From Mycobacterium sp. (lineage in GTDB: Bacteria > Actinomycetota > Actinomycetes > Mycobacteriales > Mycobacteriaceae), in the NCBI GenBank assembly GCA_025965975.1, contig JAOPVX010000353.1, forward strand, positions 1 through 34,892: a stretch of DNA of 34,892 nt, written 5' to 3'. The translations under genes and the position numbers were made by a program. Under the pieces are notes generated by a model. The model was given only the letters and a program-made list of their open reading frames with translations. It was not told where the DNA came from and made no database searches. Positions 1 through 34,892 of this stretch are shown one piece after another (positions within the stretch are counted from its first letter, which is position 1; every line of letters starts with the position of its first letter).

Positions 1-408
1 TCCGTCGCTCTCGATATCGGCCGCCGTGATCGCGTTAAACGCTTTGATGATTGTCGATTTCGGCAGATGTCGGCCAACCAGTTCGCTCGTCGTAATCTCG
101 TCCCGGTCCAACTCATCGATATGGCCGTCGCGCTCGGGATGGTAATTCGTGGCGTCGAGGACGGTCTTTCCTTCCAGCTGGGCGACGGGAACTGTGTGGT
201 AGGCCTTCAGCGGGATCGCGAGCAGCACAATGTCGCCGAACACTGCGGCCTCCGCGGGAGTACCGGCCTTGCAGCCGATGGAGTCGACGAAGCTGGACAA
301 CGTATCGGGGCCGCGCGCATTTGAGACCATCACGTCGTGGCCCTGCCGGGTTGCAACGGCAGCTACTGCACTCCCGACAGAGCCGGCTCCGATAATTCCA
401 ACCTGCAT
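1..408 (-). CDS. NADP-binding F420-type reductase (partial, C-terminus outside window)
   Basis: The reading frame is open from an ATG at 406-408 to the window edge, giving 136 residues without a stop, so the C-terminus is missing. It begins MQVGIIGAGSVGSAVA, a Rossmann dinucleotide fold with GxGxxG at residues 7-12. Further on are VSNARGP, DIVLLAIP and KAFNAI, the pattern of the NADPH:F420 oxidoreductase-like family (Fno/ProC-like N-terminal domain). Family knowledge suggests hydride transfer with NADP(H), but many members have unknown substrates and F420 use is not shown here. A GAAGGG ribosome binding site lies 8 bases before the start. The methyltransferase gene ends 65 bp upstream on the same strand, so cotranscription is possible. 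Confidence 0.8.
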   Translation of the reverse strand, partial: MQVGIIGAGSVGSAVAAVATRQGHDVMVSNARGPDTLSSFVDSIGCKAGTPAEAAVFGDIVLLAIPLKAYHTVPVAQLEGKTVLDATNYHPERDGHIDELDRDEITTSELVGRHLPKSTIIKAFNAITAADIESDG

Positions 409-473
409 GTCGATGCCCTTCGTTAATTGGCGAGCGGGTCTCGGCTCGACGTCGCGACCCGGTCCGTGGACGG

Positions 474-1250
474 TTAGCGTGCGCGCCAGCCGGGCCGGCT
501 GGCGACGACGATCTGGCGGCCCCACGGCTGCTGCATGCGAATCCGCAGTTGGATTTTCGGGTCGGCGTATCGAGCCAGTGCGCGCATCGCCGAGGGACTG
601 TAGGCCCGCAGCGAGCTGATGACGGCTTCGTGGGCAAATGGGTGGACGACAGTCAGCGGCAGGAGGGCCGCCAGCTGCGCGAGGTGCGGGATCGACGGCG
701 GCCGTGGCAGGTCGATGATGAGCAGCTTGTCCGCGACCCGGGTGCCCTCGGCGAAGACCCATGAGGCCAGCGGCGGCGGTAAATGATGATAGGACTGGGC
801 GAAGACCGCCAGATCAAAGCATCCGTCGGCGGCGCCGATCGCAGTGGCGTCCATGACGCGTACCGTCGCCCGGGGGTGGCGGCCCAGATCCCCAGCCGCG
901 ATGTGAGCCACCGAGGTGGGATCGATGTCAGTGACGGTGACGTGCGCGCTGGGATGGATCTCAAGCAGCTTGCGTGACAGCCCGCCGTGACCGGAGCCCA
1001 GTTCCAGAATCGTCGGATCGGCGACATCGGCAACCTCGTCGAGCGCCAGCCGGGCGAACTTCTCGTGGTCCTTGAACAGGCTGCCAAGGCGTTCCAGGGA
1101 GCGCACGACCTGGCGCTTGACCCGATCGTCGACGTCGTCGCGGTCCAGGTACTCCAGGCGATCGGTCTGTAGCCGACGGTCCAGCCAGGAAGCATCGGGG
1201 CCGCCGCGCGGCATCCGGTCGATGTCGATGACTGCCGGGTCAGTGGGCAT
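474..1250 (-). CDS. class I SAM-dependent methyltransferase
   Basis: The 258-residue product carries the SAM-binding motif I LELGSGHGGLS, an acidic motif II VTVTDIDP and a FDLAVFAQSYHHLP segment typical of class I methyltransferases. A charged N-terminal helical region of about 80 residues precedes the Rossmann domain. The substrate cannot be told from sequence. The ATG at 1250 follows a GGAGAAT ribosome binding site at good spacing. The reductase gene begins 65 bp downstream on the same strand, so the two may form a small operon. No signal peptide or membrane segment is evident, pointing to a cytosolic enzyme. Confidence 0.8.
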   Translation of the reverse strand: MPTDPAVIDIDRMPRGGPDASWLDRRLQTDRLEYLDRDDVDDRVKRQVVRSLERLGSLFKDHEKFARLALDEVADVADPTILELGSGHGGLSRKLLEIHPSAHVTVTDIDPTSVAHIAAGDLGRHPRATVRVMDATAIGAADGCFDLAVFAQSYHHLPPPLASWVFAEGTRVADKLLIIDLPRPPSIPHLAQLAALLPLTVVHPFAHEAVISSLRAYSPSAMRALARYADPKIQLRIRMQQPWGRQIVVASRPGWRAR

Positions 1251-1708
1251 CTGAATTCTCCGATCTCGCGGGGCCGGGTCGCATCGCGGACGTCAAGATC
1301 ACGGTGACGATCTACTTGCCACCATCCCGGGCTAGCGGTGCCATGTCGGCACCACTGACGCCCATCAGCGCCCCCAGCTGACTGGAATTCCTACTTACCT
1401 GCTAGCTGCAAATGCCCAGCGTCCTGCTACTCGAGCAGCGCGGCGGCCCCATGTGCCGCCTGCCGAACAGGACAGCTAGTTCTACGGTGAAATCTGAACG
1501 ATCGCCACGAATTCGAGGAACAACCACTCGCCAAGAGGTGAGGCGACCGACGAAACAGAGATCAGGTCTAGGCCGATGAACGCTGCTGCTTCGTCTAAAG
1601 CGAATACGTGAGCGTGCCTCATGACGCAGAAGTCAACTTCAGCCCGACTGGATACCGGTCGGGGCTTCCGCGCGCAGCACTTCGGATGAGGAAGTAAAGC
1701 AGGCGCTT
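1251..1708. other. intergenic region between divergent methyltransferase and kinase genes
   Basis: This 458-bp stretch separates two divergently transcribed genes and must hold both promoters. I found no convincing coding region, no clear -35/-10 pair and no strong palindrome in it. Confidence 0.5.
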
Positions 1709-3916
1709 ATGCGGGCACGTTTGCTGTCACTGTTGCGGCCAACACCCCGGCCGCTGCGGCTCGGGATCGCGGCCGCCTTGGCGTTCGTCGTGGCAGAGAC
1801 CTTGGTGCTCTACCCGCTCGAACAGCTCGCTTTCGAGACCGCTCTGGTTGTGGTCTACCTGCTCGGGGTCGTGGTCGTCGCGATTGGATGGGGGTTCTGG
1901 CTGGCGGCGGCGACGTCGGTGGCTAGCGCCCTGGCCTTTGACTACTTCTATATCCAGCCAGTCGTTAGCTTCATCCCAACGCGGGCCGAGGACGCGGTGG
2001 CACTTGCGGTCTTCTTGGTGGTTGCGCTGTCGGTCAGCACGCTGGCGGATGTGGCCCGATTGCGGGCGGCGGAGGCAGATCAGCGCCGCATTGAGGCCAA
2101 CCTGGCGGCCGAGTTGGGCCGGATGATGTTATACACGCGCGACTTGGGCTCCGCGCTGGATCACGCCGCCAAACGGCTCGCTCTGGTGCTGGGGCTGGCG
2201 TTTTCCGAGCTCAAGCTTGAAGCGGTCACTCCCGACGAGCGCCATTCCGCAATTCCGTTGCGCGACGGTGCAACCCAAATCGGCACGCTGCTCGTGCCCA
2301 CCGACTTGTCGAAGCCGATGAAGCAGCGCCTGCGCCAGCGGGTGGTGCCGCCCCTGGAACTGCTTCTTGGCGCGGCACGCGACCACGAAGAAATACACAA
2401 CGCGCTGGAGGCCAGCCGAAGGGAGCTGGAGCGGTTTTTCGATCTGTCGTCTGACCTGCTTGGTATCGGGCGCCGGCCCGCACATTGGAAGCGCGTAAAT
2501 CGAGCGTTCGAGCGAACTTTCGGGCAGCCGACCCAGGAGCTGCTGTCGCGGTCGTTTCTCGATTTCGTTCATCCGGCGGACCTGAGGCCCGTCTGCGAGG
2601 TGCTCGACGAGTTAGAAACTGGCCAGGGGTTCACGCAGTTTGAGCACCGCATCATCAGCAGCGATCGCTCCGTGCGCTGGCTGGAGTGGAACGTCGTACC
2701 GGATCGCGGCTTGCTCTACGTGGCTGGTCGTGACGTGACCGAGCGTCGGCGCGAGCAGGACAAACTGGGCGTGCTCGCACAGCAGCAGTCCGCCTTGCGG
2801 CGGGTGGCCACCCTGGTGGCGCGCGGGGTTGAGCCGTCGGAGGTGTTCTCGGCGGTGGCAACGGAGTTGGCCCGGTGCCTCGGCACGCACTACTCGGCGC
2901 TGTGGCGCTACCAGCCCGACGGTATGGTCACGCTACTGGCGGCCAGCGACGACGACCCCGGGTTGAAGAAGATGCCCGTCGGTGCTCCGTTTTCACTCGA
3001 GGGCGAAAGCGTCTCGGCGATGGTGTTGCGCACCGGCCGCGCCGCCCGGATCGACAGCTTCGAGAGCGCTCCCGGTTCCATCGCTGCACGGGTGCGTGAT
3101 GTGGGCCTGCGGGTGGCGGTGGGTGCGCCCATCGAGGTCGGCGGCCGAGTGTGGGGGGCGGCCGTCGTCGGCTCGTATCGACCCGAACCGCTGCCCCCCG
3201 ACACCGAGGCGCGGGTCGGGGACTTCGCCGATCTGGTCGCCACCGCGATTGCCAACGCACAGGCCCACGCGGAACTGACGGCGTCGCGGGCCCGGATCGT
3301 GGCCGCCGGCGACGAGGCGCGGCGGCGTTTCGAACGCGATCTGCACGACGGTGCCCAACAACGGCTGATCTCGCTGGGGCTCGCGCTTCGCACGGCGCAG
3401 GCAGCGGTGCCACCCGAACTGCACCCACTCAAGAAGCAGATGTCAGACATCGTCGACGGTCTGGTCGGCGTGTCCGAGGAGGTGCGAGAGATCTCGCGCG
3501 GGATTCACCCGGCGATTCTGTCCAAGGGAGGGCTCGGGCCGGCACTCAAGACGCTGGCGCGCCGATCAGCTGTGCCGGTCGAGCTCTCGCTAAGTGTCGA
3601 CCGACGGTTGCCCGAGTCCGCCGAAGTGGCAGCCTATTACGTCGTTGCAGAAGCCCTCACCAACACCGCCAAACACGCACGAGCGTCGCAGGTCGACCTG
3701 TGCGTCGAAGCCGACGACGCCATTCTCCATCTCTCGATTGAGGATGACGGAATCGGGGGCGCCGCTGTCGGTAAAGGTTCTGGACTCACCGGCCTGATGG
3801 ACCGTGTCGAAGCGCTCGGCGGCAGGATGGAAATCTCGAGTCACCCCGGAAACGGGACATCGCTGCGCGTCAACATCCCGTTGCAAGTCGGAGGACAGAC
3901 GAGGTACGAGGCCTGA
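1709..3916 (+). CDS. orphan sensor histidine kinase: DUF4118 membrane domain, PAS, GAF, HisKA_3, HATPase
   Basis: A 735-residue membrane sensor kinase. Residues about 15-115 form hydrophobic segments resembling the KdpD-type DUF4118 membrane module. They are followed by a helical linker, a PAS domain at about 240-350 (ending RDVTERR) and a GAF domain at about 365-520. The NarL/DesK-type dimerisation domain has the phosphoacceptor His546 in RDLHDGAQQR. A HATPase domain at about 635-730 has an N-box (EALTNTAKHA) and glycine-rich DDGIGG and GSGLTG boxes. Such kinases normally phosphorylate a LuxR/NarL-type response regulator, but none is encoded next to it. The ATG at 1709 follows a weak GCAGG site. 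The signal is unknown; PAS plus GAF suggests a small ligand, redox or light input. Confidence 0.9.
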   Translation: MRARLLSLLRPTPRPLRLGIAAALAFVVAETLVLYPLEQLAFETALVVVYLLGVVVVAIGWGFWLAAATSVASALAFDYFYIQPVVSFIPTRAEDAVALAVFLVVALSVSTLADVARLRAAEADQRRIEANLAAELGRMMLYTRDLGSALDHAAKRLALVLGLAFSELKLEAVTPDERHSAIPLRDGATQIGTLLVPTDLSKPMKQRLRQRVVPPLELLLGAARDHEEIHNALEASRRELERFFDLSSDLLGIGRRPAHWKRVNRAFERTFGQPTQELLSRSFLDFVHPADLRPVCEVLDELETGQGFTQFEHRIISSDRSVRWLEWNVVPDRGLLYVAGRDVTERRREQDKLGVLAQQQSALRRVATLVARGVEPSEVFSAVATELARCLGTHYSALWRYQPDGMVTLLAASDDDPGLKKMPVGAPFSLEGESVSAMVLRTGRAARIDSFESAPGSIAARVRDVGLRVAVGAPIEVGGRVWGAAVVGSYRPEPLPPDTEARVGDFADLVATAIANAQAHAELTASRARIVAAGDEARRRFERDLHDGAQQRLISLGLALRTAQAAVPPELHPLKKQMSDIVDGLVGVSEEVREISRGIHPAILSKGGLGPALKTLARRSAVPVELSLSVDRRLPESAEVAAYYVVAEALTNTAKHARASQVDLCVEADDAILHLSIEDDGIGGAAVGKGSGLTGLMDRVEALGGRMEISSHPGNGTSLRVNIPLQVGGQTRYEA

Positions 3917-3982
3917 TCAGCGCTCTTGCCTTCAGTGTGGGCCAGACACTGCGTTGGGGTTTGGATCACAATGTCGGCCTTG

Positions 3983-4960
3983 TCAGCCCAGGTGGTTGGT
4001 GAGGAAGCTGACGATGGCCTGCATAACATGTTCGGACGACCACGGCTTGGCGACACTAGGGTCGAATCCCAGGAACGTCAGGTCGCCGTGGTTGGCACCG
4101 TTGATCACATACCGCGTGCTCCCGACGCCCTTGGCACGCAGCGCATTGTGCAGTATCAAGGTCTGGCTGGGCGAGACGAGCTGATCGGCACTCCCATGCA
4201 GCAGCAGAAACGGCGGGCTCGCCGCGCTGACGTAGGTGACCGGGTTCGCCGCCGCCATCGACGTGGGTTTGTCCTGCACCGACAGGGTGGTGCCCTGGCC
4301 GAAGATGAACTGGGCGAAGGAGTTACCCGCGGCATACGTGGCGTCCTGCGTGGCGACGTCGTAGTCGGAGGCGAGCGTTGAGATGTCGCATGGGCCGAAC
4401 TCGTCGACGACGGCCTGCACCGTGCTGCTCTGGCCCGGGTTGGCGCCGTTCTCGAACTGCTTGAGACCGTCGGTTACTCCCGTCATCGCGGCGAGGTAGC
4501 CGCCGGCTGACTGCCCCCACACCGCGACCTCGCCCATGTTGATTCCGTATCGGTCGGCGTGCGCTCGCAGGTAGCGGATCGCCGACTTGATGTCGGCGAC
4601 GGAGTCCGTATACGTCGCGCAGGTAGTGACGGTGCGGTACTCGACGCTGGCCACGACGTAGCCCTGCTCAGCCACGTATGTGCGCTGGTCGAGATTCGCC
4701 GTCTTGTCACTCCTGAGGAATCCACCGCCGGTGATGTAGACGACCAGCGGCTTCCTGCCCGGGCTTTGGGGCACCACAACGTCCAGCTTCAGCGGAATCT
4801 GTGTGCCAGACGACGTCGATGTGTCGTACACGATGTCACGGTAGGTCGTCAGCTGTACTTTGCCGCAACGGATTTGGGGGCTGCTGCCGCCGATGACGAT
4901 GCTCGTGCTGGTGTCGCTGGGCGCGATGGCCTTCGCGAGAGGGATGCTCGGCATGGTCAT
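3983..4960 (-). CDS. alpha/beta-hydrolase, carboxylesterase of the HSL/BD-FAE type
   Basis: A 325-residue esterase-like protein. It has an oxyanion-hole glycine run GGGF (78-81), a nucleophile elbow GQSAGG with Ser151, a probable acid Asp259 in HGSADQLV and His291 in GANHGD. The triad therefore looks complete. No clear signal peptide is seen, although the N-terminal 25 residues are low-complexity. Family members hydrolyse short acyl esters; the substrate is unknown. The start codon overlaps the stop of the MarR gene by 4 bp (ATGA), which implies translational coupling and shared control by that regulator. Confidence 0.88.
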   Translation of the reverse strand: MTMPSIPLAKAIAPSDTSTSIVIGGSSPQIRCGKVQLTTYRDIVYDTSTSSGTQIPLKLDVVVPQSPGRKPLVVYITGGGFLRSDKTANLDQRTYVAEQGYVVASVEYRTVTTCATYTDSVADIKSAIRYLRAHADRYGINMGEVAVWGQSAGGYLAAMTGVTDGLKQFENGANPGQSSTVQAVVDEFGPCDISTLASDYDVATQDATYAAGNSFAQFIFGQGTTLSVQDKPTSMAAANPVTYVSAASPPFLLLHGSADQLVSPSQTLILHNALRAKGVGSTRYVINGANHGDLTFLGFDPSVAKPWSSEHVMQAIVSFLTNHLG

Positions 4961-5427
4961 GGCCCGACCAGCCCCAGTTGCCGGAACAGCGCAGCGAGTG
5001 CCTGCTTTTCGCGTTCGTCGAGCGAGCCGAGGAAATGGGTGCGGACCGCGGCGGCGTGTACGCGGACGGCTTCGCGGATCTCTTGGGCGCCGTGTTCGGT
5101 AAGTCCGACGTCGCGAAGCCGGCCGGTGCCCCTGTCGACCCGGGTGAGCAGGTCGCGTCCCTCCATCCGCTCCAATTGATGTGACAGCCGCGAAGCCGAC
5201 CAGCCGAGTGACTCGCCCAGATCACGTTGGGTCAGCGTGGCGCCCGGCGCCTCGTGCAGACGGACAAGAACCTCGAAGTCCGGCCTGGACAGGCCGGTGG
5301 CGTTGACGAGGTCGCTGCCCACCAGCGCTAGAACGGTTTCCGACCAGGCAAGAAACCCTCGCCATAGGGACTGTTCCGGGGCCGAGAGCGTCGCGCTGGT
5401 GCTCCGGGTCGCTGGTTTTCTGGCCAT
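4957..5427 (-). CDS. MarR-family transcriptional regulator
   Basis: This 156-residue protein has the winged helix-turn-helix of MarR regulators: LTQRDLGESLGWSASRLSHQLERME is helix-turn-helix plus recognition helix, and RGTGRLRDVGLTEHG is the wing. MarR proteins bind palindromes as dimers and usually release DNA on binding small phenolic or lipophilic ligands. The gene is divergent from the EAR-propeller operon, with only 81 bp between the starts. That gap holds two palindromes (5451-5462 and 5478-5495), so it most likely represses both arms, its own included. The esterase gene overlaps its 3' end. Confidence 0.9.
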   Translation of the reverse strand: MARKPATRSTSATLSAPEQSLWRGFLAWSETVLALVGSDLVNATGLSRPDFEVLVRLHEAPGATLTQRDLGESLGWSASRLSHQLERMEGRDLLTRVDRGTGRLRDVGLTEHGAQEIREAVRVHAAAVRTHFLGSLDEREKQALAALFRQLGLVGP

Positions 5428-5450
5428 CCGTCCATGATCCCGACACTATG

Positions 5451-5462
5451 TTGACATGTCAA
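5451..5462. promoter_or_regulatory. candidate MarR operator 1 (perfect 12-bp palindrome)
   Basis: TTGACATGTCAA is a perfect palindrome 23 bp upstream of the marR start and 47 bp upstream of the divergent operon start. Its arms resemble those of the second palindrome (TTGAC...GTCAA). Centres are 30 bp apart, about three helical turns, so two dimers could sit on nearly the same face. Confidence 0.6.
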
Positions 5463-5477
5463 GACAGGAGCGTACCA

Positions 5478-5495
5478 TTGACGTTGATACGTCAA
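5478..5495. promoter_or_regulatory. candidate MarR operator 2 (7-bp arms, 4-bp spacer)
   Basis: TTGACGTTGATACGTCAA has perfect 7-bp inverted arms (TTGACGT/ACGTCAA) around TGAT. It ends 13 bp before the ATG of the plus-strand operon, so a bound protein would block transcription or initiation there. It shares TTGAC/GTCAA ends with operator 1. Confidence 0.6.
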
Positions 5496-5508
5496 GTCAG
5501 GGAGTGCA

Positions 5509-6618
5509 ATGGTTTCTCTCACCGCGATTGGCCGGTTGCATACGTCAGGTGCGCGCGCGGTCGAGCCATTCCACATCGACGGCGCGCTGTTTGTGGCGGT
5601 GCCGCAGCTCGCGATCGACATTCCCGGCCAGACACCGGACATCAACGGCGGCGACAGCGATACGTCGTTGCTGGTTTTCCGTGCTGACAATGGGGGATTC
5701 GCCGAGCATCAACGGCTGGATGCACCGGGTGGTGAGGATGCGGAGTTCTTCCGTATCGGCGGTCGGAATTTTCTCGCGACAGCGAGCATCCGGACCGGGC
5801 GCGGGCCCTACGAATTCGGCACCGAGTCGCTCATCTTTGAATGGCGGGCAGGCCGGTTCGAGCCGTTCCAGGCGATTCCGACGTTCGCCGCCAAACAGTG
5901 GAAGGCATTCACCGCCTTCGGACGGCATTTCCTCGCGTTGGCTCAAGGGGTCAGCCCACCTGGTATCGACGGGGCGAACAAGTCGTCAGTGATCTACGAA
6001 TGGACCGGCAGCGGTTTCGAGGAGTTCCAGCAGATCCCGTCCGAATGGGGCTACAACTGGCATCCGTTCGAGCTGGACGGTCAGGTGTATCTCGCCTATG
6101 CAGACCACGTCAAGCCGTCGGTGCTGTACCGGTGGAACGGGAACCGGTTCGTTGCGCGTCAGGTATTGCTGGAGCGCGCAGGCAGAGCGTTCGCCCACTT
6201 TGAAGTCGAGGATAATACCTATCTCGTCACCGCGTGTATTGACGGCTCCTCTGCGGTGATGCGTTGGGAAGACGGCTTTTTCGAGCCTTTCCAGGAGCTA
6301 CCGGACGCGGGAGCGCGGGAGCTCGCCGTATTCGCCACTATCCACGGGTTGTACCTCGCGCGGGTCAACTTCATCACCGGAAGCCCTCACCAGCCGCAGG
6401 TCTCGTTGAATTCGCAGGTGTACCGGTGGGGGAACGGGAAGCTCGTCACCGTTGTCGAGTTCCCTACCACGGGGGCCACCGACGTCGCGGTCATCCCTGG
6501 TCCGGGGCACACCCGGTTGGCGGTGTCGAACAGCTTGAGCCCTCAGGTCCGGTTCGCCTCCCAGACAGTGATTTACACGTTCGACGATTCATTCGACGGC
6601 GAGGGGCCAGGGCTATGA
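5509..6618 (+). CDS. EAR/EPTP-repeat protein, predicted seven-bladed beta-propeller
   Basis: A 369-residue protein built almost wholly of repeats. Seven copies of a strand-turn unit can be seen, each of the form hydrophobic-Y/F-x-W, two to three polar residues, G-x-F, then FQ-x-I/L-P. Examples are LIFEWRAGRFEPFQAIP, VIYEWTGSGFEEFQQIP and VMRWEDGFFEPFQELP. This matches the EAR (epitempin, EPTP) repeat, which folds into a seven-bladed propeller; seven units would give one closed propeller. The family is best known from vertebrate LGI and ADGRV1 proteins, where it binds ligands. No signal peptide is present, so it is probably cytosolic. An AGGGAG ribosome binding site lies 4 bases before the ATG. 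The stop overlaps the next start (ATGA). The function is unknown; binding of a protein or small molecule is inferred. Confidence 0.8.
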   Translation: MVSLTAIGRLHTSGARAVEPFHIDGALFVAVPQLAIDIPGQTPDINGGDSDTSLLVFRADNGGFAEHQRLDAPGGEDAEFFRIGGRNFLATASIRTGRGPYEFGTESLIFEWRAGRFEPFQAIPTFAAKQWKAFTAFGRHFLALAQGVSPPGIDGANKSSVIYEWTGSGFEEFQQIPSEWGYNWHPFELDGQVYLAYADHVKPSVLYRWNGNRFVARQVLLERAGRAFAHFEVEDNTYLVTACIDGSSAVMRWEDGFFEPFQELPDAGARELAVFATIHGLYLARVNFITGSPHQPQVSLNSQVYRWGNGKLVTVVEFPTTGATDVAVIPGPGHTRLAVSNSLSPQVRFASQTVIYTFDDSFDGEGPGL

Positions 6619-7814
6619 CCAGCCCTGCGCATCCGGAAATCCCGGAAATGGCGGATCTGTTCACGGTTTACACCGCTGATCCGCAGAGCATCGGTTCCGC
6701 ACTGACCCACACCGAATATCGCAGCCGCCAACAGGATCCCCTCATCGTCGCCACGAGCTTCGACGTCGCTCTGTACCCGGGGCGAGGACAGGCGCCACAA
6801 GTGGAGGGGTTTCGCGTCGGCACGCGCGGATTCACGGAACTCGCGGGTCTGTCCCATCTGGGCCCGGCGGCGGCTTCGCTCGTCAGCCTGTACGAACGCG
6901 CGGGCGACGGCGCGTGGCGTGCGCAGGCGGAACGACTCATCACGGCAACCGAGCGGGCGCGTGCGGTCAACACGGTAGCCCTGTGGCGCGATGCCATCGC
7001 CGTGGAAGCGTTTCGAGGCCGCGAACCGCGGATCTCGCAGATGTACGACTATGCCTGCGCCGCCACCGTGGTTTACCTGCGCCGCGCCCTAACCGAGGAC
7101 GGCTACCTCTCCCGCGAGAGCCTGCAGCGCGACTACCTGGGCAGCATCCCAGGTGGCGGATCGTGCCCGGCATTGATCAACGAGATGATGGTCGCGACGT
7201 TCTTCCTCGTCGGCCTTGACAACGCCTATCGCCTGCTGCGCTGGTTCCGCGACCGGCACGTCGCCTGGGACCGCGTCATGGTCATCGTCGCAGGCAGGCA
7301 GGGGCGACCCACCGCGGGAGTGACGTGGAACACCAGCAGCGTCGCTGCAATGCTGCGCGGCGCCAGTGAGTATCGGCTTCCGCTGGAACGCATGTATATG
7401 GCCCCGCACGCGCCCACCTTCTCCACCCCCAAGGACGGCGACCTATCCGAGGTCGCCAGTCTGGAGGAGCCGCTGCGGCAGTTGTGGGCGGCCCTGCACG
7501 CCATCCAGGGTCTCGGGGACATCATGTTCCCCGGCTACCCGCGCTTCACCCCGCGCAGCGTGGCGGCTGCCGACGTGTCAGACCTTGCGGTGACCGAAGT
7601 CAGCGAGATGCCGCTCATTCGTGATGCGGACGATTTCCGGGCGATGGTCACTCGGCTGCGAGTCGTGTTGGAAGATCCCCGACAACTGTTGTCGTCCTGC
7701 GTGACTGACTTCGCGGTAGCTCAACTCGTCCAGCACGGCAATGATCCCACCAAGGTAACCGTGCCGGGGCTCGACAACATCAGCTATCCGACCCTCGATC
7801 GCGAGAACCCGTGA
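6615..7814 (+). CDS. unrecognised 399-residue protein of the EAR-propeller operon
   Basis: I do not recognise this family. The frame extends further upstream, but the ATG at 6615 overlaps the propeller stop by 4 bp and is the natural start. The protein is soluble-looking, with no signal peptide. It has a conserved-looking glycine segment LGSIPGGGSCP near the middle, flanked by helical stretches, followed by AGRQGRPTAGVTWNTSSVAA, which suggests a compact alpha/beta enzyme-like fold. The next gene starts at its stop codon. The four-gene overlap argues for a stoichiometric partnership with the propeller, possibly as the catalytic or effector member. This is inference from context only. Confidence 0.75.
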   Translation: MTSPAHPEIPEMADLFTVYTADPQSIGSALTHTEYRSRQQDPLIVATSFDVALYPGRGQAPQVEGFRVGTRGFTELAGLSHLGPAAASLVSLYERAGDGAWRAQAERLITATERARAVNTVALWRDAIAVEAFRGREPRISQMYDYACAATVVYLRRALTEDGYLSRESLQRDYLGSIPGGGSCPALINEMMVATFFLVGLDNAYRLLRWFRDRHVAWDRVMVIVAGRQGRPTAGVTWNTSSVAAMLRGASEYRLPLERMYMAPHAPTFSTPKDGDLSEVASLEEPLRQLWAALHAIQGLGDIMFPGYPRFTPRSVAAADVSDLAVTEVSEMPLIRDADDFRAMVTRLRVVLEDPRQLLSSCVTDFAVAQLVQHGNDPTKVTVPGLDNISYPTLDRENP

Positions 7815-8677
7815 TGGCCGTCTTCCGCCAGGTCGAATGGGAGCCGCGGTATCTCGACGTTGACGGCGCGCGGCTGGCGTACTACCTGTCCGGGCAGGGC
7901 GAGAACCCGGTGGTGTGGCTGCACGGGCTGCCCCTCGACTCGCGGTCGTGGTCGGCCCAGCGTGCGCACTTCGACCCGTTGGCGCGCAATATATTCGTCG
8001 ATCTGCGTGGCTATGGTGGCTCAAGCAAGCTTCCGCCCAACCGTACCGATATCACCCAGCTCTACGCCGATGACCTCGGTACCCTGCTGACCCATCTCGG
8101 CCTACGGGAGGTGGCGGTGATCGGGTTCGCCTCGGCGGGACACGTGGCACTGCGGTTCGCGGCACAACATCCGCAGCGGCTGGCCAAACTCGCTGTGATT
8201 AACGCATCGCCGCGATTCCGCCGGGGCGACGACTGGCCGTGGGGATTCGACGACGCCACCATCAATCAGCTTGTTCGAACCGCGCGCGATGGCGGAATCG
8301 AGGCGATCACGGATCTTCTTCTGGATCCAGCCACAGTATTCCGAGACGTCGGCGAAGACCAGGCCCATCGCCTGAAGCAGTGGTTCGCCGAGATGAGCCG
8401 CTCGGCCGGCACCGATACCCTGATGGGATTCGTCGAGGGGATCTCCCGCGACGACGACCGCCACCTTCTCCGGTCGATCGCCACGTCAACCCTAGTGGTG
8501 AGCAGTGCTATTGGTCGTGAAGTCCCTTCTGATGTAGGACTTTATCTCCGCGAGCGTATCGGCAAGTCGTGCCTGGTCGAGATCGCCGGAGCCGACCATT
8601 TCGTGTTCGCCACCCGACCGCTGCTGCTCAACATGCTGCTCGCCCAATTCCTTTCCACGGCACCCCAGGCGAATTGA
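7811..8677 (+). CDS. alpha/beta-hydrolase-fold protein, probably lacking the catalytic nucleophile
   Basis: The fold is clear: VVWLHGLPLDSRSW carries the oxyanion-hole HG, FVDLRGYGGSSK follows strand 4, and GADHF near the C-terminus carries the usual His (His263). At the nucleophile elbow the sequence is GFASAGHVAL. Aligned with the usual GHSMGGxVAL pattern, the nucleophile position is Ala107, with a serine one residue later. The usual acid after strand 6 (G-x-D-x-x-V/I-P) reads AIGREVP, without Asp. It may be a non-catalytic ligand-binding relative, or the triad may be rearranged. GTG at 7811 overlaps the previous stop; an ATG at 7814 is an alternative start. Confidence 0.82.
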   Translation: MMAVFRQVEWEPRYLDVDGARLAYYLSGQGENPVVWLHGLPLDSRSWSAQRAHFDPLARNIFVDLRGYGGSSKLPPNRTDITQLYADDLGTLLTHLGLREVAVIGFASAGHVALRFAAQHPQRLAKLAVINASPRFRRGDDWPWGFDDATINQLVRTARDGGIEAITDLLLDPATVFRDVGEDQAHRLKQWFAEMSRSAGTDTLMGFVEGISRDDDRHLLRSIATSTLVVSSAIGREVPSDVGLYLRERIGKSCLVEIAGADHFVFATRPLLLNMLLAQFLSTAPQAN

Positions 8678-9039
8678 TGTTCGCCGCCACCATTGCCAGC
8701 TCTGCCTTGTTGGCCGTCGCGCTCATCCCATCGGCGCGGGGCAAGCTCGTCGGCGACCCCCGTCAGTCAGACGGAATGCGGGCCGTGAAGTTTCCAGCCG
8801 ACAAGATGTGGTTGCTGGGGGTTGCCGAATTCGGCGGAGCAGCCGGTCTGACCGTAGGGCTGTTCTGGTGGCCGCTCGGAGTAGCAGCGGCGGTGTGTTT
8901 GATCGCCTATTTCGGCGGTGCCCTCGCATACCTCCTGCGCGCGGGCATAACTCACGCGAAGGCGCTCGCACCGGCCGCGGTTCTGCTGCTGGTCGCGATC
9001 GCCACCCTCGTACTTCGACTCGCGACCTCGACGCCCTAG
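8677..9039 (+). CDS. DoxX-like small integral membrane protein
   Basis: A 120-residue protein with four predicted membrane segments: about 1-18, 44-62, 64-85 and 92-115. The ends are short and polar, as in DoxX-like proteins. The segment ARGKLVGDPRQSDGMRAVKFPADKMWLLGVAEFGGAAGL between the first two helices is typical of that group. Its ATG overlaps the previous stop by one base (TGATG), so it is the fourth gene of the coupled operon and would bring the system to the membrane. DoxX relatives are linked to redox or sulphur metabolism in other organisms; the role here is unknown. Confidence 0.8.
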   Translation: MFAATIASSALLAVALIPSARGKLVGDPRQSDGMRAVKFPADKMWLLGVAEFGGAAGLTVGLFWWPLGVAAAVCLIAYFGGALAYLLRAGITHAKALAPAAVLLLVAIATLVLRLATSTP

Positions 9040-9067
9040 CCGTTGACGCGCGGCGGTCGTGTCGAGG
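9026..9067 (+). terminator. possible transcription terminator of the EAR-propeller operon
   Basis: CCTCGAC (9026-9032) and GTCGAGG (9061-9067) form a 7-bp perfect stem around a 28-base GC-rich loop that can pair further. It spans the stop codon of the last gene. No T-run follows, which is common for mycobacterial terminators. Confidence 0.3.
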
Positions 9068-9248
9068 ATCCCGTCGGCTCGCCGCCCACACATCGGTCAC
9101 GCGTAGCTCAGCCGCAATGCTGCGCTACGGCCCGCCGCGTGTACAGGTTCAGTCCGGATCACACGGCTTCGCGCGAGCTGGGAACTGCCGGCGCAATTTC
9201 TTCGCCGGGACGCCACTTCGATTCCGGCCGGAATCGCCGTTTCGCGTG

Positions 9249-9320
9249 CAGTAACTCTCGGATCGTGACGTCCCCGTCGTACACACCATCGAGCAATGCC
9301 CCCATCGTGGAGGTCTGCTA
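9249..9320 (-). pseudogene. fragment of acetolactate decarboxylase (BudA-like)
   Basis: Read on the minus strand, 9317-9249 gives QTSTMGALLDGVYDGDVTI followed by RELL. This matches the conserved N-terminal segment of alpha-acetolactate decarboxylase (Y-Q-x-S-T-x-x-A-L-x-x-G-x-Y-D-G). The residue before it is an in-frame TAG, and the downstream GDFGLGTF segment cannot be read in any frame. It is therefore a decayed remnant. Confidence 0.5.
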
Positions 9321-10085
9321 GATCTCCCGCCCGTGCCGGTGGGTGAGCATCGTGTCTACCCACTCCCGAAAGCCGCTTGCAGCAGAACCCTGGGTCACCG
9401 AACTAGACTCACAGTTCGGGTGGCGAGAAGGCGTCTACGCTGCCGCCCAACCCCGCCTCCTGCCAGCCACACTTCATCCCTGGGTGCTAGCTGCAATGGG
9501 CGCCGAGCGTTTCGGCCACGAACCGGCGTTGGTCCAGCCGATTGCGGCTAGTGGGTATGCCAATACTGCGGGTCGCGGTACGCGGCGTTCGTCGTCACTC
9601 ATGGGGCCATCGCTGCGGTCACCATGTCACCCTCTCGAATCGGAACGTCTTTATGGCCCGCCTTCTCAGCAGCTGCGCTTGCGACATGTCCCACCCCATT
9701 TGTGTGACCCGTACCGCTATGAGCATGGCGGCCTGCCGATCATCGGAGATCCGCAGTATCCCAATGTTATTGACGTCGCCCAGACGTCTTTTCGCTAGGC
9801 GACAGCCTTGAGCTCGAGGACCCCGCCAGTGGACGTCAGCAGCGAGTTCGGCGGCAGTTCCATTAGGTCGTCGAGGCGGCCCCACTACAGCCACTGGCGC
9901 CATGCACTGGCCGCGGGATCCGTGGGCAATGAGTGAGCTGTCGCCGGAGACGGTCGGGCTGCCGTCGCGCGCGCGTACCCGGGCAGAGGGCGCCGACGGC
10001 TCGCCTGCCCTCCCGCCTGTAGTTGCGGTGGAATGCGGCCACGGGTGGTTCTGGGTGCGGACGCGGCGTGCACACCCACCGCGCG
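9321..10085. other. non-coding or decayed stretch between gene remnants and vapBC
   Basis: Apart from the pseudouridine synthase fragment noted separately, I see no supportable gene here. One long open frame (9343-9798) has no recognisable N-terminal domain and includes the pseudouridine synthase fragment only near its end. It is best read as decaying DNA. Confidence 0.4.
9690..9860 (+). pseudogene. C-terminal fragment of an RluA-type pseudouridine synthase
   Basis: One frame reads QQLRLRH, then GLPIIGDPQYPNVIDV at about 9730-9780. This is like the end of RluA-family RNA pseudouridine synthases (THQLRxH...G-x-PIxGDPxY). About 20 bases later another frame reads SLELEDPASGRQQRV, matching the usual C-terminal S-L-E-F-x-D-P-x-S-G. 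The two parts are out of frame and no catalytic HRLD motif is found upstream, so this is a broken remnant. Confidence 0.45.
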
Positions 10086-10136
10086 GCAGCAGATATAGCT
10101 GCATTTCAGCTGCATTGCTGCTATTATCGCTGCATG
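10086..10136 (+). promoter_or_regulatory. vapBC promoter with GCTGC repeats and leaderless-type start
   Basis: TATTAT at 10122-10127 is a good -10 hexamer, and the vapB ATG starts 7 bases after it, so transcription would begin at or next to the start codon. No Shine-Dalgarno is present, in line with a leaderless mRNA. GCTGC occurs four times (10098, 10109, 10117, 10130). The nonamer AGCTGCATT is repeated 11 bp apart, about one helical turn, and GCAGC at 10086 pairs with GCTGC at 10098. These repeats are a plausible operator for VapBC autorepression. Confidence 0.5.
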
Positions 10137-10367
10137 GTCGCTGTAACCGTTCGAGACATTCCCGACGGTGTCCGCGACGAGCTGGCGGCACGAGCGGCGC
10201 ACGCGGGAAAGTCGTTGCAGGAGTATCTGCGTGGACTATTGGTGGAGGCGGCGAACAAGCCGACCGTCGATGAGGTGTTGGCTCGGGCGCGTGCACGGGT
10301 GACCACAACAGGGGCACGCATCGATGCCGCGGCAACTCTTGCGGCAAGAGACGCCGATCGGCGGTGA
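10134..10367 (+). CDS. vapB: VapB-type antitoxin (ribbon-helix-helix)
   Basis: A 77-residue protein beginning MVAVTVRDIPDGVRDELAARAA, a ribbon-helix-helix DNA-binding domain. It is followed by HAGKSLQEYLRGLL and a variable arginine-rich tail that would embrace the toxin. The frame runs further upstream, but the ATG at 10134 is supported by the -10 box just ahead and by the family start. Antitoxins of this type neutralise VapC and, with it, repress their own promoter. The toxin gene overlaps its stop by 4 bp. Confidence 0.87.
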   Translation: MVAVTVRDIPDGVRDELAARAAHAGKSLQEYLRGLLVEAANKPTVDEVLARARARVTTTGARIDAAATLAARDADRR

Positions 10368-10774
10368 ACGGCCGCCTGGTTTGCGACGCCTCGGCCGTGG
10401 TGAGCGCACTACTCGACTCGGGAGAAGCCGGTAGGTGGGCAGCGCAACGACTCGCTGGGGCCGCCCTCTTCGCTCCCGCACTGATGCCGTTTGAGTGCTC
10501 GAACATCATCCGCCGCCATGAACTCAGTGCCCTTGTCAGCGCCGACCAGGCGGTACAAGCCCATGCCGATCTCGTAGACCTGCCCATCGACCTGTGGCCC
10601 TATGAGGTTTTGGCGGCGCGCATCTGGCAATTGCGCCCTAATCTCACGAGTTACGACGCGGCCTATGTCGCTTTGGCCGAGGCGCTCGGACTTCCCCTCG
10701 TCACGCTGGATCAGCGTATTCAGCGAGTTCCCGGTATCACCTGCGTGGTGGATACTCCGCCGGGATCGCCGTAA
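10364..10774 (+). CDS. vapC: VapC-type PIN-domain toxin (ribonuclease)
   Basis: A 136-residue PIN-domain protein. The four acidic metal-binding positions are all in place: Asp8 (VCDASAVV), Glu44 (MPFECSN), Asp98 (LTSYDAAYVALAE) and Asp116 (TLDQRI). This indicates an intact Mg-dependent endoribonuclease; mycobacterial VapC toxins cleave specific tRNAs or 23S rRNA, and the target here is unknown. It starts at GTG 10364, overlapping the vapB stop (GTGA). It sits alone among decayed genes, as toxin-antitoxin modules often do. Confidence 0.88.
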   Translation: MNGRLVCDASAVVSALLDSGEAGRWAAQRLAGAALFAPALMPFECSNIIRRHELSALVSADQAVQAHADLVDLPIDLWPYEVLAARIWQLRPNLTSYDAAYVALAEALGLPLVTLDQRIQRVPGITCVVDTPPGSP

Positions 10775-10914
10775 TCGCCTGTCACGCCCAGCGTCGCGAT
10801 ATGAACGGCGGTGGGCGACGGCGCGCGGTGGGCGGCGACCACTCGGTGCGTTCGGCCTCGGCGTGCATGGTTCGGGGTCGGTCGTGGTTGCTCGTCGACG
10901 AACGAGAATCACAT

Positions 10915-11012
10915 GGTTTGGAGGGCCCGCCCGGCACCGCCAAGACCAGCTTCGCGCGCATCGTCGCCGAACTCCTGTTCGGGCTGGGCACGATTCAGCG
11001 TCCCGCACCGAC
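10915..11012 (+). pseudogene. fragment of an EccA-like AAA ATPase
   Basis: One frame reads GPPGTAKTSFARIVAELLFG followed by LGTIQRP, a Walker A motif in the setting of CbxX/CfqX-type AAA ATPases such as type VII secretion EccA (GPPGTGKTTxARxxAxxxxGLGxI). The GK of the P-loop reads AK. No Walker B or flanking domain follows; the frame runs into the convergent NADH dehydrogenase gene. It is a short remnant. Confidence 0.5.
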
Positions 11013-11029
11013 GAGCGTGTCCCGATGTT

Positions 11030-12403
11030 TTAAGGCGTGGGCGTCGTCTCGCCGGAAGGATGCGGCGCGTGAAGCATGTTGGGGTGCACGAACTTCAACC
11101 AGGTGTAGGGGTGCTCGGGTGAAGTCGTGCTACCAAGGATGAACGTTCGGTCCGTGCGGCGGGCGCGCGCGATCGTGGCCAGCCACGTGGCGACTGTGCT
11201 GATGCGGTTCTCCAAGCCAGTGAGAAATGCGATGTGGATGAGTCCCCAGCCCAGCCAGCCGATGAACCCGGCGAGCTTGATCGGGCCGGCTTGAAGCAGG
11301 GCGTGTCCACGGCTGATGTAGGCCGCAGAGCCGACATCGCGGTAGCGGTAGTGCGGACGAGCCTTGCCGGTCAGATCGTGACGAACGCAGGCCGCGGCAT
11401 GGATTCCGCCCTGCATCGCGTTCTCAGCCACGCCCGGCAGGTTGTCGCGGCCGACGAGGTCACCGATGACGAAGATTTCCGGATACCCGGGCACCGACAG
11501 GTCGGCTGCCACCGCGATGCGTCCGGCATGGTCGGACTTGGCCTCGAGCACCTTTGCGATACGCCGCGCGAATGGCACGGCCTCGACGCCCGCCGTCCAC
11601 AGGACGGTCCTCGCCGCAAACTCCTCGGGCGAGCCGCCCGCCTTGGGTGTGACGGTCACGCGGTCGTGTCGCACGTCGGTGACGTGCACACCCATGTGCA
11701 GTTCGACGCCCAGATTCTGCAGGATCTTGGTGGCTTTGTCGGTGAGGTCTGGCGCGAAGCTGCCCAGAACGCAGCTTCCCCCGTCGAAGAGCAGTACACG
11801 CGCGTCTTCGGGCTCGATGCTGTGGAACTCTTTGGCAAGGGCTCGAGTAGCCATTTCCCGGATCTGCCCGGCCAGCTCCACACCGGTGGGTCCGCCACCG
11901 GCTATGGCGAAGGTGAGCCACGCGTCGCGCTCAGGCCCCGGGGGGAGAGTTTCGGCCATCTCGAATGCGCCGAACAGCCTGCGGCGGACGCTCAGCGCGT
12001 CGTCGAGGGTCTTCATCCCTGGCGCCCACTGTGCGAATTCCTCATGGCCCAAGTAGGACTGACGCATTCCGACGGCGACTATCAGCACGTCGTAGTCAAG
12101 GGTGAACGTGGACTCGTCGGGGCGGCGGGCGGTGACCTGGCGCGCGTCGGCGTCGAGGTCGACGGCTTCGCCGAGCAGGGTGGTGACGTTGTGGTGACGC
12201 GCGAGCTCCTCGCGCAGCGAGCGGCTGATCTGCCCAAGGCTCAATGTCCCGGTGGCGCACTGGTAGAGCAGCGGCTGGAACACGTGGGAAGCGGCGCGAT
12301 CAAGCAACGTGACCTCGACATCGACACGCCCGAGTCTGCGCGCGCAGAACAACCCTCCGAATCCGCCCCCGATGATCAACACCCTTGTTCGACCGTCACC
12401 CAT
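11030..12403 (-). CDS. ndh: type II NADH dehydrogenase (NDH-2)
   Basis: The 457-residue flavoprotein has an FAD-binding GGGFGG at residues 12-17, the HVFQPLLYQ-ATG segment typical of NDH-2, a second Rossmann motif AGGGPTGVE for NADH, and FVIGDL near the second FAD motif. The C-terminal part (PIKLAGFIGWLGWGLIHIAFL) is the amphipathic membrane-anchoring region. It would oxidise NADH and reduce menaquinone without pumping protons. ATG at 12403 has an AAAGG site 8 bases upstream and is preferred over an ATG 18 bases earlier that has none. Mycobacteria often carry more than one ndh, so this may be a paralogue. Confidence 0.9.
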   Translation of the reverse strand: MGDGRTRVLIIGGGFGGLFCARRLGRVDVEVTLLDRAASHVFQPLLYQCATGTLSLGQISRSLREELARHHNVTTLLGEAVDLDADARQVTARRPDESTFTLDYDVLIVAVGMRQSYLGHEEFAQWAPGMKTLDDALSVRRRLFGAFEMAETLPPGPERDAWLTFAIAGGGPTGVELAGQIREMATRALAKEFHSIEPEDARVLLFDGGSCVLGSFAPDLTDKATKILQNLGVELHMGVHVTDVRHDRVTVTPKAGGSPEEFAARTVLWTAGVEAVPFARRIAKVLEAKSDHAGRIAVAADLSVPGYPEIFVIGDLVGRDNLPGVAENAMQGGIHAAACVRHDLTGKARPHYRYRDVGSAAYISRGHALLQAGPIKLAGFIGWLGWGLIHIAFLTGLENRISTVATWLATIARARRTDRTFILGSTTSPEHPYTWLKFVHPNMLHAPHPSGETTPTP

Positions 12404-12968
12404 CACGTCACCTTTTCCCATTCGAGGACCAGCTCATCACGGTGTACCCGCCTCAGTCTGCGGTCTGAGGCGTCCTTGCTCGGCGAGACCGCCTACCACA
12501 ACGCGGCGACGTCGCACCGGTCGAGGCCGGCCGCCCAGATTTTGTCGCGGACAGTGACGATGATTGTCACGGCGTTGTCACTCGTGCACTACACGCGGGT
12601 GGCCCTCTCTAAAACGATCATCGCAGTTCAGGAGCCTCCGAGGCATGCAGCGACTCCGGAATACACCCCGTCGTGCGGACGGTAAATCCGTCGGCTAACG
12701 CCTACGCAGGTTCGACCCCGGATACCTCCGCCACCAAGTGCGCGGCTCAGGTTCAACAGCACCGCCCTCGGGATCGGGAAGGTGGCCACCCTGGCGGCTT
12801 GCGTCGCAGCGTCGGTCGCGGTTTGCGCCACTAACCGCTCGGCCGCGGTGACGGGATTTATCTGCATGAGTTGTGTGGACAACGTCAGGCGAAGGTCGGT
12901 TATGTCGGCTTGACCCCTCCGCCAGGAAGAGCGCTGCTGCATCGGCCCTCAGCAGTGCAGAAATTGTC
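12404..12968. other. intergenic region upstream of ndh and the SigF-type island
   Basis: About 565 bp between divergent genes. No coding region is convincing; open frames on the minus strand (12628-12982) show no domain, ribosome binding site or codon pattern I trust. Only the SigF-like promoter at its right end is recognised. Confidence 0.4.
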
Positions 12969-12993
12969 GTTTCCGTAGGCAACGGACGGGTAT
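12969..12993 (+). promoter_or_regulatory. SigF-like promoter of the 13018 gene
   Basis: GTTT at 12969-12972, a 15-base spacer and GGGTAT at 12988-12993 fit the mycobacterial SigF consensus (GGWWT, about 16 bases, GGGTAY). The start codon lies 24 bases after the -10 box. Confidence 0.6.
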
Positions 12994-13017
12994 CCGGGCA
13001 GAAGGAGGTATGGAGAA

Positions 13018-13599
13018 ATGCCCGTCTGGAGTTGGTTCTTTATTGCAGCAGCCGTCCTGATCGCGTTCACGCTGGCGTTGATCGCCGTCCTGTCTGTGAC
13101 CGCTCGCAAGAGGACCGAACGGTTGAAAAAGCACTTTGGTCCGGAGTACGAACGAGCTCTAGGTGAGGCCGGTGGTCAGCGAGCCGGCGAACAGGAGCTC
13201 GTTGCGCGCGAACGAAAGCGACAAAAACTCGACGTCGTGGTGTTGTCGCCGGAAGCGCACGCAATGTATGCCGAACACTGGCGGACGGTGCAGGCCGCGT
13301 TCGTCGACGATCCGTCGAAGGCGGTGGGCGACGCAGATCGCCTCGTGACCCAGGTGATGCGCGAACGCGGTTATCCGATTGACGATTTCGATCAGCGTGC
13401 GTCTGACATCTCGGTCGATCACCCGGACATGGTTGAGCACTATCGAGCCGCTCACACCCTCCACTTGACGCAAGAGAAGGGCGATATCGGCACGGAGGCG
13501 CAGCGTCAGGCGTTCGTCCACTACCGCGCGCTCTTCGAGCAGTTGCTCGGCGCCGGCCTCGAAACCGAGAAGGACACGCGAAAGGAGGCCCGGGCATGA
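13018..13599 (+). CDS. membrane-anchored protein of a stress-linked mycobacterial family
   Basis: A 193-residue protein with one N-terminal membrane helix (about residues 4-26, SWFFIAAAVLIAFTLALIAVL) followed by a charged cytoplasmic region. The motif W-x-x-VQAAFVDDPxxAVxxADxLVxxVM at about 90-115 is shared with the next gene, so the two are tandem relatives. Function is unknown. It has a strong ribosome binding site (GAAGGAGGT, 8 bases before ATG) and a SigF-like promoter, which suggests induction under stress or in stationary phase. The downstream gene starts inside its stop codon (ATGA). Confidence 0.8.
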   Translation: MPVWSWFFIAAAVLIAFTLALIAVLSVTARKRTERLKKHFGPEYERALGEAGGQRAGEQELVARERKRQKLDVVVLSPEAHAMYAEHWRTVQAAFVDDPSKAVGDADRLVTQVMRERGYPIDDFDQRASDISVDHPDMVEHYRAAHTLHLTQEKGDIGTEAQRQAFVHYRALFEQLLGAGLETEKDTRKEARA

Positions 13600-14127
13600 C
13601 AACCCACGATGAGCAAACCGCTACCACCCCGACTCCACCATCGACGCCTGAATCGTCAAGCGCGGGAACAGAACTGCCCACAGCGCGAACCCATACCGTC
13701 GGCCGCATCTGACGACCCTTCCTCGGCGACTATGGGGACCGACTCTCCACCCAGGCAGGATGGCCCACCGATCGTCGACGAGGAAACGTCGATGGCACGC
13801 GCCGAACAGTCGCAAACGGGGAACGTGCCGCCGACCGCTGGGGTCGAACCGTCGGCCGACGAATCACTCTTCGCCGTCGACGATCTTTCAGGGCTGCGCT
13901 CGCGCTGGGACGATGTCCAGGCCGCTTTCGTCGACGACCCCACCGAGTGTGTCCAGAAGGCCGACGCTCTCGTCGCGGAGGTGGTCGAACAGCTCACCGC
14001 AGGTTTCTCCGGGGCGCGCTCGCGCCTCGAGGCGCACTGGGCTCGAGGTCAGGACGCCTGCACGGAGGAATTACGTCTCACCCTGAGGCGTTACCGAGAG
14101 TTCTTCCAGCGGCTGCTCGCGGTCTGA
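13596..14127 (+). pseudogene. relative of the 13018 protein, interrupted by a frameshift
   Basis: The best start is ATG 13596, which overlaps the previous stop by 4 bp and has AAAGGAGG 8 bases upstream. That frame ends at a TGA at 13710-13712 after 38 residues. The conserved part, LRSRWDDVQAAFVDDPTECV and LRRYREFFQRLL, continues in the +1 frame to the stop at 14127. A one-base indel between about 13620 and 13712 would explain this. Without it, translation might still begin at a later in-frame ATG (13732 or 13792), neither with a good ribosome binding site. It may be a real mutation or a sequencing error. The conserved motif matches the upstream neighbour. Confidence 0.7.
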
Positions 14128-14206
14128 GGCTCTTCCACACAGGCTTGTCGGAGCGACGGGCTGCCCCAATCTCACCATTTTCTGCGGATGAGTTCCCGGG
14201 GTAGCA

Positions 14207-14245
14207 CTCGGCCCGCCACCCAACGCAACGGGACGGCGGGCCGAG
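14207..14245. terminator. strong hairpin between convergent genes
   Basis: CTCGGCCCGCC (14207-14217) and GGCGGGCCGAG (14235-14245) form a perfect 11-bp stem. The 17-base loop contains CCC and GGG that can extend it. It lies 80 bp after the plus-strand gene and 11 bp after the CsbD-like gene stop, so it could end transcription from both sides. Confidence 0.65.
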
Positions 14246-14256
14246 CAGATTTGCGC

Positions 14257-14430
14257 CTAGCTCTTGAACGCGTCCTTGACCTTCTCGCCGGCGTCCTTGA
14301 GACTGGATTTCGCTTGGTCGACTTTGCCTTTGTTCTCGGTGTCCTTATCTCCGGTCACCTTGCCGAGAGCCTCCTTGGCTTTGCCGCCGATGTCGTCGAT
14401 CTTGTTGCTTGCCTTGTCTTCGGCACCCAT
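14257..14430 (-). CDS. CsbD-like small stress protein
   Basis: A 57-residue protein beginning MGAEDKASNKIDDIGGKAKE and ending with KDAGEKVKDAFKS. It is rich in Lys, Asp, Glu and Ala, with the G-K-A-K-E-x-x-G-K-x-T-x-x pattern of CsbD-like proteins. In Bacillus the family belongs to the general stress regulon; the molecular function is unknown, and such proteins are probably partly disordered. An AAGGGA site lies 8 bases before the ATG. A SigF-like promoter upstream fits control by the neighbouring sigma factor. Confidence 0.85.
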   Translation of the reverse strand: MGAEDKASNKIDDIGGKAKEALGKVTGDKDTENKGKVDQAKSSLKDAGEKVKDAFKS

Positions 14431-14488
14431 GATGTATTCCCTTCGATCGGTTTGGGTTGCGGCTCGGAAGTGAGCCTTACGAACTGGG

Positions 14489-14515
14489 TTACCTCAGGGG
14501 CAGTCATCCGAAACC
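14489..14515 (-). promoter_or_regulatory. SigF-like promoter of the CsbD-like gene
   Basis: On the minus strand GGTTT (14515-14511), a 16-base spacer and AGGTAA (14494-14489) resemble the SigF consensus, with two mismatches in the -10 box. The start codon is 59 bases downstream. Confidence 0.4.
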
Positions 14516-14565
14516 CATTGCGGCTGTGACATCAGACTCGATAAATCAGGAAAGCAGCCTCGGCT

Positions 14566-15351
14566 TCATGCGGTCACAGCGAGCTCGGGTGCACGAACCT
14601 GGCTGCGCAACGTGTGAAGTGCCTGAGCGAGCAGACGCGAGACGTGCATTTGCGAACAACCGACGCGTTCCGCGATTTGGGTTTGGGTCAGACTTTCGAA
14701 GAACCGAAGCATCAGGACGGTTCGCTGGCGGTCAGGCAAAGCGGCGACCAGGGGACGTACCGTTTCAACGTCGATCACCGCGTCGATGTTGGGGTCGACG
14801 CCGCCGAGAGTCTCGCCGAACGGCGGGTATTCGTCGTCTGGTCCGGCCTGCACGTCGGTAGAGCGTGTGGAATAGCTGCTGCCGGCGATCACTCCTTCAA
14901 CGACAAGTTCACGGTCGACTCCAAGATGATCGGCGATCTCGGAGGCCGTCGGCGCGCGACCAAGCCGTTGCGATAGCTCCGCGCGGGCCTGAACCAGTTG
15001 TCGCTGAATGTCTTTGAGACGGCGGGGAACTTTGACCGCCCACCCGTAGTCGCGGAAGTGGCGGCGTACCTCGCCCATCATGGTCGGCACGGCGAATGCT
15101 ACGAACTCCGAACCGGTCTCGACGTCGAAACGGTTGACCGCGTTGAGTAAACCGACTCGGGCAACCTGGACAAGATCATCAAACGGTTCGCCGCGGTTGC
15201 TGAATCGACGTGCGATGTGATCGGCCATCGGCAAGGACCGCTCGACAATCGCTTCGCGCTGGCGGCGAAAAGCGACCGACCCCTCGTCAAGCGACTTGAG
15301 ACGACGGAACATATCCGTCACATCCGAATACTCCAAACGCTGCCTAGACAC
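14566..15351 (-). CDS. sigF: SigF/SigB-family RNA polymerase sigma factor
   Basis: A 261-residue group 3 sigma factor. Region 2 has ADHIARRFSNRGEPFDDLVQVARVGLL with FAVPTMMGEVRRHFRDYGW, region 3 has SQRLGRAPTASEIADHLGV, and region 4 ends with LTQTQIAERVGCSQMHVSRLL. It is close in length and motifs to mycobacterial SigF, but the usual upstream anti-sigma gene (RsbW/UsfX) is absent, so it may be a second SigF. It starts with GTG at 15351. A SigF-like promoter upstream suggests positive autoregulation, and several neighbours carry the same type of promoter. Confidence 0.9.
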   Translation of the reverse strand: MSRQRLEYSDVTDMFRRLKSLDEGSVAFRRQREAIVERSLPMADHIARRFSNRGEPFDDLVQVARVGLLNAVNRFDVETGSEFVAFAVPTMMGEVRRHFRDYGWAVKVPRRLKDIQRQLVQARAELSQRLGRAPTASEIADHLGVDRELVVEGVIAGSSYSTRSTDVQAGPDDEYPPFGETLGGVDPNIDAVIDVETVRPLVAALPDRQRTVLMLRFFESLTQTQIAERVGCSQMHVSRLLAQALHTLRSQVRAPELAVTA

Positions 15352-15415
15352 CCGAAGCCCCTATCCGTTCCGCTGTCAACGTGATACGCGGCTCGGATCT
15401 GAACCTGTGGGGCGG

Positions 15416-15441
15416 GTACCCCGTCGACGACCAACCGAAAC
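15416..15441 (-). promoter_or_regulatory. SigF-like promoter of the sigma-factor gene
   Basis: On the minus strand GTTT (15441-15438), a 16-base spacer and GGGTAC (15421-15416) match the SigF consensus well. The GTG start lies 64 bases after the -10 box. Confidence 0.65.
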
Positions 15442-15794
15442 ATCGGTCCGCCACCGAGCAATGAGCGCCGCCGATAGCAATCCCGCGTGACGTTCCCGGG
15501 ATTGGGCAGCAAGCCGTCAGCCGGGGTCGCCGGAGGAACCCGAGATGTGCTCGCGGCAAGCCATGTTCGGAAATCAATCGACCGACCGAGATCTGCCGGA
15601 CGCATTGCCGCATCCCGACGGTTGGCCACAGTCGGCGAACCCAGGCTGCGCTGTCTTCTCAACGTCAGGGTTGCACCCCGACATCCGCCTCGCGACGGCT
15701 TCCGACACAACCAACACCACCGTCGCTGCCGTCGCTATACCCGGCCAGACCGAACCAAAACTATTGGCACCCTTGAGACAAACGGGCGGGCGGA
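15442..15794. other. intergenic stretch without recognised content
   Basis: Between the sigma-factor promoter and the small membrane protein gene I see no supportable coding region on either strand; open frames here lack domains and ribosome binding sites. Confidence 0.4.
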
Positions 15795-15953
15795 TCAGTA
15801 CCAATAGCGGCGGCCGCCGACCGGGCGACCAACTTGGCCAAGAATTAACAACACCACGCCGATCACGAGCAGGATCCAGCCGATCGTGGCGATGATGGCC
15901 GGCACGGGAAGTAGATAACCGACGAGGATGAGGATGACACCTAGAACGATCAT
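15795..15953 (-). CDS. small hydrophobic membrane protein (DUF6131-like)
   Basis: A 52-residue protein of two hydrophobic helices: MIVLGVILILVGYLL and IATIGWILLVIGVVLLIL, with a PVP turn between. It ends in a glycine/arginine tail, GRPVGGRRYWY. The length and sequence are typical of a small mycobacterial membrane family of unknown function that I associate with DUF6131. A GGGAG site about 10 bases upstream supports ATG 15953 over the longer open frame. Two GGGTAY boxes upstream (15989-15994 and 16008-16013, minus strand) could be SigF -10 elements, but no good -35 goes with them. Confidence 0.72.
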   Translation of the reverse strand: MIVLGVILILVGYLLPVPAIIATIGWILLVIGVVLLILGQVGRPVGGRRYWY

Positions 15954-16104
15954 TTGTTGTTCTCCCTCTGGGATCGGCTGACAGTGCCGTACCCGATGTC
16001 TGGCTTGCATACCCGCGGGCGGCGTCGACTACGCCCGATTTTTACAGAACCGACAAATTGGCGTGCCCCTTGATGGTTGCCATGGCGCGTGAGAGATCTC
16101 CGCA

Positions 16105-16489
16105 GTGGGTATCCGAACAGGGACATTCCGGCGGCTTGAGGGCAGCCGACTAGCCGACCGCGATCGCGGGTGGGATGAGGCCGCCGTACAGAATCGTGTT
16201 CGCGAATGGGCGCACGCCACCGACGAACCGAATGAGAAGTACCGGGATGCCCACGTCTGGTACGACAGCGACAAGAAGGACGATTTCATCGCCTACAAGC
16301 TTGTTGGTCGCCGAGGTCATCGACGATCGACTGACGGCCGTTCCGCGGGGTGTGATGGCCGCGGCTGCGGTCATGCAGGGCTCACGCGGCGGGGTCGACA
16401 TCGCGCACGATGACATCGATCGCGGCAAGGGTCACCTCGGGAGGTACTACGCGAAGATGGACGACACGTCGCCGTGGGAGCGCGACTAG
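16105..16489 (+). pseudogene. frameshifted gene for a DUF6582-like protein
   Basis: The first frame reads VREWAHATDEPNEKYRDAHVWYD, SDKKDDFIAYKL and is then lost. The +1 frame continues with VAEVIDDRLTAVPRGVMAAA, GGVDI and RYYAKMDDTSPWERD to the stop at 16489. Together they form a well-known actinobacterial and phage-associated domain I associate with DUF6582 (W-D...R-V-x-E-W-A...F-x-A-Y-K-L...V-P-R-G-V...R-Y-Y). A single-base indel near 16300-16310 separates the halves. The start is unclear; GTG 16105 is the first available. It may be a real mutation or a sequencing error. Confidence 0.65.
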
Positions 16490-16884
16490 CGATAATCACC
16501 GCTTCGTCCAGCGTCGACGTCGATCGAAGACAACGCTCGCGGCAATACCCTGGGCAACCGCTTCGAGTTGAGCACGGTTCAGACTTGCGCGTGACGGGTA
16601 GTCCACTGGCATGCCGGGCCAACCGACGGGTATCGGCCGCTATTCGGTGATCACCATCGGAGTGCTTGTGGCCCCTGTGTGGCGTTGCGATTCTCGGCAG
16701 CATTCTCGCAGCGGCCGGAGAAGGTTTGATGGCCCAGGCAGTTTCATTGGGTTCGGCCTCGGCTGAGTGTTTTCGGCGCGAGTTTGTTTCTACTCATTCG
16801 GTCCGTCAAACGCCGCGGTGCTCTGCTCGACGCGGAAACCACCCCCGCCGAACGGGTGACCTAAAACCTGGAGCACCCGACACA
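16490..16884. other. intergenic stretch upstream of the ferritin-like gene
   Basis: About 395 bp with no supportable gene. A 38-codon minus-strand frame (16496-16612) was seen but lacks a ribosome binding site. The right edge holds the SigF-like promoter. Confidence 0.4.
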
Positions 16885-16910
16885 GTTTCGTCCCGCAAAG
16901 CCCGGGGTAC
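16885..16910 (+). promoter_or_regulatory. SigF-like promoter of the ferritin-like operon
   Basis: GTTT at 16885-16888, a 16-base spacer and GGGTAC at 16905-16910 give one of the best SigF-consensus matches in the window. The predicted transcript starts near 16917, shortly before the ferritin-like gene. Confidence 0.68.
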
Positions 16911-16961
16911 CTCCTGACAGCGCCCAGCCCGATGAGCGCGATTACCGAGAGGTTTACGTCC

Positions 16962-17516
16962 GTGAGCACTCAGACCGCCGAGGCCAACAACAAGTTCGAA
17001 ATCGACGTCACCAAGATTCGCAATGACGCCCGCAAACACATGGACGCCGGTGCCGTCACCGTTGGCAACACCGTCGACGTCGAGCGCCTCATCGGCGTGC
17101 TCAACGAGGTGATCGCCACCGAGATCGTCTGTCATCTGCGCTACAGCCAGCACGCGATCTCCGCCACCGGAATCGACCGTGCGCAGGTCGCGGCCGAGTT
17201 CACCGAACACGCCTCTGAGGAGATGCAACACGGACTGTGGGCCGCGGTGCGGGTGAGTCAGCTTGGCGGCGAACCCGACTTCGATCCAGCCACACTTGCC
17301 GAACGCAGCCACACCGAATACGTCATGGTGGATGAAGCAGACCTGAAACGGATGCTCACCGAAAACCTTGTCGCCGAGCGGATCGTCATCACCAGCTACC
17401 AGGAAATCATCCGCTGGATCGGCGACGCCGACCCGACGACGCGCAGGTTGATGGAGAAGATCCTCGAGCAGGAGGAGGACCATGCGGACGACCTCAACGA
17501 CCTGCTCGGCAACTGA
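16962..17516 (+). CDS. ferritin-like diiron-fold protein
   Basis: A 184-residue protein (from GTG 16962) of ferritin-like four-helix type. Helix motifs include EVIATEIVCHLRYSQHA, FTEHASEEMQHG and KILEQEEDHADDL; the two E-x-x-H motifs are those that bind iron in bacterioferritin and Dps relatives. It probably oxidises or stores iron, or protects against peroxide. GTG 16962 has GAGAGG 9 bases upstream; an ATG at 16932 without a site would add 10 residues. A SigF-like promoter lies just upstream. The glycosyltransferase gene starts 1 bp after the stop, so a longer operon is likely. Confidence 0.82.
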   Translation: MSTQTAEANNKFEIDVTKIRNDARKHMDAGAVTVGNTVDVERLIGVLNEVIATEIVCHLRYSQHAISATGIDRAQVAAEFTEHASEEMQHGLWAAVRVSQLGGEPDFDPATLAERSHTEYVMVDEADLKRMLTENLVAERIVITSYQEIIRWIGDADPTTRRLMEKILEQEEDHADDLNDLLGN

Positions 17517-17517
17517 C

Positions 17518-18255
17518 ATGCACCGATCCTCGAATCGCGCCGCCCGGATCGATCGGGTGGTGGTGGTCATCCCCGCCCACAACGAAGCGGACCACCTCAC
17601 TTCGTCCGTGAAAGCAGTGCTCACTGCCGGGGCGTGCCTACCTCTGCCCGTAGCGATCATCGTGGTGCTGGACGCGTGCGACGACGGCAGTGCGACGCTG
17701 GCTGGACAGTTCGGCTCCGACGTGCATTTCGTCTCGATCGAGGCGCGCAATGTGGGGGCGGCGCGGGCGGTGGGGTTTTCCTACGCACGCACTCTGTGTG
17801 ATCCGGCGGTGATCGACAATTCGCGGATCTGGTATGCCACCACCGACGCCGACAGCGTGGTCGACCCCGACTGGTTGCTGCGCCAGATTTGCGCCGATGC
17901 CGACATGGTGCTCGGCGTGGTGCGCATTGCGCGCTGGCGTGAGTTCCCGGCTGCGGCCGCGCGGCGCTACCTGGCCGCGTACCGGTCGAAGACTCGGCCC
18001 GACGGTCACGGGCACGTGCACGGGGCGAACATGGGGTTTCGCGCCCACTCATATTGGCGGGTAGGCGGATTCGCGGCGCTCGCGAGCGATGAAGATGTTG
18101 ATCTGGTCGTCCGCTTCGAATCGGCTGGCCTGCGAATCGTGTGGGACGCGCAATTGTCAGTCGTGACCTCGCGGCGGCAGCTGGGGCGGGCACCGGACGG
18201 CTTCGCCGCGCACTTGCGCTCGCTGCTCGCCTGCCCGGATGTCGAGCCGGCATGA
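17518..18255 (+). CDS. family 2 glycosyltransferase
   Basis: A 245-residue GT-A enzyme. It begins with VVVVIPAHNEADHL, typical of GT2 nucleotide-sugar binding. DADS at about residues 110-113 (ATTDADSVVDPDWL) is the metal-binding D-x-D, and GHVHGANMGFR with SDEDVDLVVRFE supplies the acceptor and catalytic-base (ED) region. No membrane segment is present, so it is probably a cytosolic transferase rather than a processive synthase. The ATG lies 1 bp after the ferritin-like stop, and the stop overlaps the next start by 4 bp. Donor and acceptor are unknown. It groups with a deacetylase and a methyltransferase that suggest an amino-sugar product. Confidence 0.87.
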   Translation: MHRSSNRAARIDRVVVVIPAHNEADHLTSSVKAVLTAGACLPLPVAIIVVLDACDDGSATLAGQFGSDVHFVSIEARNVGAARAVGFSYARTLCDPAVIDNSRIWYATTDADSVVDPDWLLRQICADADMVLGVVRIARWREFPAAAARRYLAAYRSKTRPDGHGHVHGANMGFRAHSYWRVGGFAALASDEDVDLVVRFESAGLRIVWDAQLSVVTSRRQLGRAPDGFAAHLRSLLACPDVEPA

Positions 18256-19193
18256 GCGAGCCGCTGGTGAAGCGTTGGCTCGACGCCGGCGAGCTGGATC
18301 TGCCCCTGCCCGGCTCGGGGCAGACGGCCCAACGCTGGCGCAAGCTGGCCGCGTTCGCCGAAATCGATGTGGTGGCGGGCCGACTCGCCGAAGCACACGC
18401 CGATGCCACAGCGATCCTCGCCGAACTCGGCGCCCATCCACCCGAGCGGGGCGAACTGTGGGCGGTCTGGGCGGCGGAGTCCGCCGAGGTGACCCTCACC
18501 GTGGATGAGGTCGACGGTGTCGCCGAACTCAATGGCACCAAGTCCTGGTGCTCGGGAGCCGGGCTGTGCACACACGCGCTCGTCACCGCGCACCGCCCAG
18601 AGGGGGAACGCGGCCTGTATGCCGTGGATCTTCGGTGCCCGCAAATCACCCCATTAGAAGAGAGCTGGTGCAATGCGGGCATGAAGGACGCCGACACCAG
18701 AACGGTTCAATTCAGCAGCGCCGCCGCAACACCGGTCGGCAATCCCGGTGAGTACCTGCAACGCTCGGGCTTCTGGTACGGCGCCATCGGCGTAGCGGCG
18801 TGCTGGCTTGGCGGAGCGCGGAGTGTCGCCGCTGCGCTCTACCGTGCGGTCGGCAACGAACACAACAACGCCGCGCACGACACCCACGCGCAGGCGCACC
18901 TCGGCGCGGTAGACGCGGCCCTGGCAGCCGCCGACGCCGTGCTGATCGCGACCGCATGTCAGGTCGACGCCGGAACCGACTGTGTCAGAGCAGAATTAAT
19001 CGCACGGCGTGCACGCGCTGTGGTCGAAACCGCTGTGGACGAGGCTATCGTCAGAACCGGACGGGCATTAGGCCCTGGGCCGCTGGTGACCGACGCTGAA
19101 CACGCTCGCCGGGTCGCCGATCTAACCATCTATGTACGGCAGAGCCACGCCGAACGCGACCTCGCGGCGCTTGGGCGATTGGCCGCGCGGTGA
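18252..19193 (+). CDS. acyl-CoA-dehydrogenase-like protein
   Basis: A 313-residue protein with the middle and C-terminal architecture of acyl-CoA dehydrogenases: LNGTKSWCSGAG is the usual G-x-K-x-x-x-S-G-x flavin region, followed by a helical domain ending LTIYVRQSHAERDLAALG. The N-terminal helical domain is short compared with the usual ~380-residue enzymes, and the usual catalytic Glu motif (YEGT) is absent. It may act on an unusual acyl or amine substrate, or be non-catalytic. The ATG at 18252 overlaps the GT2 stop; the longer open frame upstream lies inside the GT2 gene. The PIG-L gene overlaps its stop (GTGA). Confidence 0.8.
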   Translation: MSEPLVKRWLDAGELDLPLPGSGQTAQRWRKLAAFAEIDVVAGRLAEAHADATAILAELGAHPPERGELWAVWAAESAEVTLTVDEVDGVAELNGTKSWCSGAGLCTHALVTAHRPEGERGLYAVDLRCPQITPLEESWCNAGMKDADTRTVQFSSAAATPVGNPGEYLQRSGFWYGAIGVAACWLGGARSVAAALYRAVGNEHNNAAHDTHAQAHLGAVDAALAAADAVLIATACQVDAGTDCVRAELIARRARAVVETAVDEAIVRTGRALGPGPLVTDAEHARRVADLTIYVRQSHAERDLAALGRLAAR

Positions 19194-19966
19194 CAGCGGC
19201 GGCGGCGTCGAGTGGCAATGCCGCGCGGTTGGCCGCGCGGCCCGTGGCCGGCGGGGGCACCCCGGCCGCCGATTGGACAGCGGCCGACCGCGCGTTTCCC
19301 GAGTTGAGCCTCCACGACTGCCCGGCCTTACTGCTGGTCGCCCCGCATCCCGACGACGAGACACTCGGTTTCGGCGCGACCGCGGCCTCGCTGCAGTCTC
19401 GCGGCGTCGACGTGCGGGTGGTGTCGGTGAGCGACGGCGGCGGCGCCTATCCAAATTTGTCACCGTTGGAGCGCAGCGCGCTGGAGCGCACCCGCCGATC
19501 CGAATTAATCCGCGCAACAGATCATCTCGGTCTGAAGAGACCCATCTGTCTGGGGCTGCCCGACGGCAGCCTGGGTGAGCACGAGATCGGCCTGGCAGAC
19601 ACGCTGAGCGCACTTCTGTCGCAGCTGCGTCCCGGGGCGTGGTGCGCCGCGACGTGGCGGGGCGACGGGCACCCCGACCATGAGGCGGTGGGACGCGCCG
19701 CTGCGGTGGCGGCGGCGCGCGCTGGCGCCAAGCTGCTCGAATATCCGGTGTGGATGTGGCACTGGGCCCGGCCGGACGACGCCGCCGTGCCGTGGCATCG
19801 AATGGCCAGGGTAGCGCCCGACCGCGCCGCGCTCGCGCGCAAACGGGTTGCCGCCAAGGAGTTTCGGTCCCAACTCATCGGCTACGACCGAGAAACTGAC
19901 CCCGTGCTTCCGCCGTTCGCGCTGCGGCGGATGCTGGCTGTGGGGGAGGTGACTTTCACTGACTGA
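19190..19966 (+). CDS. PIG-L-family deacetylase
   Basis: A 258-residue zinc-dependent de-N-acetylase of the LmbE/PIG-L type. AxHPDDE (APHPDDETLGFG) is the hallmark metal motif, and the third ligand is likely in GHPDHEAVG (H-P-D-H). Relatives remove acetyl from N-acetylglucosaminyl conjugates, for example in mycothiol and GPI synthesis. GTG 19190 overlaps the previous stop. In other bacteria PIG-L and methyltransferase domains like the next gene are found fused, which supports joint action. The next reading frame overlaps its 3' end by 8 bases. Confidence 0.88.
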   Translation: MTAAAASSGNAARLAARPVAGGGTPAADWTAADRAFPELSLHDCPALLLVAPHPDDETLGFGATAASLQSRGVDVRVVSVSDGGGAYPNLSPLERSALERTRRSELIRATDHLGLKRPICLGLPDGSLGEHEIGLADTLSALLSQLRPGAWCAATWRGDGHPDHEAVGRAAAVAAARAGAKLLEYPVWMWHWARPDDAAVPWHRMARVAPDRAALARKRVAAKEFRSQLIGYDRETDPVLPPFALRRMLAVGEVTFTD

Positions 19967-20588
19967 GCGCCTTCCCGACCGCTATTTCGACGAGCTCTAT
20001 GCCCGCTCTCGCGACCCCTGGCGCCTCGCGGACCGCTGGTATGAGAAGAGAAAGTATGCGATCACGCTGGCGATGCTCCCGCAGCCGGTCTACCGTCACG
20101 CGTTGGAGCTGGGCTGCTCAGTGGGGGTCCTCACCGAGGCGCTGACGGCCAGGTGCGACCACGTTACCGCGACGGATATTGCGCGAGCGGCTCTGTGCGA
20201 GACGGATGCCCGGCTGCGCGCGGCCGGTCGGCGACAACACGTTACGTTGCAGCGCACATCAATCGACTGTGCCTGGCCGGCAGATGATTTCGACCTCGTC
20301 GTGCTCTCCGAGGTGGCGTACTACCTATCCGAAAACACACTGCGGCGGGTGATGGATAGTGAGGTGTCAAAGCTTCTGCCCGGCACAACGGTCCTCGCCG
20401 CACACTGGCGCCATCCAGTCAGCGGATACCCCCTCGACGGCGACCGAACCAACGACATCATCGGCTCGACACCGACGTTGCACCAAACGGCCCACTATCG
20501 AGACGGCGACGTCGTCATCGACGTGTTTGAGAACGCGACACCGACCTCGGTGGCCGTTCGCACGGGCGTACCCGGAGCCCGTCCATAA
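19959..20588 (+). CDS. NodS-like SAM-dependent methyltransferase, probable CTG start
   Basis: Reading from CTG 19959 the product is 209 residues and begins TERLPDRYFDELYARSRDPW after the first residue, the normal N-terminus for this family, followed by YEKRKYAITLAMLP. The SAM motif is LELGCSVGVLTE, then DFDLVVLSEVAYYL. This pattern is shared with NodS, which N-methylates deacetylated chitooligosaccharides. The only ATG in frame is 20073, which would delete the conserved N-terminus. CTG has a very strong GGAGGTGA 6 bases upstream (19945-19952). No ATG, GTG or TTG exists between the upstream stop and that CTG. It is the last gene of the apparent operon. Confidence 0.8.
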   Translation: MTERLPDRYFDELYARSRDPWRLADRWYEKRKYAITLAMLPQPVYRHALELGCSVGVLTEALTARCDHVTATDIARAALCETDARLRAAGRRQHVTLQRTSIDCAWPADDFDLVVLSEVAYYLSENTLRRVMDSEVSKLLPGTTVLAAHWRHPVSGYPLDGDRTNDIIGSTPTLHQTAHYRDGDVVIDVFENATPTSVAVRTGVPGARP

Positions 20589-20679
20589 GCCGACAGACCC
20601 CATGTGCGGTCTTTGCACGGCGCGCCGATCGCGACGCTTAAGCGCTCAGCAGAGTTGCTGCAAAGCGCAGGCCGCGGTC

Positions 20680-20868
20680 GACCCCGACCGCTTCTCCGCG
20701 GCGAACTCAAAATCGCGGGACCGCTGGCAATATCTGCCGTTCGGCGCCGGCCCGCGGTCGTGCATCGGGGATCACTTCGCGATGCGCGAAGCAACCCTGG
20801 CGCCGGCCACCATCGTCCGGCGAACGGAAATCCATTCCCTACGAAAGCAGCATGCAGCCGGAAGCTAA
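20680..20868 (+). pseudogene. C-terminal fragment of a cytochrome P450
   Basis: The frame reads DRFSAANSKSRDRWQYLPFG, then FGAGPRSCIGDHFAMREATL, the haem-binding signature with the cysteine ligand (F-G-x-G-x-R-x-C-I-G), and RRTEIHS before the stop. The I-helix and ExxR regions are missing upstream, where the methyltransferase gene ends. It is a truncated remnant of a typical mycobacterial P450. Confidence 0.8.
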
Positions 20869-21077
20869 CCGACCCGCAACCGATACGGGACCTTGCGACG
20901 CCGCAACAAGCCGAAATTCGGGTAGCTGGCTGTTCGACTCCATCTCCCCGGCTCCAGAAAACGATTTCATTGCCGACCGAACGACAACAAAGGTCCTCCA
21001 GCCGGCGGCAAAAATTCGTCCTCACAGTGATGTCCAAGGCCTGTTGAGTGGGAAGAGGCGTTTGTCGTGAGGCATGT
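20869..21077. other. short region without recognised content
   Basis: Between the P450 fragment and the stop of the convergent hydroxylase gene I see no gene or hairpin. Confidence 0.35.
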
Positions 21078-22712
21078 TCAGGCCTTCTCCGATGATGCCT
21101 CGGATCGGCCAGACGTTGGCATCCCGGGGCAGCCGTTGGCCAGGACGCGTTCGGCTAGGTTGTCGACGAGACCATCCGTGGTGGATGGGTCAAGGACACC
21201 GCCGAATACCTGGAAGTCGGGGCGGATCACGACGACAGATGCGTTCAGCCGCTCAAACCAAGGCGCGTACTTGCCCTCGGTGTCGGCCAGGCCGCCAGGT
21301 CCGAAGTGAGCGCTGCGACCTCCGAGTCGCTGCCAGGCGGCGCGCACGGGTGGGGACAGCCGGTCGGCCGGGTCGGAGTCTCGGCCCAAAAGGACGAAGC
21401 AGGGCGGGGCGATGATCTCGTCGAGGAGCGCGGTCTGAGTTTTCGTGCCCACCGTGGCCTGCAGTCCCAGGCTGCCGCCGATCCCGTCGTCTTGCAGGGT
21501 GCCACCCCGGAGAAGCCAGTTCTGGCTCGCTTCTTGGATGTCCAGGTTCGCCAGGCCCGTGAGCCCGGCGTCGCGCTGAGCGCACTCCTGCGGGTCGGTC
21601 ATGCAGAACATCTGGCCGATGAGAACGGTCTGTTCCACGATCTGGGCGACCTGTGTGGAACGTTCGGCGGCGTAGTCGTCGAGCAGCGAGTCCCGTCCCT
21701 TTCTATCGACCATCAGCGCCAGTCGCCAGGCCAGATTGGCCGCGTCGCGGATGCCGGAGTTAAAGCCCTGGCCCATGAACGGCGGCATCTGATGGGCGGC
21801 GTCACCGGCCAGGACCACGCGGCCCTGGCGCCATTGATTGGCCCAGCGGCCTCGGAAGGTATACCGCGCCTGCCGGACCAGGTCGGCGTTGTCCCGGTGG
21901 AACCCCCAGGGTTCCAGGAGCCGCCAGGCGTTCTCCTCGGTGTCGACGTTTGTCCTGGTCGTCGGTGGGCATGATCATGAATTCCCAGCGTCGCCCCCCG
22001 GGGCCGGCCGGTACGAGGGTGGCCGGCCGGGCGGGACCCAGACGCTGGCATGCAGAGGGCAGCCAGGTCAGCGGGGCGTGCGGGACGACGTCGACCACCA
22101 GCCAGTCACGGTTGAAACCAAGGTCGGTCATCTCCAGCCCGAGCAGCGAGCGCACGGTGCTGTTGGCTCCGTCGCAGCCGACGGCGTATGCCGCTCGTAG
22201 GGTGCGACGTTCTCCATCCGGAATCGGGGCGAGGCCCGTGTGCGCCCGGATAGTGGCGGTCACATCGGACCCGTCGTCGGACACCGATTCCAGCGTGAAG
22301 CCCCGGTGCTCATCGATCAGCGGATCGGCCTGCACCCGGCGCTCCAACAACTGCTCCAGCTCCGGCTGCGAAAAGCCGGACATGTCGGCGAGCCCGGAGT
22401 GGGACTCCAGGGTGATCGGCGACTCGGTCAGAGTCCGTCCTGACGCGTCCTGCAGGATGAAGCGTTGCCCGTCCTGGCCCCAGGGCTCGAGCATTCCGGC
22501 GAGTTCCTCGCCAAGGCCCAGTTGGCGCAAGACGCGCTGCGGTCATGGCTGAGAGCCACGGCGCGGGGCAGGGGATAGGGCTGCGCCCAGCGTTCCACCA
22601 CGCTCACGTGCAGGCCGCGCTGGCTGAGCAACAGTGCGAGGACCTGGCCGACGGGCCCGGCTCCCACGATGAGGACGTCGCTGTCGTGTCGGTTGCTCTC
22701 GTTGTCGCTCAT
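21078..22712 (-). pseudogene. mhpA: MhpA-like FAD-dependent aromatic hydroxylase with two frameshifts
   Basis: The pieces spell a full-length (about 545 codons) flavin monooxygenase. VLIVGAGPVGQVLALLLSQRG is the FAD fold at the N-terminus, then AVGCDGANSTVRSLLGLEM, RRWEFMIMP and VVLAGDAAHQMPPFMGQGFN in the GD motif, with NASVVVIRPD at the thioredoxin-like C-terminus. E. coli MhpA, which hydroxylates 3-(3-hydroxyphenyl)propionate, shows the same order. The frame shifts near 22540 (after ALSHD) and shifts back near 21953 (after DDQDK); one-base indels explain both. The ATG at 22712 lies 3 bases after the VOC stop, so the two were probably an operon. It is either inactive or affected by sequencing errors. 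Confidence 0.82.
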
Positions 22713-22715
22713 CGG

Positions 22716-23159
22716 TCAGCCCAACGGCCCCATGTAGGTCTGACCGGCGTAAGTATCGGATAGGGGGGTGAGTGTTTCGGGCCACGGATGGGTTGCCGTA
22801 CGGCGCTGGCTGCGCGTCCTGGGCCTTCCGTCCCACCCGACCTGTTCCATGTAGTAGTACAGACAGACGAGGTGGCCGTCGGGGTCGAGCAGGTGCGCCG
22901 CGTAGTCGATGCCGACATACAGCTCCGGCGGGACGCTGTCGACAACGGTGTAGCCGTGGTTTACCAAGTGCTGCACCGCGTCCCGCAGCTGTCTGTAGCT
23001 GCCCACCTCCAGGCCGATGCTCAGGCACGACGTGTGCTCGCTACGTCCGGGCTCGCTGCGCAGTGCCTTGTCCACCAGGACGAACGTGTGGTGCTCGGTC
23101 CCGCTGCGCAGGTGCGCGATGCCAATTGGTGCGGGCCGTGGGGACACGCTGGCGAACAC
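22716..23159 (-). CDS. VOC-fold protein, extradiol-dioxygenase-like C-terminal part
   Basis: A 147-residue protein with one vicinal-oxygen-chelate half. TEHHTFVLVDK supplies a candidate metal His, SIGLEVGSYRQLRDAVQHLVNHG forms the next helix, and AHLLDPDGHLVCLYYYMEQVGW is the usual D-P-D-G-H strand with a following acidic residue. Two-module extradiol dioxygenases are about twice as long, so this may be an N-terminally truncated or single-module enzyme. It starts with GTG at 23159, 41 bp from the divergent TetR gene. Next to the MhpA-like gene it fits a ring-cleavage role, which is inference. Confidence 0.72.
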   Translation of the reverse strand: MFASVSPRPAPIGIAHLRSGTEHHTFVLVDKALRSEPGRSEHTSCLSIGLEVGSYRQLRDAVQHLVNHGYTVVDSVPPELYVGIDYAAHLLDPDGHLVCLYYYMEQVGWDGRPRTRSQRRTATHPWPETLTPLSDTYAGQTYMGPLG

Positions 23160-23200
23160 GGTGCTAGGCGTCCGATCTGGTGTGCTGGTTTGATGGCGGG

Positions 23201-23818
23201 GTGGCTAGGGCAGGTGCGGGTCGGTCGGGTAGACCGCCGGTGAGTGTTAGCGCCCAGAGCCGCAGCCGCATCCTGGATGCGGCGCGGTTGTGTTTTGTCG
23301 ATCGTGGCTATGACCAGACCACGATGAAGGACATCGCGGCCGCGGCAGAGATGACGGTGGGGGCGTTGTAACACCACTTCGCGTCGAAACAGGAGTTGTT
23401 CGCGGCGGTGTTTCGGCGCCATCAGGCCGAGGCGTTCAGTGCGTTTGAGGTGGCCATGGCGGCCGGGAATGGATTTGTCGAGCAGCTCTCGGCGGTGTTG
23501 GACGTGATGGCCGATATTCATAGCAGCGATCGGGGGCTGGCCGGGTTCACCGCGGTGGCGACCATCGAGCTGCAGCGCCATCCCGAGTTGCGCGCCGCGG
23601 TGGGTGAGGACTCCCGGGCGTTGTATCGGTTTTTTGAGCAGCTGTTGGCGGCCTCGGGCGATGAGATGGCTTCTGATGACCTGGAGGGCCTGGTCAACGT
23701 GGTGGTCGCGATGTTCACCGGGTTCTCGATGTACGGCGCGGGTCCTCGTGCCGCCGGGGCGCAACGCGCGGCGATCGAGGCCTTCAGACGGGCCCTGGCG
23801 GGCGCCATCCTGAAGTGA
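23201..23818 (+). pseudogene. TetR-family regulator with in-frame stop in the DNA-binding domain
   Basis: From GTG 23201 the frame gives [35 protein letters not shown] and then TAA (23369-23371) at codon 57, followed without frame change by HHFASKQELFAAVF and a full TetR ligand domain to 23818. TetR proteins have Tyr at that position (G-x-x-Y-x-H-F), so one base turned TAC or TAT into TAA. Unless read through or restarted, no functional repressor is made. It is divergent from the VOC/MhpA-like genes, its likely targets. Confidence 0.85.
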
Positions 23819-23884
23819 TACGAGGCGCCACCGACAAATTCGCCGACGAATGACGCTTGCGACGGGCGGTAGCCCGGCCGCGGG

Positions 23885-24397
23885 TCATCGGGTGACGCCC
23901 GTTTCTTGCAAGCTAAGCCGCAGGGCTTGCAGCGCGTAGTGCAGCCGCGATTTCACGGTCCCTTCTGCGATCTGCAGGTCGTCGGCGATCTGCGCAATCG
24001 TCCAGCCCAGGTAATAGGAACGCCGAATGACCGCACGGTGCTCCGGCGAAAGGTGCGTCAAGGCGTCGGCGATCAGGAGCCGGTCCAGCGCGGCGTCGAC
24101 CTCATCCGGCCCGCATTGTTCGAATTCATCCGCGCCGTCCGGCGAACTCACTTCGCTGCGGAAGCGCACACTACGGCGCTCGTCGATGATCATGTTGCGG
24201 GCGACGCGAAATAGCCAGGCCCGCGGCGATCTTTCGCCGTCGGCGACGTGTGGGTGCTGCCATGCGCGTAGCAGCGTTTCCTGGACCACGTCCTCGGCGC
24301 GGGCGCGGTCACCGGTCAGTCGCATGGCGTAGCGCCACAGCTCGCCGGCATGCTCGGTGTAGAGCCCGCGCATTAAGGTGGTATCGGAATCATTCAT
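23885..24397 (-). CDS. sigL: ECF sigma factor, SigL-like
   Basis: A 170-residue ECF sigma factor. Region 2 has LYTEHAGELWRYAMRLTGD and AEDVVQETLLRAWQHP, followed by AWLFRVARNMIIDERRSVRF. Region 4 has LSPEHRAVIRRSYYLGWTIA, QIADDLQIAEGTVKSRL and ends LQETGVTR. This is very like mycobacterial SigL. SigL is normally followed by the anti-sigma gene rslA, but here the next gene downstream is the convergent TetR remnant, 66 bp away. It therefore seems unpaired, or the partner lies elsewhere. Confidence 0.87.
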   Translation of the reverse strand: MNDSDTTLMRGLYTEHAGELWRYAMRLTGDRARAEDVVQETLLRAWQHPHVADGERSPRAWLFRVARNMIIDERRSVRFRSEVSSPDGADEFEQCGPDEVDAALDRLLIADALTHLSPEHRAVIRRSYYLGWTIAQIADDLQIAEGTVKSRLHYALQALRLSLQETGVTR

Positions 24398-24560
24398 CTC
24401 GGAGTGCGCGGCGGCAGTGAAGGGTTATCTGCCCGCGTCACAACGATGGGACCAGCGGCTCGGGTGGTGCAGTGTCTGCCTGCGCTTTCCGCCACGGTAG
24501 GCGCTCCGTGCGCCCGCGCGCCATGGTCGAAATCGACTACCCGCCAACCGGTACGAGCCG

Positions 24561-25325
24561 TCAAACGCCGGCGGCGAGGGCAAGCTTGGTGCGGCTGTCC
24601 ACGCCGGTCTTGCGGAAGATTGACCGCAGGTGGTTCTCTACCGTGTGCACGCTGACACCGCGGCGGCGCGCGATGTGCTTGTTGGCCAGGCCCTCCGCGA
24701 CGTCGCTGGCGATGTCTTGTTCGCGCAGGGTCAGGCCGGCAAGCGCAGGCACAGCTACCGCGTTCCCGCCGCGCAGCCGCTCGAGCTCCTCGGCGAGCCG
24801 GAGCCTGCTCAACGTCGAGACCAGTGGGGCAAGCAATCCACCCACCCTGGCGACCTCCGCGTCGCAGAAGCGCCGCCCGCTAGCGGCTCGATGGAGGCCG
24901 AACACAAAGCTTTCGTTGCCGCAATGCGCGAGCCGGATGATCATGACGTGATGGATACCCAATGGGCCCCAAAAGGTTTCGTACGCCGGTGAACGAAGGA
25001 ATTTCGGGAAGTCGAGCCACTCGTCGAGGGGAAAGGCCTGGGCGGTCGCGGCCGGGATAGGCGGAGCCTGAACAGTTGGCGCAAGTCGGTCGAACTGCTG
25101 CTGCCAGGCGTGCTGGGGTTCCGGTCTGCCTCCGTGGGCGAGGACGCTGTGCCCGAGCCGAACCGAGCCGCCCTCCCGTATCGCCTGATAAAACCCGGCC
25201 GAGTCGGCATCGAGGTCCTCCGCGAGTGCGGGCAGCAGCTCTGTTTCCACATCGTCGAAGGACGTGGCAGCGCACACGAGATCGCCCAAGCTACCCGGCG
25301 TGTTGCCCGCCGTCGAAATGATCAT
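24561..25325 (-). CDS. LuxR-type regulator with C-terminal helix-turn-helix
   Basis: A 254-residue protein. The C-terminal LuxR domain reads LTLREQDIASDVAEGLANKHIARR, then GVSVHTVENHLRSIFRKTGV, with the usual E-x-x-I, N-x-x-I-A and T-V-x-x-H-x-x-x-I-F-x-K-x-G positions. The N-terminal 170 residues look like a GAF-type sensory region and show no receiver aspartate, so phosphorylation control is unlikely. The ATG at 25325 has AGGACG about 6 bases upstream. No obvious target gene is adjacent; a fragment of a similar regulator lies about 360 bp away. Confidence 0.85.
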   Translation of the reverse strand: MIISTAGNTPGSLGDLVCAATSFDDVETELLPALAEDLDADSAGFYQAIREGGSVRLGHSVLAHGGRPEPQHAWQQQFDRLAPTVQAPPIPAATAQAFPLDEWLDFPKFLRSPAYETFWGPLGIHHVMIIRLAHCGNESFVFGLHRAASGRRFCDAEVARVGGLLAPLVSTLSRLRLAEELERLRGGNAVAVPALAGLTLREQDIASDVAEGLANKHIARRRGVSVHTVENHLRSIFRKTGVDSRTKLALAAGV

Positions 25326-25527
25326 GCATCGTCCTATACGCTAAAGATGCTCTTGCACATGCTGTTTCGCCCGGCGCTCCTCCTTGGCCGCCCGATAGAG
25401 GGCACCATCCGGCACCACCAGCATCGCAGCAATGCATCAGTGGACGCATCCCCGTCAACAAGGGACATGCAGGGGTGCTAGCGGCAACTCTCGAATACCT
25501 GCTAGTGGGCAGTCCGAATGTCGCGGG

Positions 25528-25695
25528 TCACGGCGTCGCGGCTTGACGAAACAGGCCCTCGGCGTTGGCTCTGAACATCGCGTCGAGCGCCGCGTCGTCG
25601 AGTTGCCCGGAGGTTTCCAGCTGCTGCGCGAGGTACTGGCATGCCTGCCACGGCGTGAACGGAAAGTCGCTGCCGTAGTGCGCTAGGACGACTCG
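25528..25695 (-). pseudogene. C-terminal fragment of an amidohydrolase
   Basis: The minus strand reads VVLAHYGSDFPFTPWQACQY and ends ALDAMFRANAEGLFRQA before the stop. This is the C-terminal part of amidohydrolase-2 enzymes (G-S-D-x-P-x-T... N-A-x-x-L-F). Upstream the frame is not recognisable and joins the LuxR fragment. Confidence 0.6.
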
Positions 25696-25840
25696 TCGGG
25701 ATCGCCGGCTTGCGCTGGCGGCGCCGAGGCGAGTGCGTCGCGTAGGGCTGCCCGGGTGGCGATGCCGAGTTTGGGGAGGATTCGGTGCAGGTGACTGCCC
25801 ACGGTGCCCGAGGACACGAACAGTCTCGGCGACGTGTTTA
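25683..25840 (-). pseudogene. LuxR helix-turn-helix fragment
   Basis: The minus strand reads SPRLFVSSGTVGSHLHRILP and KLGIATRAALRDAL before a stop, the end of a LuxR-type DNA-binding domain. The upstream part of the frame is not LuxR-like and runs into the malic-enzyme-like remnant. Confidence 0.6.
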
Positions 25841-25887
25841 CGTCTTGAACGCGGCGCAGCCCGAAACCGCCCCACCGGGCATCGCTC

Positions 25888-25982
25888 GGGCGCACCAGCC
25901 CCTGGAGACCGAGCTGGTGTCGCTCCTCGATGGTAAAGGCGGTTCCCCGATTTAGGCTCGGGAGGTAGCGATCCGCGAGTAG
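25888..25982 (-). pseudogene. N-terminal fragment of a malic enzyme
   Basis: The minus strand reads LADRYLPSLNRGTAFTIEER and HQLGLQGLVRP, matching the conserved start of NAD(P)-malic enzymes (L-N-x-G-T-A-F-T-x-E-E-R-x-x-L-G-L-x-G-L-x-P). The rest of the enzyme is absent. The frame is directly continuous with the LuxR fragment, as if two decayed genes were joined by deletion. Confidence 0.5.
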
Positions 25983-26051
25983 TCGAAACGACTCGCCAAT
26001 CCTGATGGCGGTCTCGCCCTGGCACGGGCTTGGGTGTTGCACGATGTGTGG

Positions 26052-26963
26052 ATGATCGAACACTCCACGGTAGTGATCACGGGCGCGACGGGCCAGGTTG
26101 GATTGCCAATCGCGCGTGCTCTCGCTAAGTGCAATGAGGTGTGGGCTCCCGCCCGCTTCTCGAACCCGGCAGCGAGGACTGCACTCGAGGAAGCCGCCGT
26201 GAACTGTGTCGTGGTCGACCTCGGTAGCCGTGCGGGGTATGAGGACCTCCCGACCGATGCCGACTATGTGTTGAATTTTGCGGTGGCCAAGACCAACGAC
26301 AGTGACGCCGACATCACCGCGAACGCGGAGTCCGTTGGGCTTCTGATGACGCGTTACCAGTCGGCGAAGGCGTTCTTGCACTGTTCCTCGGCCGCGGTCT
26401 ATTCGCCGGGTGACGGTTCAGGCCGAAGCGAGACGAGTCCGCTGGGCGACAACAACCACTCGAAGATGATGCCGAACTACGTGATGTCGAAAGTGGCTGC
26501 CGAGGCGGTCGCGCGGACCTATGCGCGGACATTGAACCTGCCAACGGTCATCTGTCGGTTGAACGTTCCCTATGGCGACAACGGCGGATGGCCCTGGTAT
26601 CACCTGATGATGCTGTCGGCTGGCATGGCGATTCCGGTGCCGCCGGACGGCCATGGCTATCACCTGATCCATGAGGACGACATGATTGGGACTCTGCCGG
26701 CACTGCTGAGGGCTGCCTCGGTGCCCGCCGTCACCGTGAATTGGGCAGGTTCCGAGCGGGTCACCATTGAGCAGTGGGTGGGGCTTCTGGGCGAGCTGAC
26801 CGGCAAGACACCGAACTTCACCGCCGATCCCTCGGCGATCGAGGGGTCACCGGCGGATCTGACGAAGCTCATCGAACTGGTCGGTGAGCCGACCCATGTG
26901 ACATGGCAGGTGGGGATTCGCCGGATGGTGCAGGCCCGCAACCCAGAGATGTTGGCCTCTTGA
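26052..26963 (+). CDS. NAD-dependent epimerase/dehydratase (extended SDR)
   Basis: A 303-residue extended short-chain dehydrogenase. VVITGATGQVG is the G-x-x-G-x-x-G cofactor motif, CSSAAVYS supplies the active-site Ser, and YVMSK the Tyr-x-x-x-Lys pair. RLNVPYGDNGG and the C-terminal substrate domain follow. Substrate is unknown; such enzymes act on nucleotide sugars, sterols or related alcohols. A TTG at 26034 is possible, but ATG 26052 gives the usual short N-terminus before the Rossmann strand. No clear ribosome binding site is present. It stands alone between decayed genes. Confidence 0.85.
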   Translation: MIEHSTVVITGATGQVGLPIARALAKCNEVWAPARFSNPAARTALEEAAVNCVVVDLGSRAGYEDLPTDADYVLNFAVAKTNDSDADITANAESVGLLMTRYQSAKAFLHCSSAAVYSPGDGSGRSETSPLGDNNHSKMMPNYVMSKVAAEAVARTYARTLNLPTVICRLNVPYGDNGGWPWYHLMMLSAGMAIPVPPDGHGYHLIHEDDMIGTLPALLRAASVPAVTVNWAGSERVTIEQWVGLLGELTGKTPNFTADPSAIEGSPADLTKLIELVGEPTHVTWQVGIRRMVQARNPEMLAS

Positions 26964-27018
26964 GCGCGGCGAAAGCCCTCGCGCCACAGGGTGACCCGAG
27001 GTCGAGCGGCGCGGTCGT

Positions 27019-27120
27019 TTAGACCTGGGCCGTGCCGCCGCCGATACTCAGTTCAGCACCGGCTACGAAGCTGCTGTCGTCGGACGCTACGAACAACGCA
27101 GCAGAGGTTGCGCCCTTGTT
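27019..27120 (-). pseudogene. C-terminal fragment of a classical SDR
   Basis: Directly behind the TetR stop the minus strand reads ATSAALFVASDDSSFVAGAE and LSIGGGTAQV, then stop. This is the C-terminus of a classical short-chain dehydrogenase (L-A-S-D-x-S-x-x-x-x-G-x-x-x-x-x-D-G-G). The upstream catalytic part is missing. It is a remnant. Confidence 0.65.
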
Positions 27121-27699
27121 TTAGCTTTGCAGCGCAGCGTCGACGAGCGCTTCTGCAACTGCTCGGGTTGTGTTGACGGTTGACGGTCTTGCGTCCAGCC
27201 ACGCCGAAATCCCGGCGCCGTCAAACAGCACCACGAGCTGCTCGGCGAGTTCCTCGGGGTGCGTTACCTCGGCCGCGAAAGCCAGATCGAAAAACAAGTT
27301 GTGTATCCAGTCGCGGTATTCGGTGACGACTTCCTGGACCACTTCGCCCGGTAGCGCTTCGGCGCTGGCGGTCACCAGCGCGCACCCGCGAAAACCGGGT
27401 TCGACAAACGACTGCCCCTGGATCTCGAATACGCCCACGAGGCGCTCACGGGGTGTGCGGTAACCGGGGAGTTCGCGCGCTAGCGCGTCCTGCAACCGGG
27501 TGTGACGGGCCCGCAGGTATGCCCGGACAAGCTCGTCGGTACTGCCGAACGCCTCGCGCAATGTCTCCGCAGGGACGCCGGCCTTCTCGACGACCCGGTC
27601 GATGGACACCCTGTGCATCCCCTGGCGGTAGAAGAGCTCGTCGGCGGCGTCAAGAAGCCGTTGACGCGCTAACGCCAGATCGATCCCGGGCTCGTCCAT
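27121..27699 (-). CDS. TetR-family regulator (TetR-1 of the dehalogenase island)
   Basis: A 192-residue TetR protein from ATG 27699. The DNA-binding part is ARQRLLDAADELFYRQGMHR and VSIDRVVEKAGVPAETLREAFGS. The ligand domain has YRDWIHNLFFDLAFAAEVTH and PEELAEQLVVLFDGA. It resembles the second TetR of the island (32538-33221) through most of the C-terminal domain. The upstream region holds two copies of a palindrome-bearing 23-bp repeat, a probable binding site. It may repress the divergent DUF427 gene and perhaps the dehalogenase operon. Confidence 0.87.
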   Translation of the reverse strand: MDEPGIDLALARQRLLDAADELFYRQGMHRVSIDRVVEKAGVPAETLREAFGSTDELVRAYLRARHTRLQDALARELPGYRTPRERLVGVFEIQGQSFVEPGFRGCALVTASAEALPGEVVQEVVTEYRDWIHNLFFDLAFAAEVTHPEELAEQLVVLFDGAGISAWLDARPSTVNTTRAVAEALVDAALQS

Positions 27700-28141
27700 G
27701 TCCGTGTCCCAACTGTGAACCGGCCGCCGCCATGATGCGGCGACAGGGCTTTGCTCACAACGATGGCTGCGGTCGATGGTATTCCCTCCCCAGGGCTGGT
27801 GGCCAGGATCAGCCCAGCCAGCAGTCGTTGTAGAACGCGCCCGTGCTCCCGGTCCAGCGCAGCCAGCCACCCGTGTTTGGACGGCGCGGCGGCGGGGCGC
27901 AGCCTGCGATGCTTCCGGGTTGGCGCACCCGCCGGCCGCCCGAGTTCGCGGCGGAAAGCACTGGCACCGTGTCATTTTCGAGACTCGGTGCGGTTCGTGC
28001 GTGGTGTCGTCAATCAAGTGGTACATGCGGTTGACGACGCCACGCCTCATCCCGTTGGCGGCCGATGCCGACTCGTCCGGCGCCACACGTCGGGTCGAGG
28101 ACACACAGGTTGACGCTCGGTTATTCAGCGACGTACTCTCT
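27700..28141. other. intergenic region upstream of the DUF427 gene
   Basis: About 440 bp between divergent genes with no supportable coding region; the long open frames on either strand show no domain. The right end leads into the tandem repeat and operator sites. Confidence 0.4.
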
Positions 28142-28187
28142 ATATATACAGGTCTGTCTAAAAGATATATACAGGTCTGTCTAAAAG
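28142..28187. repeat. exact 23-bp tandem duplication carrying a palindromic operator
   Basis: The 23 bases at 28142-28164 are repeated exactly at 28165-28187. Each copy contains ATACAGGTCTGTCT (28146-28159 and 28169-28182), matching 11 of 12 fixed positions of the palindrome AGACAGNNCTGTCT found exactly at 33856-33869. The pair lies about 50 bp before the DUF427 start codon, a typical place for repression. Confidence 0.7.
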
Positions 28188-28236
28188 CGGGTCCCGAAGA
28201 GCCGCTTGTTTCACTCATGCGCAATCAGGAGGACCA

Positions 28237-29013
28237 ATGACTACAGTGTCACCGACCCCCGATCGGGACTACCCCCAGCTGCTTGGCGAACGAGGCCTCA
28301 TCGAGCCTGCACCGCGCCGGGTACGCGGCTATTTCAACAAGACACTCGTATTCGACACAACGCGCGCCCATTACGTCTGGGAGATCGCGTACTACCCGCA
28401 GTACTACATCCGCACGTCCGACGTGCGCATGGAGTACTTGCACGACGAAAACCACGTCCAGAAGCTGCAATTCGGTTCCTCGCGGCTGTACTCGCTGACA
28501 TCGGCCGAGCGCACATGGCCCTCTGCCGCCCGTGTCTACGATTCCGGTCCGGTCGCGGGCAGCGTGCGGTTCGAATGGGCCGCACTTGACTGGTTCGAAG
28601 AGGACGAACCACTCATCCTTCATCCGCGTAACCCGTACGTGCGTGTCGACTCGCTGCGCTCCCACCGTCACATCAGGGTTGAGCTCGACGGCGTGGTACT
28701 GGCCGAGACGCAGAGCCCAGTTCTGCTCTTCGAAACAGGTCTGCCGACGCGCTTTTACATCGACCGCACTGATGTCGAGTTCTCGCACTTGGAGCCGAGC
28801 AAAACCGAATCCGTATGTCCCTACAAGGGAATCACCTCGGCGTACTGGACATTCAGGAACGGCGACGCCGTATATCCGGATATCGCCTGGGCCTACGACT
28901 ACCCGCTGCGCGAAGTTGCACCCATCGCCGGGATGATCGCTTTCTACAACGAGAAGCTCGACATTTTCGTCGACGGCGCGTTGTTGTCTCGCCCTCACAC
29001 CATCTTCACGTAG
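28237..29013 (+). CDS. DUF427 protein with two repeated domains
   Basis: A 258-residue protein of two DUF427 units. The first, about 25-80, has NKTLVFDTTRAHYVWEIAYY and PQYYIRTSDVRMEYL. The second, about 145-245, has VELDGVVLAETQSPVLLFET, PTRFYIDRTDVEFSHL, CPYKG and IAWAYDYPL...IAGMIAFY, the classic DUF427 core (CPYKG, W-x-Y-x-x-P, G-x-x-A-F-Y). No enzymatic role is established for the family. AGGAGGA 5 bases upstream of ATG 28237 is a strong site. Its position facing the dehalogenase operon, under an operator pair, links it to the same inducer. Confidence 0.87.
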   Translation: MTTVSPTPDRDYPQLLGERGLIEPAPRRVRGYFNKTLVFDTTRAHYVWEIAYYPQYYIRTSDVRMEYLHDENHVQKLQFGSSRLYSLTSAERTWPSAARVYDSGPVAGSVRFEWAALDWFEEDEPLILHPRNPYVRVDSLRSHRHIRVELDGVVLAETQSPVLLFETGLPTRFYIDRTDVEFSHLEPSKTESVCPYKGITSAYWTFRNGDAVYPDIAWAYDYPLREVAPIAGMIAFYNEKLDIFVDGALLSRPHTIFT

Positions 29014-29035
29014 CGCGCGGTAAGAAGGGAACTGG

Positions 29036-30121
29036 TCAGGGGATGATGCGCAGATCGCGAAGTCTGGTGAGCTGTCGCCTGAAGCTTTGGTGCGTGTCGA
29101 TGCAATCGGCAAAACCTGCCTGGCGGATCTTGATCGTGCTCTGGATTGTCTCTTCACCGAAGTTGAGCATCCAGTCCACGAACGCCCAGTTTGCGATCTG
29201 CTCATAGGGCGTGGCGTGCAGGCCGTAGCGGGCGACCATTGAGTCCCACAACGGGGCCTTTTCGCTCATCTCAGAAACAGTCGACATCGCAAGTGGCTCT
29301 GCGATCGGAAGGTCGTAGAAGGCGGCGAGCTCGTTCCACAGTTGGCGCCAGCGATAGACGTCACCGTTCGAAACGTTGAAGATTTCGTTGCGTGCTTTGT
29401 CTTCAGCCAGAGCCCACAAAGCCGCGCGGCCGAACAATTCGGCGTCAGTTGTCTCCTGGAGGCTGTTCCAACCCTCTTTGGTGCCAGGAAAGCGCAACGG
29501 CAACCCCAGTTCGCGACTCATCGCGGCATAGGTCGCGAGACTGGTAACCAGGTTCATGGGCGAGTTCAGGCTTGGTCCCATGACCAGATGTGGACGCAAG
29601 ACGGTCCAGCTGGCCCCGTTCTCAGCGGCCCAGTCGGCCAGAATGTCTTCCTGTTGGTGGTAGTGGATCGGCGCAATGAGACGTGGGTCTGTCTCCTTCG
29701 CTGGAGCATTGAACGCCCCGAGGCTGAAGCCGTAGGACTTGGCGCCGCCGGCAAGAACGACGCGCTGGACAGGCACATTGCTCGTGGCGAGAGCGTCGAG
29801 CGCATTTCTCAACATTCTGGCATTTGGCTCGACCGTTTCAGCCATCGTGGGTTTCTCGACATAGGCAGCGAAGACCAGATCGGTCACCTGATCAAGAGAG
29901 GAAAAGGCGCTCTTCGCACCCTCGCGATCCATCAGATCGACGCTGATGTGAGGGGGTGCGGACTGCGCCCGGTAGGCCGGTGCGGGTCGACGCGCGGCCG
30001 TGGTGACCCCCCACTGCGGGTTCTCTGCCACGGCGTCGATAACACCAGTACCAAGGACGCCGTATGGTCCGACGAGCAGGATCTGGCGTTGCATGACGGG
30101 TGTTTCAGAAGTAGCGGACAC
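29036..30121 (-). CDS. PRISE-type short-chain reductase (progesterone 5-beta-reductase/iridoid-synthase family)
   Basis: A 361-residue SDR. The cofactor motif is GPYGVLG at 18-24. Lys128 (AGGAKSYG) and Tyr154 (IHYHQQEDIL) match the K and Y pair of the PRISE family, and SWTVLRPHLVMG and FNVSNGDVYRWRQLW are typical of it. Members reduce activated enones, such as 1,4-enones, with NADPH. GTG 30121 is 2 bp after the dehalogenase stop; an ATG at 30094 is an alternative start. As the last gene of the operon it may handle an unsaturated carbonyl intermediate; that is inference. Confidence 0.82.
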   Translation of the reverse strand: MSATSETPVMQRQILLVGPYGVLGTGVIDAVAENPQWGVTTAARRPAPAYRAQSAPPHISVDLMDREGAKSAFSSLDQVTDLVFAAYVEKPTMAETVEPNARMLRNALDALATSNVPVQRVVLAGGAKSYGFSLGAFNAPAKETDPRLIAPIHYHQQEDILADWAAENGASWTVLRPHLVMGPSLNSPMNLVTSLATYAAMSRELGLPLRFPGTKEGWNSLQETTDAELFGRAALWALAEDKARNEIFNVSNGDVYRWRQLWNELAAFYDLPIAEPLAMSTVSEMSEKAPLWDSMVARYGLHATPYEQIANWAFVDWMLNFGEETIQSTIKIRQAGFADCIDTHQSFRRQLTRLRDLRIIP

Positions 30122-30123
30122 GA

Positions 30124-31017
30124 TTATTGCTTTCGAGTCGGGTTGATTCGCACGAACTCAGCGACGGCTGCGCCGATCTCGTCGGGGCTGTCCTCCTGGA
30201 CGAAATGGATTCCGCTGACGGTGGTCTCGGTCAGGTTGGGCCAGCTGCGGATGAGCTCGAGGGTGCGGCCGTTGACGACGGCGCCCGGCTCGGCGTTGAT
30301 GAACAGCTTGGGCACATCGCTTTCGGCCAACCAGCTGCTGTAGGACTCGACCACCGAGACGACGTTGGCCGGCTCGCCGTCGATCGGGACGTTGCGTGGC
30401 CACGACAACGTCGGCCTGCGGTCTTCACCGGGGTTGGCGAACGGCTGCCGGTAGTGGTCCATTTCTTGGTCGCTGAGCTGGCGCTGTATCTGGGCGGGCA
30501 GGACACCCTCGACGAAGATGTTCTGCTCTAGCACCATTCGCTCGCCTGCCGGGGAGCGAAAACCCTGGAACACCTCACGAACGTCGCCGGGAAATTCCGA
30601 CCAAGTCATCGGGGCGACAATGGCTTCCATGAACGCGATGCCCTGCACGCGGTCGCGATGCTGGTTGGCCCAGTCGAAACCGAGCACGGAACCCCAATCG
30701 TGCAGCACAAGTGTCACCTTGTCGCCGAGATCCACTGCGTCCCAGAGCGCGAACAGATAATCGCGCTGCTCGGCGTACTGGTAGCGATCCGGACCCGACG
30801 GGCTAAGCTTGTCGGAGCCGCCCATCCCGACCATATCGGCGGCCACCAGCCGGCCCAGCCCTTCCAGGTGCGGCATCACGTTGCGCCACAAGTAGGACGA
30901 CGTGGGGTTGCCGTGCGCGAAGACAATAGCGTCGCCGTCGCCCTCGTCGACGTAGGCCATCAGTTTCCCGTTGACATCGCGATATTGCAGTTGCCCGTAC
31001 GGTTTTACGCCGAACAT
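30124..31017 (-). CDS. dhaA: haloalkane dehalogenase (LinB/DhaA type)
   Basis: A 297-residue alpha/beta-hydrolase closely resembling LinB and mycobacterial haloalkane dehalogenases (e.g. [20 protein letters not shown] and [13 protein letters not shown]). The whole catalytic pentad is present: nucleophile Asp107 (LHDWGS), halide-stabilising Trp108 and Asn37 (HGNPTSS), Glu131 and His271 (GIHFVQED). It would hydrolyse carbon-halogen bonds to alcohols. An AGGAGA site 7 bases upstream supports ATG 31017. It is third in the SDR-VOC-dehalogenase-PRISE operon. Natural substrates of mycobacterial members are unclear. Confidence 0.93.
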
Positions 31018-31070
31018 GAGGTGTCTCCTAGTAAGCGAGATCTACTGGGGACCGATCGAACACGGTCTAA

Positions 31071-31427
31071 TCAGCCTGCCACCAAGTCGAACTCGGTGCC
31101 TTCGGGGTCGATGAAGCTGATCCACCGGTTGTTGTTCTCGGCCAGTGAGCGGAGCTGCTTGGCGCCCAGGGTTGTCAGCCGGTCGGCCTCGGTGAGGACG
31201 TCGGCGGCCTCGAGGTCGAAGTGCACGCGGTTCTTGAGCGTTTTGCCTTCGGGCACCTTGTGAAACATCAGCAAGGGACCGAGCCGGCTGTCGGTGTCGG
31301 CGGCTATTGACGCGAAATCCTCGGTGGCGCCGTCGTTGACGGTGCGGTGCAGGGCCTCGGCCCAGAATTGCGCGAGTTCAGCGGCGTTGTGGGCGTCGAA
31401 GCTGATTGCCAGTATGGAGATGCTCAT
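31071..31427 (-). CDS. VOC-superfamily protein (glyoxalase-like)
   Basis: A 118-residue single-domain protein starting MSISILAISFDAHNAAELAQ and containing FWAEAL, RVHFDLEAAD and WISFIDPEGTEFDLV, the strands and D-P-E-G-x-E-F-D-L end of small VOC/glyoxalase-like proteins. A His in RVHFDLE and a Glu in TEFDL are candidate metal ligands. The reaction is unknown. It lies 26 bp after the SDR and 53 bp before the dehalogenase on the same strand, in the same operon. Confidence 0.8.
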   Translation of the reverse strand: MSISILAISFDAHNAAELAQFWAEALHRTVNDGATEDFASIAADTDSRLGPLLMFHKVPEGKTLKNRVHFDLEAADVLTEADRLTTLGAKQLRSLAENNNRWISFIDPEGTEFDLVAG

Positions 31428-31453
31428 GATGTCGTGTCCCGATTGTGGTGGTG

Positions 31454-32197
31454 TTAGGTGCCGGCGCGGCCGCCGTCGACGGCCACGTTGGTGCCGGTGA
31501 TGTAGGACGCGCGGGGGGACGCCAGGAATCCGAAGACGTCGGCGACCTCTTGCGGCTGGCCGGCCCGACCCAGCACGGTGGTCTCACCAAGGGAATCGAA
31601 CACTTCCCGTTCGGCGGCGTTGGTGTAGACGGGTCCTGGCGAGATGGCGTTGACCCGGATGCCGGCGGGTCCGTATTCGGCGGCCCAGGAGCGGGCGAAG
31701 GAGGCCAGTGCGGCCTTGGTGGCGCCGTAGGCGGCGCTGTCGGGCTTACCGACGATGCCGGCCCTGCTGGCCAGGTTGATGATCACGCCATCGCCCCGGG
31801 CCACCATCTTCGGGGCCAGTACCGACACCAGCAGGTATGGGGCCTCCACGTTGGCGACGAACAGCTGATCCAGCGTGTTGACGGGCAGCCCTTCCGACGG
31901 GCCGAACCACGCGAACCCTGCATTGTTGACGAGGATGTCGACGTCGCCGACCTCCTGGGCCAACCGCAGCGCCTCCGCTGGCACCCCCAGGTCGGCGCCG
32001 ACGAAACGCGCTGAACCACCACCCTTTTCGATTTCGGCGACCACCTCAGCGCCCCGGCTGGCATCGCGGCCGTGCACGATCACCGCGGCCCCCTGTGCGG
32101 CCAGCTGCACCGCGGCGGCCCTGCCGATACCCGACGTCGCGCCGGTCACCAACGCGACCTTGCCTTCCAGATCCCGAACCACGGTGGGGCTTGTCAT
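31454..32197 (-). CDS. classical short-chain dehydrogenase/reductase
   Basis: A 247-residue SDR from ATG 32197, with an AGGAGCGG site just upstream. It has TGATSGIG (residues 18-25), NNAG (91-94), Ser144 and the Tyr157-x-x-x-Lys161 pair (YGATK), so the catalytic set is complete. The C-terminus TGTNVAVDGGRAGT is typical. It probably oxidises an alcohol with NAD(P), for instance the product of dehalogenation; the substrate is inferred from context. It is the first gene of the operon and has two palindromes in its upstream region. Confidence 0.88.
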   Translation of the reverse strand: MTSPTVVRDLEGKVALVTGATSGIGRAAAVQLAAQGAAVIVHGRDASRGAEVVAEIEKGGGSARFVGADLGVPAEALRLAQEVGDVDILVNNAGFAWFGPSEGLPVNTLDQLFVANVEAPYLLVSVLAPKMVARGDGVIINLASRAGIVGKPDSAAYGATKAALASFARSWAAEYGPAGIRVNAISPGPVYTNAAEREVFDSLGETTVLGRAGQPQEVADVFGFLASPRASYITGTNVAVDGGRAGT

Positions 32198-32219
32198 GTC
32201 CGCTCCTCTTGTCTTTGTA

Positions 32220-32235
32220 CCGATCTGTTGATCGG
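32220..32235. promoter_or_regulatory. 16-bp palindrome upstream of the SDR operon
   Basis: CCGATCTGTTGATCGG has perfect 6-bp arms (CCGATC/GATCGG) around TGTT, 23 bp before the SDR start. It could be an operator for one of the two TetR proteins, or overlap the promoter. Confidence 0.45.
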
Positions 32236-32249
32236 ATGGCCCAGCAAAA

Positions 32250-32269
32250 TTTAGACCGACCAGACTAAA
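32250..32269. promoter_or_regulatory. degenerate TetR operator of the SDR-dehalogenase operon
   Basis: TTTAG...CTAAA flanks a core AGACCGACCAGACT (32253-32266) that matches 9 of 12 fixed positions of AGACAGNNCTGTCT, the palindrome seen exactly at 33856-33869. It lies 53 bp upstream of the SDR start. Confidence 0.45.
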
Positions 32270-32537
32270 GACGCCAGCCCATCGTCTAATATTCCCTGAG
32301 GTGCAACGTCGTCGCAGCGAGGTCCGCCTCCTGATTCGGGTCCCCCTACCGGCTGGCGATCCATAGGGAGTAGGCAAATGTGCCCGACGAAATGTTACGC
32401 CGAACTGATGTCGACGGCTCGACCAATATATCGAATTATCAAGTGTCGCTGCCTATTACGGCGCCGGAGGGCGGGGCTGTGGTCACGTAGCGATCGTGGC
32501 GGTGGCGCTTGCGGCTTTGAGTTGACCGCTAAGCCTC

Positions 32538-33221
32538 CTAGCTGACGCGGTCGTATCCTTGGCCTGCGACTTGAGCAGCTTCACCACCCGCGGCTCTGAT
32601 CCGAGGCACAGTCTTCAGCTCGACTGACCGTTCTGGTTCGCCGACGGGTTCCGTCGCGGCGGCCACCACCGTGCGGGCCAGCGAAGATGCCGTCGCGGCG
32701 ATGTCGGGCCGTCGGTCCATCCAGGCTGTCATACAGGTGCCGCGGTAGATCATGACAAGCTGCTCGGCGAGTTCCTTTGGATGAGTGACCTGCGCGGCGT
32801 GAGCCAGATCGCAGAACAGGTTGTGAATCCAGTCGTGATATTTCGCCCTCACCCCCTCGACCAGCGCCTCGGGCAGGCTGGCTTCGGTGGACAGGGCTAA
32901 CTCCTCTACGTCACGCTCGAAGGCTGGCTCGGCAAACAACAGGCCCAGGATTTCAAAGACGCCGATAATGCGTTGCCGGGCAGAGGGGAAGCCTGACAGC
33001 TCGCGCAGCATCCGATCCTGGATTCTGGCAAACCGGGACTGCAAGTAAGCCCGGATCAGGTCGTCGCCGTCCCCGTCGCCCAACCCAGCTTCTGGAATTC
33101 CTGACTTTGTCACGACCTCGTCGAAACAGGCGCGCTGCACACGGCCCTTCGGAAACACGTCCGAGGCCAAATCGAGCTGATTCTCACGAACCACGGCTGG
33201 ATCCGCTACCGCTTCATCCAC
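32538..33221 (-). CDS. TetR-family regulator (TetR-2 of the dehalogenase island)
   Basis: A 227-residue protein from GTG 33221, supported by GGAGGTG 5-6 bases upstream; the longer open frame has no such site. The ligand domain resembles TetR-1 (DLIRAYLQSRFARIQDRMLREL; KYHDWIHNLFCDLAHAAQVTH; PKELAEQLVMIY). The N-terminal domain aligns with TetR-1 but is changed: the recognition region reads GIPEAGLGDGDGDD instead of GVPAETLREAFGS. DNA binding may thus be altered or lost. A roughly 30-residue arginine-containing tail extends beyond TetR-1. Confidence 0.82.
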   Translation of the reverse strand: MDEAVADPAVVRENQLDLASDVFPKGRVQRACFDEVVTKSGIPEAGLGDGDGDDLIRAYLQSRFARIQDRMLRELSGFPSARQRIIGVFEILGLLFAEPAFERDVEELALSTEASLPEALVEGVRAKYHDWIHNLFCDLAHAAQVTHPKELAEQLVMIYRGTCMTAWMDRRPDIAATASSLARTVVAAATEPVGEPERSVELKTVPRIRAAGGEAAQVAGQGYDRVS

Positions 33222-34034
33222 ATCGCACCTCCATACAGGCGTGCCGAAGGCCAAGATGGCGACGCGTATCGAGGGCATCGCTTGCGAAACAGCATTTGTG
33301 ACCGCCGCGAGGCGGTGGAGTGGATCCCAGTTGGGCGGATGACGACGACCGTGTGGGGTCTGGTGGGTGGGGTCATCGGCGGCTCCTTTGGATGCCGAGA
33401 TCGGTGCTGGCAGTGGCCTGGGGGACGCGCGACGATCACGCACGGGCCAGTCTCCGCACTTTTCGCTGCCACGCGTCCGCTAACAGTTTTGTGGTTGCAA
33501 CGCTAGTACCGACCGACGTCCTTTCACTGGTCGCAGAGTGGTACCAATAACGCCACGCTCGTTCGGGTCAACCTGTCACTTGCGCGTGCCGGCGTTCGGG
33601 ACGACGGCAAGTAACCCAGCAGTGGATGCGCTGGGAAGCACTGACTTCCTGGACGAAATGTCCCGACGCAATTGGCTCTGCCCGAGCCGCGTGTGATCCT
33701 CAGGATCAGGGGCGCGCGTCTCGGTGATGATCGGCCGGTCGCGCAGTGTGCTGGTGGTAGAAATCGGCCTGGCTCGATGTGCGCGCTGTGCTGGATGTAG
33801 GTCGGCGACCAGAACTGTTGCGCCGCAGCCTCAACAGCGAGCCGAAGGTGGGATTAGACAGAACTGTCTGATAGTCTTCCTGGATGCCGAAAAAGACGCG
33901 ACAGGCTTCGGCATGAGGCCGACTCCTCGGGTCTGGTCGCTACGCGAAATGCCGCGGTTGCGCCGTCGCCAATTGAGCGGGCGCACGAAACCGTTGCGGA
34001 CGTCTTACTGGAGACAACAGATCGAGGGAGACTG
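33222..34034. other. long intergenic region upstream of the MBL-fold gene
   Basis: About 810 bp between divergent genes. I see no supportable coding region on either strand. The only clear element is the operator at 33856-33869. Confidence 0.4.
33856..33869. promoter_or_regulatory. perfect TetR-type operator
   Basis: AGACAGAACTGTCT has perfect 6-bp inverted arms around a 2-bp centre. The same motif, with one mismatch, occurs twice before the DUF427 gene and with three mismatches before the SDR operon. It lies 165 bp before the MBL-fold gene. Confidence 0.65.
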
Positions 34035-34892
34035 ATGGAATCGATCACTCTGGGCGATGTGGCAGTCACCAGGATCACGGAATGGGAAGGGAAGGCCCCG
34101 ATAAGCGCCCAGCTGGCACCTGAAGGCGGCCGCGAAGTCTGGGAGCGACACAGTTCGTGGCTGGCACCAAGGTTCTGGGACCGCGAATCGGACGAGGTCG
34201 TTACCTGTTCGGCATCGTATTTGGTACGCAGCGCGGGCCAAACCATCCTGATCGATACGGGATCCGGAAATGGCAAAGAACGCCCATACTTTCGGCTGGC
34301 GTCCCATCTTAATACGCCCTACATCCAGGACCTCGGTCGTGCGGGAGTGAAACCCGAAGACGTTGACATCGTTGTCTGCACCCACCTTCACTTCGACCAT
34401 GTCGGCTGGAACACGGTGCTGGAAAATCGTGAATGGGTTCCCACTTTTGCCAACGCCACCTATCTGTTTAGCAACGAAGACTTCGACTATTGGAACCCGC
34501 TCAACGACACAAAGCCGCTGGGCGCGCTGGTCAATCAGAACGCCTACGAGGACAGCATCGCCCCCATCCACAATGCCGGGCAGGCTGTGCTGTGGAGCGG
34601 CAGCCACACCATCGACGAGAACCTCACCCTCGTTGCCGCCCCCGGACACACCCCGGGAAGCGCGATCATCAACCTGCAATCCGGCTCTGACCGGGCAATT
34701 TTCATCGGTGACGTAATGAACAATCCGATCCAGATCGTGGAGCCACATTGGAACAGCTGCTTCTGCGAGGATCCCCAGCAAGCACGAGAGACCCGTCACG
34801 AGGTGCTTTCTCGCGCAACAGACACCAACACGCTCATCTTCGCCAACCACTTCGCCGGCGGACACGCCGCAGAAATCGGACGCGACGGCGAC
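34035..34892 (+). CDS. metallo-beta-lactamase-fold hydrolase (partial, runs off the window)
   Basis: From ATG 34035 (GGGAG 6 bases upstream) 286 codons are open to the window edge, so the C-terminus is missing. The metal set is intact: THLHFDHVGW gives His117, His119, Asp121 and His122; APGHTPG gives His205; IFIGDVM gives Asp226; and FANHFAGGH supplies the last His. Such enzymes hydrolyse lactones, esters or thioesters, and the sequence looks like the lactonase-type (AHL or cyclic-ester) group. It shares the palindromic operator of the island and may act downstream of the dehalogenase or SDR; this is inference. Confidence 0.88.
   Translation, partial: MESITLGDVAVTRITEWEGKAPISAQLAPEGGREVWERHSSWLAPRFWDRESDEVVTCSASYLVRSAGQTILIDTGSGNGKERPYFRLASHLNTPYIQDLGRAGVKPEDVDIVVCTHLHFDHVGWNTVLENREWVPTFANATYLFSNEDFDYWNPLNDTKPLGALVNQNAYEDSIAPIHNAGQAVLWSGSHTIDENLTLVAAPGHTPGSAIINLQSGSDRAIFIGDVMNNPIQIVEPHWNSCFCEDPQQARETRHEVLSRATDTNTLIFANHFAGGHAAEIGRDGD

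Follow-up and report, generated by a model that had tools for sequence, protein, structure and literature searches.

Six genes between positions 3983 and 9039 of the window, by which we mean the whole 34,892-nucleotide stretch of Mycobacterium sp. DNA that was analyzed, make up two divergent operons. The plus-strand operon encodes a 369-residue EAR/EPTP seven-repeat protein (5509..6618), a 399-residue DUF5624 protein (6615..7814), an alpha/beta-hydrolase homolog that lacks the nucleophile and the acid and carries the motif GFASAGH (7811..8677), and a 120-residue DoxX_2 membrane protein (8677..9039). These four genes overlap at all junctions, as the initial annotation had it: by 4 bp between EAR and DUF5624 (6615–6618), by 4 bp between DUF5624 and the hydrolase-like gene if the latter starts at GTG 7811 (1 bp from ATG 7814), and by 1 bp between the hydrolase-like and DoxX_2 genes. 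On the minus strand lie the genes for a 156-residue MarR-type regulator (4957..5427; MarR_2 6.7e-11, 84% identity in the related mycobacterial locus L005) and a BD-FAE family esterase (3983..4960), which overlap each other by 4 bp. Between the operons, in the control region that the divergent MarR-esterase pair had been said to share, are two palindromes: the perfect TTGACATGTCAA (5451..5462), a putative MarR operator, and the imperfect TTGATACGTCAA with 2 mismatches (5484..5495), a second putative operator 33 bp from the first and weak when taken alone. The frames are real genes: homologs of similar extent occur elsewhere and dN/dS between the window and L005 is 0.19–0.29 for the four genes compared (DUF5624, the 3' part of EAR, MarR and the esterase). 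Simple hydropathy analysis detected no membrane segment in the EAR, DUF5624, hydrolase-like or esterase protein of the window.

The initial annotation had proposed an HMM search of the first protein against the EPTP family; Pfam PF03736 matched it at 173.5 bits (curated cut-off 21; E 8.2e-52), and matched 11 of 11 EAR sequences at E 0.001 in a scan of the loci other than L050–L052. Pfam by itself delineates six stretches in the window protein at E up to 1 and five at E up to 0.001; a register set by hand yields seven repeats whose first residues are 4, 64, 117, 170, 214, 258 and 312, which together with the family match upholds the seven EAR/EPTP-type repeats claimed earlier. These repeats would probably close into a seven-bladed propeller. 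Among 14 aligned full-length EAR proteins, the window's included and several closely related, invariant residues occupy 21 of 35 cells at repeat positions 14–18 (expected 5.8; p 6e-10) and 0 of 42 cells at positions 22–27 (expected 6.9), a post hoc comparison for which the positions were picked from the table, the register was hand-set and several sequences are close relatives. The invariant residues fall at one spot per repeat, differ in identity between repeats and are often polar; position 16 reads R, E, K (13 of 14 sequences), Y, R, R and T across blades 1–7. At the level of the alignment, such blade-specific conservation resembles an asymmetric ligand or active site.

The second protein, whose length of 399 residues had been given correctly and which had gone unrecognized, can now be named as DUF5624: it matches PF18538 at 132.3 bits (cut-off 25; E 1.4e-38), as did 12 of 12 DUF5624 sequences at E 0.001 in the scan of loci other than L050–L052, and 61 positions are invariant over an alignment of 15 sequences, the window's included. 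Its residues 53–387 are homologous to PDB 4jx2 (E 1.7e-23; by profile, E 1.8e-47), a solved structure, presumably of a Legionella protein, that is recorded as a ‘hypothetical protein’ with no stated function. Common to both are the G-F-x-E...S-H-x-G stretch, W124 and D145-Y146.

The third protein belongs to the alpha/beta-hydrolase fold family (Abhydrolase_1 2.4e-18) without preserving its catalytic triad. In an alignment to chloroperoxidase F, whose triad positions we presumed for this placement, the nucleophile is replaced by Ala107 and the acid by Gly235, with His263 retained; all three are invariant in the five hydrolase-like sequences, the window's among them. The replacement of the nucleophile Ser and the acid Asp agrees with the earlier description of an apparently dead hydrolase, and the fourth gene had likewise been read correctly as a DoxX-like membrane protein (PF13564, 54.3 bits, cut-off 26.3, E 1.7e-14; three hydropathy peaks). 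The divergent esterase matches PF20434 at 169.5 bits (cut-off 26.8; E 9.3e-50), and its G-x-S-A-G nucleophile motif, Asp259 and His291, which we take to supply the triad, are conserved in three of three aligned sequences.

Across 15 loci (L050–L052 included), ranging from Mycobacterium and Streptomyces to Sinorhizobium, the conserved unit is the EAR-DUF5624 pair rather than the four genes. The pair is present in 15/15, a hydrolase-like gene in 5/15 and a DoxX gene in 2/15, and the EAR-DUF5624 junction varies, being a 4-bp overlap at one extreme and a gap of some 45 bp or more at the other. The genome-neighborhood survey suggested at the outset thus bears out the association of the first two genes and not that of all four, and the notion of one four-gene system with fixed stoichiometry is not supported. 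Among 505 genomes (259 and 246) searched with the EAR profile A6, 10 contained a match, 8 of them full-length, and DUF5624 lies directly downstream in 8/8, two of which, the window's own genome and G669, had been included in the profile. DUF5624 profiles matched 8 of 433 genomes (249, 24 and 160), with EAR directly upstream in 8/8; four of these (G669, G1243, G1258, G1291) were first found via DUF5624, and the other four were known beforehand and part of the profile. The genome samples of the several profile searches may overlap. Either protein was found at E 1e-5 in 2 of 72,556 plasmid records, both of which carry both proteins, and the two genes are adjacent in all three plasmid loci retrieved. 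Over 14 loci, the distances of EAR and those of DUF5624 show a correlation of 0.978, a value that 0 of 5000 permutations attained. Within the phylum, PF18538 matched one of 396 genomes and PF03736 one of 392, each time only the window's own. We reject chance adjacency, as both families are rare, yet adjacent wherever both were found intact.

Matches outside the pair pattern were seen in G115 (E 7e-4, two stops) and, with the EAR profile, in G1011 (E 9e-4). In G1131 there is an EAR fragment of roughly 50 residues together with a distant hydrolase-like fragment, and DUF5624 was not found within the 18 kb read there. The S. mirabilis record has three EAR places, of which two were retrieved; the third possibly reflects a match in a shifted register. 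A phage origin was rejected: EAR had no match in 50,697 phage records and the DUF5624 profile none in viral contigs, and the sole viral match of the EAR profile (L018), a 2084-aa frame unrelated by eye, was set aside as spurious. A role in anti-phage defense was also rejected, PADLOC at E 0.01 having returned nothing for five of the six proteins and three weak matches to MarR.

Gene neighborhoods, which are largely catabolic and are given as raw counts over the 15 loci, include a LigI-like lactone hydrolase (Amidohydro_2) in 5/15 and, near the pair, an HpaI-family aldolase in 4/15, all four among the LigI-like hydrolase loci. The BD-FAE esterase, which the initial annotation had mentioned merely as a neighbor, recurs as an accessory gene in 5/15 (window, L005, L016, L034, L052), its homolog in L016 directly following the hydrolase-like gene; an isochorismatase-SDR-FAD oxidase set occurs in 3/15, two of the three on one S. 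mirabilis megaplasmid, and a Liv-type binding protein in 3/15. The best solved-structure matches of the amidohydrolase are 2-pyrone-4,6-dicarboxylate hydrolases; the Sinorhizobium Amidohydro_2 (L007; 53% identical) lies 6.7 kb upstream of EAR, past ABC and LysR genes. In L030 and L034, genes for HPPD and fumarylacetoacetase are found no more than about 9 kb from EAR. Because the L030 aldolase and amidohydrolase score far below the curated NCBIfam cut-offs, their names apply at family level with no substrate assigned. Four loci (L031, L032, L050, L051) carry the pair with none of the counted neighbors, the sequence covered upstream in L051 and L032 being merely 0.7–1.8 kb; in L031, a 27% esterase match lies 6 kb off. 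Lactone hydrolase and aldolase genes had no match in positions 1–20000 of the window, and a LigI-like gene had none in the window's own assembly, a weak negative. Catabolic genes flanking the pair in actinomycetes can be coincidental.

The model that we favor, with a probability of about one half, is that EAR and DUF5624 form the mobile two-gene core of a catabolic or detoxification pathway for a small molecule such as a lactone or phenolic ester. Constant pairing, the distance correlation, catabolic neighbors and the clustered invariant EAR residues support it, and the catabolic type of the neighbors implies that the bacterial EAR protein may work on a chemical instead of serving as a receptor. 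The four neighbor-less loci, the window's lack of aldolase and lactone hydrolase, the low NCBIfam scores and the partly deleted copies weaken it. The two genes would travel between bacteria as one unit, and the pathway would import, then degrade or detoxify, a small organic compound, most likely lactone- or ester-containing and of phenolic type; of the earlier guess of lipid/phenolic handling, the phenolic part fits the catabolic neighbors best. The EAR propeller would bind the compound on one face, each blade offering a different conserved residue, and may also transform it, with DUF5624 as a partner, either enzyme or subunit. The accompanying genes would vary with lineage: esterase, LigI-like lactone hydrolase and HpaI-family aldolase would funnel products to central metabolism, the isochorismatase-SDR-FAD oxidase set would serve in Streptomyces-type loci, and the non-catalytic hydrolase homolog and DoxX would be the accessory genes in the window. 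There, the MarR repressor would control both operons through the two palindromes. L005 has the palindrome pair too, again spaced by 33 bp; the number of palindromes is unremarkable, 15 of 100 window shuffles giving at least two matches when up to 2 mismatches are allowed. In the 7.4-Mb assembly, TTGACRTGTCAA is present just twice. The second copy (C65:28323) has an RPE65-family oxygenase gene on one side and a divergent PadR-like frame (by eye) on the other, and we claim no shared regulon since PadR could account for the palindrome there.

Catabolic enzymes and importers at several loci, and LysR or TetR regulators outside the window, make it unlikely that the pair detoxifies instead of feeding, as part of an electrophile/quinone stress module. 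The window does combine MarR, BD-FAE esterase, hydrolase homolog and DoxX, and a DoxX gene follows the pair in Sinorhizobium too, but DoxX is confined to the two loci, and the 156-residue window MarR contains no cysteine and so lacks the redox-sensing residue of an MhqR-type regulon. Slightly more doubtful is a membrane-associated ligand-sensing or scaffold complex with the propeller as a protein-interaction platform. Passages of one publication (PMC3691968) deal with the EAR repeat as a domain of animal proteins that is linked to epilepsy and deafness and is thought to mediate protein-protein interaction, and the tight gene overlaps of the window would suit a complex. However, the proteins free of hydrophobic segments by hydropathy include EAR, DUF5624 and the hydrolase homolog, DoxX is usually absent, and the conserved EAR residues are blade-specific and often polar, with N183, R226 and E271 not kept in aligned LGI1; the earlier idea of ligand sensing at the membrane consequently finds little support.

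We give little credence to the pair being tailoring or resistance genes of a specialized-metabolite cluster. The order isochorismatase-SDR-FAD oxidase-EAR-DUF5624-hydrolase in the three loci would fit, as would, judged by eye, an NRPS-like frame in L016 (18094–19230, 5 kb past the esterase) and condensation-domain-like frames in L005 (1947–3014) and on C256; against this, the gene lists of L008, L009 and L033 showed no PKS/NRPS frame by eye, and importers and an enzyme of retro-aldol type occur at other loci. That the system is open to loss is indicated by two partly deleted mycobacterial copies: in L005, EAR has a 5' deletion and a frame change and the hydrolase and DoxX are mostly deleted, and G000:C256, a contig of the same assembly, holds a decayed second copy, mostly fragments, with a DUF5624 fragment and a 24-residue EAR remnant. 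That the mycobacterial locus is a dying acquisition without present function, a view compatible with the other readings for other lineages, is nevertheless improbable given that the window frames are all intact, that dN/dS is low in the four genes compared and that L005 retains the palindrome pair.

Beyond the catabolic-core model, it is possible, though with the odds clearly against it, that the bacterial EAR is an enzyme instead of a receptor and with DUF5624 constitutes a new two-component catalyst for an undescribed step (e.g., lactone formation or ring opening) in aromatic/lactone catabolism, and that animal LGI1/TSPEAR-type domains descend from such small-molecule-handling propellers or have a common ancestor with them. 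Among open-licence PMC full texts, as judged by listings and abstract openings, neither DUF5624 nor bacterial EPTP proteins turned out to be the subject of any paper.

Among known systems, the Bacillus MhqR regulon combines a MarR regulator with an esterase and a DoxX-type gene, as the window does; it is not known to include EAR-DUF5624, no dioxygenase or nitroreductase gene was seen in positions 3983–9039 of the window, and the MarR there is devoid of cysteine. LigI/4-sulfomuconolactone hydrolase and HpaI-family aldolase clusters are resembled by the five related loci with a LigI-like hydrolase, four of which have the aldolase, whereas scores at L030 fall under the NCBIfam cut-offs and the window locus has neither enzyme; we know of no LigI/HpaI-type pathway with EAR or DUF5624, and the pair points to a possibly unrecognized catabolic step. 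DUF5624 gains a functional context from its pairing with EAR. The EAR fold is most familiar from a human protein involved in epilepsy, and the animal LGI1 propeller (PDB 5y2z and others) is the only convincing solved-structure match of the window EAR (profile, E 1.8e-18). The two have PF03736 and seven repeats in common; in contrast to LGI1, the window EAR is single-domain, has no hydrophobic N-terminus by hydropathy, is paired with DUF5624 and carries N183, R226 and E271, in whose place the aligned part of LGI1 has other residues. With its constant pairing and frequent catabolic setting, the EAR fold gains a testable small-molecule role, ancestral or parallel to that in animals.

Four closely packed genes on the plus strand of the window (5509–9039) encode a seven-repeat EPTP/EAR protein (EAR; PF03736), a DUF5624 protein (PF18538), a protein homologous to alpha/beta-hydrolases and a membrane protein of the DoxX_2 family; the genes of a MarR-type regulator and of a BD-FAE esterase diverge from this group. 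We regard the EAR-DUF5624 pair as, virtually beyond doubt, a real conserved module. DUF5624 lies downstream of EAR on the same strand at all 15 loci, which comprise the window; L005, from a Mycobacterium MAG, in which DUF5624 is 83% identical to that of the window and the EAR gene has lost a 5' stretch and its reading frame; L007 of Sinorhizobium RAC02; L008 and L009, both on one Streptomyces mirabilis megaplasmid; L016 of genome G669; six loci from EAR-profile searches (L029–L034); and three from a DUF5624-profile search (L050–L052). The EAR profile matched 10 of 505 genomes (259 + 246), eight at full length, and DUF5624 adjoins EAR in all eight, a count including the window's own genome and G669, both of which the profile itself contained. 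DUF5624 profiles found matches in eight of 433 genomes (249, 24 and 160), each with EAR adjoining; four of them (G669, G1243, G1258 and G1291) came to light through these profiles, the remainder being known beforehand.

The EAR and DUF5624 distances correlate at 0.978 across 14 loci, as plain common descent alone would also give. In both midpoint-rooted trees, the alphaproteobacterial L007 groups with four loci of family f88, and L052, also of f88, groups with a larger set holding the window and Streptomyces loci; from these placements, the pair seems to have been transferred between lineages as one unit. Between L008 and L009, dS is 0.017 for DUF5624, 0.137 for EAR and 0.321 for the hydrolase, a near-identical gene between more diverged ones, the pattern expected if the central gene had undergone gene conversion.

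The surroundings of the pair vary. Neighbours were counted by tblastn (E 1e-10, with coverage of the reference of 40% or more) at the 15 pair loci alone; absences are lower bounds, with locus lengths unequal and some contigs ending nearby. Three genes occur at five loci each: the hydrolase-like gene (window, L008, L009, L016 and L033, with remnants in L005 and contig C256), the BD-FAE esterase (window, L005, L016, L034 and L052) and a LigI-like Amidohydro_2 gene (L029, L030, L034, L052 and L007, there 6.7 kb upstream of EAR). An HpaI-family aldolase is present at four (L029, L030, L034 and L052), a Liv-type ABC substrate-binding protein at three (L029, L030 and L034), an isochorismatase-SDR-FAD oxidase set at three (L008, L009 and L033) and DoxX at two (window and L007, of differing Pfam families); tblastn found none of these genes at L031, L032, L050 and L051 (4/15). 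Regulators adjoining the pair or heading its cluster are MarR (window, L005), TetR (L016, L033) or LysR (L007, L029, L030, L052). Genes for 4-hydroxyphenylpyruvate dioxygenase and fumarylacetoacetase lie within about 9 kb at L030 and L034, and an FAD monooxygenase, an intradiol-type dioxygenase and a lyase are found near L029.

A second, decayed copy of the window region is present in the same assembly (contig C256, about 8072–9953 and 6559–7966), with pieces of DUF5624 (82%), the hydrolase-like gene, DoxX (78%) and the esterase (74%), an EAR remnant of 24 residues, along with a portion of the adjoining histidine kinase gene. In the window, a DUF4118-PAS-GAF-HisKA_3 sensor kinase gene (1709–3916, plus strand) adjoins the esterase; because the C256 copy, too, has related kinase sequence next to it, the kinase may travel together with the locus. 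Elsewhere, the window carries FitA-like antitoxin (PF22513) and PIN-domain toxin (PF01850) genes overlapping by 4 bp (10134–10774, plus strand), and an FAD-dependent monooxygenase gene (PF01494; 21078–22530, minus strand) spread over two overlapping frames, apparently broken through a frame change.

The 81-bp control region holds two palindromes of the TTGACATGTCAA type, one perfect and one imperfect, with a spacing of 33 bp, and L005 has a matching pair at identical spacing. The imperfect palindrome rests on this conservation, because shuffling the window yields two matches at up to two mismatches in 15 of 100 trials. Just two sites of TTGACRTGTCAA exist in the whole 7.4-Mb assembly. The sole further TTGACATGTCAA (contig C65, 28323–28334) is flanked by a gene of the RPE65/carotenoid-oxygenase family and, in divergent orientation, by a frame resembling a PadR regulator by eye.

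With the seven repeats of 14 EAR proteins in register, invariant residues occupy 21 of 35 cells at repeat positions 14–18 (5.8 expected; hypergeometric p 6e-10, a guide only, the positions being picked post hoc and some proteins closely related) and none of 42 at positions 22–27 (6.9 expected); a set of 11 proteins gave 21 and 1. From the general topology of propeller blades rather than from a model, we would expect the conserved positions to lie on one propeller face. Position 16 reads, blade by blade, R16, E76, K129 (13/14), Y182, R226, R270 and T324, and position 17 stands out at D77, Q130, N183, E271 and D325 (13/14), blade-specific fixed residues of the kind required for an active site or for binding an asymmetric ligand, or both being asymmetric. 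The animal EAR-domain protein LGI1, over its HMMER-aligned stretch, has a counterpart for R270 and none for N183, R226 or E271.

DUF5624 has 61 invariant positions across 15 proteins, including E75, H81, W124, D145, Y146, R206, R231, R347 and E353, a pattern compatible with an enzyme role but no proof of one. Solved structures gave no convincing match other than the related 4jx2, which in its aligned part retains G72-F73-x-E75, S80-H81, W124 and D145-Y146. The hydrolase-like protein carries Ala107 at the expected nucleophile and Gly235 at the expected acid, with His263 retained, in five of five sequences (four from Streptomyces-type loci, one from the window). Being common to both, the residue loss came before the two groups separated and seems to have been kept, in the manner of a pseudoenzyme that binds a ligand; the L005 and C256 copies are additionally decaying. 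The catalytic motif of the neighbouring esterase is intact.

Taken in sum, a role for the pair in small-molecule catabolism or detoxification is likely. The specific reading, a mobile two-gene core of a lactone/phenolic-ester catabolic or detoxification pathway, we place at a probability of about 0.5. In this scheme, drawn throughout from the neighbour genes, an inducer would release the one-component regulator, the compound would be imported (through the ABC system at some loci), the esterase or oxidase would prepare it, EAR and DUF5624 would bind or transform it, and the lactone hydrolase and aldolase, where present, would hand the pieces to central metabolism. Full-text searches of open-licence PMC papers found no description of this core, the EAR-DUF5624 pairing, or of its context; the EAR and DUF5624 families are each already known by sequence, and we class the locus as a catabolic-type operon.
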